Below the pieces are notes generated by a model. The model worked only from the letters and a program-made list of their open reading frames with translations. It made no database searches and was not told the origin of the DNA. From positions 1 through 64,000 of the IMG/VR virus record IMGVR_UViG_3300042446_001954: DNA of 64,000 nt; one strand, written 5' to 3'. The translations under genes were made by a program, and so were the position numbers. The stretch is from a virus. Below, one piece after another: positions 1 to 64,000 of this stretch; the stretch's first letter is position 1, and the number at the start of each line of letters is the position of its first letter.

Positions 1-231
1 TTCTTGGCCGCACTGGCGGCATCAGCGGCATCCTTAGCCTTCTTGGCCGCACTGGCGGCATCAGCGGCATCCTTAGCCTTCTTGGCCGCACTGGCGGCAT
101 CAGCGGCATCTTTGGCATCTTTGGCTTTCTTGGCGGCATCGGCCGCATCTTTGGCATCTTTGGCTTTCTTGGCGGCATCGGCCGCATCTTTGGCATCTTT
201 GGCTTTCTTGGCGGCATCGGCCGCATCTTTG
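1..231. repeat. 39-nt tandem repeats coding 13-residue Ala/Asp/Lys units
   Basis: Two exact 39-nt copies start at bases 1 and 40, and a diverged third starts at 79. A related 39-nt unit (two GCATCTTTG blocks plus a TTCTTGGCGGCATCGG block) then repeats about three times up to roughly base 231. Each unit encodes 13 residues on the minus strand, so copy-number change keeps the frame. The array continues past the left edge. Confidence 0.85.
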
Positions 232-905
232 GCCTGTGTGACTGGTTTTGGTGCTGTTTGTGCCGGCGGTGATGTTTGTGCAGGTGGTTTTGGTGCTGTT
301 TGTGTGGGTGTGGAAGGAGTCGATGGGGTTGTTTCAGCCTTTTCTTGAACCTGTCGTTTCTTGGCTTCTTTAGCCATGTCTTTCATGGCTTTACGTTGTT
401 TTTTTATTGCATCCCTGAATACATTCATCACTTCTTTGTGATTATCTTCTTTCATGTATTCATTCATTTCATTATATGAATCGAATGTATCTTGTTCCTC
501 TAAGTCCTTTTCCCTGGAATCTTGCATAAAGGACACAATTTTTTCTAATATTTCGGTGGCCTTTCCAGATCGACCACCACCCATACCTGAATTGAACTTC
601 TCATAGTAGTTTGGGCGATGACTTCCAGTTTCATATTGTTTCTTGCCGGTGAAGTATCGAATGTCTTGTTTACTTCTACCCATGAGGCGACCAACGATTG
701 CTGGTGCAAGTTTGCTACCACCAGTGAGGAACTTGGCGATATTCATCGGATCAAATCTCTCTTTCATGGCCATGGATTTGGCCATTGACCTATCTGACAT
801 AGTTCCACGGAGAGATGAGACAATACCCTGGCCTGATGCCAGTCTATCTGTCATTAAATTAGCGAAGCCTTTTTTTCTTATTCTGGCGGCATCGTAGTAG
901 TTCAT
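1..905 (-). CDS. Probable tail tape measure protein, N-terminal part (runs off the left edge)
   Basis: An open reading frame from the ATG at 905 continues past base 1, giving at least 301 codons. The N-terminus (starting MNYYDAARIRKKGFANLMTD) is basic and Gly/Ser/Met-rich. A charged helical segment follows, then a Pro/Thr/Gln linker, then tandem 13-residue Ala/Asp/Lys repeats of the AKDAADAAKK type, likely helical or coiled-coil. I do not recognise a catalytic domain. The tape measure call rests mainly on context: the gene lies directly after gp26, whose -1 frameshift extension ends inside this gene's start (ATGA overlap). In tailed phages the frameshifted tail chaperone pair usually precedes the tape measure gene. 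The T4 counterpart would be gp29. A different tail or baseplate structural protein remains possible. Confidence 0.5.
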   Translation of the reverse strand, partial: MNYYDAARIRKKGFANLMTDRLASGQGIVSSLRGTMSDRSMAKSMAMKERFDPMNIAKFLTGGSKLAPAIVGRLMGRSKQDIRYFTGKKQYETGSHRPNYYEKFNSGMGGGRSGKATEILEKIVSFMQDSREKDLEEQDTFDSYNEMNEYMKEDNHKEVMNVFRDAIKKQRKAMKDMAKEAKKRQVQEKAETTPSTPSTPTQTAPKPPAQTSPPAQTAPKPVTQAKDAADAAKKAKDAKDAADAAKKAKDAKDAADAAKKAKDAKDAADAASAAKKAKDAADAASAAKKAKDAADAASAAK

Positions 906-1104
906 CTAATTTTGCTCTCGTTTATCTTTTGTTTAATCTTCTGATTTTCTTCCTCAATATATTGTATAAGCATACCAACATATACATCACGTTCCCACGG
1001 TATCATATTCTCAAGTTCCGTAAGACTGTACTTATGGTGTTGCATCAAAGAGAAATTAGTTTTGTAATAATTTCTCAAATTATCATGACCAAATGTTAAC
1101 CGAA
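902..1104 (-). CDS. gp26 -1 frameshift extension (tail chaperone 'T' segment)
   Basis: This stretch has no good start codon or ribosome binding site of its own, yet it is open in the -1 frame from the slippery site at 1108-1102 to a stop at 904-902. It adds 66 residues to gp26, for a fusion of about 306 aa. Within it is a compact helical segment (EEENQKIKQK near its end) preceded by LTELENMIPWERDVYVG, a motif I associate with the small gp51-like proteins that follow gp26 in T4-like marine phages. An internal ATG at 1045 could give a 47-residue free protein, but no Shine-Dalgarno precedes it. The stop overlaps the next gene's ATG. The arrangement matches the lambda G/GT pattern; the frameshift itself is inferred. 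Confidence 0.6.
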
Positions 1105-1821
1105 AAAACTTTCCAGTCCTTCAACGTCAAGAGTGTGTTCGAAGCCGCAACGTGAACACTTCATTTCAATTTTCTTTTCTATCTTTGGAAGATTTGCAAA
1201 GAAGTCCTCAATTTTGGAGAATTGTTGTTGATTGAGAGATTCAATGAATTCAACAATCTCCTTCGACTCAACTTCTTTTGCATAATAAAACTGTTCACCA
1301 TCATAGATGTATTCTACAGATTCAGCAATCATTTCAAATGCAATATCAGAAACACTTGTTAAATTGGATAATTTACTCAATATGGAAAACTCTGGATATT
1401 TTAGTTTAATCGAAATTGTTTCATTGAGTTGTATAACATCATTACCCTCCACTACACCTGAGACTTTAATGTCCAGTAAGTTCAGTGAAGTTTCCATGAT
1501 GTTACCGCAAACTTTTTCATCAACTGTGTTATCACAACGGTATTTGTTTTCGACAACTTCACCGACAGACCTCGCACGGAGTTGCAAAAAGTAAAATTCA
1601 ATATCGATAACAGGAAGTTTCTCGATATCAATACCCTCTGTAACTGTGCAGTTATTTAGAACCTGTTTTACATTTTGTTCAATTGATTCCCTTTCTCCAG
1701 ATTCCATTGCCATGAGAAGATTCTTTTGCTCTTTCACAAGGAAAGGACGAAAGCGAATCTTCTTTTTTGATAATGGTAACTCCAAGTCATAAATCGGTGT
1801 GTCGATTTTTGGTAAAGCCAT
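1096..1821 (-). CDS. gp26: Baseplate hub subunit / tail assembly chaperone gp26-like
   Basis: The 241-aa product fits the T4 base plate protein family (T4 gp26, 208 aa). The N-terminal signature reads ELPLSKKKIRFRPFLVKEQK, followed by a helical domain. Two cysteine pairs (C96 and C105; C222 and C225) probably bind zinc in the C-terminal half, where the CSRCGFEH knuckle sits close to the end. A GGAG motif lies 9 nt before the ATG. The last codons include the heptamer T-TTT-TTC followed by GGT and TAA, so a -1 slip would bypass the stop and add the 902-1104 segment. It lies in an operon of tail genes between a tube-initiator-like gene and the probable tape measure gene. The role as tape-measure chaperone is inferred from this context. 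Confidence 0.8.
   Translation of the reverse strand: MALPKIDTPIYDLELPLSKKKIRFRPFLVKEQKNLLMAMESGERESIEQNVKQVLNNCTVTEGIDIEKLPVIDIEFYFLQLRARSVGEVVENKYRCDNTVDEKVCGNIMETSLNLLDIKVSGVVEGNDVIQLNETISIKLKYPEFSILSKLSNLTSVSDIAFEMIAESVEYIYDGEQFYYAKEVESKEIVEFIESLNQQQFSKIEDFFANLPKIEKKIEMKCSRCGFEHTLDVEGLESFFG
1102..1108 (-). promoter_or_regulatory. Putative -1 ribosomal frameshift slippery site T-TTT-TTC
   Basis: Read on the minus strand in the gp26 frame, the end is AGT-TTT-TTC-GGT-TAA. The heptamer T-TTT-TTC fits the X-XXY-YYZ rule, and both tRNAs can re-pair after a -1 slip. The stop codon comes two codons later. The -1 frame then stays open for 66 codons with protein-like content. No downstream pseudoknot was modelled. 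Confidence 0.6.
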
Positions 1822-1837
1822 AATTTATATCTCCATT

Positions 1838-2506
1838 TTAAGGTGTAAGTCTATCTTCAAATTGTTGTCGTGTTTCAAACGGCTGTTGAACTAAGTCTCT
1901 ACCTAGTAAAGACTCTGTTTGTATCTGTGAAGCAAACAATGAATTCGCAATAGTGGTTTCCAGCAATTCCATTCCAAGTGCTTCAAGAGAATTATTTCTC
2001 CAACTTGTGTATGCGAATGTTACAGTAAGTTTGTGGTGTCCATCTGACGACCAATCTAAATCCATCTGATTTACTGCAATCGGAAATGTGTCCAACATTG
2101 TAATAGAATATGACAGTTGATTCTTAACATCATATTGATTCACTGTGAGTGGAACAGCATAATCCGCTTTGTACTTTAGGTTGTAGTTGATTGTTGGATT
2201 GATCCAGTTCAACCATGCATCAAAGAATTTCTTTTCCGCCATATCATCACCGACAATGAATGTGAGACTCGTATCATTGTATGTTGTTTGATATGGAAAC
2301 TTTTCTTCAACACCGTAAATTTTCATCGTTGTTGTTGAGATTGAACGACCAGGAAGTTCTGCGTTTTCACAACGCATATTCAGTGTTCTTCCAATTCCTC
2401 TGTATGGTAGAAGACCAATTGGAATTGGAACGTTTACGTCAAACCTACTTGGTCGTGCTAAGTCTGTATTAAAACTTGCTTTGAATTCTGCGATTGATCC
2501 TGCCAT
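1838..2506 (-). CDS. gp54: Tail tube-fold protein, probably baseplate tail tube initiator (gp54-like)
   Basis: The 222-aa protein begins MAGSIAEFKASFNTDLARPS. It shares the layout of the tube protein at 57296: an AEFKASF-type start, an ARPSRFDV strand, a CENAELPGRS segment, an insertion with FFDAWLNWIN, and a C-terminal LDWSSDGHHKLTVTFAYTSW strand. This is the T4 gp19 family, which includes gp54, the ring on which tube polymerisation starts. Since a true gp19 exists elsewhere, this copy is best read as gp54. It is shorter than T4 gp54 (320 aa). Its start overlaps the upstream stop as TAATG. A second tube-like baseplate component is the alternative. Confidence 0.65.
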   Translation of the reverse strand: MAGSIAEFKASFNTDLARPSRFDVNVPIPIGLLPYRGIGRTLNMRCENAELPGRSISTTTMKIYGVEEKFPYQTTYNDTSLTFIVGDDMAEKKFFDAWLNWINPTINYNLKYKADYAVPLTVNQYDVKNQLSYSITMLDTFPIAVNQMDLDWSSDGHHKLTVTFAYTSWRNNSLEALGMELLETTIANSLFASQIQTESLLGRDLVQQPFETRQQFEDRLTP

Positions 2507-3108
2507 TAGTATACCCTACTTTGTGCTTTGGCTACCGATTCAGCATATACTTTAGAAATCGGTGCGCCCTTGAAAACGGCTGTGGGAAGAAATAGTGCTG
2601 TCTCCCACTCTGGTGGTTGAATCGTCAGAATTTTAGATTTAATTTGACTATTCAGGTAACGCTTCAAACAAGGCCTAAACTCTTTGAAATTCTTCGATGC
2701 AGTTAGAATATCATAGGTTATACGAAGGCGTTTAGGTTCATCATTTTCATTTGTAATAGCAAAATTCATGAGTTTGTCCATGAACACAGCACGATACCTT
2801 GGAGGTAAATAATGCATGTTTAGACCTATGAATCCTTCAGCATCACGTTTAAGTGGTATCACCAAAGGAAATATGTCGTAGTAGGGTAAATCACCCTTAG
2901 TTAATGGATCGTAGAAAAAGTGATAAAGCCCACCTATCTGAAATCGGCCACCTTGCCTACCTTTTTCTTTTTCTATTTCTCTCGCCAATTTGATTGGAGA
3001 TTTTAGGTCACGCATCTGGTTTTGTAACCACGTGACAGATTTTCTAGACAAGAATTCTTGTTCCAGAGCCGTTTTTTGTTGAGTAAGTTGTGTAAGTGTT
3101 GAAGCCAT
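2506..3108 (-). CDS. Virion protein, possibly gp2-like DNA end protector
   Basis: The 200-aa protein has a helical charged N-terminus, then a conserved-looking core: GGRFQIGGLYHFFYDPLTKG, LPYYDIFPLVIPL and GLNMHYLPPRYRAVFMDKLM. I associate this core with a virion protein found throughout T4-like marine phages. The gene lies in the same operon as gp4, and in T4 genes 2 and 4 are neighbours, so the DNA end protector gp2 is the leading guess; T4 gp2 is longer at about 274 aa. A tail terminator (gp3) or another connector protein cannot be excluded. It is 8 nt downstream of the glycosyltransferase gene and overlaps the tube-initiator-like gene by one base. Confidence 0.45.
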   Translation of the reverse strand: MASTLTQLTQQKTALEQEFLSRKSVTWLQNQMRDLKSPIKLAREIEKEKGRQGGRFQIGGLYHFFYDPLTKGDLPYYDIFPLVIPLKRDAEGFIGLNMHYLPPRYRAVFMDKLMNFAITNENDEPKRLRITYDILTASKNFKEFRPCLKRYLNSQIKSKILTIQPPEWETALFLPTAVFKGAPISKVYAESVAKAQSRVY

Positions 3109-3115
3109 CCACTAT

Positions 3116-4261
3116 TTAGTTTAGCCTTGGATGTATTTTTGTGAGCCAATCCAACTCTGTGCGACTATCGTTCCTTGTGTACCAGCCCGTACCTTTGGAA
3201 ACATCAATAATAGACTCAAAATATTCCTTATACATTGAGCCAATTTTACGAAAGTTGTAGTTCTTCTCAGCCCATTCCCGACACGCTTGTGGTGAAATTG
3301 TATCAATATTCTTAGCCGCCCATACAAATTGTTCAAATGTGCGGCAACGGAAACCAGTAACTCCGTGCTGTACAGTCTCTGTAAATGCACCCCAATCAAC
3401 CGTGATGACAGGTGTTCCAGAGAGCATCGCCTCGATTGCTACATAACCAAAAGGCTCGTTATAGATTGTGGGGCAAAACAATCCTTTAGCTCCAGCCATT
3501 AGACGTTTACGGGTTTCAACATCAGCATAACCAACATATTCAACGTGAGCAGGCCATGTATCACCAAGATTACAATCTTGCGGTCCATAGCTTGTTCCAG
3601 CCAGCACCAACTTAACGCCAAGTTGTTCACACACTTGAGCCGCAATATCAACACCTTTTGACCATACCATACGACCACACATCAGAAAATAATCTTCTTT
3701 CTTTTCAGTGTATTCGAATTCACTCAGGTCAAAACCAGATGGGATGACAACATCATAGAACTTATATTCAGCGGTTGCAACTTTGTCTGGACCTTGAAGA
3801 CCGTGCATCACTGCATACGATTCATATACTTTGTATGGTGCAAATGAGGACGGATAACCGATAGAAGGTTCAACGCAGAGCAATTCTGCATGTGCATCAC
3901 AAACTGGTTTCTGTGCTATACCAAAAAAACAAAGGATAATGTCGTGTGGTTGTTTACGTTTTCCAATCTCTTTGATACAGTTTTCATTGAATGTTTTAAA
4001 AACTTCATCTTCCTGATTGTATTTCAGTCCTTGATTCTTCCAGTCATATATACCATAAACCTTCTCGTTCAATGCACGTGTTGTGACAGTGACATGTTCA
4101 TCACAGATAACGTCAGAATCTTCACGACCATAATGAATGACATGCATTCCCATGTCTTTGTACATTTTACAGAAGTTAATCACTTTTTGAGTAAACGCAC
4201 AAACCGTATACTCTTTTGTCGATGCCGTATGCGGAACCGACAATACATGGAGTCTAATCAT
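3116..4261 (-). CDS. Glycosyltransferase family 4 (GT-B fold)
   Basis: The 381-aa protein has the GT-B C-terminal half of GT4 enzymes. Around residues 190-203 is YFLMCGRMVWSKG, the start of the nucleotide-sugar domain. VKLVLAGTSYG follows at about 216-226, and the E-x7-E type motif EPFGYVAIEAM lies at 269-279, followed by SGTPVITVDWGAFTE. The N-terminal acceptor domain is less typical. The substrate cannot be read from sequence. The gene is wedged between the head completion gene gp4 (ATGA overlap) and the gp2-like gene, all on one late operon, so it is expressed with structural genes. It may modify virion proteins or host glycans. It is physically separate from the sugar/sulfate cassette at 44880-50626. 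Confidence 0.85.
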   Translation of the reverse strand: MIRLHVLSVPHTASTKEYTVCAFTQKVINFCKMYKDMGMHVIHYGREDSDVICDEHVTVTTRALNEKVYGIYDWKNQGLKYNQEDEVFKTFNENCIKEIGKRKQPHDIILCFFGIAQKPVCDAHAELLCVEPSIGYPSSFAPYKVYESYAVMHGLQGPDKVATAEYKFYDVVIPSGFDLSEFEYTEKKEDYFLMCGRMVWSKGVDIAAQVCEQLGVKLVLAGTSYGPQDCNLGDTWPAHVEYVGYADVETRKRLMAGAKGLFCPTIYNEPFGYVAIEAMLSGTPVITVDWGAFTETVQHGVTGFRCRTFEQFVWAAKNIDTISPQACREWAEKNYNFRKIGSMYKEYFESIIDVSKGTGWYTRNDSRTELDWLTKIHPRLN

Positions 4262-4695
4262 TTTAATCCTAAATCATATTCTGTTAACACTTTAAAAGTC
4301 CAGCCACGATCAAGACAGTATTCAGTTGCTGATTTCCATTTTGCTTCGTTGATTCCCCAAGTAACCACCTCTTGGATGTATTGTTTTGTGACTTTCTTCT
4401 TTTTCTCTGGTGGTTTAGTCTGTTTTGCTGGTTTTACTTCGATAATCATCACTCGGATTGTATCATCTTTTTGCTTAACTTTCACGTAAAAATCAGGAAA
4501 ATAACGGTGAACACGGTTATCTACCGGAGATTTATATGGTATAGAGAACTCCTCAGAACCCCATTCGATAATGGTATCATTCGAGTCGAGCCAGTTCATC
4601 ACTCGGCACTCCCATGTCGAACGATAAATGATATTTTTTGGGTCTCCACGATACTTTTGTGGGTTCCGAGGTGTAAATCTTCCACTGTATGCCAT
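4258..4695 (-). CDS. gp4: Head completion protein gp4
   Basis: The 145-aa protein matches T4 gp4 (gp50, 150 aa) in length and signature: MAYSGRFTPRNPQKYRGDPK, IYRSTWECRVMNWLD, FSIPYKSPVDNRVHRYFPDF and a conserved IIEVKPAKQT. The Y-F-P-D-F and E-V-K residues match the PD-(D/E)xK nuclease-like fold seen in TnsA-type proteins. In T4 it closes the head after DNA packaging, together with gp2. It heads the minus-strand operon, and its ATG lies divergent from gp48 across a 42-nt gap that also carries a plus-strand TATAAATA box. Confidence 0.9.
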   Translation of the reverse strand: MAYSGRFTPRNPQKYRGDPKNIIYRSTWECRVMNWLDSNDTIIEWGSEEFSIPYKSPVDNRVHRYFPDFYVKVKQKDDTIRVMIIEVKPAKQTKPPEKKKKVTKQYIQEVVTWGINEAKWKSATEYCLDRGWTFKVLTEYDLGLK

Positions 4696-4702
4696 ATAAA
4701 TA
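4695..4702 (+). promoter_or_regulatory. T4-type late promoter box TATAAATA (gp48)
   Basis: A perfect T4 late consensus TATAAATA lies 34 nt before the preferred gp48 ATG (4737). It abuts the start of gp4 on the other strand. Late T4 transcription uses the gp55 sigma factor and needs only this -10-like element. Confidence 0.75.
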
Positions 4703-4736
4703 TGTATATTACCTTTCTAAAATAACAAAAAAAACC

Positions 4737-5744
4737 ATGCCAATATCTATCCCAACCTCAATAGCAGGTATTTCAGTACCAGGTACCATCAACGGTCCTC
4801 TCCAGTTGCTGTATGGAAATAAGTATGAATTTGGAACTTATAGATATCCAAGAAATTTGGGTACAGATCCGACAAGAAGCCATGTAATTAGATTTACAAG
4901 CATGAAGCCGGATCCAAATGCTCAGCCAGCATCGGCCACGAAAGCCGTTGAGGTGGGCAGATTGCTTGGTGGGGGAGAAGTGTCGCAAGCTGGAAAAGTT
5001 GCCGCAGATGCAGTTAATGAATTGGTTGCGGCTGATGTTCAAAGAATACAACATGCAACAATTTCATTGTATATTCCAGACACAGTGAATGTACAATATT
5101 CGACAAATTACAGCACTGAAATTGGGCTTACCTCAACGTTGGGTAGACCATTTTTTCTCGCACAAGCGGGTACATCGTTGGTAGATTTAGTTAAGAATAG
5201 AGGGGATTCTGTTGAAAAGTTTGGAAATAATGTTGCTAATGATCCATATTTAAGGGCTGAGGCCGCAAGACGTTTAGGTACAAAACTCGGTTTGCGTGGA
5301 GATTTACAACCACTTGCGCTAAGATCATTGGGTCAAGCATTTAATCCACAGTTACAAGTTTTATTTCAACAAGTAAATTTCAGGTCTTTCCAATTCGATT
5401 TCTTGTTTACACCCTACAGTAAAGAGGAAACAGAAACAGTAAATAAAATCATCAAGACTTTTAAATTTGCGGCCGCACCTGAAATCAAAAAAGGTTCTTT
5501 TGGTTTTGCAGAATCTTTATTTGTTGATGTTCCATATCCTTTTGAAATAGAGTTCTTGTACAAAGGAAAAGCAAACCCATACGTACACAAAATAGGTCGT
5601 AGTGTTTTAGAAAATATATCAGTAGATTATGGACCAAACGGATGGGCAACATTTAATGACGGATCACCTGTGCAAATAAGAATGTCACTTCAATTCACAG
5701 AAACTGTCATTGTTGATAAAAATAGAATTGGAGAAGGTTTCTAA
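4737..5744 (+). CDS. gp48: Baseplate tail tube cap gp48
   Basis: The 335-aa product (T4 gp48 is 364 aa) starts MPISIPTSIAGISVPGTING. An in-frame ATG at 4689 would add 16 residues, but it lies upstream of the TATAAATA box, so the start at 4737 is preferred. Conserved blocks include LQLLYGNKYEFGTYRYPRNL near the N-terminus, ISLYIPDTVNVQYSTNY in the middle, and C-terminal FPFEIEFLY-like and MSLQFTETVIV strands typical of tube-like folds. gp48 sits on the hub and caps the baseplate before tube growth. The gene is translationally coupled to gp53 (TAATG). Confidence 0.85.
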   Translation: MPISIPTSIAGISVPGTINGPLQLLYGNKYEFGTYRYPRNLGTDPTRSHVIRFTSMKPDPNAQPASATKAVEVGRLLGGGEVSQAGKVAADAVNELVAADVQRIQHATISLYIPDTVNVQYSTNYSTEIGLTSTLGRPFFLAQAGTSLVDLVKNRGDSVEKFGNNVANDPYLRAEAARRLGTKLGLRGDLQPLALRSLGQAFNPQLQVLFQQVNFRSFQFDFLFTPYSKEETETVNKIIKTFKFAAAPEIKKGSFGFAESLFVDVPYPFEIEFLYKGKANPYVHKIGRSVLENISVDYGPNGWATFNDGSPVQIRMSLQFTETVIVDKNRIGEGF

Positions 5745-6394
5745 TGTATTATTTCGACACATTACCTAAAATAGTTACTCCGGACCAAAATGGTTATCCA
5801 ATATTGATGACCAATCTTTTGACTAGAGCCGCACTGGTTCAAGAATTGATAAACAATCCAATGCTTTTTTATCAATATGCAATACAAGAAGGTGATACAC
5901 CAGAAATCGTTGCAGACAAATATTATGGTGATCCATTTAAATACTGGATCGTATTGTTCTCAAATCAAATTTTAGATCCAATTTGGGAATGGCCAATGCC
6001 ATATGCATCGTTTCTAAAATACATTGATGCAAAATATATAACAGAAGCTGAAGCTGAGAATAAAACACCATTTGAATACGTAAACACAACAGTTTATCAA
6101 TATGAAAAAGTAGTTACAACAACAGATAAAACAACCGATATATCAACGATAAAAAAAGTATCTATAACGCAAAGTGTTTATAATGCACTTTCAGAATCTA
6201 CAGTAACATATGATATACCGGATCCTCCAGTTGCAAACGGAACACAATGTATTGTATCAACAACAAAAAATATTGTAACATTATATGATTATGAAGAAGA
6301 TTTGAATGAATCTAGAAGACAAATAAAATTGTTAAATGAGGTCTACATTGGTGAGATGGAAGAACAACTTAAACTTCTGATGAGAGTTGAATAA
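5744..6394 (+). CDS. gp53: Baseplate wedge subunit gp53
   Basis: The 216-aa protein (T4 gp53 is 196 aa) opens with MYYFDTLPKIVTPDQNGYPI and continues ILMTNLLTRAALVQEL. A LysM-like segment follows, YQYAIQEGDTPEIVADKYYG, then the highly typical PFKYWIVLFSNQILDPIWEW. gp53 joins neighbouring wedges around the hub. The remaining C-terminal half is more variable. The gene overlaps both neighbours by a single base (TAATG on each side), so gp48, gp53 and the hub gene are coupled. Confidence 0.9.
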   Translation: MYYFDTLPKIVTPDQNGYPILMTNLLTRAALVQELINNPMLFYQYAIQEGDTPEIVADKYYGDPFKYWIVLFSNQILDPIWEWPMPYASFLKYIDAKYITEAEAENKTPFEYVNTTVYQYEKVVTTTDKTTDISTIKKVSITQSVYNALSESTVTYDIPDPPVANGTQCIVSTTKNIVTLYDYEEDLNESRRQIKLLNEVYIGEMEEQLKLLMRVE

Positions 6395-7821
6395 TGAATA
6401 AAATTGAAGTTGCTGGTGGATCGTCTATTATTGCTCCTAAGCCACAGGAAACTGTGCAAACTGCTGGTTTAGTTTTAGCCGACCAGTTCAGTCTTGACGA
6501 AATATATTTGATTACATCATCCGGTAAAACAAGCCTCAAAAACATGTTCATAGAAGTATCTTTTTATGAAGATATTTTTAAAGGTATAATGAGTGGTAAT
6601 GTTTTAATCACAGATTCTATTAGTCTAATTGATAGACTTGCCATGACAGGATTCGATTATTTAAAACTTAAATTTAAAAAATCCACAAAAGTATCAGAAC
6701 AATATGTGACTGAAAAATACTTTAGAATTTACAGAGTGTCTGAAAGAATCTTGAACAATAATTCGACAGAAACATACACATTACATTTTTGCTCAGAAGA
6801 ACTTTTACTTTCAGAACAAACTAAAATAAGTAAATCATATTCTGGAAAAAAAATCTCAGATATGATTTATGACATACTTTATAATAAATTGAAAATTGAT
6901 AAAAAATATATTAGAATGCAGGAGACTGATGGGCTATATGATTTTGTAATACCATATAAGAAACCAATTGAAGCTATTAACTGGCTTGCAAGTTATGCAA
7001 AACCTGTCGGTAAAGACGGTGCAGATTTTTTATTCTTTGAAAATTCGGAAGGTTTTAATTTTTATTCATTGCAAAGTTTATTTACACAAAATGCATACAC
7101 AAGGTACTCATATATTCCCAGAAATTTAGGCAAATTACAAAACACAGGAGAACTCGGCAGAGATATCGTTGGTATTAAATCATACGTTTTCTTAGATACG
7201 TTTGATAGTTTATATGGTACTGTAACCGGTGCATTTGCTAATAGAGTAATTACTATCGATCCGTTGACAAGAACCTATAGAGATACGGTGTTTGATTACT
7301 TAAAGTATTTTAACAAATCTAAAAATTTAAATAATAGTCCAATAATACCACAACTTAAAAATAGGTTAGGCAAAACCGCAAATGAAAATTATGATGCGGT
7401 TTTAAAGGTATTGACTTCAAATGCCAATCAAAAGAAGTCAATAGGTATCAGTGATGAACCTTGGAATGTGGCAAATGATGTAAGAGTGGAAAATTATGTG
7501 CCAAATCGAACAGCACAACTTTCACTTTCTCATTATTCGAGAATAAGATTATCCGTTTCTGGCGATCCAAATTTAACTGTTGGAATGATAATTCAAATAA
7601 TTTTACCATCCAAAAGAAGTGCTGATGGATCTGGAAATTATGTTGGAGAAATTGATCCGATAAATTCTGGAAAATACATGATTACGGCTGTTAGACATAT
7701 TATAGACCATCTTGGTAAATATGAATCTATACTAGAAGTTGTAAAAGATAGTTACGGAGCATCAGTGAACACTTATACAAATTCTGGTGACATGGAGAAA
7801 GCAATAAAGGGTGATGTATAA
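6394..7821 (+). CDS. gp27: Baseplate hub subunit gp27-like
   Basis: The 475-aa protein has the hub pattern of gp27 and related phage gpD/VgrG N-terminal domains. A barrel-forming N-terminal region carries FIEVSFYEDIFKGIMSGNVL and YFRIYRVSERILNNNSTETY. A middle domain contains SKSYSGKKISDMIYDILYN and EAINWLASYAKPVG with FLFFENSEGFNFYSL. A C-terminal second barrel ends in GKYMITAVRHIIDHLGKYES. T4 gp27 is shorter (391 aa). The trimeric hub holds the gp5 spike, whose two halves are encoded by the next two genes. It overlaps both neighbours by one base. Confidence 0.8.
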   Translation: MNKIEVAGGSSIIAPKPQETVQTAGLVLADQFSLDEIYLITSSGKTSLKNMFIEVSFYEDIFKGIMSGNVLITDSISLIDRLAMTGFDYLKLKFKKSTKVSEQYVTEKYFRIYRVSERILNNNSTETYTLHFCSEELLLSEQTKISKSYSGKKISDMIYDILYNKLKIDKKYIRMQETDGLYDFVIPYKKPIEAINWLASYAKPVGKDGADFLFFENSEGFNFYSLQSLFTQNAYTRYSYIPRNLGKLQNTGELGRDIVGIKSYVFLDTFDSLYGTVTGAFANRVITIDPLTRTYRDTVFDYLKYFNKSKNLNNSPIIPQLKNRLGKTANENYDAVLKVLTSNANQKKSIGISDEPWNVANDVRVENYVPNRTAQLSLSHYSRIRLSVSGDPNLTVGMIIQIILPSKRSADGSGNYVGEIDPINSGKYMITAVRHIIDHLGKYESILEVVKDSYGASVNTYTNSGDMEKAIKGDV

Positions 7822-8855
7822 TGTCAGATTTTAAAAATAGAATTGGGCACGATGATTTCGTTTGGTGGATTGGTGTCGTTGAAGACCGTGTTGATCCATT
7901 AAATGTTGGTCGTTGTAAGGTTAGAATTTTTGGTTCACACACAGATAACTTACAAGAAATTCCAACAGCAGAGTTACCTTGGGCAACACCATTATATCCA
8001 GTTAATGATTCTAGAACATTTTCCGCACCAATGGAAGGTGATTATGTTTTTGGCTTCTTTATGGACGGCCTATCATCACAAGCACCAGCAATGCTGGGTG
8101 TATTTCCTGCTATACCACAGCAAGATGTTGATGCTGTTGAGGGTAAAGGTTTTTACGCCAAAGCCAAATATACCAACTCAACACTAAATGAATCTGATGC
8201 AGTAACACCTATTGTTTACACTGACACACCTGCAATGAAACCGGTACGTGTAGGTGAGTCAACGGCTTCCGCACCATCGAATACATATAAGGGTACAGGA
8301 ATTGAAAAGTCGGATAATTCACGGGCACACGTTTGTGATATTCCAGGTGTAATAAAATACCAGGCGGCAGTTGAGGCTTTAAAAAATTCCACAATATTTC
8401 AAGCAATACGAAATAAAATTGAGGCTCTCACGTCCGGTGCTGCGGCATCATCACCAATAACAACACAAATATTGTCGGCTATTAAAGTTTTACGTGGAAT
8501 TTTAAAAACAATTAACGAATTACTAGACTTTATTAATAATGTTATAAAAACAATAGCGGAATTTATAGCAAAAGTGCAACAAACAATTGCATGGTTTTTA
8601 AGCCTGCCTGCTAGATTACTTCAACAATTCAGTGATTGTTTGGCTAGTTTGTACGCCGCTTTGGCTGGTGTGTTTACCTCCGATGTAGATTCGGAAACCA
8701 GTACCTTCTCGCAACTTATAACCGAAGGAACTGTGTTAATTTCGGATGTTACAAAAACTATAGCTAATACAACAACAACAATCGCCAGTGCCTCCACCTT
8801 AGTATCTACGGCAGAAACAACTTTGAATCCGAACTCTTATTCAGGAAGAATTTAA
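7821..8855 (+). CDS. gp5: gp5 OB-fold hub protein without lysozyme domain
   Basis: The 344-aa protein starts with the gp5 OB-fold domain: FVWWIGVVEDRVDPLNVGRC, KVRIFGSHTDNL, ELPWATPLYPVND and GDYVFGFFMDG with a following PAMLGVFP, within residues 1-100. In T4, gp5 continues into a lysozyme domain and a beta-helix. Here no lysozyme-like E-x8-D-x5-T pattern was recognised. Instead there is a linker, then a C-terminal helical region (about residues 190-300) rich in Ile, Ala and Thr with long amphipathic stretches. The spike beta-helix is a separate gene starting 2 nt later. Cell-wall digestion must therefore come from another protein. Confidence 0.75.
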   Translation: MSDFKNRIGHDDFVWWIGVVEDRVDPLNVGRCKVRIFGSHTDNLQEIPTAELPWATPLYPVNDSRTFSAPMEGDYVFGFFMDGLSSQAPAMLGVFPAIPQQDVDAVEGKGFYAKAKYTNSTLNESDAVTPIVYTDTPAMKPVRVGESTASAPSNTYKGTGIEKSDNSRAHVCDIPGVIKYQAAVEALKNSTIFQAIRNKIEALTSGAAASSPITTQILSAIKVLRGILKTINELLDFINNVIKTIAEFIAKVQQTIAWFLSLPARLLQQFSDCLASLYAALAGVFTSDVDSETSTFSQLITEGTVLISDVTKTIANTTTTIASASTLVSTAETTLNPNSYSGRI

Positions 8856-8857
8856 TT

Positions 8858-9634
8858 ATGGCAACACAAGCACAACTAGACCAACAAATTCTGGACACAA
8901 AACCGGATGATTATTCATGGAATGAACCTCCATCAGATTGGAATGCTTCTCCTCCACTAAATAAAGTAATTGGTACGGAGTCTGGGCACTTTATCGAACT
9001 TGATGATACACCAGAATACGAAAGAGTGCGTATTCAACATAGAACTGGCACATTCACTGAGATACAAGCAAACGGTCAACAAATCGTTAAAATTTTAGGT
9101 GATAAGTATGAAATCATAGCAAATGATAATAATGTTCTCATTAAGGGTATCTGCAACATTACGATAAACGGAGACTCTGTTGTACATGTACTAGGTGACG
9201 CATACAGTAAAGTCGAAGGTGATTCATATCAACAAGTGAATGGTAAAACAAAAGTAAATTCGACAGATAAGGTTGAAATCACATCAGGTGGAGATATTTC
9301 ACTTTTTGCTGGTACCGCAACGGGTGTAATCACATTAAGAGCCGCTGAAGCCGTTAATATACAGAGTGATTTAAATGTTTCGGGCTCAATCATTTCGAAA
9401 CAATCAGTTTCAGCGGTTGAAAATGTAACAGCCGGCATGAAATTAAGTTCAAATCTTGGTATCGATACTCTTGGACCAATATTTGGAGCAGTAAGTCTTT
9501 GGACACCACTCACACAGGGTGCTATGGTGAGAGATACTTTAGGTACGATGATGACTATGCGAATGCAATACAATTCACATATACATAAAGCACCAAAGGG
9601 TCCAACTTCCACACCTTTACGTAAAATGTTATAA
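8858..9634 (+). CDS. Baseplate central spike (gp5 C-terminal beta-helix type)
   Basis: The 258-aa protein resembles the C-terminal spike of gp5 as a separate polypeptide. Residues about 45-190 show repeated short strands: ERVRIQHRTGTFTEIQANGQ, KILGDKYEIIANDNN, CNITINGDSVVHVLGD and SKVEGDSYQQVNGKTKVN, typical of a triple-stranded beta-helix needle. The end carries YNSHIHKAPKGPTST; HxH near the tip of P2 and phi92 spikes binds iron, and the same may apply here. It follows the OB-fold gene by 2 nt with an AGGAAG-like ribosome binding site. It would pierce the outer membrane. Confidence 0.8.
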   Translation: MATQAQLDQQILDTKPDDYSWNEPPSDWNASPPLNKVIGTESGHFIELDDTPEYERVRIQHRTGTFTEIQANGQQIVKILGDKYEIIANDNNVLIKGICNITINGDSVVHVLGDAYSKVEGDSYQQVNGKTKVNSTDKVEITSGGDISLFAGTATGVITLRAAEAVNIQSDLNVSGSIISKQSVSAVENVTAGMKLSSNLGIDTLGPIFGAVSLWTPLTQGAMVRDTLGTMMTMRMQYNSHIHKAPKGPTSTPLRKML

Positions 9635-9645
9635 TGGAGATTTGA

Positions 9646-10512
9646 ATGGCAGGAGCAAACGTATTTAACAGATTAAGTTTCAGTTTTGATACAGGTAAAT
9701 TCGGTGATGCAATTTACTTGAGTCAAGATACGAAAAACTTTCTAAACACACAACCCATATCGCTTGAGACATGGCAAAAAAATGACTTGGCCAATGGCAC
9801 AATCATTGCAACAAATTACTACAAGAATCCAGTTTTGAATGTATGTAATCAACTTCAATCTAGTACACAAAATTTGTACAACGTAATGGTGACGATTGTT
9901 ACATACGATACGGCTAATGGAGCAGGATTAGAATCATCGGCAAACACACTTTTATCCGAAATTAATTTATTCAAGCAACATACATCAAATGTCGCTGGTG
10001 TGACAAAAGCTGAATCTACCGTTCCAGAAGACGGTTCCCCTGTTGTCGAATATCCCGACTATGATACCGCTGTACAGGTAGGACAAAACTTATTGATGTT
10101 ATTGAATAACACCGATGGTATTCAAGATTCAACTCCGTTGCTAGGAAACATGACAAGTTTATTCATGGGAGATGAGATTGCTTCAAATAACGTAATTATT
10201 ACTGCTGATTATCCAACGCTGAATTCTTCAATTTATTTGGATGGCACTGGAAATTTAGCATCAAACATATCGACCACACAAGCAAATTCGATAATTTCCC
10301 ACTTACAAACTGCGAGTGGAATGTTAAGTACACGAAGACTCCATGATTGGAACTTTTATCAACAAGGCCTAATATTACTGGAAGACTCTAATAAGGTTGA
10401 TAATTTGGAAAATGTTGGAAATACACAACTGTATCTAATTAACAACCTCATAGGTACAGACAGTTATAAGCAAAAACTTTCATCTAATACTGCGAACACT
10501 AATACTTCATAA
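9646..10512 (+). CDS. Unknown virion protein in the baseplate cluster
   Basis: The 288-aa protein (starting MAGANVFNRLSFSFDTGKFG) was not assigned to a family. It is mostly helical-looking, with Asn/Thr-rich segments and no signal peptide, transmembrane helix or nucleotide-binding motif. It has a good ribosome binding site (GGAG before the ATG) 11 nt after the spike gene and ends 90 nt before gp25. The position between spike and gp25 suggests a baseplate or tail component. It is not a PAAR tip protein by its length or composition. Confidence 0.5.
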   Translation: MAGANVFNRLSFSFDTGKFGDAIYLSQDTKNFLNTQPISLETWQKNDLANGTIIATNYYKNPVLNVCNQLQSSTQNLYNVMVTIVTYDTANGAGLESSANTLLSEINLFKQHTSNVAGVTKAESTVPEDGSPVVEYPDYDTAVQVGQNLLMLLNNTDGIQDSTPLLGNMTSLFMGDEIASNNVIITADYPTLNSSIYLDGTGNLASNISTTQANSIISHLQTASGMLSTRRLHDWNFYQQGLILLEDSNKVDNLENVGNTQLYLINNLIGTDSYKQKLSSNTANTNTS

Positions 10513-10589
10513 AATTTCGAAAATCTTGTTCCGGCCCTAGAATTTTTTAGCGCAAGTTCTTGGTTTTGAAAAAGTCATTTTACTCCTAC

Positions 10590-10597
10590 GATAAATA
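10590..10597 (+). promoter_or_regulatory. Late promoter-like box GATAAATA (gp25)
   Basis: GATAAATA differs from TATAAATA at one position and ends only 5 nt before the gp25 ATG at 10603. If used, the transcript would be almost leaderless, because the start point would fall at or near the start codon. The box may instead be chance AT-rich sequence. The rest of the 90-nt gap (10513-10602) holds nothing I could identify. Confidence 0.4.
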
Positions 10598-10602
10598 ATA
10601 AA

Positions 10603-10998
10603 ATGGTACAAACACTTAAAAAACTTTACTCAGATATAGATTTCAATTTCACTAGGACTCCTGGTAGAAATGATATCGCCTTGAGTTATGATGAAATGGC
10701 GGTCATTCGTTCTGTCCGCTATTTACTTTTGACCAAAAATTATGAAAGACCATTTCAACCAAACATTGGTAGTAGAATCGAACAGTTGTTATTTGAATCA
10801 ATTGATTTTTTAACAGCACGAGATTTAAAAACTGAGATAGAAACCACTATCAATAACCATGAACCAAGGGTTAGATTGGTGCAGGTCACCATCGATGAAC
10901 AGGTAGATAACAATGCTTACAGTGTGGGAATAGAGTTTTTTATTGGAAATAATGTACAACCCACAGCAATCAATTTAATTCTTGAGAGAACACGATAA
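10603..10998 (+). CDS. gp25: Baseplate wedge subunit gp25
   Basis: The 131-aa product is almost the length of T4 gp25 (132 aa) and has the GPW/gp25 family pattern: KKLYSDIDFNFTRTPGRNDI, a central RSVRYLLLTKNYERPFQPNI segment, the family-typical ERPFQPNIGSRIEQLLFE, then NHEPRVRLVQVTI and a C-terminal strand. gp25 is the sheath-initiating wedge component. No Shine-Dalgarno is visible before the ATG. Its stop overlaps the gp6 start (TAATG). Confidence 0.93.
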   Translation: MVQTLKKLYSDIDFNFTRTPGRNDIALSYDEMAVIRSVRYLLLTKNYERPFQPNIGSRIEQLLFESIDFLTARDLKTEIETTINNHEPRVRLVQVTIDEQVDNNAYSVGIEFFIGNNVQPTAINLILERTR

Positions 10999-13067
10999 TG
11001 GCAACAGCTAATTCAGGCCTACAGATTACGAATCTTGATTTTGGTGGTATTAAAGCTAGTTTAAAGGCTTTTCTATCTCAACAAGACACACTCAAAGACT
11101 ATAATTTTGATGGTTCAGCACTCTCTGTTCTTGTCGATTTATTGGCATATAATACACAGTACAATGCATACTATTTAAACATGGTAGCAAACGAAATGTT
11201 CTTAGACTCAGCTATTCAGCGTGGTTCTGTCGTTTCACATGCTAAACTATTAAATTACATTCCACAATCAGCAGTTGCACCAAAGGCTTTAGTTCATATC
11301 ACAGTAAACGGTGTAACAACACCTACACTTACTTTACCAAAGTTCGCATCTTTCATTTCCGAAGCCATCGATGATGTAAATTATACATTCCTTACAACAG
11401 ACTCAACAACAGTAAACGTAACTTCAAATACTGCAACATTTACCGACATTATTATTTCACAGGGTATTGCATCATCATACAGTTTTACATACAATAGCAC
11501 AACAAATCCAAAACAATTATTTGAAATTCCAGACTCCGCTGTTGATACATCTACATTAATCGTTTCTGTGCAAGAATCTTCTTCAAATGCTGCGTCAGTA
11601 ACATATAATCTTTCAACAAACTACATCAATTTAACACCATCAAGCACTGTATATTTCTTAGAAGAAGGTATGAATGGAAAATATAACCTTTATTTTGGTG
11701 ACGGGCTATTAGGACAATCTCTCGTAAACGGAAACATCGTTAATCTCACATACATTACAACATCTGGCACCTCAGCCTTTGGTGCAAACTCTTTCACATC
11801 TATGTCTAGTGTTGGTGGATTTTCCAATACTGTAGTAACATCTATTTCATCGGCAACACAAGGCTCAGACAAAGAAACAATCGAATCAATTAAATATACT
11901 GCACCTAAAGCATATGCGGCACAAGGGCGTGCTGTGACAAAAGAAGATTACATCTATCTAATTCAAAACAATTCTACCAATTTACCAATTGATTCCGTAT
12001 CTGTTTGGGGTGGTGAAGAAAATGATCCTCCAGTTTATGGTCAAATTTTCTGTGCAGTTAAACCAGCCGGCGGTTTTACATTGACACCAACACAAAAAGA
12101 AAGACTTATTTCTGAAGTTATCAGACCAATTTCAGTCCTTACTGTGACACCAACAATTGTTGATCCTGATTATACTTACGTTAACATAAACACAAAAGTT
12201 TTATATGATCCAAAGAAAACTACTTTGACTGGTGGACAAATTAAGGGTCAGGTTCTCACACAAATAAACCAATTTTCATCAGATACACTCAACACATTCA
12301 ATTCGGTTTTTAAACTTCCTGAATTAATTTCTTATATTCAAAGTGCTGACACCTCTATTATAACAAATGAATGTTCTATAAGATTACAGAAAAAATTCTA
12401 TCCAAAATTAAATTCTAGATCAACATACATTTTTGATTTTGGTGTTCCCTTACAGAGAAATTATTATAACGCTGGTTTAAATAGTTCTCCAGATTTTTCT
12501 GAATCTGATCCAACAGCCGTTTCCGGGGTAAGAAATGGAATTTATTTTGAAGAGGTTCCCACAACAACTGGTGGTATTGCAACCATCAATGTTTTAAATC
12601 AGGGTTTCGGATACACAAAAATACCAACTGTTACTATAACAGGTGACGGAGAAGGCGCCACAGCATTTGCAGTCTTAGCATCTGGTCGAGTGAACAGTAT
12701 TGTCGTTACAAATCCCGGCTTCAATTACACGGAGGCGTTCGTAACAATAACACCACAGGACGGAGACACTTCAGGTGGGTTGGCATATGCATCACCAATT
12801 TTGGAGGGTGTCGAAGGTACACTAAGAACATATTATTATTTAAATAATATCAAAACTATTTCCAATGCTAATGCAGGAACAATTAATTATTCCACAGGTA
12901 AAGTTACACTTATAGATTTTTCACCACTAACGGTCAATAATGATTTAGGTCGTTTTACAATTTCTGTGGTACCAGATTCAACCATTGTTTCATCTACATA
13001 TAATAGAATTATCGCTACAGATAGTTTTGATCCAGAAGCAATCACAGTAAATGTTAGTATACAATAA
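10998..13067 (+). CDS. gp6: Baseplate wedge subunit gp6
   Basis: The 689-aa protein (T4 gp6 is 660 aa) has the gp6/baseplate J-like N-terminal signature: LKAFLSQQDTLKDYNFDGSA, LVDLLAYNTQYNAYYLNMVA and NEMFLDSAIQRGSVVSHAKL. The central J-like domain includes PKAYAAQGRAVTKEDYIYLI and VSVWGGEENDPPVYGQ. An added Gly/Thr-rich domain at about residues 520-610 carries GFGYTKIPTVTITGDGEGAT and NPGFNYTEA, a motif shared with gp7, gp8 and the 2187-aa protein. gp6 forms the wedge ring core with gp7 and gp53. It overlaps gp25 and gp7 by one base each. Confidence 0.92.
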   Translation: MATANSGLQITNLDFGGIKASLKAFLSQQDTLKDYNFDGSALSVLVDLLAYNTQYNAYYLNMVANEMFLDSAIQRGSVVSHAKLLNYIPQSAVAPKALVHITVNGVTTPTLTLPKFASFISEAIDDVNYTFLTTDSTTVNVTSNTATFTDIIISQGIASSYSFTYNSTTNPKQLFEIPDSAVDTSTLIVSVQESSSNAASVTYNLSTNYINLTPSSTVYFLEEGMNGKYNLYFGDGLLGQSLVNGNIVNLTYITTSGTSAFGANSFTSMSSVGGFSNTVVTSISSATQGSDKETIESIKYTAPKAYAAQGRAVTKEDYIYLIQNNSTNLPIDSVSVWGGEENDPPVYGQIFCAVKPAGGFTLTPTQKERLISEVIRPISVLTVTPTIVDPDYTYVNINTKVLYDPKKTTLTGGQIKGQVLTQINQFSSDTLNTFNSVFKLPELISYIQSADTSIITNECSIRLQKKFYPKLNSRSTYIFDFGVPLQRNYYNAGLNSSPDFSESDPTAVSGVRNGIYFEEVPTTTGGIATINVLNQGFGYTKIPTVTITGDGEGATAFAVLASGRVNSIVVTNPGFNYTEAFVTITPQDGDTSGGLAYASPILEGVEGTLRTYYYLNNIKTISNANAGTINYSTGKVTLIDFSPLTVNNDLGRFTISVVPDSTIVSSTYNRIIATDSFDPEAITVNVSIQ

Positions 13068-16024
13068 TGACTACTGATTTCGCCAAAAAAACCTCGTTAA
13101 AGGTTCCTTATCAGCTACCTGAGTTTATCAGGTCGGACGATAACTATCAAACATTTGTTGCATTTATCCAGGCATATTATGAATGGATGGAACAACAAAA
13201 CATAGGTTTAGGTAAAGAAGGTGTCATCTATGGCACACAGAATCTTTTAAACTATCAAGATTTAAATTTTGTAGAACCTGGTGAAACATTTAATAAGTTT
13301 ATTGATTACTATATCAATCAATTTTTACCAAATTTTCCCGTAGATTGTCTTGCGGACAAAAGCAAACTGATTAGAGCGGCTAAAGAACTATACTCACGTA
13401 AAGGTACACCAGCATCTTATCAATTTTTGTTCCGTGCTTTATACAATTCCGATGCCGATATTTTCCTCACACGTGATGTTATTTTCAAGGCATCTGATGG
13501 TAAATGGTACGTATCAAAAAGTCTGAGGCTTGCCACAAACGATGAACAATGGCTTTCAATTGAAAACTATAGATTATTTGGTGTAACTTCAAAATCCATT
13601 GCTACTATTGAGAGGGGTGTTTCTGTTGGAAATAGAACAGAAATTTACATTTCAAACATTGAAAGACTTTTTCAATCAGGTGAAGATGTTGTTGTAGTTG
13701 ATAACAACAATCAAATTTTATATTTTAAAGATTCTAAAGTTGTTCCTGAAAACACAGTTGGTGCAACAAAACTACAGGCAAAAATCCTAGGTTCTATTTC
13801 TGCCATCAACATTGATTCTAAAAAACGTGGACAACTTTATAAGGGCAGATCCGATACATATTCTGGAGACCCAGTAGTTTTTTATGGTGGTCTAAACACA
13901 CCAACAGGTATTGGTGCATCAGCATTTGTTTATGAAACAACATCAGGTTCTCTCCGTGATATTACTCTTGTTGATGGTTCATATGGGTATAGACAAGATC
14001 CAAACACATTCATTAGAATATCTGGCGGTGGAGGTTCAGGTGCTATTGCAAACGTTTCTTCTGTTGATCCTGCCGGTGAAATAAATGTCGCATTTATTCC
14101 ACAAAACTTCATGAGCAACTCACTATTTGCTGCAACAAGAATTGATGCAAGTTCTTATCCATTTTTCCCAGCAAACGTGGCAGCAAACTCAGTGTGTTCT
14201 CTCGCAAATGCATTTACATTTACCGGATTCTCAACATATCCAATTGCTACCGTTTTATTAAACAATGGTGGTGGAGGATACACCTCGCTACCATCAGTCA
14301 GAGCATTTTCATTATTCGATACAACTGATCCGCAGACAACAGAGAACTTGAAAATAAAAGGTTATCTTGCAAGTCTTGGTATTCTAGGACCAATTCAAAT
14401 TGTTACACCTGGAACAGGTTATGCAAACGGTGATATCATCACCTTCACCAACTCTGCTGGTGGTGTAGGTGCAAATGCGAACGTCACTGTTAATGCAACA
14501 GGTTCAATTATTAAAACTGAATATAATTTCTCAAACACAACAACAAATGTAACGACATATCCAAAAGGAGGTTTGGGATATATACAGACAAACCTACCGA
14601 CATTGAATGTTGTATCATCTGGTGGTTCTGGTGCAGTTATTAGAGTGAACACTGTTCTTGGTGATGGTGCTCAATTAACTCCAGTGTCTGATGAACGTGG
14701 TATCGGTGCGATTACATCGTTTGTTATTGAAAATTTTGGTGAAGATTACATTGAAGCACCTAGAGTTTCACTCAAAGTTCGTGACTTGGTTGTTACGAAC
14801 GTTTCACCCACAAATATCATTAAGAACGGTGATTTAATTTATCAAGGTGCAAACGTAAATACTGCCGTATTTAAAGCATATGTTGATTCAATTACATTGT
14901 TAGAATCTGATGCCATTCAGGCAAATTCAAAATATGTTCTAAGAGTTTATAACTACAGTTCAAATACCAAAACAAACCTCCAGTTAAAGTCTACAGACCG
15001 TGCTTTGGGTGCAAATCTTTTCCTTGATTTAGCGAATACCTACACAACACAAAACGTATCCTCTGGTGAATTCATCTATCAAAATGGTATCAGAACATAT
15101 GGTAACGGTGCGGCTGTGGCAACAGCAAAGTTCTTAAACGGTTTGATTATTGGTACAGGTCAATATCTGAATGATGATGGTTTCCCAAGTTCAAATCAAA
15201 TTTTGGAGAATGAAGACTATAATAATTTCACCTATAATTTGGTTGTACAGAAGTCATTTGATGCGTACAAAGAAGTTCTTTATAAATTATTGCATCCATC
15301 AGGCACAAAAGTTATTCCAATCAATGCGCTTAAGTCTCAAGAAACAATTGATATTCATAAAGAATCATTCCAATCTAATACACATACATTAGGTTTTTAT
15401 ACTGGTGATCCAGGTTCAAATGCAGCTATGTATTCTACTTTCGAGAATACAAGTAACAACATTATTAAATTTGATGCGTTGGTTGGTGCAAACATTGCAA
15501 ACATCGCTTTACCAGGCTCATTAGTTTCTTTGATATATGGATACGGACCAAATGTATTCTCGGAAATTATTTCTGTGAATCATGTAAGTAACACCGCTGT
15601 GATTCGTGACAATGTATACTTATCTTTTGCAAACGTTGCAACAGCAAACGTTCTCACCTCCAACAATAGAATAAATATACGGTCAGTGACGAATCAGTAT
15701 GATGTTATCAACAACGGTGAGTACAGTAACACGGCAAACAAGATGCGTGATATTGTGTTTATTGGAGATAGAATTAGAGTTGTAAATGGTGCAAGTACAT
15801 TCCACGGTACAGTAACGTATGTTGAATATTCAAACAACGTTATTTTTGCCAACACAACAATACCATTCTCATCCAATTCTGCAAACATTTCAATTGGTAG
15901 AACATTAGTAACATCGAATGTAGAATTCTATAACTCTCTTGGTACAATCTATTATCCAGAACTGTTAACACAGGATAATAGAGAGATTACGACACAAGAC
16001 GGAAGAACAATAATTTTAGGATAA
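13067..16024 (+). CDS. gp7: Baseplate wedge subunit gp7
   Basis: The 985-aa protein matches gp7 of T4-like phages (T4 gp7 is 1032 aa). Its N-terminus contains SLKVPYQLPEFIRSDDNYQT, FVAFIQAYYEWMEQQN and LIRAAKELYSRKGTPASYQF, which is the standard pattern in marine members. Large beta-rich insertions follow with several G-x-G-Y motifs (NGGGGYTSLPS near residue 400, PGTGYANGDIITF near 448). The C-terminal part includes YKEVLYKLLHPSGTKVIPIN. It organises the wedge with gp6, gp8, gp10 and gp25. It is coupled to gp6 and precedes the next gene by 3 nt. Confidence 0.88.
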   Translation: MTTDFAKKTSLKVPYQLPEFIRSDDNYQTFVAFIQAYYEWMEQQNIGLGKEGVIYGTQNLLNYQDLNFVEPGETFNKFIDYYINQFLPNFPVDCLADKSKLIRAAKELYSRKGTPASYQFLFRALYNSDADIFLTRDVIFKASDGKWYVSKSLRLATNDEQWLSIENYRLFGVTSKSIATIERGVSVGNRTEIYISNIERLFQSGEDVVVVDNNNQILYFKDSKVVPENTVGATKLQAKILGSISAINIDSKKRGQLYKGRSDTYSGDPVVFYGGLNTPTGIGASAFVYETTSGSLRDITLVDGSYGYRQDPNTFIRISGGGGSGAIANVSSVDPAGEINVAFIPQNFMSNSLFAATRIDASSYPFFPANVAANSVCSLANAFTFTGFSTYPIATVLLNNGGGGYTSLPSVRAFSLFDTTDPQTTENLKIKGYLASLGILGPIQIVTPGTGYANGDIITFTNSAGGVGANANVTVNATGSIIKTEYNFSNTTTNVTTYPKGGLGYIQTNLPTLNVVSSGGSGAVIRVNTVLGDGAQLTPVSDERGIGAITSFVIENFGEDYIEAPRVSLKVRDLVVTNVSPTNIIKNGDLIYQGANVNTAVFKAYVDSITLLESDAIQANSKYVLRVYNYSSNTKTNLQLKSTDRALGANLFLDLANTYTTQNVSSGEFIYQNGIRTYGNGAAVATAKFLNGLIIGTGQYLNDDGFPSSNQILENEDYNNFTYNLVVQKSFDAYKEVLYKLLHPSGTKVIPINALKSQETIDIHKESFQSNTHTLGFYTGDPGSNAAMYSTFENTSNNIIKFDALVGANIANIALPGSLVSLIYGYGPNVFSEIISVNHVSNTAVIRDNVYLSFANVATANVLTSNNRINIRSVTNQYDVINNGEYSNTANKMRDIVFIGDRIRVVNGASTFHGTVTYVEYSNNVIFANTTIPFSSNSANISIGRTLVTSNVEFYNSLGTIYYPELLTQDNREITTQDGRTIILG

Positions 16025-16027
16025 AAA

Positions 16028-17596
16028 ATGGCAACAGTAAAAATCACGGACTTACCAGCAATTACTACAGTCAATTCCAACACGGCAAATACCGTGCTGG
16101 TTGGTGTTGACATTCCAACCAATATTACTGGTAAGATTACACTCACAACACTGGCTGCCGGTCTTTATTCAAATAATAACCTTGTTGTTGGTAACAATCA
16201 CACAGTTTTACCAAATGTTATAGCACAGTTCACAGGAAATTCCAGTGTGTACACGCAAGTTAACCATGAGAACTTGAATCCAAATGGTTCGGGAGACTTT
16301 GTTATTACTGCTGACGATGGTAATGACACAGACCATTTCTTGGACATGGGTTTGAATGGTTCGGCATATTCGGACCCAACATTCTCAGCAACAAAAGAAC
16401 ATGATGGTTATCTGTATATTTCATCTTCAGGAGCTAACAAAGGTAACTTAGCGATTGGTACAACAAACGCAACAGGTAAAGTTAACTTTGTTGTTGGCGG
16501 TCTACAAACACAAAACATTGTTGGCTACATCGACTCGACTGGTATCTGGTCAAACTCAATCAACTCAGTTGTGACTGCAAATGCCACATCAGCTAACTCA
16601 GTAATCAATACAAGAGTGTCGGCAAACGTTGCTACTCTCCGTGGTGAAATTACCTCCAACGTTTCAACACTCAATGGCTCTATTACTTCCAATAACACAA
16701 CACAAACTACTTTTGCACAAGCCGCTTTCAACAAAGCAAACTCGGCAATCGCAAATACTAATGGTGTACTCACTGCTGGTGATTTTTATATATCAGGTGA
16801 TGGCTTTGTCAATGGAACATTTGTATTAGCGAACTCAACATTCGGTGCAACAGAAGCGGCACTCACCATCAAAGCAACAGCAACTGTGCAACCGCTTTCT
16901 CAATCGGGAACAATGATACATGTTACTGGTAGAGCAAATATACCTGCTCGTATCATATATGATTCATTCAGTACAGATGGTTCGGCTTATAGCTTAGTTG
17001 CTGGTCGTTCTGCACGTGGTACAGTAGCATCACCAACAGCAACACAGAACAATGATGTGTTGATGCGAATGGCTGGTAACGGTTGGGGCACAACAGGTTT
17101 TGCACCACTTGGTGTTGGTCGTATTGATGTCGTTGCAACAGAAAATTACACAGACACTGCACGTGGTTCGAAAATTGTTTTCTATAATATTCCGAATGGT
17201 TCGAACACTGTACAAGAAATTGCATCTTTCAATGGCGATGCTGTACACTTTGACGGTTATGTTTACCCAGAAAAAGGTTTCATTTATGCACCCCGTCTTT
17301 TTGCAGCCGCACAAACTGCAATTACAATTGACTTTGCAAACAATGCTGTTCTCCGTGCCAACGTTGCAGCCGATTATGCGGTGTCTTTCTCAAACTTTGT
17401 TCCAGGTAAACAAGTGGAACTTTGGATGACAAATACTTCGGGGTCAAACAGAACTTTCACACACGGTTGTTCAGCACTCAACTCAACAACAAACTCAACT
17501 ACGTTCGTACACCCATCAACATCAACAATCGTTGCAAAGTATATGTGTTTCGGAACAGATACTGCGAACGTTCTTGTTCAGGTTGTAGGCGCTTAA
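16028..17596 (+). CDS. Fibre-like virion protein, unassigned
   Basis: The 522-aa protein starts MATVKITDLPAITTVNSNTA, an opening of a type common in phage fibre or baseplate-attached proteins. Residues 80-170 include HENLNPNGSGDFVITADDGN, similar to fibre proteins that decorate simulated data-like repeats. A coiled segment (RVSANVATLRGEITSNVSTL, about residues 200-225) is followed by beta-rich C-terminal sequence ending in an Ig- or jelly-roll-like region. The gene lies between gp7 and gp8 with an AGGA ribosome binding site. It may be a short fibre or wedge-attached protein (T4 gp9/gp11 position analog). I do not recognise a specific family. Confidence 0.5.
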   Translation: MATVKITDLPAITTVNSNTANTVLVGVDIPTNITGKITLTTLAAGLYSNNNLVVGNNHTVLPNVIAQFTGNSSVYTQVNHENLNPNGSGDFVITADDGNDTDHFLDMGLNGSAYSDPTFSATKEHDGYLYISSSGANKGNLAIGTTNATGKVNFVVGGLQTQNIVGYIDSTGIWSNSINSVVTANATSANSVINTRVSANVATLRGEITSNVSTLNGSITSNNTTQTTFAQAAFNKANSAIANTNGVLTAGDFYISGDGFVNGTFVLANSTFGATEAALTIKATATVQPLSQSGTMIHVTGRANIPARIIYDSFSTDGSAYSLVAGRSARGTVASPTATQNNDVLMRMAGNGWGTTGFAPLGVGRIDVVATENYTDTARGSKIVFYNIPNGSNTVQEIASFNGDAVHFDGYVYPEKGFIYAPRLFAAAQTAITIDFANNAVLRANVAADYAVSFSNFVPGKQVELWMTNTSGSNRTFTHGCSALNSTTNSTTFVHPSTSTIVAKYMCFGTDTANVLVQVVGA

Positions 17597-17608
17597 TAGG
17601 ATTATATA

Positions 17609-18985
17609 ATGTCAGCAAATAATGGAATTGTAACATATCAAAACGGCACATATCAAACTACTGCCGTTTATTATTCACCTATTGCATCTGTTGCAATAAC
17701 CGGCCAAGCACTCGGCACTTTTTATTGTTTCCTATCCCGTGTGAAATCTTGGCCAACAGAATCTTTACCGCCTGCGCCTACACAGGATCAAAAGTATTTA
17801 AAAGAAACATTTAAAAATATGTTTGTTGCGAAAAAAATAACATCTAATGATATGTCTCCTGTCGTTGAAAGAATCGACTGGACTTCAGGAGAAGTTTATG
17901 ATTATTATAGAGATGATGTTGATATGTTTGCACTCGACACGAACGGAACTATTTTAAAACGTTTCTATGTTAGAAATCGTTTCGACCAAGTTTTTAAATG
18001 CCTTTGGAATAATAATGGTGGAGTTACAACAACAGAACCATACTTCGAGCCAGGAACTTTTAATGCAAACCAGATTTTCCAAGGTGCCGATGATTATAAA
18101 TGGAAATACATGTACACCATTACTTCTGGTAGTAAACTAAAGTTTATGGATGATGCATGGATGCCAGTTCCAATAACCTCTCGCATACCAAATCCATTTT
18201 CCACGTTTGCTGGTTCCGGTAGTATCGATGTAATTAATGTAACAAATGGTGGAACAGGATATGATCCTTCGAATGCTACTATTACTGTCACTGTTACTGG
18301 TGATGGGCTTTATGCAACAGCAAATGCTACAGTAGTTTCAAATTCTATAACAGATATTGTTGTAGCAAATACTGGATCAAATTATTCATATGCAAACGTA
18401 ACGATATCATCGTCTTTAGGTTCAGGTGCCATAGCTATTGCGCCAGCATCACCCATTGGTGGACATGCATATAATCCTATATCTGAACTAGGTACTAGAC
18501 ATATTATGATGACTGCAAGATTTACCAAGGAAGAAGGTGGTAAATTACCCACCGATATTGACTTCAGACAACTTGGGCTTCTTGTAAACCCATATGCTTA
18601 CTTCGGAACTACAACCGGTATAGCAAATGCGGAGATTTACAAAACGACCACCGATTTTGTTATGTCACAAGGTTTTGGTTTATATACGCCAGATGAAACA
18701 GTGTATCAATCTCCGAATGGTTTATTGGCTTCAGCAACATTTACTGCAACAGTTTTAAGTTTTGATTCTGCACCCAATACTTTAAGGCTAATAAATACAC
18801 AGGGAGTTGCCAATAATAGTGCGTTAATTTATGGCGCATCAACGGGAACAGCAAGAGTTGTTGTTCAACAACAAACACCAGATTTTATACCGTTTTCAGG
18901 TTATTTAACTTACTTAGAAAATAGAGAACCAGTACAAAGAAACACAGATGGTTCGGAAATATTTAAATTGGTTTTAGGATACTAA
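17609..18985 (+). CDS. gp8: Baseplate wedge subunit gp8
   Basis: The 458-aa protein contains the gp8 core: SVAITGQALGTFYCFLSRVK, MSPVVERIDWTSGEVYDYYR, RNRFDQVFKCLWNNNGGVTT and DDYKWKYMYTITSGSKLKFM (about residues 25-185). An insertion at about residues 205-290 has NGGTGYDPSNATITVTVTGD and NTGSNYSYANVTISS, the G-x-G-Y module also present in gp6 and gp7. This makes it longer than T4 gp8 (334 aa). gp8 dimers sit on the gp7 arm of each wedge. The ATG at 17609 has an AGGA-type ribosome binding site. Confidence 0.85.
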   Translation: MSANNGIVTYQNGTYQTTAVYYSPIASVAITGQALGTFYCFLSRVKSWPTESLPPAPTQDQKYLKETFKNMFVAKKITSNDMSPVVERIDWTSGEVYDYYRDDVDMFALDTNGTILKRFYVRNRFDQVFKCLWNNNGGVTTTEPYFEPGTFNANQIFQGADDYKWKYMYTITSGSKLKFMDDAWMPVPITSRIPNPFSTFAGSGSIDVINVTNGGTGYDPSNATITVTVTGDGLYATANATVVSNSITDIVVANTGSNYSYANVTISSSLGSGAIAIAPASPIGGHAYNPISELGTRHIMMTARFTKEEGGKLPTDIDFRQLGLLVNPYAYFGTTTGIANAEIYKTTTDFVMSQGFGLYTPDETVYQSPNGLLASATFTATVLSFDSAPNTLRLINTQGVANNSALIYGASTGTARVVVQQQTPDFIPFSGYLTYLENREPVQRNTDGSEIFKLVLGY

Positions 18986-18994
18986 AGGACAAAA

Positions 18995-21900
18995 ATGCTT
19001 AACTTCAATGTCGATCCATACTACGACGATTTCGATCCAAACAACCATTACCATAGAGTTCTGTTCCGTCCAGGTCGTGCAGTGCAGGCTAGAGAATTAA
19101 CACAATCTCAAACCATACTCCAAGACCAGATTAGTAAGTTTGCTAATCACATTTTTAAACAGAATACTCCTGTTTCCGGTGGCCAGGTTACAATAAACAC
19201 AAATGCCGTTTATTTGAGACTGAATACCACTTATAATGACAATGATATTACAGCATCAGATTTTTTAAATCAAATCATTACAGACGGTACTGGTACAATT
19301 TATGCTAAAGTTGTAGCTACAGAAGAAGCAACATCCACAGATTCTCCAACACTTATTGTTACATACCTATCAGGTAAACAATTCTCCGCTTCTGATATAA
19401 TCTATTCATCAACCACATCAACAACGGCACAAATTGTTCCAACCGATTTTACGGGACTATCTTGTACGGCGTCCGTTTCTGAGGGTGTTTTCTACATCAT
19501 AAATGGTTATTCTTTCTCTGATGTACAAAATGATGATGGAACATATTCACGTTACTCAATTGGTAACTTTGTTTCTCTACAACCACAAACTATCATTGTT
19601 CAAAAATATGGAAATACACCAACGAAACGTATTGGTTTATCCATTTCCGAATTTGTTTCCGACTATGTGACAGATCCAGCTTTGTTGGATCCTGCTGTTG
19701 GTGCCACAAACTATCAAGCACCTGGTGCAGACCGTTACACAATTACGTTAACATTGGACACCAAAAATCTTACTCTTGGTTCCGATTCTGGATTTATCGA
19801 ACTCACACGCATTACGGAAGGCACAGTACAGCGCCTTGTTGATGGTACAGTTTATGGTGTTATCAACGATTACTTTGCAAAAAGAACATATGATACAAAC
19901 GGAGACTTTGTTGTTCAAGATTTTAAAGTTATTCCAAAAGCGAACACAACAGCAGGCAGTTCAAATACAACATATCAATTGCAAGTTGGTAAAGGTGTTG
20001 CATACAACAAAGGTTATCGTGTAGAAAATACACTCGATACGACACTAGAAACGACACGTGCTAGAACCACCGCATCGATTAACAATAACTTCCTGTCTGT
20101 AGATTATGGTAACTTTTTGTATGTGAACAACGCAAATGGTGTGTTTGATACCTCTGCGATTGTTGCTGTTGATTTTCACTGTATCAACGCAAACAGTTCA
20201 CTTGTGACAACAAACACAACAACTTATAATTCAACTAAAGTTGGTTCAGGATACCTACGTGGATTGTCACACTATTCTGCAACAGATGCCGCAAACACAC
20301 AATCATATGTGTATAAAGCATATGTCTCCGATTTCCAAAGTTCTGTATTGACCGGCGCCGTATCTTCCGCAACACCTGCGGGTAACGTTGTTTTCACTGA
20401 CACAACCGGTAAGTTTAATGGAACAGTAGCAAATACCTACTTCAACGTAACACTTACAATTGATTCTGGACCAGGTGCTGGTTACTCTGGAAGAATTGTT
20501 AGCTATAATGAAGCGACAAAAACTGCAACAGTTGAAAATCCTTTCACAGTTGCACCAACTTCAAGTTCAACCTTCTCATTGAGGTTTGATACTAAAAATT
20601 ATAACATGATGGTTGTTCCAACTTCCACAGGTTTCAATAGGTCTGCATCTGCTGGTATTGATCCTATTGTCGGTAAAGTGCCAAACAATGTAAGCAACGG
20701 AAATACAACTCTCTTTAACGGTGTATCTCCGGAACTATTGTTCAATGTAGGTTATCCATATCTCTTTAACTTGTCTGACACATCTTACAGTTCTTGGAAA
20801 ACAACAAGAGCAGTTTCGTTTGCATCTGGTGTGGCGCAGTTCAACTTAGGCACTGCCGATTTAACATTTAACGGCACATCATCCGCAATTCAATCTTCGT
20901 CTGAAGTACAGACTAACTGGATTGTTGTTGTTACTGATGGACAATCTAGTGGTTTTGGTACAGGTAACGTTATCAACTTCACAACAGGTTCGGGAACACG
21001 TAAGATCGAACTAGATTCAACGAAAAAGATTGCTACACTCACAGCAGGATCATCCACATTTACTGCTACAATCATTGCAAAAGTTGCAGTCACAAACGCT
21101 GGAACAACATCACTTGCATTGAAATCTAAAAATCTTTTCACAGCAAATACAACTGGCGTCAACTTAACTGGCACAAACGTTGGTGGCGTTCGTGTTGACT
21201 TAACCAATGCACAGGTTTACATTCCATATGTAAACTTGGTTACTCCAGGTTCAAAACAATCATTGTATATCTCTGACGTTAAGCGAATCGTTAAAATTAT
21301 TGATACTGGAACACCAACTACTATTCCAACAAATGCAATGTTGACGAATTCTGCATATGATGTTACCAATAATTTCTTGTTTGATAATGGTCAAACAGAT
21401 TCATACTATGGTCATTCATCATTTAGATTGAAACCTGGTGGACCTCAACCTAAAGGTGCATTATTAGTATTGTTGGACTATTATCTACATTCTGGTGGTG
21501 ATGGTTATTTCTCAGTGAACTCATACCTTGGTGCTGGAGATGGTGGTGTATCAACCAGTCCAGAAAACTATGCTGAAATTAGTTCTTATACAAGTAAAGC
21601 CGGTACAACATATACGTTGAGGGATGCAATTGACTTCAGACTTTCACAAGTGAATGCACAATCCACTTTTGCTTTCCGATATTCTGGTTCAATTGCAACA
21701 ACTGGTGGTACACTTCTACCACAAGATTTGTCAAATTTCATAACCGATTACACATATTATCTTGGTAGAAAAGACCTGCTTGTTCTAACAAAAGATAATA
21801 ATTTTACAATTGTTAATGGTAAACCAGCAAACAATCCAACTTTCCCGACAACACCGGATGGAAGTTTGCTACTAGGAAAAATTACACTCGATCCTTATAC

Positions 21901-24900
21901 CGCATATTTACCAGGTGATTCAAATTACCGTGTTATGCCAAACCTTTCATTTGAAAAGGTACAACACAGACGTTGGGCAATGTCTGATATTTCGGACCTA
22001 CAAACACGTGTTAACAATATTGAATATTACACTTCACTGAGTTTGTTGGAAAAACAAGCGGCAGATTTGCAGGTGCCTGATGCAAGAGGTTTGAATCGTT
22101 TCAAGAACGGTATTCTTGTTGATAACTTCACAAGTTTTTCAACAGCAGACACAGGAAATTCAGACTATTCCGCAAAAATTAATAAACGTCTTTCGTTAAT
22201 GACTGCAACAGATTGGGTTTTGAATGCTCCTTTGTTTGCTAAAGATGGTTTCAATGCATATGGAAGTCTTTCTGCGGCCGCACAAACAACATTAGGATAC
22301 AAATACCACACATCAACTGGTGGCGCTTCATCATTAATCACTTTACCGTACACAACAGCCAATTTGGCTGTACAAAAATTAGCGAGTAGCACTGTCAGTT
22401 TGAATCCATTTGCAGTTACTATTGGTGAAGGCTTACTTGATATTAATCCGCCTTTGGATATGTGGATTTCTACAACGAGAGATCCAGATATTCTTATCAC
22501 TGATCCAAATATGTCAATCTATCAGGCAGGTACAACCCTCAATCAGTTGGCGGCTACGGATTGGCAAGGAATTGCTGGCACAACTTATAGCGCAACAACT
22601 CAGGTTGGAAATAGAGTTACAGTAAGTACATACCAGAGTCAAGCACAACAAACCATTTCTGGAAACTATGATAAAGTTTCATCATTGAATGGAACTTATT
22701 TGACCGATGTGACCTTGTTGCCATATATTCGTGGCCAAAATTTAATTGTTCGTGCGAAAGGTATGAAGATTAATACCCCTGTTTCCGTATTTTTTGATAA
22801 TGTAAAAGTAAATGATTATTTTATTCAGCCAAATGCAATAACATTAACAAATGTTAACGGAACATTCGATGAAGGTGATGTGGTAGGTTTCTTCACAGCA
22901 GGAACATTTACACCAACAGGTCGGGTTTTATCTGCAACGAAACTGAGTTCGACTTCTGTAAGACTGTATATTTCTTCTGATAAAAAATCATCTACATACA
23001 GCACAAATGCGATAATGCAGAATGCGAGATTTGACCAAACTGGAACATACATAGCTAATACAGCTTTTGGAACATATTCGAATGCAACAGCTACACAAAT
23101 TTCTTTGAGTGGTGAAATTCAAGCATCAACCGGATCAGCATCAACTTTACCTGGTGGCGGAACATATTACTCCAGTGTAACATCACTTACACTTGGTCCA
23201 ACAGCATCTTCTGTAACAGATTTTTATGTTGGTTCGAAAGTTAATATCACCACCGTAAATCAAAGAGCGATTGTAACCAGAGCAGTAATTGGACAACAAT
23301 GGGTGGGTGATTGGGAAAGTGCAGCGTGGCTTGAAGATGTTTACGGTGATATCACAACATGGGAGAATAAAAATGAATATTATTCTGCCACAATTACAGC
23401 ATACAATGGTACAACAAAAGTTGCCACACTTGGAACACCAGTAAATATTTCTCTTGGCACAAACCAAACAACCTTTGGTGCACCTTCCGTAAGAGGTAGA
23501 ATTAATTCTGGTTATTCTATTTCTGGAACAACATTCTTAATTTCACAGGCTGGAAGTTTAGGACAAGTTCCTATGCTCTCAACGGACGAACAGGGTAATT
23601 TTTCAGGCATTTTCCAAGTGCCGGCCAACACATTCAAGACGGGTGATAGACTGTTGAGGGTTGATAATCGATCAACTGATTTTGATCCTAATTCGGCTAC
23701 AACATTTGCACAAGGTATTTTTACTGCATCCTCACTTGCAACAAAGAGTCAGTCACTAAATTTTGGTGCTACAGTGCAGGCGGCCGCCAAGTCTACCGTG
23801 TTCACATCAATACAGAATCGTGATAATGTATTAATTAATCAATTTTCTTACACTGTTGATCCTGTTGCACAGACATTCATCATTGATAAAGCAACGTATC
23901 CAAATGGTGCATTCATCAGTTCTATTAAGGTTTACTTCAAATCTAAACCAACTGCAACAAATTCACCGGCAGTGAGATTGTTTATTACTGATACTGTGAA
24001 TGGTTATCCTGATGGTCAAGCACTTGATGGAACATTGGTGGTTAGGACTGCACAGCAAATTAATGTTTCAAACGCACCTCAATATTTGGATGCTTCAACA
24101 TATACGGAATTCACATTTGATGCTCCCGTTTATATCAGACCAGGCAATTTGTATGCATTTGTGTTACAAACAACAACTCCGGATTATGAAATTTGGGTTG
24201 GTGCACAAAATGCTATTGCAGTTCCTTCTTCAGTTAAGAATCTTCCAACTGATGCAACACCAACATCACTGACAAAAATTGGTGGAACACCATATATTGG
24301 CTCATTATTTGAATCTCAAAATGGTATTACTTGGACTGCCGATCAAACAAAACAAATGATGTTTGTAATTGATAATTGTGTGTTCAATACATTGTCTGCA
24401 CCAACAGTACAGTACATCGTACCAAAACAAGTACCAATGAGAAAATTGATAAACACAGATTTGGAATATTTTGCAAACACAGGAAATAATTTGACAAACT
24501 TGGATGGTAACTACTTTGGTAGAGATGTTCGTGCTGATGCCTTTAACGTAACGGTTACTGATTTCACCCCAACAGGAACATCACTCTCTTATACTTACAC
24601 ATCTAGACTATATTCAGACTATTCAACCGATTCAACAAGAGATGTTCAGCCAGGCAGATATGCTACTACAATGCAAGATCATATCTATTTGGATGATGGA
24701 AAAGGTCCAAGAGTTATTGATAGTAATTCAGCATCTTCGTTTGTATTAACTGCATCAATGACAACAACAGATAAGTATGTTTCTCCTGTTGTTGCTGATG
24801 ATGGAACATCTGTTTATGTTATCAAGTATTCCATTAATAATATGTCGTTGGCTAATACAGATATTAATGTGACATCCGGTAATACCATTGGTGTAACAGC

Positions 24901-25558
24901 AAACTATTCTTCAACACCACCAGCAGTTACAATCTCCGCACCAACAGCAGGTGATGGCACACAAGCATTTGCTACCGCAAACTTGGTATATAACCCAGCA
25001 ACAACTGGTTTCTATGTTGATAAGATTAATATTACAACTCCAGGCTCCGGTTATATTGAAACACCAACAATTACTATCGCATCAAACGGTACAATTTCTG
25101 CCACAGCAACCGTTTCGGGTGAAACGTCAGCCAAAGGTGGTAACGGATTGGCAAGATATATAACAAAACCTGTTGTATTGTCCTTCGATAACATATCCGG
25201 TGATTTGAGAGTATACTATACTGCATATAAACCACTAGGTTCACAAGTTTATGTTTACTATAAAGTATTGAACAATAACGATACTGTTGCTTTGAATGAC
25301 CAAAACTGGAAATTAATGACGAATATTGGTGAATCTCCAAATTCATTCTCATTAAGTCGAGAAGACATTAGAGAGTATGTTGCTGCACCAGGTACTGGTG
25401 GCCAGGCAGATAATCAAATTTCTTATACAAGTACCAGCGGTTCCACATTTACAACATTTGGCCAATTTGCAATTAAGATTGTTCTTGCAACATCAGATAC
25501 AACAAAGACTCCAATCGTGCATGACCTACGTGTTCTAGCGTTACCATCAGGTATTTAA
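18995..25558 (+). CDS. Very large baseplate/tail structural protein, DUF4815-type N-terminus
   Basis: This 2187-aa protein starts MLNFNVDPYYDDFDPNNHYH with RPGRAVQARELTQSQTILQD, the N-terminal signature I associate with DUF4815 structural proteins of T4-like marine phages. The middle is beta-rich. A conserved block near residue 1625 reads FSYTVDPVAQTFIIDKATYP, followed by PNGAFISSIKVYFKSKP and LYAFVLQTTTPDYEIWVG, resembling jelly-roll carbohydrate-binding domains. Near residue 2012 lies a TPGSGYIETPTITI module shared with the wedge proteins. By position it replaces T4 gp10/gp9 as the wedge-to-fibre connector. AAGGA precedes the ATG. It is probably the longest single protein of the particle. 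Confidence 0.7.
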   Translation: MLNFNVDPYYDDFDPNNHYHRVLFRPGRAVQARELTQSQTILQDQISKFANHIFKQNTPVSGGQVTINTNAVYLRLNTTYNDNDITASDFLNQIITDGTGTIYAKVVATEEATSTDSPTLIVTYLSGKQFSASDIIYSSTTSTTAQIVPTDFTGLSCTASVSEGVFYIINGYSFSDVQNDDGTYSRYSIGNFVSLQPQTIIVQKYGNTPTKRIGLSISEFVSDYVTDPALLDPAVGATNYQAPGADRYTITLTLDTKNLTLGSDSGFIELTRITEGTVQRLVDGTVYGVINDYFAKRTYDTNGDFVVQDFKVIPKANTTAGSSNTTYQLQVGKGVAYNKGYRVENTLDTTLETTRARTTASINNNFLSVDYGNFLYVNNANGVFDTSAIVAVDFHCINANSSLVTTNTTTYNSTKVGSGYLRGLSHYSATDAANTQSYVYKAYVSDFQSSVLTGAVSSATPAGNVVFTDTTGKFNGTVANTYFNVTLTIDSGPGAGYSGRIVSYNEATKTATVENPFTVAPTSSSTFSLRFDTKNYNMMVVPTSTGFNRSASAGIDPIVGKVPNNVSNGNTTLFNGVSPELLFNVGYPYLFNLSDTSYSSWKTTRAVSFASGVAQFNLGTADLTFNGTSSAIQSSSEVQTNWIVVVTDGQSSGFGTGNVINFTTGSGTRKIELDSTKKIATLTAGSSTFTATIIAKVAVTNAGTTSLALKSKNLFTANTTGVNLTGTNVGGVRVDLTNAQVYIPYVNLVTPGSKQSLYISDVKRIVKIIDTGTPTTIPTNAMLTNSAYDVTNNFLFDNGQTDSYYGHSSFRLKPGGPQPKGALLVLLDYYLHSGGDGYFSVNSYLGAGDGGVSTSPENYAEISSYTSKAGTTYTLRDAIDFRLSQVNAQSTFAFRYSGSIATTGGTLLPQDLSNFITDYTYYLGRKDLLVLTKDNNFTIVNGKPANNPTFPTTPDGSLLLGKITLDPYTAYLPGDSNYRVMPNLSFEKVQHRRWAMSDISDLQTRVNNIEYYTSLSLLEKQAADLQVPDARGLNRFKNGILVDNFTSFSTADTGNSDYSAKINKRLSLMTATDWVLNAPLFAKDGFNAYGSLSAAAQTTLGYKYHTSTGGASSLITLPYTTANLAVQKLASSTVSLNPFAVTIGEGLLDINPPLDMWISTTRDPDILITDPNMSIYQAGTTLNQLAATDWQGIAGTTYSATTQVGNRVTVSTYQSQAQQTISGNYDKVSSLNGTYLTDVTLLPYIRGQNLIVRAKGMKINTPVSVFFDNVKVNDYFIQPNAITLTNVNGTFDEGDVVGFFTAGTFTPTGRVLSATKLSSTSVRLYISSDKKSSTYSTNAIMQNARFDQTGTYIANTAFGTYSNATATQISLSGEIQASTGSASTLPGGGTYYSSVTSLTLGPTASSVTDFYVGSKVNITTVNQRAIVTRAVIGQQWVGDWESAAWLEDVYGDITTWENKNEYYSATITAYNGTTKVATLGTPVNISLGTNQTTFGAPSVRGRINSGYSISGTTFLISQAGSLGQVPMLSTDEQGNFSGIFQVPANTFKTGDRLLRVDNRSTDFDPNSATTFAQGIFTASSLATKSQSLNFGATVQAAAKSTVFTSIQNRDNVLINQFSYTVDPVAQTFIIDKATYPNGAFISSIKVYFKSKPTATNSPAVRLFITDTVNGYPDGQALDGTLVVRTAQQINVSNAPQYLDASTYTEFTFDAPVYIRPGNLYAFVLQTTTPDYEIWVGAQNAIAVPSSVKNLPTDATPTSLTKIGGTPYIGSLFESQNGITWTADQTKQMMFVIDNCVFNTLSAPTVQYIVPKQVPMRKLINTDLEYFANTGNNLTNLDGNYFGRDVRADAFNVTVTDFTPTGTSLSYTYTSRLYSDYSTDSTRDVQPGRYATTMQDHIYLDDGKGPRVIDSNSASSFVLTASMTTTDKYVSPVVADDGTSVYVIKYSINNMSLANTDINVTSGNTIGVTANYSSTPPAVTISAPTAGDGTQAFATANLVYNPATTGFYVDKINITTPGSGYIETPTITIASNGTISATATVSGETSAKGGNGLARYITKPVVLSFDNISGDLRVYYTAYKPLGSQVYVYYKVLNNNDTVALNDQNWKLMTNIGESPNSFSLSREDIREYVAAPGTGGQADNQISYTSTSGSTFTTFGQFAIKIVLATSDTTKTPIVHDLRVLALPSGI

Positions 25559-25559
25559 T

Positions 25560-25787
25560 ATGTTAGTTGACGTAAGAGAATCTAAATTTGTACGTGACAC
25601 TAAATCTATGGCGCTGTTGAACAAAGACAGTGCCGCTAGAGATGAATATTATTCTAAAGTTAGAATGATGACCTTGCAAAAAGAAGAAATAAATAACATA
25701 AAGACTGAGATTGCGTCAGTGAAATCTGACGTAAATGATATCAAAGAACTACTGAAGCAATTAATAGGCAAAGGCAGCAATGGCTAA
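25560..25787 (+). CDS. Small coiled-coil protein between baseplate and fibre genes
   Basis: The 75-aa product starts [20 protein letters not shown]. Its C-terminal half has a heptad-like helix ([20 protein letters not shown]). It starts 1 nt after the preceding stop and its 3' end overlaps the fibre start by 8 nt, so the three genes are coupled. A short oligomerising adaptor or fibre-associated protein is plausible. No family was recognised. Confidence 0.55.
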
Positions 25788-28700
25788 TCAAATTACACCT
25801 CTAAGTTATGCCAACACGTTTGGTGATTGGGTAACTACAACCAATAAAGTGTTGGCGGAAACCAATGATATTGGTGCGAACAATTATACCAAAAATACCG
25901 GTACTTTTATTATCAATTCCGCCGGAACTGGTTTACAAGTTGCAAATGATGCAATTGTTCAAGGTTCTTTTCAAGTTACTGGCACCGGTTCTTCTGCGAC
26001 AATTCAGAATAACTTAACAGTTTCTCAGGGCACAATATTTGCGGCGAACACAATAGGTCTTGGACTTAACGTTGCAGGTGTGGCTAACATCGCAAACTTA
26101 CAGGTTCTAGGGACGGGCTTGAATAATGCAGGTGGTCCTAGCCTTTATGTTGCAAATAATACTATCCTTAATGGTAACACAACACTTGCAAACAATTTAG
26201 TTGTTGGTGGTAATACAAGAGTTGCCAACATTATTTCAAATACTTGGGTACAATCCGCAACACTTTATACATCAACAGCTTATACACAAAACTTAACTGC
26301 AAACTTAGAAATTAATGCTGGTTGGGCAAACGTTGCTGGTGCAGTTAACGCAAGAACAATTTCAGCTAACGTATCTGTTAACACAGCATCATTATATACA
26401 TCCAGTAATGCGTATGTAATGTCGTTGAATTCGAATTCATACGTTACCACATCTAATGTATATTCATTGACGGCTAACGTTGATAGTTTATCGGCTAACG
26501 TTTTTGTTAACACCGCCACGTTATATACGTCTAGCAATGCATATGTAATGTCATTGAATTCTAATAGCTATGTTACAACAACGGAGGCATTCACTACAAG
26601 GCTTCAAGTTGGTAACATGGTTGCCAACACTGGTATTACAACTGCTGGTCTTGTTGCCAATAACACCGTGGTAACAGCCGGTTTAGTTGCCAATAACACC
26701 GTGGTAACAGCCGGTTTAGTTGCCAATAACACCGTGGTAACAGCCGGTTTAGTTGCCAATAATACGGTCAACACAAACTTCTTAAGTGCTAATTCATTTG
26801 TTAACACAGCATCATTATATACATCCAGTAATGCGTATGTAATGTCATTGAATTCTAATAGCTATGTTACCACATCCAATGTATATTCATTAACAGCCAA
26901 CGTTAATAGTGTGTCAGCTAACGTTTTTGTTAACACGGCCACATTATATACGTCTAGCAATGCATATGCAATGTCGTTAAACTCCAACAGTTATGTTACC
27001 ACAACAGAAACATTTACAACCAGATTACAGGCTGGTAATATTGTTGCTAATACTGGAGTTATAACAACTGCCGTTGTTGCCAACACGGGCGTTGTGACCG
27101 CTGGTTTAGTGGCTAATAGTACCATTGTGACCGCTGGTTTAGTGGCTAATAGTACCATTGTGACCGCTGGTTTAGTGGCTAATAGTACCATTATAACTGC
27201 TGCTCTGGTTGCTAATACTGGTGTTAATACAAATTTCTTGAGTGCCAATTCTTTTGTCAATACAGCTTCACTCTATACATCTAGCAATGCATATGTAATG
27301 TCGTTGAATTCGAATTCATACGTTACCACATCTAATGTATATTCATTGACGGCTAACGTTGATAGTTTATCGGCTAACATTTTTGTTAACACTAGAATTG
27401 TTTATGCGGATACGGCAAACATTAAAGGTATTACTGCTAACTCATACGTTAACACTGGCATTCTCTATGCTAATACCGTAGATTCAACAACATTGGCCGC
27501 CAATAGTTCCATCACATCACTTGGAACTTTGAACGTTGCTGGATCGGCAGTTTTGGCTGGTCAATTGAATGTAGATTCCGTTTCCGCCAACACAATGGTG
27601 AACACAGCATCATTATATACATCCAGTACTGCGTATGTAATGTCATTGAATTCAAATTCATATGTAACAACAACAGAATCATTCTCCACCAGAATTCAAG
27701 GTGGAAATATTGTTGCTAACACTGGATTAATTGGTGGTACAATCACGGCTAACACTATACTATCTGGTGGTTCTGCTAACATTGTTGGTATTGCTAACGC
27801 AAACACTATGAACACTGGCACATTGTCTGCGGTGACAACAGTTATTGGTGGTACAATCACTGCTAACACACAACTAAATGCCGATTCGGCTAACATTGTT
27901 GGCCTACTGGATGCCGGCTCCGCTAGAATTGCTACGATAATTGCCAACACATCCTTAGTCGGTGGTACAATCACGGCTAATACCCAATTGAATGTTGGTT
28001 CAGCTAACGTAGTTGGTTTATTAGATGCCGGCTCCGCTAGAATTGCTACGATAATTGCCAACACATCCTTAGTCGGTGGTACAATCACGGCTAACACCAC
28101 ACTCTCTGGTGGTTCAGCAAACATTATTAACGCTATCAATGCCGCTTCGGCTAATATTGTTGGTATTGCTAACGCAAACACTATGAACGCTGGTTCAATT
28201 TCAGCAGTCACACATGTATATACGAACAGATTAACATCCAATGGTATAGCTAACCTACAATCTGCAAACGTACAATATATTTCTGTTGTTGATAACATTA
28301 ACGTAAAGTTCTTGACTGCTAATACAGACATTTACACTGCAAATATCAACGTAAATAACATCTTTGCAAACAACTCAATTATTGCTGGTAAAGATTTAAC
28401 TGTTAAAGGTAACTTTGTTATCGATGGTGGCACAGTTTATAACTCCGCAGAGTTTGACTTGTACGGTGCAACACCAATCACAGCATCACAAACCGCACAA
28501 TTCGGTGTACAACGACAGTTATCGACAACTTCTGGTATAACACCAACAAACTTTGTTGGTGATGGAACTACAACTGTAACATGTAACCATGCCGGTGCAG
28601 TTACAGTAGCCACTGGACAATCCATAACAGTTGCAGGTGCAACAGGTACACAACAAACTAAATTGAATGGTACTTGGACTGTAACAAATGTAAACTCGAC

Positions 28701-31700
28701 TTCATTTACTTTTGTTGTTACTGTTAATGTTTCAGCGGGAACACTTACAACAAATCTTGGAACAAGTACAATTGGTCCAGCTTTCTCACCAAATGCTTAT
28801 ATTAGATTTGATAATGCTGATAGCATGTGGAAAATACGTGAGATTTCTGGTGCTAACCCTAACACATTTAATACAATCGTTACTGAAAAGTATACAGCTA
28901 ACGTAAACAATGCTGGTATTGTTCAGTTGAACGACACTGATACAAGCACAAGTACAACACAAGCCGCTACAGCAAACAGAATCAATCAGATGAGGTTGGA
29001 TGTAAATTCAAGAATTTCTTCCAACGTTGTTAACTCCGGTGCAGTTCTTGGTGTTGCACAACAGTATTCAACAACAATTACAGCCGCAGACCCTGGTGCA
29101 GGTTTCTTCCGACTGAACAATGCTACAATTTCTTCTGCAACCGCTGGTTACTTTGATAACCTTGACACATATGGTAATGATATTTCTACCATACTTACAG
29201 AATGGGGTCAATCAAACAGTGCAATCAAAGGTTACATCAGACTTTCTGTGTTTGGTTCACCAACATCGAAATATGCAGTATTTGCTATAGGTACAGTAAC
29301 AGATTCAACAGGCTTCAGAACAGTTGTTCTCACATACGTTTCTGGTGTGGGCACATTCACTGACAATGATTTAGTGATGGTGCAATTCACTAGAGCAGGT
29401 AACATTGGACCACAAGGACCTATTGGACCAATCGGACCTATTGGACCAATCGGACCTATTGGACCAATCGGACCTATTGGACCACAAGGACCTATTGGAC
29501 CACAAGGACCTATTGGACCAATCGGACCTATCGGACCACAAGGACCTATTGGACCCATTGGTAATACTGGACCACAGGGACCCATCGGACCAATCGGACC
29601 CATCGGACCACAAGGACCTATTGGACCAATCGGACCTATTGGACCACAAGGACCTATTGGACCAATCGGGCCTATCGGACCACAAGGACCTATCGGACCC
29701 ATTGGTAATACTGGACCACAGGGACCCATCGGACCAATCGGACCTATTGGACCACAGGGACCTATTGGACCAATCGGGCCTATCGGACCACAGGGACCTA
29801 TTGGACCTATTGGACCTATTGGACCACAAGGACCTATTGGACCTATTGGACCTATTGGACCTATTGGACCACAAGGACCTATCGGACCCATTGGTAATAC
29901 TGGACCACAGGGACCTATTGGACCTATTGGTAATATTGGACCACAGGGACCTATCGGACCCATCGGACCTATTGGACCTATTGGACCAATCGGACCTATT
30001 GGACCACAAGGACCTATCGGACCCATAGGTGCACAAGGTACCACAAGTTTCAACGTATGTAATACAACAAACATTGTAAGTTGTATAAGTGGCACAGGCG
30101 GTGGAGGTACCAACAACTTCTTTGCTGGATTCTGTGCTGGCCGCTGCAACACCACTGGCGGCGACAGTAACAACTTCATTGGTCGCTGTGCTGGTTTCTT
30201 CAACACCACCGGTAACTACAACACCTTCTTTGGTAACTCTGCTGGTCTCTGCAACACCACTGGCAGAGACAACTTCTTTGCTGGTCAATGTGCTGGTTTC
30301 AGCAACACCACCGGTAGCTACAACACCTTCATTGGTCGCTGTGCCGGCCGCAACAACACCACTGGCTCCCACAACACCTTCATTGGTCAAGGTGCTGGTC
30401 AATGCAACACCACTGGCGTCAGCAACAACTTTATTGGCAGGTATGCTGGTCTCCGCAACACCGGGGGCGTCAGCAACAACTTCTTTGGTCGTTATGCTGG
30501 TCAATACAACACAACCGGCAGCAACAACAACTTCTTTGGTCAAGATGCTGGTCTCTGCAACACCACTGGCTCCCACAACACCTTCATTGGTCAAGATGCT
30601 GGTCGCTTCAACACAGGGGGCAACCACAACAACTTTGCTGGTAATTGTGCTGGTCGCAGTAACACCACTGGCTGCTACAACAACTTCTTTGGTATCTGTG
30701 CTGGTGCAAGTAACACCACCGGCAGCTTGAACAACTTCTTTGGTCGTTGTGCCGGCCGCAACAACACCACTGGTAGTAACAACAACTTTTTTGGTTCATA
30801 TGCTGGTCGCTTCAACACCACCGGTTGCAGCAATATTTTCATTGGTAACGATGCTGGTTACTGCAACACCACTGGCAGCTTCAACAACTTTTTTGGTTTC
30901 TGTGCTGGTTGCAAAAATACCACTGCTTGCCACAACACGTTTATTGGTTACCGTGCTGGTCTATACAATACCACTGGCGAACATAACTTCTTTGCTGGTT
31001 TCTGTGCTGGTTTCACCAACACCACTGGCAGCAACAACAACTTCATTGGTCGGAGTGCTGGTCTCTGCAACACCACCGGCAGTCACAACAACTTCTTTGG
31101 AGAAGCTGGTCGCTTCAACACCACCGGCAGCTACAACAACTTCTTTGGTTGCTGTGCCGGCCGCAACAACACCACTGGTAGTAACAACAACTTTATTGGT
31201 TATGATGCTGGACGTTACAACACCACTGGCGCACATAACAACTTCTTTGGCCAAGCTGGTCGCTGCAACACAACCGGCAGCTACAACAACTTCTTTGGTG
31301 TCAATGCTGGTCTCAATAACACCACTGGTAGTAACAACAACTTTTTTGGCCAAAGTGCTGGTCGCTTAAACACCACTGGCCGCTACAACAACTTCTTTGG
31401 TTACTATGCTGGTCGTAACAACACCACTGGCTGCCACAACACCTTCATTGGTTATGGTGCTGGTTGCTGTAACACCACAGGCGCCGATAACAACTTCATT
31501 GGTCAATATGCCGGGCGTTGCAACACTACTGGCTCCAACAACTTATTATTTGGATGCGTTTCTGGTGTAGGCGCCGCTGGTCTTGCCAACATTACGACAG
31601 AATCTAACCGTATTATTATGGGCAATTCTGCCCATACTTGCGCCCAAATACAAATTGCATGGACCGTAGTTTCTGATATTCGTGATAAGTGTGTATTCAG

Positions 31701-32031
31701 ACCTGTACCACATGGGCGTGGCTTCTTCCAGAAAATCAATCCAATCGAGTTCGCATTTAAAGATCGAACCACTGGTTGTTTAACAGATGCTGAAGGAAAA
31801 ACACGTTACGGTTTCTCTGCTCAAGAAATTCTTGAAGCTGAAGGTGATCACAACGTTATTGTTTCGACAGAAAATGTTGATAAATTACAGATCACTAATG
31901 ATTATATGATACCTATTCTCGTGAATGCGATAAAAGAACTATCAGCAGAAGTCGATGAACTCACCGCCCTGAAAGTATTGGTCAACGAACTGTCAAATGA
32001 AATCGAAGAATTGAAGAAAAAAATAACCTAA
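25780..32031 (+). CDS. Giant tail fibre: repeats, collagen-like stalk, NTTG solenoid, S74 chaperone
   Basis: The 2083-aa protein has five parts. Residues 1-200 form an attachment region. Residues about 200-900 are repeats built on [20 protein letters not shown] and [11 protein letters not shown]-type units. About 900-1200 is a beta-rich linker. Residues 1210-1420 are a collagen-like Gly-Pro-Ile/Gln stalk. Residues about 1444-1930 are 28 near-17-residue NTTGxxNNFFGxxAGxx repeats resembling adhesin head solenoids. The end is a peptidase S74 intramolecular chaperone, with the SDIRDK motif near residue 1965 and [15 protein letters not shown], then a coiled coil. S74 domains trimerise fibres and cleave themselves off. 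It is probably a host-recognition fibre. It has a shorter paralogue at 42256. Confidence 0.85.
26653..26751 (+). repeat. Three exact 33-nt tandem repeats
   Basis: Three identical 33-nt copies encode [11 protein letters not shown] in the fibre repeat region, followed by a diverged fourth. The exact DNA identity suggests recent expansion, and the 33-nt length keeps the frame. Confidence 0.9.
27109..27207 (+). repeat. 33-nt tandem repeats, second set
   Basis: Two exact 33-nt copies and a diverged third encode [11 protein letters not shown]-like units. They occupy the same relative place in the second large fibre repeat as the 26653 set does in the first, but use different codons. The two arrays therefore expanded separately. 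Confidence 0.85.
27860..28130 (+). repeat. 114-nt (38-residue) fibre repeat, also in the 32714 fibre
   Basis: A stretch of about 70 nt starting at 27910 recurs identically at 28024, an offset of 114 nt. It encodes [20 protein letters not shown]. The fibre gene at 32714 has the same 38-residue unit at 33488 and 33602, again 114 nt apart. Confidence 0.85.
29407..30039 (+). repeat. Collagen-like Gly-Pro-Ile repeat tract
   Basis: About 211 residues of Gly-X-Y triplets are made mostly of GPI and GPQ, with GNT or GNI interruptions. The DNA is near-repetitive at 9 and 18 nt. A trimeric collagen-like stalk is the expected structure. Confidence 0.95.
30109..31566 (+). repeat. 28 NTTG repeats of about 17 residues, cysteine-rich
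   Basis: Twenty-eight units of the form NTTGxxNNFFGxxAGxx encode a solenoid. Most are 51 nt; a few lack one codon (for example the EAGRF and QAGRC units). Cysteine is frequent at two fixed positions flanking AG. Confidence 0.9.
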
Positions 32032-32053
32032 GGTTTTTTGAATTCTAGAAGAC

Positions 32054-32061
32054 AATAAATA
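32054..32061 (+). promoter_or_regulatory. Late promoter-like box AATAAATA (32086 operon)
   Basis: AATAAATA lies 24 nt before the ATG at 32086, with an AAAGGA ribosome binding site between them. It differs from the T4 late consensus at the first base only. It is placed as at the other late boxes in this window. Confidence 0.6.
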
Positions 32062-32085
32062 TACCATATTAAAAGGAACAACAAC

Positions 32086-32439
32086 ATGCCTGCGGGTTAT
32101 TCAGAACTATTCTTAGAGCAAGGCTCATCATTCAACGCATCCATTGAATTGGATGATGTTGCCGGAGTGTCGTTCAACCTTGCTACATATACTGCTACGT
32201 CACAGATGCGTAAATCATATTACTCATCAAATGCGGCCGCAACATTCTCAGTATCAACAGGGGCAAACTCAGCACTCGGTATTATAACCATATCACTAGA
32301 TTCTGCAAACACAGCAAACGTTTATCCCGGAAGATACGTGTATGATGTTTATGTAACTAATAATCAAACAAGGGTTCGTGTGTTAGAGGGTATCGTAAAT
32401 GTATCTCCGCAGGTAACTAAGACAACTGGAATGTTATAA
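32086..32439 (+). CDS. Small beta-sandwich virion protein, unknown role
   Basis: The 117-aa protein (starting MPAGYSELFLEQGSSFNASI) has alternating strands: the segment FNLATYTATSQMRKSYYSSN, then IITISLDSANTANVYPGRYV and YDVYVTNNQTRVRVLEGIVN. The pattern suggests an Ig-like or BppU-N-like beta-sandwich used to attach receptor-binding proteins. It leads a set of small genes with TAATG coupling to the next one, downstream of a late promoter box. The function is inferred from fold-like pattern and context only. Confidence 0.55.
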   Translation: MPAGYSELFLEQGSSFNASIELDDVAGVSFNLATYTATSQMRKSYYSSNAAATFSVSTGANSALGIITISLDSANTANVYPGRYVYDVYVTNNQTRVRVLEGIVNVSPQVTKTTGML

Positions 32440-32714
32440 TGTCTCAGGTTATAAGTAAAATAAAGGTACTAACAAGCCCCTTTCCTACGGCCAATGTTTC
32501 TACGGGTGGAGTAAAAGTTTCAGTTAATCCCGGAAATACACAAAGAGTAAAATCTTTTAATTATTTACCAAACCCAACTGATGTTATTATAGCAGATGCA
32601 ATCGATGTTGAGATTTTGAACTCGGCAAATAATAATTCGGTTTTGACATATGACAGCACAATACAAAAATTCGTGGTTCAAAATATACCACGCTTAAACG
32701 GAGGCACATTCTAA
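32439..32714 (+). CDS. Small virion-associated protein ending LNGGTF
   Basis: The 91-aa protein begins MSQVISKIKVLTSPFPTANV and ends IPRLNGGTF, close to the ending LDGGTF of the next gene's product. It has beta-strand-like sequence and no recognised family. It is coupled by TAATG to both neighbours. The shared C-terminal motif suggests a common docking or folding element for fibre components. Confidence 0.5.
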   Translation: MSQVISKIKVLTSPFPTANVSTGGVKVSVNPGNTQRVKSFNYLPNPTDVIIADAIDVEILNSANNNSVLTYDSTIQKFVVQNIPRLNGGTF

Positions 32715-34027
32715 TGGCAGGCGCAACAAACACAATCATTCAAATTTTACGTTCAGACGTAACTTCTTTACCTAACACATTAAATCCAGGTGAACAAGCA
32801 TACTCATACGTATCAGACAAATTATTTGTAGGTAATACAAATAACACTGTAATTACAATTGGTGGTAAATACTATGTCAATCTACTTGATAATGCCACCT
32901 CTTCGAACACAGGCAATACAATTGTTCGCCGTGACACAGCAGGTAATGTTGCGTTCAAGATGGTGTCGATTGCCGATGACGCTTCACAATCTACAGATGC
33001 TGTCAATAAGAGTTACTTAGATACCAGAATAAATGCAGTATCATCAAACACAATATATGCAGGAGACATAGGCACATCCGGTTATTCTAATGTACATGCA
33101 TCAAACACTGTTGGTGGTGGACAAGTTATTATTGTTGCAAATAATGCAACAGTTGCAACATTTACGCAAAATACAGCATCTTTTGTACAAGACGTAACTG
33201 TTACTGGTAACTTATTAGTTAAAGGTACAACATCTTATACTAACGTACAATCGTTGTTAGTGTCTAATAATGATATTGTATTGAATGCAAACGCCGCTGG
33301 CTATCCACTCATCAATGCATACATCACAGTTAACCGTGGTGCAGCCGACAATGCAGCAATCATCTGGAACGAAGCAACTGATAATTGGCAAATTGATAAA
33401 GCTATTGGCACAAACTATGATATTGTTGATACGGGTGGCGGTCAATCAATTGGCGGAACAACAATATTCAACGTTGCTACCGTAAACACTCAATTGAATG
33501 CTGGCTCCGCCAATGTCATTGGTCTTCTGGATGCCGGCTCTGCTAGAATTGGTACAATCATTGCTAATACCAGTTTGCTAGGTGGTACTATCACGGCCAA
33601 TACTCAATTGAATGCTGGCTCCGCCAATGTCATTGGTCTTCTGGATGCCAACTCTGCTAGAATTGATACAGTTGTAGCAAACACAAGTTTATTGTCTGGA
33701 ACTATCACCGCTAATACCACACTGAATACTGGATCAGCCAACATTGTTAATCTATTAACTGCTGCTTCAATTAATGTTACGACATTAAATGCAACTACAG
33801 GTAATCTTGCATCCATTTATATTAATAACACACAAATATTAGGTGCAGGTTTTGCATTACCCGTATCTTTTGGTGGTACTGGGCTACAAACAGTTACAGC
33901 AAACGCTGTATTATTTGGTAATGGAACAGATGCATTTGGAATAACAAACGCACCAACAGCAGGGCAAGTTTTACAATACCGCACAGACGGTGTTAAATTT
34001 GGTGGGCTTGATGGAGGCACATTCTAA
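32714..34027 (+). CDS. Tail fibre with MTD-like N-terminus and 38-residue repeats
   Basis: The 437-aa protein has an N-terminal domain of the major tropism determinant type: TIIQILRSDVTSLPNTLNPG followed by EQAYSYVSDKLFVGNT. A middle region (about 130-250) includes VTGNLLVKGTTSYTNVQSLL. The 38-residue [18 protein letters not shown] repeats at about 256-335 match those of the 2083-aa fibre. The C-terminus has SFGGTGLQTVTANAVLFGNG and ends LDGGTF. It is probably a trimeric fibre shaft or adaptor. It is coupled to the gene before it by TAATG. Confidence 0.65.
   Translation: MAGATNTIIQILRSDVTSLPNTLNPGEQAYSYVSDKLFVGNTNNTVITIGGKYYVNLLDNATSSNTGNTIVRRDTAGNVAFKMVSIADDASQSTDAVNKSYLDTRINAVSSNTIYAGDIGTSGYSNVHASNTVGGGQVIIVANNATVATFTQNTASFVQDVTVTGNLLVKGTTSYTNVQSLLVSNNDIVLNANAAGYPLINAYITVNRGAADNAAIIWNEATDNWQIDKAIGTNYDIVDTGGGQSIGGTTIFNVATVNTQLNAGSANVIGLLDAGSARIGTIIANTSLLGGTITANTQLNAGSANVIGLLDANSARIDTVVANTSLLSGTITANTTLNTGSANIVNLLTAASINVTTLNATTGNLASIYINNTQILGAGFALPVSFGGTGLQTVTANAVLFGNGTDAFGITNAPTAGQVLQYRTDGVKFGGLDGGTF
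33480..33720 (+). repeat. 114-nt repeat unit shared with the 25780 fibre
   Basis: The sequence starting ACTCAATTGAATGCTGGCTC recurs at 33488 and 33602. It encodes the same 38-residue unit as 27860-28130 in the giant fibre, and both genes show the same 114-nt spacing. Confidence 0.8.
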
Positions 34028-34030
34028 ATA
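34023..34030 (+). promoter_or_regulatory. Possible late promoter box TCTAAATA (34055 gene)
   Basis: TCTAAATA includes the stop of the preceding fibre gene and lies 24 nt before the next ATG, the same spacing as the box at 32054. It has one mismatch (C at position 2) from TATAAATA, so support is weaker. Confidence 0.35.
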
Positions 34031-34054
34031 CCAAATAATTGATGGAGATATAGT

Positions 34055-34594
34055 ATGAATCAAGAAAAATTTATTCAAGCATATATTGAATTATTATCGG
34101 CAACAGTCACAGAATCTATACAGAAAAATCTTGTTCTGCAAACTCAGAAAAAAATTGCAGAAGAAGATTTGCATGTTGCGTCCGAAAGTTTAAGACATTT
34201 TGAAAATAAAAACATACAAGAAATTTCTATAAAACAAAATGAAATTGATTCTCTCAAACACCAATTGGGTGAAATAAGAAAACAAAAAGATGTAGTCGCT
34301 TCAGAATCAAGTGAACTCAAAAAAAATGCTGAACACATTGATACTTTTAAAAATGAATTAGTTAAATCAAGAAAACATAATGAGAATTTAGTCATAAAAA
34401 TTAATGAACTTGAATCTCAAATAATGGAGAAGACTAAAACTTTTGAATTTGAATTAAATGAGAAGATAAAAATTATTGAATCTTTGACGACTGAACTAGC
34501 CCGAAATTTGAAAAATGAAATTGAGTCTAAAAAAATTGGCAAAAAAATTCCATTCAAAGAAACAATAATAACTGAGGACGCCGGTAGCTTTTAA
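34055..34594 (+). CDS. Coiled-coil protein, unknown
   Basis: The 179-aa protein is almost entirely charged helix, Lys/Glu-rich with heptad-like spacing (for example [20 protein letters not shown]). It has no signal peptide or enzyme motif and ends in EDAGSF, echoing the GGTF endings of its neighbours. A GGAG ribosome binding site precedes the ATG. It lies between two fibre genes and overlaps the next by TAATG, so a fibre chaperone or a rod-like spacer is plausible. No family was recognised. Confidence 0.5.
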
Positions 34595-36720
34595 TGTCGA
34601 ATACAGTAATTCAGATTAAGAAATCAGGTGAAACGGGTAACGTTCCTGTTGCGAATGGTTTAAATTATGGTGAATTAGCCATCAACTACAATGATGGTAT
34701 TATCTATTATAAAAATGAGTCGAATCAAATCAAAACGATTCGCCTACAGGATGTTTTCGAGTCGGTGAATGTGAATGGTACACTCTTAGTACCCACATCA
34801 GCAACAGACATTCTATCGTTCGAGAGTACCAATGGCATTACACTTACTGGTTATTCATCGAACGATAAAATTATCATCGGTGAAACACTATCGCCAATTA
34901 TTAATGCGGCTTTCAGTAAAGCCAATAGTGCAAATCTTACTGCACAAGCATCATTTGATTACGCCAATAACATTTCATTGACTCCAGGTCCAACTGGACC
35001 ACAAGGACCCATCGGACCCATTGGACCTATTGGTAATACTGGACCAATCGGACCGATTGGACCCATCGGTAATACTGGACCACAAGGACCCACAGGCTTG
35101 GATGGTCCAACAGGACCTATTGGACCAATCGGCAACACAGGACCACAAGGACCGATTGGACCGATTGGACCTATTGGTAATCAAGGACCTATTGGACCTA
35201 TCGGACCAATTGGACCTACTGGACCAACAGGACCAATTGCTGGATCAAACACGCAAATTATTTACAATGACGCCGGTGTTGCTGGTGCAGATTCACGTTT
35301 AACATGGGATGAATCAACTGGCATACTTAGCACAAATTTACTCAGTGTAACTCAATCTGCCGGTGATGAAGGTGGTGAAATTCTTTTAGCTAAAGCTGTT
35401 TCGAATACTACTTTAATTGGCACAGGCGTAACAATTGATGTATACCAAAATAGATTAAGATTTTTCGAACAAGGTGGTACTGCTCGGGGAGCATACATTG
35501 ACATAACTGCGGCATCTTCTGGCGTAAACACGAATCTTTTGGCTGGAGGTCCAACAGGACCACAAGGACCTATCGGTCCAACAGGACCACAAGGACCTAT
35601 CGGTCCAATCGGACCTATCGGTCCAATCGGACCTATTGGTAATACTGGACCACAAGGACCTATTGGACCTATCGGACCACAAGGACCCATCGGACCTATT
35701 GGTAATACTGGACCAATCGGACCGATTGGACCCATCGGTAATACTGGACCACAGGGACCCATCGGACCCATTGGACCTATCGGACCACAGGGACCTATCG
35801 GACCTATTGGTAATCAAGGACCTATTGGACCTATCGGACCACAAGGACCCATCGGACCTATTGGACCTATCGGACCACAGGGACCCATCGGACCTATTGG
35901 TAATACTGGACCACAGGGACCCATCGGACCCATCGGTAATACTGGACCACAAGGACCCATCGGACCCATCGGTAATACTGGACCACAGGGACCCATCGGA
36001 CCTATTGGACCTATCGGACCACAGGGACCCATCGGACCTATTGGTAATACTGGACCACAGGGACCCATCGGACCCATCGGTAATACTGGACCACAGGGAC
36101 CCATCGGACCTATTGGACCTATCGGACCACAGGGACCTATCGGACCTATTGGTCCATCAGGACCACAGGGTCCTATCGGACCCATTGGCCCAATTGGACC
36201 ATCAGGTCCACAAGGTCCTATTGGTCCAATAGGACCGTCGACCGCTATCAATGCAACAAATACAACAACATCACAAACATCATACATTGTTGGTGTGAAT
36301 GCTGCCGGTTCGAATCAGACACCGTTTGTCTCTGCAACTAATGCAGTGTATTTTAATCCAAGTACTGGAACACTATTCGCTGTTGCAAAGTCATTCAGAA
36401 TACCACATCCAACCAAAGAAGGTAAGATGTTGGTGTATGGTGTGCTTGAAGGTCCAGAAAATGGTGTCTATGCTAGAGGCAGACTCACTGGTTCAAACAC
36501 AATTGAGTTGCCGGAATATTGGACTAAATTAGTTGATCCGAATTCGATCACTGTGAATTTAACACCGATAGGTAGCTTTCAACAAATATATGTTCATGAT
36601 ATTGTCGATAATGTTATTTACGTTGGTGGTGAAAGAGATGTAGATTGTTTCTTCACAGTCTGGGCTGAACGTGTGGATATTGAGAAACTTGTGGTGGAGA
36701 CTGAGAGAGATGGCGATTAA
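34594..36720 (+). CDS. Tail fibre with MTD-like N-terminus and two collagen-like tracts
   Basis: The 708-aa protein begins with an MTD-type domain ([39 protein letters not shown]). Collagen-like tracts occupy about residues 132-215 and 319-549. Between them lies a globular block (about 216-318) that includes [17 protein letters not shown]. The C-terminal domain starts [20 protein letters not shown] and runs [20 protein letters not shown] to [16 protein letters not shown], a distal domain I recognise from fibres of T4-like marine phages. The stop overlaps the start of the fibrinogen-like gene, so the two are coupled. Confidence 0.8.
34987..35238 (+). repeat. Collagen-like tract 1 of the 708-aa fibre
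   Basis: About 84 residues of Gly-X-Y triplets rich in GPI, GPT and GNT encode a first collagen-like rod, directly after the MTD-like and linker region. Confidence 0.9.
35548..36240 (+). repeat. Collagen-like tract 2 of the 708-aa fibre
   Basis: About 231 residues of Gly-X-Y triplets, mostly GPI with GPQ and GNT interruptions, form the longest collagen-like tract in the window. It is the stalk before the distal domain. Confidence 0.95.
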
Positions 36721-37429
36721 TTATAATGGCAGATACAATTCAGTTTCGGAAATAACTGGACCTTCAGGTTGGTATTGGATCAATACAAGTTTAGGACCTG
36801 TGCATACGTATGTTAACCAAGAATATGATGGTGGCGGCTGGGTACTTGCTTTGGCAAATAGAGCTGGTCAAGGTGCAATGAGTAACTTGACTTATAATGA
36901 TGCAGTAAATACTTGTAATATTAGAACCAATTCCAATACACCAGTATCAATAGGAAGTAAACTGTCAGGATTAAGCAATTATGATATGTGGCTTGGTACT
37001 AAATTTTGGTCAATTCTATCTGGAAGAGTGACTGCAAATAAAGTAACAGTTGTTCAATTTGTTGCTGGTTCTAACGGCGTAGCTTTAAATTCAACGGGTT
37101 CACACAACAAAAGATATCGATGGAGATTTGACAACTTTAACACCACATATGGTATGGTGGGTGCTGCTGCAATTAGTGATGAAACAGCAACTGGTGCACC
37201 TGGATTTTATTCATATCACGCATTAAACGGTTTTAGTTTAAGTGCTTTCGATTTAGATCAAGATGCTCACGGATCAAACTGTGCTACATTCTATGGAAAC
37301 ACACCATGGTGGTTTGGGGCCTGTTGGGATGGATTTTATTTCCCTAATGGTGGAGGATATGCGAATTTTCCAAATTGGACAGGCGCAGGATCTGATCTGT
37401 ATCAATATGGAGCAGTGTATATAAAATGA
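36710..37429 (+). CDS. Fibrinogen-like (FReD) domain protein, putative adhesin
   Basis: The 239-aa product is read from ATG 36710; an ATG at 36671 would add 13 residues but has no better signal. Around residues 38-46 is [11 protein letters not shown], like the GGGWT of fibrinogen-related domains. The C-terminal block has the FReD calcium and pocket pattern: D181-L-D183-Q-D185, then N190-C191, W200-W201 and C205, followed by FPNGGGY. In FReDs this loop binds Ca2+ and forms part of the acetylated-sugar pocket. The ATG overlaps the preceding fibre stop. A role in host glycan binding is inferred from the fold and the fibre neighbours. Confidence 0.65.
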
Positions 37430-37641
37430 AAATTACTTTAAAACCTATGAAGTTAATTATTTCTAGAGATTGTGACACCTGGAATAAAGTTATTACAGAT
37501 TTGGATGGCAATGTAGTATTTCAGCAATTGGGATTAAAATTGCATGAGGACCAAAATAATAAACAGCATTTTGATGATTGGGAGCAACAGCTAAAAAATG
37601 CTCCGTGGTGGAATATTGTTGAAGTGGAAAGATTTATATAA
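37426..37641 (+). CDS. Small protein between two adhesin genes, unknown
   Basis: The 71-aa protein starts [20 protein letters not shown] and ends APWWNIVEVERFI. No family is recognised. Its start overlaps the upstream stop (ATGA), and it ends 1 nt before the LamG protein start. It may be a chaperone or attachment factor for the neighbouring adhesins, but nothing in the sequence shows this. Confidence 0.45.
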   Translation: MKITLKPMKLIISRDCDTWNKVITDLDGNVVFQQLGLKLHEDQNNKQHFDDWEQQLKNAPWWNIVEVERFI

Positions 37642-37642
37642 T

Positions 37643-39211
37643 ATGTCACTAGCACACTCACCCCAAATAGTGACCAACGGTCTCGCTTTTTACTATGACA
37701 TGAGCAATCCACAGAAGTCGTGGCAGGGCAGACCTACTATCAATTTAGTTTCAAATCCTAACGCTGCTATTAATGTAATTACAGATGATATTCCTCAAGG
37801 AATCGGAGGAAAAAATGTCACAGGATATGCATCTTACAGTACAGATTATGCAGTGTTAACATTAGGCACAACCAGTACAGCCGCAACAGGAAAAACATTT
37901 ACTTATTCACTTTGGATGAGAAGTCCCGGCGCACAATCTACATATTTAATGTATGTGTTTGACGGCACAGGACCTGACGGTGGCTGGTGGAATTTTGGTA
38001 GCGGCACACTGACACAACAATGGCAACGATATACTGGCACAGTATCTGTTATGACTGGTACTGTTCAATATATCAGAATATACAGACTTAATCAAGTAGG
38101 AACTATTCAAATAGCTGCTCCACAGTTTGAAGAATCTACATTTGCAACACCGTTTGTTCTTGGCACAAGATTCGCAAACAATAACCTTGAATCTACGCCG
38201 AGTTTTCCATCTTGGAATACTCTATCAGGTTCTAGTGCTAGTGGAGGAACATTAACTTTTGCGTCAGGTTCATATAACAACAAGGGTGGATGGGACTTAT
38301 ACAAGACATACAGCGGGTTGACCGCTGGAGTGAATTATACTTGGTCTGCTTTAGTGAAATCTGGAACTGCGAGTAATCTTATAGTTACTATGAATAATAC
38401 CTCGGCGTGGAACACTGGACCCGGAGAAGTGTTTGCTGGTTTTTCTAGCACAGAATGGAGAAGAATTTATATTACTGGCACCACAAACACAGGTTCTTTC
38501 AACATACATTTGGGTGCATCTTTTAATAACGACCTACAAAATATAGTACAGACAGGCGGCACAATATTTATACAAGATGTCAGTTTGCGATTGACCAACT
38601 CTCAAACCACCATTAGTGATGTAACTGGAAATAATTCTGCCATTGCCGGCAATTTGGTTTATAATTCTGACGGCACGTTTCAGTTTTCATATGCAAATCC
38701 TAGTTATATTCAAATACCCAATAGTTTCCTTAATAAAACCGAAGGAACTATGAACTTTTGGGTTTATCCAACAAGATATAATGGAGGTAATGGTTATTTT
38801 GTAAATAGAGAAGACTCAACTGCAAATGCAACAGATTGGTTTTGGATAGGTCCTTACAGTGACAGCTTTTATTTTAGATTAGGTAATGGAAGTGATTGTT
38901 GTAGTAATGACTTATCGTTTGGTAGTGTATCGTCAGTTATACCGTTAAACACTTGGACAAATATGTGTTTCACTTGGAAAATTAACGGAACATCTGCGAT
39001 TTACAAAAATGGTGCGTTATATACATCAAGGTCTATTGGCAACATCCCTAACACTAATCCAGCATCAAATGGTAGGATTGGATTAGGTCATGGAAATGCA
39101 GACGACTATTTTAATGGTATTATGCCTATAGTTTCAATATACAATCGGCAACTATCAGCTAATGAAATTAATCAAAACTTTAATGCACAACGTGGAAGAT
39201 ATGGTATATGA
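37643..39211 (+). CDS. LamG-type adhesin with carbohydrate-binding-like domains
   Basis: The 522-aa product is read from ATG 37643 (starting MSLAHSPQIVTNGLAFYYDM); a GTG/ATG start at 37598 would add 15 residues inside the preceding gene. Two beta-sandwich, carbohydrate-binding-like blocks occupy about residues 25-330. A LamG/ConA-like jelly roll at about 345-520 contains TEGTMNFWVYPTRYNGGNGY, TWTNMCFTWKINGTSAIYKN and NADDYFNGIMPIVSIYNRQL, ending NFNAQRGRYGI. That ending matches [11 protein letters not shown] of the 812-aa protein. Such proteins often act as distal, sugar-binding tail components. It overlaps the next gene by ATGA. Confidence 0.65.
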   Translation: MSLAHSPQIVTNGLAFYYDMSNPQKSWQGRPTINLVSNPNAAINVITDDIPQGIGGKNVTGYASYSTDYAVLTLGTTSTAATGKTFTYSLWMRSPGAQSTYLMYVFDGTGPDGGWWNFGSGTLTQQWQRYTGTVSVMTGTVQYIRIYRLNQVGTIQIAAPQFEESTFATPFVLGTRFANNNLESTPSFPSWNTLSGSSASGGTLTFASGSYNNKGGWDLYKTYSGLTAGVNYTWSALVKSGTASNLIVTMNNTSAWNTGPGEVFAGFSSTEWRRIYITGTTNTGSFNIHLGASFNNDLQNIVQTGGTIFIQDVSLRLTNSQTTISDVTGNNSAIAGNLVYNSDGTFQFSYANPSYIQIPNSFLNKTEGTMNFWVYPTRYNGGNGYFVNREDSTANATDWFWIGPYSDSFYFRLGNGSDCCSNDLSFGSVSSVIPLNTWTNMCFTWKINGTSAIYKNGALYTSRSIGNIPNTNPASNGRIGLGHGNADDYFNGIMPIVSIYNRQLSANEINQNFNAQRGRYGI

Positions 39212-39405
39212 TTGAAGATCCTAATAATTTTGGAATTATGACAACACATGAGGAAGAACAACATAGAAGAAGTCTATGCAATTCTTGTGAAAAGAAAACG
39301 CTTATGAATGACATAGAAACCTGTCATATGTGTGCATGTCCGATTGATTATGTAACGACTTATAAATTTAAAATTTGTCCTTTAAACAAGTGGGGTATAG
39401 AATAA
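39208..39405 (+). CDS. Small Cys-rich (zinc-finger-like) protein
   Basis: The 65-aa protein has the pairs CNSCEK and CHMCAC plus a final Cys in FKICPLNKWG, a compact zinc-ribbon-like arrangement. Similar small proteins with EEEQHRRSLCNSC-type starts occur near fibre genes of T4-like marine phages. It overlaps both neighbours (ATGA upstream; TAATG downstream). The function is unknown. Confidence 0.5.
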   Translation: MIEDPNNFGIMTTHEEEQHRRSLCNSCEKKTLMNDIETCHMCACPIDYVTTYKFKICPLNKWGIE

Positions 39406-39782
39406 TGGCACATTACGCAAAAGTAGAAAACGGAATCGTCACAAATGTGATTGTAGCCGGTCAAGAATTTATTGATTCTGGTGCAGTTGGTGACCCATCA
39501 ACTTGGATTCAAACGTCATACAACACTTTTGGTGGTACACATCGCACGGGTGGCACACCTCTTAGAAAAAATTATGCAGGTGTTGGTTATAATTATTTTG
39601 CAGACATTGATGCATTTGTACCGCCAAAACTTTTTGAGAGTTGGATTCTAGATACAGAAACTGGACTATGGAAACCACCAATACCTAGACCAGAAAATGG
39701 AGAGAATTTAATTTGGGATGAAGACCTTCAGAATTGGAAAGAAGGCGCTAACATTCTGCCATCACCTATCGGAGAAGTCTGA
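39405..39782 (+). CDS. Small conserved phage protein, MAHYAKVENGIV type
   Basis: The 125-aa product is read from the TAATG-coupled ATG at 39405. It begins MAHYAKVENGIVTNVIVAGQ, then TWIQTSYNTFGGTHRTGG, NYAGVGYNYFADIDAFVPPK and SWILDTETGLWKPPIPRPEN. This pattern is widespread in T4-like marine phages near fibre genes. It may be a fibre assembly or attachment protein, but the role is not established from sequence. Confidence 0.6.
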   Translation: MAHYAKVENGIVTNVIVAGQEFIDSGAVGDPSTWIQTSYNTFGGTHRTGGTPLRKNYAGVGYNYFADIDAFVPPKLFESWILDTETGLWKPPIPRPENGENLIWDEDLQNWKEGANILPSPIGEV

Positions 39783-42220
39783 TGGGTGTATCTTCAGGTC
39801 CAAATCTTGTCCGTGACAGTAACTTTCAAGTACACGTTTGTACTGGTTCAGGGACTTTTTTACCCAACTTTACAGGAACGGTTGAGGTTCTAGTTGTTGC
39901 TGGAGGTGGAGGTGGTGGTATGGACATGGGTGGTGGAGGTGGCGGCGGTGGCGTACTCACAAGTACAACAGAATCAGTTACAGCAGGAACACCAATCACA
40001 GTAACAGTGGGTGCTGGTGGAGTTGGTGCTCCGGCAGGTGGTCCACCACAACCATGGGGACACCAATTCACAACTAGCGCAACAAATGGAGGCAATTCAG
40101 TTTTTGGCTCACTCACAGCAGTTGGTGGTGGATACGGCGGTAGTTCATATTTTGGATATACACCAAACTACGGATATGGAAACACTGGTGGGTCTGGCGG
40201 TGGCGCATCAGGATACTCTGATGGAAATACGGGAAGAAATGGTGCAGGAACAGCGGGACAAGGAAATGCTGGCGGCACAAGTGTAGGTCAATATTATTCG
40301 GGTGGCGGCGGCGGCGCAGGTGCAGCCGGTTCCAATGGTGGCACAGCAAACGGCGGCGCAGGTTTACTGAATAATATTTTAGGTGGTGGCAGAAACTATT
40401 ATTGGGCAGGTGGCGGGGGTGGCGCAGGTTATAGTAGCGGTGTCGGTGGCAACGGAGGCTTGGGTGGAGGCGGTGGCGGTTCATCTAATGGAATCGGAGA
40501 TACAAATGGATTAAATCCTGGAAGAAATGCTGGAGCAGGAGGTGGAGGTGATTGGGTTAATTCACCAGGAGGTGATGGTGGTAAAAGCACCGGCGGCGGC
40601 GGTGGAGGAGGGATGCATTATAACCGAAATAATCGAGGAGGCAATGGCGGCTCAGGTATCGTCATCATACGACACCTTAAATCTTTAGGAACATCCACCT
40701 TTAACGGTTTAGCTGATAACAGAAACTCAATAATATTTTCTATGGACCCTGCAAATTTAGGAAAAGGATTATCTGTTGAGGTTCTAGTTGTTGCTGGAGG
40801 TGGAGGTGGCGGTATGGACATGGGCGGCGGCGGAGGTGCAGGAGGTGTAGTTTATAATTCTGCCATGTCGGTGCAAATAAATTCTCCGATGAGTGTAATC
40901 GTAGGAGCAGGAGGTAATGGATCACCTGGAACTTATGGAAGTAATCCTGCCACTGGATCAACTGGAGGAAATTCATCAGTTGGTGAAGTTGTTGGTTATG
41001 GTGGAGGTGGAGGTGGATCAGGACACAGTAGTTCAATTGGTTATTCTGGAAATGCAAATGGAACAAGTGGCAATGGAGGTGGCGCCGGTGGAGATTCAGC
41101 CAAAAGTGGTGAAGGTAAAGGTATGGGAACAGATCCGGCACCTTTGGCTGTCCCTCAGGGTTACTCAGGAGGTTCGGCTATGCCATATGCATATGGCGCG
41201 GGCGGCGGAGGAGGTGCTACGCGCCCGGGTACAGGAGGGCGTTATTCTGGTGGCCTGGCCGGTGCAGGCGGTGCAGGTTATCAATCTTCTATAAATGGAA
41301 CTTCTTATTATTATGGTGGAGGAGGTGGCGGAGCATCTTGGACAAACAATGCAGGAAGTGGCGGCTTGGGCGGCGGTGGCGGCGGAAGCTGTTATCCGGG
41401 TTACACAGCAGGTTCGGGCGATACTAATGGAATAAATGCTGGAGGGTCCGGTACAGCAGTAATTAGTTCCAATGGTGGCAATGGTGGCACCAATACAGGC
41501 GGTGGAGGTGGCGGTGGTACACACTCAACATCTGTTGGGGGCAATGGCGGTTCTGGAATAGTTATCGTCAGATATTCAGGAAGTCAAAAAGCAACTGGCG
41601 GCACAATAACATCATCTGGTGGATATACCATACACACTTTCACTGGCTCAGGAACATTTACACCCACAGAATGGATCGGTCCCAGAGATTTGAGTGAAAT
41701 TGGTTCTGCACTCACAGTCAATGGAGCAACATATAGTTCCGATAATGGAGGGTGTTATGTATTCGACAATGATATAATTGATACTACTTTTCCAGCAACA
41801 ACTATTCCAACAAGCACACTTGAGGCAGTAATATATCCAACAGTAAATGGAAGATACGTTGCCATCATACAAATTAACAGCAATTCAGATGATGCTTTGT
41901 ACATATATCCAGGCAATACATTAGGATTTTGGCCACATAGTGCATCATCATTGAGTGTCAATATAAATCAATGGTCATATGTTTGTGCTTCCTATGATGG
42001 ATCCGGTGTAAGATATTGTGTTAATGGAAATTTTGATTATGCTGCCGGCGCATCGGCCGATTTTACAGATTATCAATATCTCAGAATAGGTGGAATATCA
42101 ACCACCGACGGAGAAAGATTTGTTGGTAAAATATCATTGGCGAAAGCATATAACCGAGCACTCACAGAATCTGAAATAATCCAAAACTTCAACGCACTCC
42201 GTGGTCGTTTCGGAATCTAA
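39782..42220 (+). CDS. Glycine-rich adhesin with two polyglycine domains and a LamG end
   Basis: The 812-aa protein has two related Gly-rich domains. The first (about 35-300) opens [20 protein letters not shown], and the second (about 332-605) repeats [20 protein letters not shown] with variable loops. A linker with [14 protein letters not shown] follows. The C-terminal jelly roll (about 640-812) ends [11 protein letters not shown]. Long Gly runs split by short variable loops resemble the polyglycine-II sandwich of gp38-type adhesins such as phage S16, where loops bind the receptor. This is probably a receptor-binding tip protein. The gene is coupled to the preceding one by TAATG. Confidence 0.7.
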
Positions 42221-42226
42221 TAAATA
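42219..42226 (+). promoter_or_regulatory. Late promoter-like box AATAAATA (42256 fibre)
   Basis: AATAAATA lies 29 nt before the ATG at 42256 and overlaps the stop of the glycine-rich adhesin gene. It has one mismatch at the first base of the T4 late consensus. Confidence 0.55.
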
Positions 42227-42228
42227 CC

Positions 42229-42240
42229 ATTGGTACCAAT
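42229..42240. promoter_or_regulatory. 12-bp perfect palindrome ATTGGTACCAAT
   Basis: The palindrome ATTGGTACCAAT lies 2 nt after the AATAAATA box, about where transcription would start, and 15 nt before the next ATG. It could be a protein-binding site or a chance restriction-type palindrome. Confidence 0.3.
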
Positions 42241-42255
42241 AAAAAGAATAACATC

Positions 42256-44844
42256 ATGGCAAACTCAGACAAGAATATTTTAATCACACCGAGAACTGGA
42301 TCAACGACAGACGATCCTAGCATTGTATTCACGGGCGCAAACACTGCCGGTTTATTTCCAATTACTGTAAGGGCTTTACCCACTTCTAACGGCACATTGT
42401 CGTTTGAAGGTTCTGCGGGACAATTGTTTTCTGTCACAAATGATTTGACTGGTACAATTTTCTCTGTCAATGACGTATCTGGTATACCTTCAATTGAAGT
42501 ATTGGATACAGGCACAGTCAAACTTGCACAATATTCCGGTAGTGTTTTGGTTGGTGGAACAGCAACTGATGGTGTTTCTAAACTGCAAGTTACAGGTTCT
42601 GCTAACGTTTCTTCTTTGAGAATACAAGGATTCGGCCAAGTCATTAGTAGCACAGGAACATGGACTGGACCAAATTCTGGATTAATAGGACCAACCGGAC
42701 CACAGGGACCTATCGGACCATTAGGACCTATCGGACCCATTGGACCTATCGGACCACAGGGTCCCATCGGACCTATCGGACCCATTGGACCTATCGGACC
42801 ACAGGGACCCATCGGTCCATTAGGACCTATCGGACCCATTGGACCTATCGGACCACAGGGACCTATCGGACCATTAGGACCTATCGGACCCATTGGACCT
42901 ATCGGACCACAGGGTCCCATCGGACCTATCGGACCCATTGGACCTATCGGACCACAGGGACCCATCGGTCCATTAGGACCTATCGGACCTATTGGACCTA
43001 TCGGACCACAGGGACCTATCGGACCACAGGGACCCATCGGACCATTAGGACCTATTGGACCTATTGGACCTATCGGACCACAGGGACCCATCGGTCCATT
43101 AGGACCTATCGGACCTATTGGACCTATCGGACCACAGGGACCTATCGGACCTATTGGTAATCAAGGACCTATTGGACCTATTGGTAATCAAGGACCTATT
43201 GGACCAATCGGACCTATCGGACCCATAGGTTCAACAGGCACCACAAGTTTCAACGTATGTAATACAACAAACATTGTAAGCTGCATTTCTGGTGGTGGTG
43301 GAACAGGAACAAACAACTTCTTTGCTGGTTTCTGTGCTGGTGTCTGCAACACCACTGGCAGCCACAACAACTTCTTTGGAGAAGCTGGTCGTTTCAATAC
43401 CACTGGCTGCTACAACAACTTCTTTGGTTGCTGTGCCGGCCGCAACAACACCACCGGCGGCAACAACAACTTTATTGGTTCTGATGCTGGACGTTACAAC
43501 ACCACTGGCGCACATAACAACTTCTTTGGTAACGGTGCTGGTCGCTGCAACACCACTGGCTCCTACAACAACTTCTTTGGTGTCAATGCTGGTCGCAATA
43601 ACACCACCGGCGGTTACAACAACTTCTTTGGCCACAGTGCTGGTCGAGTCAACACCACTGGCTCCTTCAACACCTTCATTGGTTGCTATGCTGGACGTTA
43701 CAACACCACCGGTTGCAACAACAACTTCTTTGGCCCAAATGCTGGTCGTTTCAATACCACTGGCACCAACAACAACTTCTTTGGTTCTACTGCTGGTTTC
43801 AACAACACCACCGGCGGCAACAACAACTTTATTGGTTGTAGTGCTGGTCGCAACAATACCACTGGCCAGGGCAACAACTTCATTGGTACTTATGCTGGTT
43901 GCTGCAACACCGCTGGCAACTTCAACAACTTCTTTGGTGCTTGTGCTGGTCGATTCAACACCACCGGTAGCTACAACAACTTCATTGGTGGCTGTGCTGG
44001 TCTTTGCAACACCACTGGCAACTTCAACAACTTCTTTGGTCTGTGTGCTGGTCTCTTCAACACCACCGGTAGCCACAACTTCTTTGCTGGTTTCTGTGCT
44101 GGTCGCAACAATACCACTGGCAGCTTCAACAACTTCTTTGGTTTAAATGCTGGTTTCTGCAACACCTCTGGCTGCTTTAACGCTTTTGCTGGTAACTGTG
44201 CTGGTTTCAGAAACACCACTGGTTGCCACAACACGTTTATTGGTTTATTTGCTGGTTTCGCTAGTACCATTGGCAGCAACAACTTCTTTGCTGGTTTCTG
44301 TTCTGGTCTCAATAACACCACTGGTTGTAACAACATCTTCATTGGTGCCAATGCTGGTCTCTGCAACACCACTGGCTCCAGCAACTTATTATTTGGCTGC
44401 AATTCTGGCGCAGGTCTACCCGTTGGTCTTGCCAACATTACAACACAAAATGGCCGCATCATTATGGGTAACAATACTCACACTTGCGCCCAAATACAAA
44501 TTGCATGGACCACAGTTTCCGATATTCGGGATAAATGTATTTTTGGTAATGTGCCACACGGCCGTGGGTTCTTAAAGAAAATTAATCCAATCGAGTTTGC
44601 ATTCAAGAACAGAGAAACAAATGAAATAACCGATCCTAATGGCAAGCGCCGTTACGGTTTCTCTGCTCAAGAAATTCTTGAAGCTGAAGGTGATAGCAAT
44701 GTTGTAGTTTCTAATGAAGAACCAGATAAACTTCAAGTTACTAATGATTATTTGATACCCATTCTTGTGAACGCAGTGAACGAATTGACAGTAGAAGTTG
44801 ATGAACTCAGAGCTAGAATTACAGCTATTGAGAGAGCAAATTAA
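42256..44844 (+). CDS. Second S74-chaperoned fibre with collagen-like and NTTG repeats
   Basis: This 862-aa paralogue of the 2083-aa fibre lacks most of the N-terminal repeat region. Residues 1-140 form an attachment domain. A collagen-like tract follows (about 145-328), then the shared [18 protein letters not shown] linker. Twenty-one NTTG units occupy about residues 353-717. The S74 chaperone has SDIRDKC with Ser near residue 755 and [15 protein letters not shown], then a coiled coil. The linker and C-terminal domain closely match the giant fibre, so the two probably share assembly and exchange sequence. Late promoter AATAAATA precedes it. Confidence 0.85.
42688..43239 (+). repeat. Collagen-like tract of the 862-aa fibre
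   Basis: About 184 residues of Gly-X-Y triplets, mostly GPI with regular GPL and GPQ, show higher-order 15- and 18-residue periodicity. The tract leads into the same [10 protein letters not shown] linker as in the giant fibre. Confidence 0.95.
43312..44406 (+). repeat. 21 NTTG repeats of about 17 residues
   Basis: Twenty-one units of the NTTGxxNNFFGxxAGxx type, with Cys at the same positions as in the giant fibre. A block of four units (EAGRF, CCAGRN, DAGRY, then AHNNFFG) matches the giant fibre at 31081-31260 in order and in the missing codon. Confidence 0.9.
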
Positions 44845-44853
44845 ACATGGATA

Positions 44854-44859
44854 TATAAT
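44854..44859 (+). promoter_or_regulatory. Possible -10 box TATAAT before the glycan cassette
   Basis: TATAAT lies 20 nt before the first cassette ATG. The nearest -35-like sequence (TTGAGA, 44828-44833) is 20 nt upstream, longer than ideal. It could be a host-type early or middle promoter, consistent with the enzyme cassette being expressed apart from virion genes. Support is weak. Confidence 0.35.
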
Positions 44860-44879
44860 GTGAACGTGAAAGGATTGTT

Positions 44880-45530
44880 ATGAAGAAAGTTTTGATTGCT
44901 ACGCCATGTTTGGACCAAAAGGTTGATGCATATTTTGTGCATAGCCTTTGTGAGTCGATAAAGTTAGGTCTCAAACACGACCTAGATATTCGCTGTGTAT
45001 TTCTTGCAAATGAAAGTATTCTTCCAATGGCTCGGAATGAACTTTTTACATTAGCACACAAAGAAAATTACGATATAATGGTATTCATCGATGATGACGA
45101 ATATTGGAAAGAATCTGTTTTAATAGATATCATCTTATCGGAAAAAGATGTTATCACAGTCCCCGTTGTGAACAAAGGTGATAAAGATATATCATATAAT
45201 ATTTGGCTTCCTAAGACTCCAGAGATTGATCCAACCGATGGTTATGTAAAGGTTGAAAAATCAGGAACAGGTTTCCTAAAACTATCTCGTAAAGTCATAG
45301 TCGATCTCTGGGAATCAAATACCGAATTAAATTTCCGAGGCAAACAACTAAGAAACATCTGTGAGTATACATATTCAGATGGTGGGTTTGTTGGCGAAGA
45401 CATTACATTGTCCAAAAAAATCAAAGAATTAGGTTACACAATCTGGTGTAACCCACACCATACAGTGTCGCACATCGGTAATAAAATGTACAAAGGCGAC
45501 TTTAAGAAAAGCAATTCTTCTCTTTTGTGA
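44880..45530 (+). CDS. GT-A (family 2-like) glycosyltransferase
   Basis: The 216-aa protein starts MKKVLIATPCLDQKVDAYFV. It has an Asp-rich metal site, VFIDDDEYWKESVLIDIIL (D71-D73), the GT-A DxD-like motif. The C-terminal part includes GGFVGEDITLSKKIKELGYT and WCNPHHTVSHIGNKMYKGDF, a pattern of phage GT-A enzymes with ED-type and His residues. AAAGGA precedes the ATG. It opens a cassette of six sugar and sulfate genes and overlaps the next gene (TGATG). Donor and acceptor sugars are unknown. Confidence 0.75.
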   Translation: MKKVLIATPCLDQKVDAYFVHSLCESIKLGLKHDLDIRCVFLANESILPMARNELFTLAHKENYDIMVFIDDDEYWKESVLIDIILSEKDVITVPVVNKGDKDISYNIWLPKTPEIDPTDGYVKVEKSGTGFLKLSRKVIVDLWESNTELNFRGKQLRNICEYTYSDGGFVGEDITLSKKIKELGYTIWCNPHHTVSHIGNKMYKGDFKKSNSSLL

Positions 45531-46822
45531 TGAGCAAACAATTTGACATTATTATACCCACGATGTGGGCTGCTAAAAGTTTTTTAAAATCTTTAGAAAA
45601 ATATATCTCTTATGACTCAGTGAGGTCGATCATTATAATCGACAATAACAAATCACGAAAGCCAAAGACAGATTTACTCAAACATAAAAAGGTCCAACTG
45701 ATCAGTTATGGCTTTAACATGTACGTCAATCCGGCATGGAATGAGGGTGTTTCAGCAGCAAAGTCTAATCTTTTATGTATTGCAAATGACGATATCACGA
45801 TAGAAGAATCTATATTTAAAATGATATCTGATCAAGGAATGAACACTGGTGATCTGGTCGGTGTGAACCTTCGTGGCTATCACGACAACTATAAGATTGA
45901 CGATTACATAGAAACGGATGAAAAAATTGTTCATCTGAACTATGACAGAACAAAGCCTATTGGCTCTCAAGCATGGGCATTTGGTATATGTATGTTCATG
46001 CAGAAAGACACATATTGCCAGATACCTAGCCTCTATAAGGTATGGTTTGGTGATGATTACTTGGCACAAAAAGCAAAGAAAATCTACGCCATAAATACTA
46101 ACAGAATCAAGGGTACAATCTCTGAGACACTGAAGCGACACGATCACAAAACGGATATTCATAAACGATTGATACTTGACTGTAAAAATCTAATTCGTTT
46201 TGATCACTTTGAAAATGGAAAAAATTGGGACATCCCAAAAAATATGATATCTGCAAATTATGAACAAACACCAAATAATGTGTTAGAATCGGAATACAAT
46301 AAAGCTAGAAATGTTATTTCCGACATAAACGAAAACGTACACATTCTTTATGATCTAGCAAAAGAATGCACACATGTAACAGAAATGGGCGTTAGAACTG
46401 GTGTTAGTACGAGAGCACTACTTTACTCTGGTGTGAATAAGTTAATATCATATGACTTGAATTTAGATTCAAAAGTCGAAAGTCTTTTTAAGTATGCAAA
46501 ATCGATTGGAAGAGATGCTGAATATATAAAGGCAGATGTACTCAAAATTGAGATTGAAGAAACTGACTTACTCTTCATTGACACTTACCACACCTATAGT
46601 CAGCTTAAACAGGAACTTCAATTACACGGAAACAAAGCTAGAAAATATTTGGCTTTCCATGATACTATGACATTTGGACTCACAGGTGAGAATACAAAAG
46701 AGGGAAACGGCCTTTTATCGGCAATCATAGAGTTTATTATCAAGAATCCGCACTGGAAATTCAAGATATATAAAACAAATAATAATGGTTTTACAGTATT
46801 AGAAAGAGTGATGAATAAATGA
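45530..46822 (+). CDS. Fused GT2-type glycosyltransferase and SAM methyltransferase
   Basis: The 430-aa product is read from the ATG overlapping the preceding stop (TGATG); an in-frame GTG lies 1 codon upstream. Residues 1-230 are GT-A-like: FDIIIPTMWAAKSFLKSLEK, then IIIIDNN near residue 34, ANDD at 85-88 and a WFGDD block near 172. Residues about 265-430 form a class I methyltransferase of the Methyltransf_24 type: CTHVTEMGVRTGVSTRALLY with the Gly-rich SAM motif near 285-294, DLNLDS, and LLFIDTYHTYSQLKQEL. The joining of sugar transfer and methylation suggests a methyl-capped glycan. It overlaps the next gene by ATGA. Confidence 0.75.
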   Translation: MSKQFDIIIPTMWAAKSFLKSLEKYISYDSVRSIIIIDNNKSRKPKTDLLKHKKVQLISYGFNMYVNPAWNEGVSAAKSNLLCIANDDITIEESIFKMISDQGMNTGDLVGVNLRGYHDNYKIDDYIETDEKIVHLNYDRTKPIGSQAWAFGICMFMQKDTYCQIPSLYKVWFGDDYLAQKAKKIYAINTNRIKGTISETLKRHDHKTDIHKRLILDCKNLIRFDHFENGKNWDIPKNMISANYEQTPNNVLESEYNKARNVISDINENVHILYDLAKECTHVTEMGVRTGVSTRALLYSGVNKLISYDLNLDSKVESLFKYAKSIGRDAEYIKADVLKIEIEETDLLFIDTYHTYSQLKQELQLHGNKARKYLAFHDTMTFGLTGENTKEGNGLLSAIIEFIIKNPHWKFKIYKTNNNGFTVLERVMNK

Positions 46823-47724
46823 GCAACCAAAAATACAGTATATTTCACATTCAAGGTGGAATTGGTAAACATATCGCCGCAACCGCAGTTGCAAGAGCAA
46901 TTAAAAACAACCACCCAGATCGTAAACTGATTATTGTTTGTGCATATACAGACATATTCATTAACCTTCCGTTCGTTGATAGAGTGTATCAAATAGGTGC
47001 AACACAATATTTTTACCAAGAATACATTCATGAAAAAGATTCGATAATTTTTCATCATGAGCCTTACTATACCACGAATCATATTCATAAGAGAAAATCA
47101 CTTATACCAAACTGGTGTGAGTTGTATGGACTCGCCTATTCAGGTGAGAAGCCTGAACTAAAATTTAATAAACTCCAGTTTGATGTATCAAAACAATTTT
47201 GGAATCGTAAGAAACCGATAATGTTGATACAGACAAATGGTGGTCCAATGTCACCAGATGCAAAATCACATTCTTGGACCCGTGATATGCCAGAAGATGT
47301 TGCTCAAAAATTGGTTGATCACTACAAGAATAATTATCACATCTATCAAGTAACTAAAATGAATTCGGTAAAGTTGATCGGCGCAGAACACATCTATGGA
47401 ACACCAACAAAAGTTCTCAGCCTTATGGAATTTTTTAGTGTTTTACTTCATGCGAAAAAAAGAATTTTAATAGATTCATGTTTGCAACATGCGGCTGCGG
47501 CAATGAATCGCAAGTCTACCGTATTGTGGAATGGAACAAGTCCCAAAGTATTCGGCTATGACTTACACGACAATATTACAACAGATGTTCCTTATGATTT
47601 TAAACTTCCAGGAAGCTATCTGTTTGATTTTGACTTTAATGGGAATGAGGTTGAGTATCCATACACAGAAACAACTCAACTATACGACATAAATAAGATC
47701 ATAGATTCTGTTGATAAACAATGA
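46819..47724 (+). CDS. GT9-like (heptosyltransferase-type GT-B) glycosyltransferase
   Basis: The 301-aa protein begins MSNQKYSIFHIQGGIGKHIA. It resembles GT9 enzymes, which start with an I-x-GG-x-GD/GK loop and then an A-x-A-x-A helix (AATAVARAIKNNHPDRKLII). The C-terminal half has MLIQTNGGPM, LMEFFSVLLHAKKRILIDSC and LQHAAAAMNRKSTVLWNGTS, the donor-binding half of a GT-B fold. It may act on an ADP- or GDP-linked sugar. It overlaps the GT2-methyltransferase by ATGA and precedes the sulfotransferase by 15 nt. Confidence 0.65.
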   Translation: MSNQKYSIFHIQGGIGKHIAATAVARAIKNNHPDRKLIIVCAYTDIFINLPFVDRVYQIGATQYFYQEYIHEKDSIIFHHEPYYTTNHIHKRKSLIPNWCELYGLAYSGEKPELKFNKLQFDVSKQFWNRKKPIMLIQTNGGPMSPDAKSHSWTRDMPEDVAQKLVDHYKNNYHIYQVTKMNSVKLIGAEHIYGTPTKVLSLMEFFSVLLHAKKRILIDSCLQHAAAAMNRKSTVLWNGTSPKVFGYDLHDNITTDVPYDFKLPGSYLFDFDFNGNEVEYPYTETTQLYDINKIIDSVDKQ

Positions 47725-47739
47725 AAAGGACAATGTGAA

Positions 47740-48708
47740 ATGAAAGAAATGATTAAAGAAATTATCCGTGAAGAAATGGCTCGCGCACAGGAAAAGACTT
47801 ATTACTTTATGGCAGGACTACCCCGTTCAGGTAGCACAATGCTCTCTGCGATTTTAAATCAAAATCCACGATTTTATTCTGGTCCCAGTTCTCCAGTAAC
47901 TGGTTTGATGATCATGTTAGAACAACAAATATCTCAAGATGAACTTTTCCGAGCATTTCCAAAAAATGAACAAGCTGGACAAATTATCGCAAATGTGATT
48001 AAACACTATTATAGTGATGTTGAGGAACCGGTAATCTTTGACAAAAATCGGTCATGGGTCAACCGTATTCATTATATTCCAGGATACTTCGGATGTGAAG
48101 CTAAAATTATTTGCCCAGTGAGAAACACCTCCGAAATCTTATCTTCATTCATCGCAATGCACAAGAGAAATCCATATGAAGTGAATGGTAAAATAAACTT
48201 TCTTGATGAGATGCTTGTAAAGTCGAATATTTCACTCACTGATGAAAATCGTTGCCAACTACTTATGTCCGAAATGGGAATTGTTGGTCAGAGCTATACT
48301 GGTCTCAAACAAGCATTGATGGAAGGCAAACAAAAGAACCTTCATTTTGTAGAGTATGAGGACCTAGTTACAAATGCTGAAGCTACCATGCGAAAGTTAT
48401 ATGAATTTCTTGGTGAAGAATATTACGAAGCACACGATTATGAAAATTTAGAAAATGTGCATAAAGAAAATGACGCTGAAGTTTATGGCTTTTCGGACAT
48501 GCACGACATTCGCAAATCGGTAGGAAAATCTGGAATTAATCCAGAAGAAATTCTTCCAGAATCAATACTTAAAGCATGTGAAGGTTCTGAATTTTGGAGA
48601 TCAATTGAAGAAGATATAAATACCGGCGATACAACATATCAAGAATCTGTAACGGATGATGTTGATAATAACTCATCAACAAATAATGAAAAACTAATAG
48701 GAGCATAA
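47740..48708 (+). CDS. Sulfotransferase (PAPS-dependent)
   Basis: The 322-aa protein has the sulfotransferase P-loop FMAGLPRSGSTMLSAILNQN (residues 23-42), which binds the 5'-phosphosulfate of PAPS. IICPVRNTSEILSSF follows at about 123-137, where the Arg and Ser usually bind the 3'-phosphate. A C-terminal VEYEDLVTNAEATMRKLYEF helix matches the family. After about residue 290 the tail is Asp/Ser/Asn-rich. AAAGGA lies before the ATG. The APS kinase-like protein two genes downstream could supply PAPS. Sulfated acceptors are rare in bacteria, so a phage glycan or host surface sugar is the likely target. Confidence 0.82.
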   Translation: MKEMIKEIIREEMARAQEKTYYFMAGLPRSGSTMLSAILNQNPRFYSGPSSPVTGLMIMLEQQISQDELFRAFPKNEQAGQIIANVIKHYYSDVEEPVIFDKNRSWVNRIHYIPGYFGCEAKIICPVRNTSEILSSFIAMHKRNPYEVNGKINFLDEMLVKSNISLTDENRCQLLMSEMGIVGQSYTGLKQALMEGKQKNLHFVEYEDLVTNAEATMRKLYEFLGEEYYEAHDYENLENVHKENDAEVYGFSDMHDIRKSVGKSGINPEEILPESILKACEGSEFWRSIEEDINTGDTTYQESVTDDVDNNSSTNNEKLIGA

Positions 48709-48710
48709 AA

Positions 48711-48995
48711 ATGGAAACACCACGCACAATCGAACAAATTCGAGGCACTATTCGATCCGCTAGAGACAGCGTTTGGGTCATTACAGATGAAATCGAAAAA
48801 CTGAATGCCGGCGGAACACCAAACGAAAATGCCAAAGGTAATATTGATCGTAACGTTTCGCATCTGAAGTTGGTCGTTTCTGATCAGGAAATAATCGATT
48901 CTGGTGAAGATATTGCTGACCTCACCGCAGCAATTACAACTGGTGAAGCAAAACTTGCCGAAGATATTTGGCCTGCGGACGAAGACACAGTTTAA
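48711..48995 (+). CDS. Small cassette protein, unknown
   Basis: The 94-aa protein starts METPRTIEQIRGTIRSARDS and contains two charged helical segments and an acidic C-terminus. No family is recognised. It begins 2 nt after the sulfotransferase stop and precedes the nucleotidyltransferase-cupin gene by 15 nt, so it is transcribed within the sugar/sulfate cassette. It could be an accessory or regulatory subunit. Confidence 0.5.
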   Translation: METPRTIEQIRGTIRSARDSVWVITDEIEKLNAGGTPNENAKGNIDRNVSHLKLVVSDQEIIDSGEDIADLTAAITTGEAKLAEDIWPADEDTV

Positions 48996-49010
48996 AAACT
49001 GATTTATATT

Positions 49011-49772
49011 ATGGACAATATTGTTATTTTTACAGGTGGTTTTGATCCAATTCACAGTGGACATATTTCTTGCATTAAAGAAGCAAGAAAACTGGGTAGA
49101 GTCGTAATCGGTTTAAACTCAGACGAATGGCTTACACGTAAAAAAGGTAAGCCATTTTTAACTTTCGAAGAGCGTAAAGCCGTTCTTGATGAGTTTAAAG
49201 ACATTTTATGTGTAATTGCTTTTGATGACTCAGATGACACAGCATCGGACGCTATTCGACAGGTTATGAATTTGTTTCCAAAAAACAAAATTATTTTTGT
49301 CAACGGCGGCGATAGAACAGAAGGCAATATTCCCGAACTGGAAGTTTTTCGTGACCAACCCAAAGTATCATTTCAATTCGGTATAGGCGGCCAAAATAAA
49401 AAAAATAGTTCCAGTTCTTTATTGTATGATTGGAATCAATCAACTGAAAAAAGAATTTGGGGCGATTCAAAGACCTATTACGACACTAAAGAGTCGAAGG
49501 TCAAAAGATTGGTGATCGAGCCAGGTAAATCAATTTCGATGCAATATCACCTGAGAAGAAACGAATTCTGGTTCATCGAATCTGGTGCAGGAACAATATA
49601 CACACTAGACGGTGAAAACATCATAAAACTGAAGACTATATATAAGCATGAAACCCATCATGTTTCTGTTGGTCAATGGCACATGATCAAAGCAGATACA
49701 GATGAAAAGCTGTGCATCATTGAAATTCAATATGGTAAATTATGTGAAGAAAAGGACATCGTAAGATTATGA
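49011..49772 (+). CDS. Fused cytidylyltransferase-type nucleotidyltransferase and cupin
   Basis: The 253-aa protein has an N-terminal TagD/RfaE-like nucleotidyltransferase domain: FTGGFDPIHSGHISCIKEAR with the HxGH motif H15-S-G-H18, VVIGLNSDEWLTRKKGKPFL, and an SSSSLL turn near 133-138 in place of ISTT. The C-terminal half (about 163-245) is a mannose-6-phosphate isomerase-like cupin: RLVIEPGKSISMQYHLRRNE, then FWFIESGAGTIYTLDGEN and HHVSVGQWHMI. The pair suggests making and shaping a nucleotide-activated sugar. It overlaps the APS kinase gene by ATGA. I do not know the substrate. Confidence 0.72.
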   Translation: MDNIVIFTGGFDPIHSGHISCIKEARKLGRVVIGLNSDEWLTRKKGKPFLTFEERKAVLDEFKDILCVIAFDDSDDTASDAIRQVMNLFPKNKIIFVNGGDRTEGNIPELEVFRDQPKVSFQFGIGGQNKKNSSSSLLYDWNQSTEKRIWGDSKTYYDTKESKVKRLVIEPGKSISMQYHLRRNEFWFIESGAGTIYTLDGENIIKLKTIYKHETHHVSVGQWHMIKADTDEKLCIIEIQYGKLCEEKDIVRL

Positions 49773-50626
49773 AAAAAATTCTAGTAATGGGTCTTCCTGG
49801 TTCAGGAAAAACATATCTCGCAGAAAGACTTAAAAAGTATCTAGAAGATAATGGTGATATCATGAAGATATCACCTGGTAAAGTTTTAAATTGTGAAGGA
49901 ATTCCAGACCACTCAATCTGGAAAGTTAGTGTCGATTGGTTTAATGCAGACGAAGTTCGCAAAAGATTTAACGATTGGGATTTTAGTAAAGAAGGTCGCA
50001 TTCGTCAAAGTATACGAATGTTTGAGTTTGCAATGAAGTGTAGTGGTGAATTTGTCATTTGCGACTTTGTTGCACCTCTACCAGAAATGCGTCACAATTT
50101 TAAAGCTGATTGGACGATTTGGATGGACACAATTGATGCTGGCAGATATGATGATACGAATAAAGCATTTGTACCACCAGATGTTTACGACTTTAGAATC
50201 ACCGAACAAAACGCAGAAAAATGGGTAGAATTCGTAGGCAACCACATACTTGAGGAGCGCCGTAGACCAAGATTCGATTGGCAAAAAGAAACTGTTCAAA
50301 TGTTAGGTCGTTGGCAGCCATGGCATCCAGGCCACAGAGCATTGTTTAACCGTGCTATCGCTAAGACAGGTCAGGTAGTCATTCAAATTCGTGACTGTCA
50401 AGGATGGCAAGGTAGTAATCCATTCGCAATCGAGCAAGTTAAGAACTATATTCGCAGAGACTTAGATCCACTCTATCAAGGCCAATACGAAATTCAAGTT
50501 GTTCCTAATATTGTAAATATTACCTACGGGCGTGACGTTGGTTATAAGATAGAACAAGAAGTTTTTACCGAAGAGGTACATTCAATCTCAGCCACAAAAA
50601 TTCGAGAACAAATGGGTTTAAAATAG
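49769..50626 (+). CDS. APS kinase-like protein fused to a nucleotidyltransferase
   Basis: The 285-aa protein has an N-terminal P-loop kinase, LVMGLPGSGKTYLAERL (GxxGxGKT at 8-15). It also has the CysC-like run WFNADEVRKRFNDWDFSKEG, RIRQSIRMFEF and VICDFVAPLPEMR, where APS kinases have D-x-D-x-R-x-GL, R-x-N and S-F-I-x-P. The C-terminal half (about 175-285) is a nucleotidyltransferase with GRWQPWHPGHRALFNRAI (HPGH 186-189) and HSISATKIRE, of the NMN adenylyltransferase-like type. The APS kinase part would make PAPS for the sulfotransferase. The second domain's substrate is open; ATP sulfurylase activity is one possibility. Confidence 0.7.
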   Translation: MKKILVMGLPGSGKTYLAERLKKYLEDNGDIMKISPGKVLNCEGIPDHSIWKVSVDWFNADEVRKRFNDWDFSKEGRIRQSIRMFEFAMKCSGEFVICDFVAPLPEMRHNFKADWTIWMDTIDAGRYDDTNKAFVPPDVYDFRITEQNAEKWVEFVGNHILEERRRPRFDWQKETVQMLGRWQPWHPGHRALFNRAIAKTGQVVIQIRDCQGWQGSNPFAIEQVKNYIRRDLDPLYQGQYEIQVVPNIVNITYGRDVGYKIEQEVFTEEVHSISATKIREQMGLK

Positions 50627-50640
50627 ACTCAAAAGCAAAT

Positions 50641-50700
50641 TTACTGATGGCATAAATACTTGGTAGTTTTAAAAATAAGGTATAATAATGCCATCAGTAA
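50641..50700 (+). promoter_or_regulatory. 13-bp inverted repeat enclosing the gp13 late promoter
   Basis: TTACTGATGGCAT (50641-50653) and ATGCCATCAGTAA (50688-50700) are perfect reverse complements. The second arm is the gp13 start codon and next three codons plus one base. The CATAAATA box lies at 50651-50658, so a transcript from it starts after the left arm. Only read-through RNA from the upstream cassette contains both arms and could hide the start codon. Confidence 0.75.
50651..50658 (+). promoter_or_regulatory. Late promoter-like box CATAAATA (gp13)
   Basis: CATAAATA lies 29 nt before the gp13 ATG, with an AAGG ribosome binding site at 50677-50680 between them. Its first three bases belong to the left arm of the 13-bp inverted repeat. 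Confidence 0.65.
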
Positions 50701-51464
50701 CAAATAGACAAACATTCAAAGAATACTGCTTACGTAGATTAGGTTTTCCAGTGATCGAAATCAATATTGACGACGACCAACTGGAAGACAGAATAGATGA
50801 TGCGTTTTCATACTGGCAAGACTACCATTTTGACGCACTGCAAAAGGTGTATTACATCAAACAGCTTGACGCTACAGATATCACAAATAAATATATCAAT
50901 ATGTCACCAAGCGTCACAAGAGATACAGGTAATAATGCAGTAAATATTGTCGGTGTAACAAGAGTATTTCCAATATCAGATTCGATCAACACAAATAATA
51001 TGTTCGATCTGCGTTATCAACTCCGTTTGAACGAACTGTACGACTTTACTTCTGCATCATATGTTAATTACACATTGACAATGCAACACCTACGTTCACT
51101 TGAGATCATGTTTACGGGTGAAGTACCTATTCGATTCCAAAGACACATGCATAAGCTATTTTGTGATTGGGGTTGGGGCACAGCCGTAAAAGCCGGAGAT
51201 GTAGTGATTGCTGAATCATATGCAATGATTGATTCCGCACAATACGCATCGGTTTGGAATGACCGTTGGCTTAAAAAATATGCAACAGCCCTCATCAAAA
51301 GAACTTGGGGAAACAATCTTAAAAAGTTTGCCGGCGTACAACTTCCTGGTGGTGTTGTGCTGAACGGTGATAAGATTTATGAAGAAGCTATGGAAGAAAT
51401 CAAAGAATTAGAAGAAGAAATGACAAATAGCTATTCGTTACCAGTTGAATTCTATTTAAACTAA
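50688..51464 (+). CDS. gp13: Neck protein gp13
   Basis: The 258-aa protein (T4 gp13 is 309 aa) has the neck protein pattern: RQTFKEYCLRRLGFPVIEIN, DDAFSYWQDYHFDALQKVYY, VTRVFPISDS and DLRYQLRLNELYDFTSASYV. The C-terminal part includes NDRWLKKYATALIKRTWGNN and LKKFAGVQLPGGVVLNGDKI. gp13 and gp14 join the tail to the head. The start codon lies in one arm of a perfect inverted repeat that could limit translation from read-through RNA. It is coupled to gp14 by TAATG. Confidence 0.9.
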   Translation: MPSVTNRQTFKEYCLRRLGFPVIEINIDDDQLEDRIDDAFSYWQDYHFDALQKVYYIKQLDATDITNKYINMSPSVTRDTGNNAVNIVGVTRVFPISDSINTNNMFDLRYQLRLNELYDFTSASYVNYTLTMQHLRSLEIMFTGEVPIRFQRHMHKLFCDWGWGTAVKAGDVVIAESYAMIDSAQYASVWNDRWLKKYATALIKRTWGNNLKKFAGVQLPGGVVLNGDKIYEEAMEEIKELEEEMTNSYSLPVEFYLN

Positions 51465-52339
51465 TGCCTACTAATTCGTATTTCAATAACTATAATTCAA
51501 ATCCGGAGCAAAGGCTCATCGAAGATTTGATGATTGAAACCATTAAAATTAATGGTGTGGATTGTTATTACATGACGAATGATAACGATGTTGCCAGAGA
51601 TTTATTGTATGGTGAAGACCCACTGAAACGATTCACATCGGCCTATCCACTTGATCTATACATTACAAACGTAGATGGCTATGAAGGTGAACGGGAGTTT
51701 TTCTCTAAATTTGGTCTAGAAATTCGTAATAACATGTCTGTGATTGTATCTAAACGTACTTTTGCACGTTGGGTACCGCAGACATATAGCAGACCAAGAG
51801 AAGGTGATTTGATTTATATACCGTTTTTCTCACAAACAGGTGAGATGTATGAAATCAAGTATGTAAATTATACAGAAGCATTCTACATTATGGGTAACAA
51901 ATACCCATATTTCTACAAGCTAGAGCTAGAGAAGTTCAAATATTCACAAGAAACAATCGATGTTGGTATTTCAGATATTGATGATGTTGTTAATCTAGAT
52001 GCTTATAATATAACATTGAACGTGTCAGCAAATGTAAACTCAAATAACTTCATTGTTGGTGAAAGAGTGCGTGCAAATAATTCAGCAAACAATGTTGGAA
52101 CAGTTGTATACTGGAATAGACCAGACGGTGTGTTGAAAATCACCGACACACTTGGAACTTTTGCAAATAACTCAATAATGCAAGGTGCAAATAGTAATGC
52201 AACATTTACTATCTCATCAACACCAGACACTCTCTTAGACCCACAATCACGTGAAATGTATGATAATAAACTCATACAAACAGAGGCAACAGACTTTGTT
52301 GACTTATCTGAAATTAATCCATTCGGTACACCAACATGA
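51464..52339 (+). CDS. gp14: Neck protein gp14
   Basis: The 291-aa protein (T4 gp14 is 256 aa) shows typical gp14 blocks: NPEQRLIEDLMIETIKINGV, DCYYMTNDNDVARDLLYGED, EREFFSKFGLEIRNNMSVIV and RPREGDLIYIPFFSQTGEMY with YKLELEKFKYSQE. The C-terminal region after about residue 180 adds beta-rich sequence. With gp13 it closes the neck after head filling. It overlaps gp13 (TAATG) and gp15 (ATGA). Confidence 0.9.
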   Translation: MPTNSYFNNYNSNPEQRLIEDLMIETIKINGVDCYYMTNDNDVARDLLYGEDPLKRFTSAYPLDLYITNVDGYEGEREFFSKFGLEIRNNMSVIVSKRTFARWVPQTYSRPREGDLIYIPFFSQTGEMYEIKYVNYTEAFYIMGNKYPYFYKLELEKFKYSQETIDVGISDIDDVVNLDAYNITLNVSANVNSNNFIVGERVRANNSANNVGTVVYWNRPDGVLKITDTLGTFANNSIMQGANSNATFTISSTPDTLLDPQSREMYDNKLIQTEATDFVDLSEINPFGTPT

Positions 52340-53334
52340 GTTACGCATATCATAGAACAATTAGAAAAGTTGTTATCGCTTTTGGTAATCTTTTCAATGA
52401 AATTAAATTATCAAGGTATGATGATAACGGAGTAGAGCAGGAGAATTTTCTTGTTCCAATTGTGTATGGTGGAAAAGAGAAATATGTTTCACGTTTAGAC
52501 GGCGATCCAGAGTTGGACAAAAAAGTACAGATCACGTTACCTATTATGTCGTTTGAAATGACAAATATGACTTATGATCCTTCTCGTAAGTTAAACACCA
52601 ACATGAAGACAACAGCACACTCTGGTCAATCTGGATCTACACTGGCGGTTTATAATCCAGTTCCATTTGATTTTGAATTCTCACTCTTTGCATATGTACG
52701 AAACATCGAAGATGGCGCGCAACTTATGGAAAAGATTCTTCCATACTTTACACCAGATTATACTGTAAGTGTTAATTTAGTTCCAGAGATGGGTATTGTT
52801 AAACAATTACCTATTATACTAAAAGGTGTTACAAATGAAGTTGATTATGAGGGTGATTATAATTCAAAAGTTCGAAATGTTATCTGGACACTAACGTTCA
52901 CTGTAAAAGGTTACCTGTACGGTGCAATTAGAGAACCTAAAATAGTCAGAACAGCAATCACAAACATACTTGATGATAACAAATTAAAATACAATACAGT
53001 AACGGCCACAATGTCTTCTGGTGGGCTTGGTAATTATCAACTTGATGAAATTGTATACCAAGGTTACTCTTATGAAACTGCAACTGCAACAGCAAAAGTA
53101 CGTTCTTGGTATAGCACCACACGTAAACTAGAATTAACAGATTTGAACGGTCACTTTGTAACTGGCACCGGTGTCAAAGGTTATACAACAAACACAACTT
53201 GGGTACCATCATCTTTTGTGGCCACACCAATTAATACGGTTAGAGTGGAGATAAAACCTAATCCACTTAATGTTGTAATGCCTAACAACTATACATATAC
53301 CACACAAATAACAGAATTCCCCAATATTGTTTAA
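52336..53334 (+). CDS. gp15: Tail sheath stabiliser / tail completion gp15
   Basis: The 332-aa protein (T4 gp15 is 272 aa) contains YHRTIRKVVIAFGNLFNEIK, VPIVYGGKEKYVSRLDGDPE, KKVQITLPIMSFEMTNMTYD and FDFEFSLFAYVRNIEDGAQL, all typical of gp15. A longer C-terminal part (about 215-300) adds strand-rich sequence such as LGNYQLDEIVYQGYSYETAT. gp15 forms the hexameric cap on the finished tail. It overlaps gp14 by ATGA. Confidence 0.9.
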   Translation: MSYAYHRTIRKVVIAFGNLFNEIKLSRYDDNGVEQENFLVPIVYGGKEKYVSRLDGDPELDKKVQITLPIMSFEMTNMTYDPSRKLNTNMKTTAHSGQSGSTLAVYNPVPFDFEFSLFAYVRNIEDGAQLMEKILPYFTPDYTVSVNLVPEMGIVKQLPIILKGVTNEVDYEGDYNSKVRNVIWTLTFTVKGYLYGAIREPKIVRTAITNILDDNKLKYNTVTATMSSGGLGNYQLDEIVYQGYSYETATATAKVRSWYSTTRKLELTDLNGHFVTGTGVKGYTTNTTWVPSSFVATPINTVRVEIKPNPLNVVMPNNYTYTTQITEFPNIV

Positions 53335-53351
53335 GTACAATACACCAAAAA

Positions 53352-53774
53352 ATGTCCAAATTTGAAAACAGTATGAGTGAAATATTTGATGTGGTACCAA
53401 AGACCATCGAAAAAACCGAACACTTACCCGCAAAAATAGAATCACAAGTTACCAAAAACCTTGATGGTGACCTCGATGATGATTATCAAGAATCGAGACA
53501 AACACTTAAAGAGTTGGTTGTAAAAGGTAATCAAGCAATCGACCATCTCCTTGCTATTGCATCAGAGACAGAACACCCACGTGCATTTGAAGTTGTTGCT
53601 ACTCTCATTAAGAATACAGCAGAAGCAAATGAAAAATTAATGGCGATGCAGAAGACCATTAGAGAACTAAAGAACATTAAGAAGAATGATTCTGGTTTTA
53701 ATGTAGACAAGGCCATTTTTGTAGGCTCAACTTCAGAACTTTCAAAATTGTTAAAAGCAAAGAATGCCGATTAA
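53352..53774 (+). CDS. gp16: Terminase small subunit gp16
   Basis: The 140-aa protein (T4 gp16 is 164 aa) has an acidic N-terminus and the typical core: YQESRQTLKELVVKGNQAID, HLLAIASETEHPRAFEVVAT, LIKNTAEANEKLMAMQKTIR. It regulates the gp17 motor and helps select DNA for packaging. No Shine-Dalgarno is obvious before the ATG. It overlaps gp17 by 11 nt, which is the usual arrangement. Confidence 0.9.
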   Translation: MSKFENSMSEIFDVVPKTIEKTEHLPAKIESQVTKNLDGDLDDDYQESRQTLKELVVKGNQAIDHLLAIASETEHPRAFEVVATLIKNTAEANEKLMAMQKTIRELKNIKKNDSGFNVDKAIFVGSTSELSKLLKAKNAD

Positions 53775-55434
53775 TAATAAAGATTCTTACCGTGACAATC
53801 CGTTACTAAAAAGAGCCGGAGTTGAACACGCATATACACAGGAAGAAGTTGATGAGTACATAATGTGTGCCAAAGATCCTGTGTATTTTGCAATGAAATA
53901 TATCAAGATTGTCAACGTTGATCTAGGTCTCATTCCGTTTCGTATGTGGGAATTTCAAAAAGAAATGATTCGCACATACCATGAAAATCGTTTTTCAATT
54001 ACAAAATGTCCTCGTCAGGTCGGTAAAACAACCACATCAGTTGCATATCTTCTTTGGGTAACACTTTTCCAAGACTCACAAAACATTGCCGTTCTTGCTA
54101 ACAAAGGCTCACTAGCCCGTGACATTCTAGCAAAGTATCAACTAGCATACGAAAACCTTCCTATGTGGCTCCAACAGGGTGTGGTGACATGGAACAAGGG
54201 TAATGTAGAACTTGAAAACGGGTCAAAAATTATTGCGGCATCCACATCAAGTTCAGCAGTTCGTGGTGGAGCATTCAACATTGTATTCTTGGACGAATTT
54301 GCATTCGTTCCGGCTAACATTGCCAATGAGTTTTTTAACTCTGTTTACCCTGTTATATCATCTGGTAAGACCACAAAAATTATCATTGTGTCAACACCTA
54401 ATGGTATGAATTTATTCTACAAATTGTGGATGGACGCTATTGGTAAGAAGAACGGTTACAAAACGTTTCAAATTCACTGGTCTATGGTTCCAGGTCGAGA
54501 TGAAAAGTGGAAAGAAGAAACAATTGAGAACACGTCCGAAGAACAGTTTCGTCAGGAGTTTGAATGTGAATTCTTGGGTTCCACAAATACGCTTATCTCA
54601 GGATCAAAACTGGCTCAGTTGGTGTATCAAGAGCCAATTGCCAAACATGAGATGTTGCACATTTATGAATATCCAATTAAAGGTGATGAAGAACGTTCTG
54701 CTGACCATATCTATGCTATCACAGTTGATCCAGCGGAAGGTAGAAACCTTGACGGTTCTGCATTCTCGGTATTTGACGTTTCATCGATACCATATCGTCA
54801 GGTCGCCAAATACAACTCATCATCCATTTCACCAGTTCTATTCCCAACTGTCATCTACAATACAGCGAAACTGTTCAATGATGCATACGTTCTAATAGAA
54901 ATAAATAATACACCTCAAATTGCCGACACTCTCCACCAAGACCTTGAGTATGAAAACGTGGTTAAGATTGAGACTGGAAACAAAAAAGCGCAGGCAATGG
55001 GTACAGGTTTTGGTCGTGGCATTCAGCTTGGTCTAAAAATGTCACCACAAGTTAAAAGGATTGGATGTTCCAACCTGAAAACTTTAATAGAAAATGACAA
55101 GTTAATTATTAATGACTTTGATACCATCTCAGAATTAACAACTTTTGTGTCAAATCACAACAGTTTCAAAGCTGAAGAAGGTGCAAATGATGACATTGTG
55201 ATGACTTTGGTTATGTTTGCATGGATGACAACCAACCAGTATTTTAAAGAAATTGTCAACCATGATTTGAGAAAGCAGATGCAGTTAGAAATGTTGAATC
55301 AATCAGACGAAGAAATGCCATCTTTTGGTATCTTTGATGATGGTACTGATAAAAATTACATCGTAGAGAGTGGTGACGTTTGGCTTAAAAAAGAAGAAGA
55401 TTCGAATTCTCCTTCTAACTTTTTTATGTACTAA
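53764..55434 (+). CDS. gp17: Terminase large subunit gp17
   Basis: The 556-aa protein (T4 gp17 is 610 aa) has the N-terminal ATPase with Walker A CPRQVGKT (82-89), Walker B IVFLDEFAF (Asp177, Glu178) and coupling motif STPNG near 210. The C-terminal nuclease domain shows VDPAEGRNLDGSAFSVFDVS near 320-340 with its first catalytic Asp, and a late DDIVMTLVMFAW block. It is the packaging motor and headful nuclease. It starts inside gp16 and is followed by a 74-nt gap with a late promoter. Confidence 0.95.
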   Translation: MPINNKDSYRDNPLLKRAGVEHAYTQEEVDEYIMCAKDPVYFAMKYIKIVNVDLGLIPFRMWEFQKEMIRTYHENRFSITKCPRQVGKTTTSVAYLLWVTLFQDSQNIAVLANKGSLARDILAKYQLAYENLPMWLQQGVVTWNKGNVELENGSKIIAASTSSSAVRGGAFNIVFLDEFAFVPANIANEFFNSVYPVISSGKTTKIIIVSTPNGMNLFYKLWMDAIGKKNGYKTFQIHWSMVPGRDEKWKEETIENTSEEQFRQEFECEFLGSTNTLISGSKLAQLVYQEPIAKHEMLHIYEYPIKGDEERSADHIYAITVDPAEGRNLDGSAFSVFDVSSIPYRQVAKYNSSSISPVLFPTVIYNTAKLFNDAYVLIEINNTPQIADTLHQDLEYENVVKIETGNKKAQAMGTGFGRGIQLGLKMSPQVKRIGCSNLKTLIENDKLIINDFDTISELTTFVSNHNSFKAEEGANDDIVMTLVMFAWMTTNQYFKEIVNHDLRKQMQLEMLNQSDEEMPSFGIFDDGTDKNYIVESGDVWLKKEEDSNSPSNFFMY

Positions 55435-55451
55435 CTATAAAACCATCAATT

Positions 55452-55459
55452 CATAAATA
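55452..55459 (+). promoter_or_regulatory. Late promoter-like box CATAAATA (gp18)
   Basis: CATAAATA lies 49 nt before the gp18 ATG, followed by a hairpin and a strong AAGGAGAG ribosome binding site at about 55497-55504. It matches the T4 late consensus except the first base. Confidence 0.65.
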
Positions 55460-55461
55460 TA

Positions 55462-55493
55462 TTATAGGTTATTACTGCCAAATAACATTATAA
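55462..55493 (+). promoter_or_regulatory. 5' leader hairpin upstream of gp18
   Basis: TTATA-G-GTTATT pairs with AATAAC-AT-TATAA around a 7-nt loop (11 bp with a small internal loop). If transcription starts about 6 nt after the CATAAATA box, this hairpin would sit at the very 5' end of the sheath mRNA, where stems can slow RNA decay. Confidence 0.45.
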
Positions 55494-55508
55494 AACAAGG
55501 AGAGTAAA

Positions 55509-57269
55509 ATGGCGTTTCAAATTTCTCCAGGCGTAAATGTATCCGAGATCGACTTAACAACAGTTGTTCCTGCGGTATCTACTACAGCCGGTGCATTCGC
55601 TGGACCATTTCAATGGGGACCAGTAGGACGAAGAACACTCGTATCACACGAAACAGATTTAGTTAACAAGTTTGGGAATCCAGACGGCAACACTGCAACT
55701 TCATTCTTTTCAGCGGCTAACTTCTTAGCTTATGGAAACAATCTACAAGTTGTTCGTGCAGCCAACAGCAATTCTAGAAATGCTTCTTCAAATACGAACA
55801 ATCTTTTGACAATTAACAATGTTGATGTATATGATACTACATATGTTGTTGACACATTAGGACAAACATTTGTTGCTCGTTACCCAGGCGCATTAGGAAA
55901 CTCATTAAAAGTTTCTGTTTGGGATTCTAACACAGCAAATGCTAACACCCTCAGCGGTAATACATTCACCTCTTGGACTTACAAATCATATTTCCCTGCG
56001 GCTCCAAATACTTCGTCATTTGTTGCTTCTTCTGGTGGTGCAAACGACCAATTTCACTTAGTTGTTATAGACGAAGATGGTTTGTTTAGTCAAGGCGCTA
56101 AAGGCGCCGTTCTTGAAGTGTTTCCATACCTATCAAAAGCATCTAATGCGACAGGCGATGATGGTTCAACTTCATACTACAGAACAGTGTTGCGTGAACA
56201 ATCAAAATATATTTACGCATTAGGTCCAGTAGATCCTGCAAACACTTCTGCTACGTGGGGGCAAACAGCAAACACGCAATTCTCTGGTTGCTTCATGGCA
56301 GCGGCTAACACCGGTTCAACAGTTTCACTTGCAAACGGTACAAACTTACCTTTGACAACAGCAGATTATACAAGAGGTTACAGTGAGTTTACCAATCCAG
56401 ATGTAGTTGATATTTCATTAATAATTACTGGTGACGCAGGTGTGTCTTCAAACACCATCAGTCCTAATACAGCCATTGAAACTGTGCAACAATATACAAT
56501 CGATTCTATTGCTGCCGCACGTAAAGATTGTATAACGTTCTTGTCTCCACCACAATCTGGTATTGTTGGCGGCGCAACTCCTGAAACTTCTGTTACCACT
56601 TGGATTACAACATTGAGCCGTGCATCAACATATGCAGTCGCAGACTGTGGTTGGAAATACCAATTCGACAAGTATAACAACGTGTACCGTTGGATTCCAC
56701 TAAACGGTGATATTGCTGGACTATGTGTTCGTACAGACCAAACACGTGATCCTTGGTTCTCTCCAGCAGGCGTAAGTCGTGGTGCAATTAAAAACGTAGT
56801 AAAACTTGCATGGAATCCAACACAAGCACAACGTGATGCCATTTATTCTATTGGTGTAAACCCTGTTGTTTCCTTCCCAGGTCAAGGAACCATTTTGTAC
56901 GGTGACAAGACTTTGATAACACAACCATCTGCATTCAGCCGTATTAATGTTCGTAGATTGTTTATTGTTCTGGAAAAAGCAATTGCATCAGCATCTAAGT
57001 TTTCTCTATTTGAATTGAATGATGAGTTTACTCGTGCCCAATTTATTGCTTTAGTTGAGCCATTCTTACGTGACGTTAAAGGTCGCCGTGGCATTTATGA
57101 CTATCGTGTTGTTTGTGATACCACAAATAATACTCCAGAAGTTATTGATGGCAACAAATTCATTGGTGACATTTACATCAAGCCTGCGCGTTCTATCAAC
57201 TACATTCAGTTGAATTTCATTGCAGTTCGCTCTGGTGTACAATTCAGCGAAATTGTTGGTGGCGTTTAA
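55509..57269 (+). CDS. gp18: Tail sheath protein gp18
   Basis: The 586-aa protein (T4 gp18 is 659 aa) starts MAFQISPGVNVSEIDLTTVV and has the classical sheath opening PAVSTTAGAFAGPFQWGPVG with NKFGNPDGNTATSFFSAANF. The C-terminal half has VNPVVSFPGQGTILYGDKTL, then FSRINVRRLFIVLEKAIASA, the conserved contractile sheath core. Protruding domains in the middle are shorter than in T4. The ATG has a strong GGAG site and is driven by a late promoter. Sheath is one of the most abundant virion proteins. Confidence 0.95.
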   Translation: MAFQISPGVNVSEIDLTTVVPAVSTTAGAFAGPFQWGPVGRRTLVSHETDLVNKFGNPDGNTATSFFSAANFLAYGNNLQVVRAANSNSRNASSNTNNLLTINNVDVYDTTYVVDTLGQTFVARYPGALGNSLKVSVWDSNTANANTLSGNTFTSWTYKSYFPAAPNTSSFVASSGGANDQFHLVVIDEDGLFSQGAKGAVLEVFPYLSKASNATGDDGSTSYYRTVLREQSKYIYALGPVDPANTSATWGQTANTQFSGCFMAAANTGSTVSLANGTNLPLTTADYTRGYSEFTNPDVVDISLIITGDAGVSSNTISPNTAIETVQQYTIDSIAAARKDCITFLSPPQSGIVGGATPETSVTTWITTLSRASTYAVADCGWKYQFDKYNNVYRWIPLNGDIAGLCVRTDQTRDPWFSPAGVSRGAIKNVVKLAWNPTQAQRDAIYSIGVNPVVSFPGQGTILYGDKTLITQPSAFSRINVRRLFIVLEKAIASASKFSLFELNDEFTRAQFIALVEPFLRDVKGRRGIYDYRVVCDTTNNTPEVIDGNKFIGDIYIKPARSINYIQLNFIAVRSGVQFSEIVGGV

Positions 57270-57275
57270 TAAATA
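57268..57275 (+). promoter_or_regulatory. Late promoter-like box AATAAATA (gp19)
   Basis: AATAAATA overlaps the gp18 stop codon and lies 20 nt before the gp19 ATG, with an AGGAGA ribosome binding site between them. It would give the tube gene its own strong late transcript. Confidence 0.6.
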
Positions 57276-57295
57276 ATAAGAAATAGGAGAAACAA

Positions 57296-57838
57296 ATGGC
57301 TTTCAACGTAACAGAGTTTCGTGCAAATCTCATCGGAGATGGTGCCCGCCCTAACCTGTTCCAAGTCACAATGACTTTCCCAACATTCGCTAACGACCCA
57401 GTAAATTCTGGACAAGCACTAACATTCCTTTGCAAGACTGCACAATTGCCAGGTTCAACTGTTGGTACTGTTCCACTTTATTACTTTGGTCGTGAGTTGA
57501 AGTTTGTTGGAAACAGAAACTTTGCTGACTGGACAGTTACTATTATCAATGATGAAAACTTCAAGGTTCGTAAAGGATTCGAATCATGGATGAATGGCAT
57601 CAATTCACACGGTGGAAACTTGCGTAATGCAGCAGCAACTTCACCTATTGGTTATTCAGTTGATGCTAAAGTAGATCAATTTGACAAAGCAGGCAATGTA
57701 ATAAAATCTTATAAGTTTGTTGGTGCTTTCCCTGTTGATTTATCACCTATTGATTTGGATTGGGGTTCTAACGATACTATCGAAGAATTTTCAGCAACCC
57801 TAGCATATCAGTGGTGGGAATCGGACACTACATCTTAA
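57296..57838 (+). CDS. gp19: Tail tube protein gp19
   Basis: The 180-aa protein (T4 gp19 is 163 aa) starts MAFNVTEFRANLIGDGARPN and has CKTAQLPGSTVGTVPLYYFG, WTVTIINDENFKVRKGFESW, MNGINSH, and LSPIDLDWGSNDTIEEFSAT with LAYQWWE, the standard tube subunit pattern. It polymerises on the gp54-like initiator at 1838-2506, whose layout it shares. AGGAGA precedes its ATG, and a stem-loop terminator follows 8 nt after the stop. Confidence 0.95.
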   Translation: MAFNVTEFRANLIGDGARPNLFQVTMTFPTFANDPVNSGQALTFLCKTAQLPGSTVGTVPLYYFGRELKFVGNRNFADWTVTIINDENFKVRKGFESWMNGINSHGGNLRNAAATSPIGYSVDAKVDQFDKAGNVIKSYKFVGAFPVDLSPIDLDWGSNDTIEEFSATLAYQWWESDTTS

Positions 57839-57846
57839 TTATATAC

Positions 57847-57875
57847 GGGGGATTAATTTCCCCCTCATGTTTATT
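57847..57875 (+). terminator. Stem-loop terminator after gp19
   Basis: GGGGGA and TCCCCC form a perfect 6-bp stem around TTAATT, followed by TCATGTTTATTT. The T-tract is interrupted, so termination may be partial. It sits between gp19 and gp20, which suits high tube expression relative to portal. Confidence 0.65.
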
Positions 57876-57895
57876 TGAATTGGAACTAAACTAAT

Positions 57896-59590
57896 ATGGC
57901 ACTAAATCTTTTCGGTTTCCAAATCTCCAGGCAAAAGACTGATGTTGATCAACAGTCGGAGAAAACCTTTGCGCCGCCTTCTAATGAAGACGGTGCTTTG
58001 ACGATTTCTTCTGCCGCCTATTATGGCACATATGTTGATTTGGATGGTACTGCCAAAAATGAAGTTGAGTTGATTTCTCGTTATCGTGAGATGGCAATGC
58101 AACCAGAAATTGAATCAGCTATCGATGATATTATCAACGAAGCAATCGTTCAAAACGATAATGGAAAATCAATTCGTATTGTTATGGACGATTTGAAACA
58201 ACCTGAAAAAATTAAAAGGGCGATTGAAGAAGAATTTAGTATTGTTCTACGATTGTTAAATTATCAAAACATGGCTACAGATACTTTCCGTAGATTCTAT
58301 GTTGACGGCCGATTATTTTATCATATTATTCTAGATGAAAAAAATCCAACGCAAGGTATCAAAGCACTCCGTTATATTGATCCACGCAAAATTCGTAAAG
58401 TACGTGAGATTAAAAAAGATAAAGACACAGGAACATCAGTTGACGTAGTACAAACAGTTAACGAATACTACATCTATAACGATAAAGTAACATCAGGTTC
58501 TTCTTCTAGTTACGGTCCAGTTGGTGTTCGTATTGCTAAAGACGCAATTATCAACGTTAATTCTGGTTTAATGGATTCTCGCCGTGCTGTTGTGTTATCG
58601 TACTTACATAAAGCCATTAAACCATTAAACCAGTTGCGAATGATTGAAGATGCAACGGTTATCTACCGTATTTCACGTGCGCCTGAACGTAGAATTTTTT
58701 ATATTGACGTAGGTAATTTACCTAAATTAAAAGCAGAACAATATCTACGTGATATCATGGTCAAGTATAAAAACAAGTTGGTGTATGATGCACAGACTGG
58801 TGAAATACGTGATGACCGTAAACACCTATCAATGATGGAAGACTTCTGGCTACCTCGCCGTGAAGGAGGCAAAGGTACTGAAATCACAACACTACCAGGC
58901 GGTCAAAATCTTGGTGAATTGGAAGATGTAAAGTATTTCGAAAAGAAACTATACAAGTCACTGAACGTTCCAGTTTCACGTTTGGATCCAAACCAATCTG
59001 GATTTTCACTAGGTCGTGTTGGTGAAATATCACGTGATGAAGTTAAGTTTGGCAAGTTTGTAGATCGTCAACGTCAAAAGTTTTCTGAAATTTTTGACCA
59101 AGCACTCAGAGTTCAGTGTGTACTTAAAGGTATTTGTACAGCAGAAGAATTTGATGAGTTCAAAGAAAACATTTATTATGACTTCATAAAAGATAATAAT
59201 TTTGCCGAACTTAAAGAAGCAGAATTGGTGCGTGAACGTCTATCACTTCTTGGCTCAGTTGATCCATATGTTGGTAGATACTATTCTATGGAATGGATTC
59301 AACGTAATGTACTGAGACTAACAGACGAAGACATTAAATTGATGCAAGACCAAATCGATGCAGAAAAGAAAGCTGGATTGATTATGGATCCAATGCAAAT
59401 CGCACAGCAAGGTCAACAAGAGTTGATGAATCCTGATGGCGCTGGAGGCGCAGGTGGTGTCACTGGAGGCGGTGCACCAGCACCTGCTTCAAATCCAGCG
59501 CCACAAGATAATGCACAATCACCCAAAGGTGATTTGAGCCTAAACAATGATTACACTCCAACGATGCGTATGCTTCAAAGAGTGTTATAA
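57896..59590 (+). CDS. gp20: Portal protein gp20
   Basis: The 564-aa protein (T4 gp20 is 524 aa) begins MALNLFGFQISRQKTDVDQQ and contains ELISRYREMAMQPEIESAID, DIINEAIVQNDNGKSIRIVM, RFYVDGRLFYHIILDEKNPT and the typical LKALRYIDPRKIRKVREIKK-like run. The core includes SYLHKAIKPLNQLRMIEDAT and VSRLDPNQSGFSLGRVGEIS. The C-terminus is Gly/Ala/Pro-rich. The portal forms the dodecameric DNA gate and starts prohead assembly. A terminator precedes it, and a perfect TATAAATA overlaps its stop. Confidence 0.95.
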   Translation: MALNLFGFQISRQKTDVDQQSEKTFAPPSNEDGALTISSAAYYGTYVDLDGTAKNEVELISRYREMAMQPEIESAIDDIINEAIVQNDNGKSIRIVMDDLKQPEKIKRAIEEEFSIVLRLLNYQNMATDTFRRFYVDGRLFYHIILDEKNPTQGIKALRYIDPRKIRKVREIKKDKDTGTSVDVVQTVNEYYIYNDKVTSGSSSSYGPVGVRIAKDAIINVNSGLMDSRRAVVLSYLHKAIKPLNQLRMIEDATVIYRISRAPERRIFYIDVGNLPKLKAEQYLRDIMVKYKNKLVYDAQTGEIRDDRKHLSMMEDFWLPRREGGKGTEITTLPGGQNLGELEDVKYFEKKLYKSLNVPVSRLDPNQSGFSLGRVGEISRDEVKFGKFVDRQRQKFSEIFDQALRVQCVLKGICTAEEFDEFKENIYYDFIKDNNFAELKEAELVRERLSLLGSVDPYVGRYYSMEWIQRNVLRLTDEDIKLMQDQIDAEKKAGLIMDPMQIAQQGQQELMNPDGAGGAGGVTGGGAPAPASNPAPQDNAQSPKGDLSLNNDYTPTMRMLQRVL

Positions 59591-59593
59591 ATA
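59586..59593 (+). promoter_or_regulatory. T4-type late promoter TATAAATA (prohead core genes)
   Basis: A perfect TATAAATA overlaps the gp20 stop and lies 23 nt before the preferred start of the gp67-like gene (59617), with GGAG between. It would drive the prohead core genes. Confidence 0.75.
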
Positions 59594-59616
59594 TTTGATG
59601 TTTAATGGAGAATAAT

Positions 59617-59793
59617 ATGAATGATAATCTTAGAACGGTAGTTGACAATGCATTTACAGATAACGCAACGCAAATGCGGGACGCATTGTACAATGAAATC
59701 AATGATAAAATCTTTGCCGCTATCGAGCAAAGAAAACAAGTTATTGCACAAAATTTAATTGCACAACATCAACCTGAAACAGAAACGGAATAA
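59617..59793 (+). CDS. Small prohead core protein, gp67-like by position
   Basis: The 58-aa product is read from ATG 59617, because GGAG (59607-59610) is well spaced for it; an in-frame ATG at 59605 would contain that site. The sequence (starting MNDNLRTVVDNAFTDNATQM) is charged and helical with an acidic Glu/Thr/Gln end. In T4 the small core protein gp67 (80 aa) lies directly after gp20, as here. Sequence similarity to gp67 could not be judged by eye, so the call is by position and size. Confidence 0.55.
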   Translation: MNDNLRTVVDNAFTDNATQMRDALYNEINDKIFAAIEQRKQVIAQNLIAQHQPETETE

Positions 59794-60500
59794 TGAAAAG
59801 TCTAAAAGATTTTCTTCAGAGAGAAATTAAAGAAGACGGTTCTCCAGATGAAAATGGAGATGGTGTACTGTCGCCGACAGAATTGCACCATCATTTAGAT
59901 ATCCAGAAACGTGGTACTGTTGACCTTGGTGATTATGCGGCACATATTATGTTTCACGCACATCATCCAGAATATCTTGCTCCAATTATGGAGAAACTTA
60001 ATGATGTTCAACGATTACATGCGGCTGGCCATGAAATAAATGCACACGATCCGGTTCTCTCTAAGTTAAAAAACAATTCCGCTTTAATGGCAACTTCTAC
60101 TCCAGTTATGGAAGGTAAAACTTCTCTATCACGTGAATTGGATCCGCCTGCCGTTTTAATAATGCGTAGAAAATCTGTGCGCCAATTTCCAAATGGTCAA
60201 CGGGTTGCGCTCTATTACGTAGATAAAATTAACAAGTATGTTACTGTTCCATATGAAGATATGCAATGGTCTACTTCTGAAGAAACTGTTTTCGATAAGA
60301 TTAAACAGGTAAATGAAGACAAGAAATCCATTGTAGTAGAACACATGGATGGTTCAACATCAGAGATAACTCCTCAAATGGCAAAACAGATGATGGAGTT
60401 ACACAAAAAAATTAATGAGGCTAATAAAGCGAAGATGCTGGATATGTTGGAAGCCTCCGCAAAACATTTTCAAACTATCGCAAAGTTTTCTAAGGAATAA
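59793..60500 (+). CDS. Prohead-region protein with an EF-hand-like loop
   Basis: The 235-aa protein was not assigned. Near its N-terminus, residues 19-30 (DENGDGVLSPTE) fit a 12-residue EF-hand loop: D1, N3, D5, G6, L8, S9 and E12. His-rich helices follow (LHHHLDIQ, AAHIMFHAHHPEYL). The middle includes a strand-rich stretch, PNGQRVALYYVDKINKYVTV, and the C-terminus is helical (EINEANKAKMLDMLEASA-like). It is TAATG-coupled to the gp67-like gene and lies within the head core cluster, so a calcium-binding core or head protein is plausible. Confidence 0.5.
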   Translation: MKSLKDFLQREIKEDGSPDENGDGVLSPTELHHHLDIQKRGTVDLGDYAAHIMFHAHHPEYLAPIMEKLNDVQRLHAAGHEINAHDPVLSKLKNNSALMATSTPVMEGKTSLSRELDPPAVLIMRRKSVRQFPNGQRVALYYVDKINKYVTVPYEDMQWSTSEETVFDKIKQVNEDKKSIVVEHMDGSTSEITPQMAKQMMELHKKINEANKAKMLDMLEASAKHFQTIAKFSKE

Positions 60501-60502
60501 AA

Positions 60503-61036
60503 ATGGCAAACGTATTTGGAATTAACGTATTAAAAGATGATACACAACACGTTGTTATTAAATTGACAGCTAGATTTGATGGTACAGGCCAAGAATCAAA
60601 CACATCAAGAATTACAGCTAACTCACTGTCTGGTGCTTTAGCAACGAATGGTTTTCTTGTAGCAAACGTACATGGTGGTTCTGCAAACACAACACTTCCA
60701 TATTACGGTTTATCTGTAAACAGAATGTGGTACGACACACCAGGTACTTCTAATACCGATGTGGAATTATTTTGGTCTGCAACTGCATCAAATACTATAT
60801 TCTATTTGAATGCCAATGGTGAGTATGATGGTGCTGGCAACTGGATTACAATTCCAAACCCAACAGCGGGTGCAGCCGGTTCAAACGGTAACATTGGTAT
60901 CACAACAAGAAACATGGGTAACGGAGATAGTTATACAATTATTTTAGAACTACGTAAAGACAATGCATATTATCAGCGTGGTCAGTTCAATGATCCTGCG
61001 GCATTCAACTACGGCAATTACGGTTTGAGACCATAA
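60503..61036 (+). CDS. Beta-rich head-region protein, unknown
   Basis: The 177-aa protein (starting MANVFGINVLKDDTQHVVIK) has many short strands: LTARFDGTGQ, VDVELFWSAT-like and SYTIILELRKDNAYYQRGQF. I have seen similar small proteins in the head clusters of T4-like marine phages, sometimes called structural. A head decoration or core role is plausible. It is 2 nt after the EF-hand gene and overlaps gp68 by one base (TAATG). Confidence 0.5.
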   Translation: MANVFGINVLKDDTQHVVIKLTARFDGTGQESNTSRITANSLSGALATNGFLVANVHGGSANTTLPYYGLSVNRMWYDTPGTSNTDVELFWSATASNTIFYLNANGEYDGAGNWITIPNPTAGAAGSNGNIGITTRNMGNGDSYTIILELRKDNAYYQRGQFNDPAAFNYGNYGLRP

Positions 61037-61446
61037 TGTCACTTGTTGATAGTTTTCTTTCTGGTAACCTAACGGAAGCCAGAAAGTTAATAGACGAAAG
61101 AATTAAAGAAATATTCGAAGAAAAATTAGAAATAATTAAACAACGAATAGTTGTAGAAGAAGCCGAGAAATTAGGCTTGGATGAGGCAAACATCCTAAAA
61201 ATGGGCAGAACAAAGTTGGTGCGTGTGCGTATACGTGCTGGCAAAGTACAGAGAAGAAAAAAATTCTCATCTGTACCGGGATATACAATACGTGGAGGCA
61301 AAGTCGTAAGAATGTCTTCACAAGAGCGGCGTCATCGTAAGATGGGGGCACGTAGGGCAAAAATTAAACTTAGAAGTAAGAAAAACCAAATCTTACGAAA
61401 AAGAAAAATATCGTTAAGAAAACGAAAGGCAATGGGTGTAAGATGA
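61036..61446 (+). CDS. gp68: Prohead core protein gp68
   Basis: The 136-aa protein (T4 gp68 is 141 aa) has an acidic helical N-terminal half (MSLVDSFLSGNLTEARKLID) and a very basic C-terminal half with RTKLVRVRIRAGKVQRRKKF, RGGKVVRMSSQERRHRKMGA and RKRKISLRKRKAM. The basic half is unusually strong in Arg and Lys. gp68 is a minor core component of the T4 prohead. It is coupled to the neighbours by TAATG and ATGA. Confidence 0.75.
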   Translation: MSLVDSFLSGNLTEARKLIDERIKEIFEEKLEIIKQRIVVEEAEKLGLDEANILKMGRTKLVRVRIRAGKVQRRKKFSSVPGYTIRGGKVVRMSSQERRHRKMGARRAKIKLRSKKNQILRKRKISLRKRKAMGVR

Positions 61447-62087
61447 AACTTATTAAAGAAATTACCGAAACAGTCAGCTATCTCACGGAAGAAGCTGATG
61501 GTAAAAAAGTTCTTCATATTGAAGGACCGTTCCTTGTTGCCGAAAAGAAAAATAAAAACGGTCGTATCTACGAATTCAACACTCTACGTAAAGAAGTTCA
61601 CAGATACACCGAAGACTATATCAATAAGCATCGTGCTTTTGGTGAATTAGGACATCCTGATTCTCCAACAATCAATTTAGATCGTGTGTCTCACATGATT
61701 ACTGGTCTCCGTGAAGACGGTAACCAGTGGGTTGGTAAAGCAAAGATACTTGATACGCCTATGGGTAACATCGCAAGAAGCCTTATCGAAGGTGGCGCAC
61801 AATTAGGTGTGTCTTCCCGTGGTATGGGTTCTTTAAAGATGGTCAACGGTGTGAACGTTGTGCAACCCGATTTCTATCTTGCCACAGCGGCAGATATTGT
61901 AGCCGACCCTTCTGCACCTGGTGCATTTGTACAGGGAATTATGGAAGGCAAAGAATGGATGTTAGTAGAAGGTAAGTGGACCGAAGTTCATCTTCAAGAA
62001 GCAATACAACAAGTTCGTAAGGCTTCACGTAAAGAAATCGAACAAGTAAGTTTACATATTTTCGAATCCTTTCTTAAAAAATTGTAA
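61443..62087 (+). CDS. gp21: Prohead core protease gp21
   Basis: The 214-aa protein (T4 gp21 is 212 aa) is an S77-type prohead protease. Blocks include LHIEGPFLVAEKKNKNGRIY, HRAFGELGHPDSPTINLDRV with His71, and AQLGVSSRGMGSLKMVNGVN with the catalytic Ser at 124 or 125. It cleaves the scaffold and gp23 after [I/L]-x-E motifs, and likely itself. It overlaps gp68 by ATGA. It precedes the scaffold gene by 40 nt, in which a late promoter box lies. Confidence 0.93.
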   Translation: MKLIKEITETVSYLTEEADGKKVLHIEGPFLVAEKKNKNGRIYEFNTLRKEVHRYTEDYINKHRAFGELGHPDSPTINLDRVSHMITGLREDGNQWVGKAKILDTPMGNIARSLIEGGAQLGVSSRGMGSLKMVNGVNVVQPDFYLATAADIVADPSAPGAFVQGIMEGKEWMLVEGKWTEVHLQEAIQQVRKASRKEIEQVSLHIFESFLKKL

Positions 62088-62090
62088 TAT

Positions 62091-62098
62091 TATAAATA
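62091..62098 (+). promoter_or_regulatory. T4-type late promoter TATAAATA (gp22)
   Basis: A perfect TATAAATA lies 29 nt before the gp22 ATG, with a strong AAGGAGAG site between, similar to the gp18 leader. It would drive the abundant scaffold protein. Confidence 0.75.
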
Positions 62099-62127
62099 TC
62101 CACATACAAAACCAAGGAGAGTTTTAA

Positions 62128-63330
62128 ATGGTTAAAAAGTTCAATCTGTCTGAAGCTGCCGCTGATATTCTAAACAAAAGCATTTCTTCAGCAAAAAAAG
62201 GTACCGAAGGTTCTTCTAGACTGCCTACATCCGTAGTTGCAGGTCAAAAAGAAGTCGGTGAAATTGGTACAGAAGTTACCAAAACAACAGACTCTGGTCC
62301 AGATGCTACTAAAGGTGTTGCAACAGCTACACCTCCAGGCGCTACACCACCAGTTGGTTCAGATCCAATGAAAAAGTTATCAGGTCAACCTGCTGAACAA
62401 GGTTCAGTTGAAGCACCTGAAGGCAAAGCCGGTAAACAAATGATGGCCAAAAACAAAGGTGCTACATTCCAATCTTACGGTGGCCAAAACGAAGAAATTG
62501 ACGAAGACGGCGAAGTTTTTTCTGAAGCAGAAGAAAAAGAAGACCATGAAGACGAAAAGAAAGACAAAGCCATGATGAAAAAAATGATGTCTAAAAAAGG
62601 TCTGAAAGAAGACATTGATGCATTGCTTCAAGGTGAAGACCTATCAGAAGAATTTGTTTCTAAAGCTACTACAATTTTCGAAGCTGCCGTTATGTCACGT
62701 GTAGAAGAACTTGCAGAAGAAGTAGAGTCACAACTTCATGAACAATTCGAACAAGCAGTTGAAGAACTGAAAGAAGACTTTGCATCTAAAATCGATGACT
62801 ACCTAAATTACATGGTAGAAGAATGGATGAAAGAAAATGAACTAGCAATCGAGTCCGGTCTACGTGCTGAAATCGTAGAAGACTTTATTGGTGGTCTAAA
62901 GAATCTATTCGCCGAACACTACATTGACATTCCAGAAGAAAAAGTGGATGTTGTTCAAGAAATGGCTGACAAAGTTGAAGAACTAGAAGCTAAATTGAAC
63001 GAAGAAATTTCACGTTCTATTGAATTTAAAAAAGAAATCAATGAACATAAAAAAGTACAGGCCGTGCAAGCAGTTTGCGAAGGCCTAACGCAGACTCAGG
63101 TAGAAAAACTTAAGTCACTCGCAGAGAGTGTTGAGTTCACAACTGAGGAAGATTTCACCGAAAAAGTTAGTACATTGAAAGAAGCATATACTCCTTCCAA
63201 TATTAAGACTGGTGAAAAATCTGCCCTAGAAGAAGGCGTAGAAGTGCCAGAAGATAAGCCATCGAAGGTTTCTTATGATCCTCTAATCAACGCCGCTGTT
63301 AATTCAATCTCAAAATCTGTGGTTAAATAA
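62128..63330 (+). CDS. gp22: Prohead scaffold protein gp22
   Basis: The 400-aa protein (T4 gp22 is 269 aa) is strongly acidic and helical, as expected for the main scaffold: EEIDEDGEVFSEAEEKEDHE, LAEEVESQLHEQFEQAVEEL, FIGGLKNLFAEHYIDIPEEK and VVQEMADKVEELEAKLNEEI. The N-terminal part is Pro/Thr/Gly-rich and longer than in T4. Several possible gp21 cleavage sites of the L/I-x-E type occur. It lies between gp21 and gp23 with its own late promoter. Confidence 0.9.
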   Translation: MVKKFNLSEAAADILNKSISSAKKGTEGSSRLPTSVVAGQKEVGEIGTEVTKTTDSGPDATKGVATATPPGATPPVGSDPMKKLSGQPAEQGSVEAPEGKAGKQMMAKNKGATFQSYGGQNEEIDEDGEVFSEAEEKEDHEDEKKDKAMMKKMMSKKGLKEDIDALLQGEDLSEEFVSKATTIFEAAVMSRVEELAEEVESQLHEQFEQAVEELKEDFASKIDDYLNYMVEEWMKENELAIESGLRAEIVEDFIGGLKNLFAEHYIDIPEEKVDVVQEMADKVEELEAKLNEEISRSIEFKKEINEHKKVQAVQAVCEGLTQTQVEKLKSLAESVEFTTEEDFTEKVSTLKEAYTPSNIKTGEKSALEEGVEVPEDKPSKVSYDPLINAAVNSISKSVVK

Positions 63331-63333
63331 ATA
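63326..63333 (+). promoter_or_regulatory. Late promoter-like box AATAAATA (gp23)
   Basis: AATAAATA overlaps the gp22 stop and lies 36 nt before the gp23 ATG, with AGGAG between. Very high late transcription of the capsid gene would fit. Confidence 0.6.
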
Positions 63334-63369
63334 TACCACATTTAATTTTTAAAAATAGGAGTTACTTAA

Positions 63370-64000
63370 ATGTTACTATCTGAAGAACTAAAACAAAAAT
63401 GGCAACCAATTCTGGAGCACCCAGAATTAGAAGCTATTAAGGATCCATACAAGAAGGCTGTTACAGCCATGGTCCTTGAAAATCAATCTCAAGCTATGGC
63501 ATCCGACCGTGCTCAAATGGGTCTAATTAACGAAACTACTTCCAGCGGCCCATCTATGGCTACTGGTTCTGGTATTCAGAATTTTGATCCAATCTTGATC
63601 TCTTTGGTTCGCCGTGCATTGCCTAACCTGATTGCGTATGATGTTGCTGGCGTTCAGCCAATGACAGGTCCAACAGGCTTGATCTTTGCAATGCGTGCCA
63701 AATACGGTGAAAACAACAAAGCATCTGGTGTAGAAGCATTCTTCAACGAAGCCAACACCCAGTTCTCTGGTCTTAGTTCTAACACCAACCGTTTCGGTTT
63801 CGCTAACAACACTACTGGTGACACAATCACCAACCCAGTTGGTAACGGTTTCACTACAGCTAACACATTCACAACCGGTATCGGCATGCCTACGGCTACT
63901 GCTGAATACTTGGGTTCTGAGTCAAACACAGCTTTCGGTCAAATGGCTTTCTCTATCGAGAAGGTTACTGTTACTGCTCAAAGCCGTGCATTGAAAGCTG
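63370..64000 (+). CDS. gp23: Major capsid protein gp23, N-terminal part (cut by the right edge)
   Basis: About 210 codons of an open gene start at 63370 with AGGAG upstream. MLLSEELKQKWQPILEHPEL opens a charged helical propeptide. The first I-N-E site follows at residues 53-55 (GLINETTSSGP), a likely gp21 cleavage point. Then come the gp23 blocks FDPILISLVRRALPNLIAYD, VAGVQPMTGPTGLIFAMRA and AFSIEKVTVTAQSRALKA. The gene continues past the right edge; T4 gp23 is 521 aa. Confidence 0.93.
   Translation, partial: MLLSEELKQKWQPILEHPELEAIKDPYKKAVTAMVLENQSQAMASDRAQMGLINETTSSGPSMATGSGIQNFDPILISLVRRALPNLIAYDVAGVQPMTGPTGLIFAMRAKYGENNKASGVEAFFNEANTQFSGLSSNTNRFGFANNTTGDTITNPVGNGFTTANTFTTGIGMPTATAEYLGSESNTAFGQMAFSIEKVTVTAQSRALKA

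Follow-up and report, generated by a model that had tools for sequence, protein, structure and literature searches.

In the rhizobial NodPQ-NodH system, dedicated PAPS-making genes lie beside sulfotransferases and glycan genes. The combination of PAPS genes with sulfotransferases has been called a hallmark of sulfated-polysaccharide clusters (PMC11641403). The role of phage sulfotransferases was described as unclear in a 2023 paper (PMC10580990). The cyanophages S-SKS1 and S-SRM01 encode a sulfotransferase related to the one described here (31-38 % identity), which in S-SRM01 lies near a glycosyltransferase, but both genomes lack the fused gene KinNT and the neighbour genes differ. The locus reported here was found in a window of 64,000 nucleotides (positions 1 to 64,000 of the IMG/VR virus record IMGVR_UViG_3300042446_001954), and no description of such a cassette was found in the literature on phage sulfation that was searched. 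As in the bacterial sulfated-capsule clusters (cysNDC plus sulfotransferases, PMC11641403), predicted dedicated PAPS-making functions adjoin sulfotransferase and glycan genes. KinNT resembles human and animal PAPSS1/2 in combining an N-terminal APS kinase-like and a C-terminal nucleotidyltransferase domain in one chain, and the same two reactions are proposed for it; it differs from PAPSS1/2 (~620 aa) in its size of 285 aa, in a C-terminal domain of NMNAT type rather than PF01747, and in a lid that is remodelled in the phage members. Unlike the NodPQ-NodH and cysNDC clusters, the locus has this one small fused gene in place of CysD, CysN and CysC, and lies in a phage structural region.

Gene content and recurrence of the cassette

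An ORF check of the window recovered the seven genes of the cassette as intact ORFs on the + strand, at the coordinates given by a first-pass annotation made from the sequence alone. The genes and their surroundings are as follows.

34594..44844, + strand, fibre/adhesin genes next to the cassette, carrying collagen, fibrinogen-C, LamG, Gly-rich and S74 domains (Pfam)
44880..45530, + strand, GT2a, opening gene of the cassette, GT2-like glycosyltransferase (phrog_1574, E 1e-15)
45527..46822, + strand, GT2-MT, GT2-like domain fused to a Methyltransf_24-like domain (Pfam, sub-threshold)
46819..47724, + strand, GT9-like glycosyltransferase (Glyco_transf_9, 19.2 bits, cut-off 22, sub-threshold)
47740..48708, + strand, ST, PAPS-dependent sulfotransferase family (PF13469, PF00685; phrog_27463, 1e-72)
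48711..48995, + strand, sm94, small protein that follows ST immediately in every cassette relative
49011..49772, + strand, NTcup, HxGH nucleotidyltransferase (HldE/TagD-like) plus mannose-6-P isomerase-like cupin (Pfam, NCBIfam, PDB)
49769..50626, + strand, KinNT, APS-kinase-like domain (~1-165) plus small NMNAT-type HxGH nucleotidyltransferase, NT (~175-285)
50688..59590, + strand, T4-type block of neck, terminase and portal genes immediately after the cassette (gp13, gp14, gp15, gp17, gp18 and gp20 by order)

The first-pass annotation had described one overlapping run, which is apt for the tight packing on one strand but slightly loose, since only three of the six junctions are overlaps (4 bases each) and the remaining three are gaps of 2-15 bases. 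Its placing of fibre or adhesin genes ahead of the cassette agrees with the collagen, LamG, fibrinogen-C and S74 domains found upstream. The downstream block gave phrog_211, terminase and portal matches (the portal is at most 56 % identical to those of cyanomyoviruses), and with its gp13-gp20 genes, a T4-type portal and terminase among them, the uncultivated virus falls among the T4-like myoviruses; that the cassette is not a standard T4 module was also supported.

The domains of the seven genes are those first described, with the GT2, GT2-methyltransferase and GT9 parts all below Pfam cut-off and relatives consistent with the same families, so that the glycosyltransferase assignments are weak. 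GT2a has a sub-threshold Pfam GT2 match, with the same family in six of nine relatives (best 8e-4) and invariant FIDDDE and GEDI motifs among them. GT2-MT scores 21.7 bits for GT2 (cut-off 23.3) and 21.1 bits for Methyltransf_24 (cut-off 26.3), and is the most diverged gene of the cassette (42-61 % in relatives). Glyco_transf_9 is matched in nine of 13 relatives of the GT9-like gene (best 8e-4), which are 68-80 % identical to it. Profile searches against the PDB gave no match for GT2a or the GT9-like gene, and GT2-MT likewise had no PDB match.

The sulfotransferase assignment is certain at the level of sequence family, and the original call was real: PF13469 scores 71 bits against a cut-off of 27 (2e-19) and PF00685 51 against 22 (1e-13), far above Pfam cut-off, and both the 5'-PSB loop (PRSGSTML) and the 3'-PB motif (RNTSEILSS) for PAPS are present. 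The 3'-PB motif was also found in the cassette relatives listed, by a motif search whose patterns miss part of the diverged phage sulfotransferases. When all phage sulfotransferases were aligned together, the alignment was too diverged to read. The small protein sm94 has a conserved motif (RDSVWVI...RNVxHL), is present also in relatives without KinNT, and has no Pfam, PHROG or NCBIfam match. NTcup scores 45 bits for CTP_transf_like (cut-off 21), 55 for MannoseP_isomer (cut-off 24) and 59 for NCBIfam rfaE_dom_II, and matches PDB cytidylyltransferases at 1e-9. The suggestion that the phage supplies activated sugar is compatible with these nucleotidyltransferase and cupin domains but does not hold generally, as NTcup is missing in most cassette relatives; it is predicted to be an optional module for sugar or polyol activation.

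A search for the same gene set in other phages, proposed with the first-pass annotation, found the order GT2a, GT2/MT, GT9, ST, small gene, (NT-cupin), KinNT in ~25 uncultivated viral contigs, with no cultured phage among them, and this recurrence indicates more than a chance arrangement. The position between fibre and neck genes is kept in relatives. Some of these lack KinNT, and PAPS must there come from the host; one such phage (G005) carries psbA, which fits a PAPS-making host. No psbA motif, the marker screened for cyanophage origin, was found in the 160 kb read of G023, which has ST without KinNT.

The fused kinase-nucleotidyltransferase KinNT

The last gene had been called an APS kinase-nucleotidyltransferase; both domains are present, but the second, left unassigned by the earlier reader, is probably the APS-making step. 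APS_kinase (PF01583) matches the window KinNT at 27.2 bits, just above the cut-off of 21.1, with only about the first 90 positions of the PF01583 profile aligned, and is matched in 56 of 60 family members. The kinase profile finds APS kinases in the PDB (2yvu, 1e-13; human PAPSS1, ~1e-11), which are also the best folds for the domain (Foldseek 6e-7; Z 16.4, the next kinase type reaching 14.2). Walker A, DxVR and the GFSxxxR...R acceptor-site residues are present. Residues G11xGK14, D61, R64, F72 and R83 are invariant, R77 occurs in all phage members and most others, and the canonical N is changed to Q in phage members. The canonical NKDLGFSxEDR motif is retained in the rhizobial proteins. In the haloarchaeal ones, the same NT is joined to a full APS kinase of canonical type, its lid included (hhalign E 2e-33). 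In the window KinNT the canonical lid (KGxY...FTGIDxPFE) is replaced by GRxxDTNKxFxPP and the NCBIfam apsK cut-off is missed by far (18.5 vs 138.7 bits), so the domain is APS-kinase-like rather than a standard CysC; in this form the first call is upheld by the sequence and fold of the domain and by its genomic associations. A possible parallel is CDP-phosphoramidate kinase, which is related to APS kinases and acts in capsule synthesis.

The KinNT family was found in more than 598 viral contigs, plus bacteria and archaea, its members occurring in phages, SAR11, SAR86, rhizobia and haloarchaea. A role as a strictly cassette-specific PAPS supplier was rejected on account of this far wider spread. 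Sulfotransferases are the commonest neighbour cluster of KinNT in phages (54 of 95 loci), and in loci selected by terminase they accompany it in 3/4 cases, vs 1/20 without KinNT. Among cellular genomes outside SAR11 and SAR86, KinNT lies within 5 kb of a sulfotransferase in nine of 13, each of which has only 1-5 sulfotransferases by PF13469. On haloarchaeal plasmids the canonical APS kinase-NT fusion stands beside a sulfotransferase, with ST and KinNT as neighbours in three genera. In Pelagibacteraceae, by raw counts that ignore kinship, a sulfotransferase is present in 37 of 44 genomes with the kinase vs 15 of 74 without (2/17 NT-only genomes and 13/57 with neither). Two complete phages and the records G009 and G013 have KinNT and no recognisable sulfotransferase. 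KinNT is tied to PAPS by five lines: kinase likeness, phage neighbours, cellular proximity, the haloarchaeal fusion and co-occurrence in Pelagibacteraceae.

NT carries the motifs of NMN adenylyltransferase-type HxGH nucleotidyltransferases (GRxQPxHxGH, NPF, ISxTxxR), and looks catalytically active because HxGH, NPF, GRxVGY and ISATKIR hardly vary among the phage, SAR11 and rhizobial sequences. PF01747 (ATP sulfurylase Sat / PAPS synthase) has no match in the KinNT family, and the NT profile alone found no ATP sulfurylase by sequence; NT would therefore work like an ATP sulfurylase without being a member of that family. The matches listed in structure searches with KinNT all lie on one domain and say nothing on the NT fold. 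In SAR11, NT adjoins aprBA in eight loci, including all four NT-only loci examined. In Allochromatium vinosum, sat lies just upstream of aprMBA (PMC3779200); in the SAR11 loci this position is taken not by Sat but by NT, whether or not the kinase accompanies it. Most SAR11 are reported to lack ATP sulfurylase (PMC10356861), and in a screen defined by PF01747 Pfam Sat was absent in 113 of 118 Pelagibacteraceae genomes. Because it sits in SAR11 aprBA operons, where sat is found elsewhere, and Sat is missing from most of these genomes, NT probably represents a small ATP sulfurylase that has gone unrecognised. KinNT, in turn, is probably a compact PAPS synthase, and both PAPS-making steps may reside in one polypeptide. 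The balance tips slightly towards the broader proposal that NT is a new ~120-residue ATP sulfurylase family, which with APS kinase forms a small PAPS synthase spread alongside sulfotransferases by phages and bacteria, and which, where it stands by itself in the aprBA operon, fills the ATP sulfurylase gap of SAR11.

Proposed pathway and alternatives

The gene content, the conserved order, the APS-kinase-like fold and the genomic linkage of KinNT with sulfotransferases and of NT with APS reductase are observed; from them we infer the cassette chemistry, the role of NT as ATP sulfurylase and the destination of the glycan. It is considered reasonably likely that the cassette serves to build a small glycan and sulfate it in the course of infection, with KinNT supplying the sulfate donor. 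The C-terminal nucleotidyltransferase of KinNT would convert ATP and sulfate to APS, which the N-terminal domain would phosphorylate to PAPS. The GT2, GT2-methyltransferase and GT9-like enzymes would build a glycan, probably O-methylated by the methyltransferase half of GT2-MT, to which ST would transfer the sulfate; the NT-cupin enzyme, where present, would activate an unusual sugar or polyol. Self-supply of PAPS by the phage, as first suggested, is still the best reading, given the kinase domain (its sequence, its fold and its genomic associations).

An unlikely alternative for KinNT is that the kinase half alone serves sulfation by phosphorylating host APS, NT being inactive, regulatory or active on another substrate. 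NT is indeed not recognisable as an ATP sulfurylase, and the Entamoeba APS kinase, with its dead ATP-sulfurylase-like domain (PMC13213808), is a precedent. The near-invariant motifs argue against an inactive domain, however, and SAR11 genomes that lack the kinase but carry NT next to aprBA also speak against this alternative. NAD salvage by a NadR-like ribosylnicotinamide kinase and NMN adenylyltransferase, perhaps directed against NAD-depleting defences, was prompted by the nearest solved relatives of NT, which are NMN adenylyltransferases. All NCBIfam NMN adenylyltransferase cut-offs (equivalog and subfamily) are missed (best 24.8 vs 127 bits), however, and this very improbable reading was rejected because the kinase domain is APS-kinase-like, not NadR-like, and the neighbours of KinNT and NT are sulfotransferases and APS reductase.

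The acceptor could be a protein, such as fibre tyrosines, rather than a glycan; the fibre genes adjoin the cassette, and the nearest solved structures of ST by sequence are tyrosylprotein sulfotransferases, though weakly so (E 0.003). This match covers mostly the PAPS loop, and three glycosyltransferase-like genes share a conserved run with ST, which makes protein sulfation improbable. Under the preferred reading, a sulfated glycan, the product would most likely be placed on the neighbouring fibre/adhesin proteins, which are possible substrates for decoration, or on the surface of the infected cell. That it alters the host surface (masking or superinfection exclusion) and not the virion is a variant differing only in destination, plausible although somewhat short of probable: GT9-like and GT2 enzymes are typically used in LPS or capsule synthesis, but the kept position between fibre and neck genes suggests late expression with structural genes.

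The cassette would offer a concrete answer on phage sulfotransferases, namely that sulfated sugars are built and that the phage activates sulfate by means of its own in hosts that may be unable to do so. KinNT is a candidate compact enzyme for PAPS making, and NT may be the ATP sulfurylase that most SAR11 are reported to lack (PMC10356861), a gap in marine sulfur cycling. If this is true, NT would let SAR11, among the commonest bacteria of the ocean, turn sulfite into sulfate with a gain of ATP.

Gene cassette and its conservation

The full IMG/VR record behind the window is 80,707 bases long. An ORF check of the window showed that the seven genes described in the first-pass annotation as one run are present, intact, on the same strand and almost gap-free:

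44880-50626, + strand, whole cassette, in the order GT2a, GT2-MT (GT2-methyltransferase), GT9 (GT9-like glycosyltransferase), ST (sulfotransferase), sm94, NTcup (nucleotidyltransferase-cupin) and KinNT
48711-48995, + strand, sm94, small protein
49769-50626, + strand, KinNT, APS-kinase-like domain (kinase) plus small HxGH nucleotidyltransferase (NT)

The cassette is flanked by fibre/adhesin genes on one side and a T4-type gp13-gp20 (neck/portal) block on the other, and its base composition resembles that of the adjoining genes. The fibre/adhesin genes adjoin it as claimed; their domains include collagen, fibrinogen-C, LamG and S74. Three big proteins (25780-32031, 34594-36720 and 42256-44844) carry collagen-like GPIGPIG repeats, and two of them have a sub-threshold S74-type chaperone domain at the end. 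By domain search the sulfotransferase was certain, the nucleotidyltransferase-cupin gene was clear, and the last gene, annotated as an APS kinase fusion, exceeded the APS_kinase cut-off by a narrow margin. The three glycosyltransferase calls all fell under the cut-off, but the same calls return in relatives.

A search for the gene set in other phages, as had been suggested, recovered the order GT2a, GT2-MT, GT9, ST, sm94, (NTcup), KinNT in about 25 IMG/VR contigs, with ST identities of 55-100 % among cassette relatives and NTcup absent from most of them. That these contigs keep the order, ST and sm94 shows the cassette to be a real gene set under selection, not genes grouped by chance. The sm94 gene lies directly after ST in every cassette relative, even those without KinNT, and has conserved RDSVWVI and RNVxHL motifs. 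Family searches with sm94 gave no known family; it is likely a sulfotransferase partner. Among cultured phages, ST was the only cassette gene found (cyanophages, single-cell marine viruses), among different neighbours. The role of phage sulfotransferases has been called unclear (PMC10580990), and a literature search, thin on subscription papers, found no description of the fused KinNT enzyme or the cassette.

KinNT and its sulfotransferase neighbours

KinNT is the most informative part of the cassette. Profile, fold (structure model with pLDDT 90) and acceptor-site residues all mark its first part as APS-kinase-like; the second is a short HxGH nucleotidyltransferase, whose nearest relatives in a profile search were NMN adenylyltransferases and not ATP sulfurylases. 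KinNT is predicted from sequence to work like a PAPS (active sulfate) synthase while standing outside the PAPS synthase family, since it tested negative for an ATP sulfurylase domain. It is encoded in more than 598 viral contigs, with 74-100 % identity in the best 80 viral matches even where gp13 and gp14 reach just 35-50 %. A search of species genomes gave 272 cellular matches, in SAR11, SAR86, Bradyrhizobium, Inquilinus, Reyranella, Chelatococcus, Microvirga and others. Kinase and NT are encoded by two separate, overlapping genes in SAR86 and in some of SAR11 (G054:C11:43299-44070; equivalents in G055 and G056). The Rhizobium KinNT (G046:C1:704316-704990) is contained in an open frame of 590 residues, which may be a larger fusion; PF13469 and PF00685 searches of that genome found no sulfotransferase.

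When all genes within 7 kb were clustered in 95 viral KinNT loci, a set partly fetched via ST and hence biased, ST was the top neighbour (54 loci), followed by gp13 (47). Two further neighbour clusters of diverged proteins look ST-like: L045 8078-8707 (PF13469, E 1e-5, slightly below cut-off) and L070 9336-9992 (no Pfam match). Among terminase-chosen loci, counted only with at least 3 kb upstream of gp13, ST occurred in 3/4 with KinNT versus 1/20 without (one-sided Fisher 0.008). Among KinNT-chosen whole records of at least 60 kb, ST exceeded the cut-off in 8 of 16 and was weak in four more; terminase-chosen records without KinNT had ST in 1 of 10. Seven loci (L185 4640-6373 and others related to it) have a 578-aa protein close to KinNT; by eye, its start is glycosyltransferase-like and its end resembles a 2-oxoglutarate hydroxylase.

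In cells (SAR11 and SAR86 excluded), KinNT lies within 5 kb of ST in 9/13 genomes, the Bradyrhizobium cases not being independent; these 13 genomes carry just 1-5 STs each (PF13469). On haloarchaeal plasmids from three genera, ST is followed by a KinNT homologue annotated cysC; in the two homologues read, a full canonical APS kinase is joined to the same NT. Plasmid loci L320, L321 and L325 comprise a sulfotransferase, a small ORF (2/3) and the CysC-NT fusion, with a YqcI/YcgG protein nearby. Across 118 Pelagibacteraceae genomes, many of them partial and with kinship ignored, ST was found in 37/44 with the kinase, 2/17 with NT only and 13/57 with neither. In capsule clusters, sulfotransferases with PAPS genes next to them are already known (PMC11641403).

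NT and APS reductase in SAR11

If the role is sulfation, an NT that lacks the kinase is puzzling. In all four SAR11 loci read, the kinase-less NT adjoins aprB and aprA (APS reductase, AprBA) on the same strand; in one locus the subunits were identified by NCBIfam (aprA 995 bits, cut-off 642; aprB 189, cut-off 136) and in the others by motif. Two split kinase/NT loci and two fused KinNT loci are also beside aprBA, and one split locus examined and most fused SAR11 copies are away from it. In those SAR11 aprBA operons inspected (L268-L273, NT with or without kinase), a CADD/PqqC-like protein is close by. In Allochromatium, sat lies directly upstream of aprMBA and is co-transcribed with it (PMC3779200). 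A 2023 paper reports that ATP sulfurylase is missing from most SAR11 despite AprAB (PMC10356861); a profile search found the Sat-type Pfam domain in just 5/118 Pelagibacteraceae, all five copies with neighbours other than apr. Because AprBA, APS kinase and the sulfation pathway all share APS as a metabolite, NT is proposed from this context to act as an ATP sulfurylase, making or consuming APS. It is a candidate for the missing ATP sulfurylase in SAR11 aprBA operons, with a fair chance of being a new ATP sulfurylase family.

Host PAPS and proposed mechanism

The 236-kb record G005 has the cassette and lacks KinNT; it very likely infects a cyanobacterium, because it encodes a full-length psbA (photosynthesis gene; L289 13388-14467, - strand). 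KinNT was searched for and not found in named Synechococcus phages with ST, and three KinNT records read almost whole had no psbA motif. Cyanobacteria make PAPS. A need for KinNT where the host offers no PAPS fits this small sample.

Most likely, KinNT would turn ATP and sulfate into PAPS, and ST would hand the sulfate to a glycan assembled by the glycosyltransferase genes; GT2-MT may methylate that glycan through its methyltransferase half. The sulfated sugar could be placed either on the fibres encoded next to the cassette or on the surface of the host.

Follow-up and report, generated by a model that had tools for sequence, protein, structure and literature searches.

The start of gene 13 (gp13) in this T4-like virus lies in a predicted RNA hairpin that is probably a cis-acting translational lock of the T4 e/I-TevI type, active only in read-through RNA. 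The window, which is the whole stretch of DNA analysed, comprises bases 1–64,000 of an 80,707-base virus record. Transcripts that extend into gp13 from the preceding gene would carry the left arms of two helices. In such RNA the AUG is predicted to lie in a 13-base-pair helix and the Shine-Dalgarno sequence in an inner 6-base-pair helix, and ribosomes would not start. RNA from the CATAAATA promoter would begin inside the loop, as predicted from the geometry of the box, and would be open since it lacks both left arms. Translation of gp13 would thereby follow its own late promoter and be insulated from whatever transcribes the upstream cassette. By computation, relatives keep the same masking while the masking arm changes.

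A preliminary description of this DNA had reported a perfect 13-base-pair inverted repeat, with the gp13 start as its right arm and a left arm that overlaps a late promoter. The repeat and the positions of both arms were confirmed. The two arms are separated by a 34-nucleotide loop, the right arm is the first 13 nucleotides of the gp13 ORF, and the CAT of CATAAATA forms the final three bases of the left arm. The product of the ORF matches PHROG 211, “head-tail adaptor Ad2”, of the T4 neck/head-tail adaptor family (E = 5e-40), and annotated gp13 proteins also match it by tblastn. The inner helix, which covers the G residues of the Shine-Dalgarno sequence, was absent from the preliminary description. 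The features are listed in Table 1.

Table 1. Features of the gp13 leader and its flanking genes, in window coordinates.
Feature	Position	Strand	Remarks
Upstream co-directional gene (APS-kinase-like/PHROG “kinase”)	49769..50626	+	Stop codon 50624–50626, 14 nt before the left arm
13-bp helix, left arm TTACTGATGGCAT	50641..50653	+	Would be present only in read-through RNA
Putative late-promoter box CATAAATA (NATAAATA type)	50651..50658	+	Motif only
Inner 6-bp helix, left arm AUACUU	50656..50661	+	Folding, pair probabilities
Predicted late transcript start	50664	+	Box at −13 to −6 by the T4 rule; uncertain by a few bases
Shine-Dalgarno AAGG	50677..50680	+	7 nt before the ATG; both G's in the inner helix
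Inner helix, right arm AGGUAU	50678..50683	+	Folding, pair probabilities
13-bp helix, right arm ATGCCATCAGTAA	50688..50700	+	gp13 start codon and the next 10 nt
Gene 13 (neck protein/head-tail adaptor), predicted locked gene	50688..51464	+	PHROG and tblastn matches

A scan of the 80.7-kb record for perfect repeats of at least 13 base pairs with a loop of at most 60 nucleotides found two, while approximately 0.12 are expected under a first-order Markov model, and a chance origin of the gp13 repeat was rejected on this count. One is the gp13 repeat (50641–50700). The other, at 71003–71047 of the record (7003–7047 of contig L089), has 14 perfect base pairs and a 17-nucleotide loop and is longer than the gp13 repeat. 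An Rfam search with the gp13 hairpin returned only sub-threshold, meaningless matches and no known RNA family.

The motif NATAAATA has been reported as the late promoter of cyanophage S-PM2 (PMC2984593), and in T4 the distance from the late box to the transcript start is approximately one helical turn (PMC2988020). ATAAATA is not over-represented in the window, with 19 copies found against 21 expected. Its copies are on the plus strand in 18 of 19 cases, and several lie 20–50 nucleotides before starts that have a ribosome site. By this motif, CATAAATA is the predicted late promoter of gp13, and its position would leave the late RNA without the 5’ arm. In the relative L090 (HTVC008M), at approximately 1467–1483, CATAAATA stands only 8 nucleotides before the gp13 ATG, and the upstream gene is on the opposite strand. 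The late gp13 RNA of L090 would be almost leaderless.

Folding of 50630–50710, a check proposed in the preliminary description, bore out the hairpin. The predicted energy is −21.5 kcal/mol against −8.4 (SD 2.4) in shuffled sequences, a z-score of −5.5. Both helices keep pair probabilities near 1 (0.69–1.0) within a 501-nucleotide RNA, and the Shine-Dalgarno sequence and the AUG are both predicted to be held in a helix in read-through RNA. The opening cost, defined here as the cost of holding the 29-nucleotide ribosome site single-stranded, was compared between read-through and late RNA. At gp13, read-through RNA has an opening cost of 17.7 kcal/mol, and late RNA with the predicted start near 50664 has one of 4.7 kcal/mol. 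The corresponding T4 values are 16.4 and 4.3 for e, 18.3 and 7.5 for segB, and 15.6 and 9.7 kcal/mol for I-TevII, so that the difference at gp13 equals or exceeds that of all three. Five other late-promoter genes in the window show a difference of only 0.1–3.2. Every 5’ end tried within 50651–50667 gave an open site, whereas a 5’ end at 50641 gave a closed one, at 15, 25, and 37 °C.

Among 23 T4 late-box leaders ranked by the same measure, the top ranks are taken by I-TevII, e, segB, and gene 26. Most of the classical head and tail genes rank low. Masking in T4 (NC_000866) is also high, at 6.0–11.1 kcal/mol, for genes 26/51 (116428/116479) and 53 (77385), both of which are bidirectional late-box regions, and for gene 24 (107323). 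The genes of this set other than gene 26, which a review already cites as regulated by structure, may be unrecognised read-through locks.

The closest known counterpart is T4 gene e, whose long transcripts are repressed about 100-fold and whose late RNA lacks the 5’ arm (PMC3014915). In T4 e, the pairing is between AATACCT, with which the late box ends, and AGGTATT, which surrounds the Shine-Dalgarno sequence; the inner helix of the window, AUACUU/AGGUAU, is in the same place. The window differs in having an extra 13-base-pair helix on the start codon itself, and in locking a neck gene where T4 e is a lysis gene. In T4 gene 13, no NATAAATA box occurs within 70 nucleotides before the start. The genes for I-TevI, I-TevII, segB, and Aeh1 mobE have a late promoter inside the hairpin, and their early or middle read-through RNA folds shut (PMC2988022). 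The opening energies of segB and I-TevII are similar to that of gp13. Those four are homing endonuclease genes within early or middle units, whereas gp13 belongs to the core virion genes and lies in a late cluster. According to reviews (PMC3014915, PMC2988022), T4 soc, 49, and 25/26 are further late genes in which structure masks the ribosome site; these resemble gp13 in that masking, and gene 26 scores high on the opening-cost measure. All features that can be tested in sequence were found at gp13, and the predicted lock mechanism is that of T4 e, soc, 49, I-TevI, segB, and mobE. The T4-type layout proposed in the preliminary description is thus supported by the opening energies and by the comparative tests at gp13 given below, but not by conservation of the exact arm.

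Among 80 gp13 relatives, the exact left arm is present in L001 and L002 only. Identity to the window is 100% over 4.2 kb for L001 and 99.99% over 8.8 kb for L002/L082. Because of this near-total identity, L001 and L002 are the same virus species as the window and say nothing about selection. A scan of 2.9 million viral contigs with the pattern GATGGCATAAATA-N15-45-ATGCCATC matched only L001 and L082, and the left arm alone was found in six further unrelated contigs, none with a matching start. Relatives L010, L014, and L015 keep the identical right arm ATGCCATCAGTAAC and lack the left arm. A gp13 start kept in relatives that have lost the upstream arm had been named beforehand as the observation that would count against the lock, and taken literally it is what relatives such as these show. 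Compensatory changes in the two arms had also been anticipated, but the exact 13-base-pair arm has no variants and that helix offers no covariation. The expected conservation therefore fails for the exact arm, which is confined to near-identical contigs, and holds for the masking of the ribosome site, which relatives achieve with other, variable arms.

In many relatives, a short arm lies within 5–6 bases after the box, before the predicted transcript start, and is complementary to the Shine-Dalgarno region of the same leader. Examples are CCTTA/TAAGG (L004), CTCCT/AGGAG (L220), GTCC/GGAC (L055), CCCC/GGGG (L054), TCCAT/ATGGA (L227), and CCATA/TATGG (L067). When the pre-start bases are joined to their own leader, the mean gain is −2.54 kcal/mol, against −1.20 (SD 0.22) with arms swapped among non-redundant leaders of edit distance greater than 6 (N = 35); the observed value is reached in 0 of 2000 permutations. 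The opening cost contributed by the 30 nucleotides upstream averages 5.20 over 47 leaders and 3.35 (SD 0.30) in swapped controls (0/2000). Without the window, the values are 5.02 and 3.34 (SD 0.29; N = 46; 0/2000). Shuffling the letters inside each arm weakens the lock (p = 5.5e-5, N = 48; p = 0.002, N = 35). The effect repeats in a held-out second collection of leaders at edit distance greater than 4 (1/2000, N = 31) and is not significant there at the strictest filter (about 0.1, N = 18). Counts of perfect Watson-Crick stems give a weaker signal than energies (p of about 0.0005–0.015). Pair counting on a MAFFT alignment of the leaders was dropped because that alignment is not structure-aware. 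As a control, the gp18 tail-sheath leaders of relatives, which have an internal late promoter after the terminase gene, showed no lock by the swap, opening-cost, or shuffle tests.

The strength of the masking varies among relatives. In the pelagiphage (HTVC008M) set any lock is weak (27/2000 by opening cost), and L019/L020, which have the same upstream gene as the window, have almost none. In the cultured Pelagibacter phage Mosig EXVC030M, where haem-oxygenase genes precede gp13, the predicted difference in opening cost is 5.8 kcal/mol. L212–L214 have an independent long lock, in which TAATAGGAGAAA pairs with an arm that precedes the box (GTTTCTCC...TTA). This lock is 12–15 base pairs long on the gp13 Shine-Dalgarno sequence, with the arm approximately 45 nucleotides upstream of the ATG at 601. 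Base changes between L212 and L213 keep the pairing. Selection at the level of structure, with fast turnover of the arm, is the best explanation suggested by these comparisons of leader sequences.

A hairpin that deals with read-through RNA should no longer be needed where the upstream gene lies in the opposite orientation. In the window, gp13 stands downstream of a co-directional unit able to read through, the upstream gene ending at 50626. Orientation by simple ORF length gave one opposite-strand clade, and two more scans were added. In all, opposite-strand neighbours precede six non-redundant gp13 leaders, which represent three independent insertions. From reading their translations, the neighbours are phosphatase-like (L202, L206, L207), oxygenase-like (L374, L429), and methyltransferase-like (L484). 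The lock is at most 1.0 kcal/mol in all six opposite-strand leaders, while co-directional leaders average 5.13 kcal/mol (n = 91), with 11 of 91 at or below 1.0 (Mann-Whitney p = 2e-5; Fisher p = 1e-5). Counting only the three independent insertions, the chance is about 0.002, and at edit distance greater than 4 Fisher p = 0.004. L374 retains a 4-base-pair CCTA/TAGG pairing, and the loss of the lock is not complete everywhere. The gene-13 leaders of this large T4-like group may carry a fast-evolving RNA insulator. Masking would be under selection while its arm is repeatedly rebuilt, upstream of the box, overlapping it, or immediately downstream, and the insulator would decay after inversion of the upstream gene. 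The chance that this wider proposal is right is put at slightly below even.

The 13-base-pair arm could instead be a recent mutational product, such as a template switch that copied the gp13 start backwards, or a chance match, with no function of its own. Its perfect match, its restriction to a single lineage, and its absence from every other relative, even those that share the right arm exactly, speak for such an origin. It is nevertheless unlikely. The small number of such repeats expected in the record would be far smaller still at a late-promoter/start site, and the arm comes on top of an inner helix masking the Shine-Dalgarno sequence in the way seen in relatives. The lock strength of the relatives exceeds that of swapped controls even when the window is left out, and a template-switch origin is compatible with a later function.

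Comparison with relatives also bears on the proposal that the stem serves the cassette mRNA as a processing or protection signal (an RNase III site, a 3’-end stabiliser, or a terminator), which is improbable. A long stem shortly past the upstream stop codon would suit that role. However, relatives pair the Shine-Dalgarno sequence or start specifically with bases before the predicted transcript start, and RNase III needs a longer stem than the 4–5 base pairs that they often form. The right arm is not followed by a T run, and the terminator reading was rejected as the site is not among the terminator-like sites in the scan. A repeat acting as DNA, in the form of a divided operator for a protein repressor of the late promoter, has very little probability. 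One arm does overlap the promoter box, and T4 I-TevI binds an operator overlapping its own late promoter (PMC2988022), but the arms of relatives differ completely while complementarity is kept, as expected of RNA pairing and not of a protein site. The translational lock remains the preferred reading.

The auxiliary cassette upstream of gp13 (44880–50626, about 44.9–50.6 kb) encodes glycosyltransferases, a sulfotransferase, a nucleotidyltransferase-cupin, and the APS-kinase-like protein. It lies between a tail-fibre gene (42256–44844) and the gp13/neck operon, and is enclosed in a run of co-directional genes, for baseplate, tail, and structural proteins, that begins at 4.7 kb. Because the cassette sits amid late structural genes, read-through RNA into gp13 could be late as well as early. 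Sigma-70-like matches are no more frequent than expected by chance (28 found against 23.9, SD 5.8). Locks in relatives also follow long, structural-looking upstream genes (for example, L010 and L055). For these reasons, insulation of gp13 from read-through is preferred to early silencing. Three related repeat blocks in the window (29400–30030, 35540–36240, and 42680–43250) are approximately 70–77% alike, and all match the long gene upstream of gp13 in L010. By this similarity, they are probably fibre repeats shuffled between structural genes.

The preliminary description had extended the silencing to the whole neck-terminase operon. Only the gp13 start is predicted to be locked, and silencing of the whole operon is more than the analysis supports; the terminase small-subunit gene has its own start 17 nucleotides after gp15. 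The starts of gp14 and gp15 each overlap the preceding stop, so coupling could extend the effect of the lock to these two genes. We infer that insulation sets the timing or dose of gp13, and perhaps of gp14 and gp15 through the start-stop overlaps.

As far as the literature was searched, the new elements are the target of the lock, which is a core neck gene, the covariation across the group with turnover of the arms, and the dependence on how the upstream gene is oriented. Known cases of the T4 read-through lock are a few lysis, endonuclease, and accessory genes. Here the lock would act on a core gene of the virion that has a variable cassette of host-type genes immediately upstream, in a group known mainly from metagenomes. 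The comparison offers many natural versions with interchangeable arms, together with a natural control in the opposite-strand neighbours, where the lock is gone. It predicts a lock where co-directional auxiliary genes have been inserted ahead of an essential late operon. If the wider insulator proposal is true, such insulators would allow foreign metabolic cassettes to enter in front of an essential virion operon while the expression of that operon stays undisturbed.
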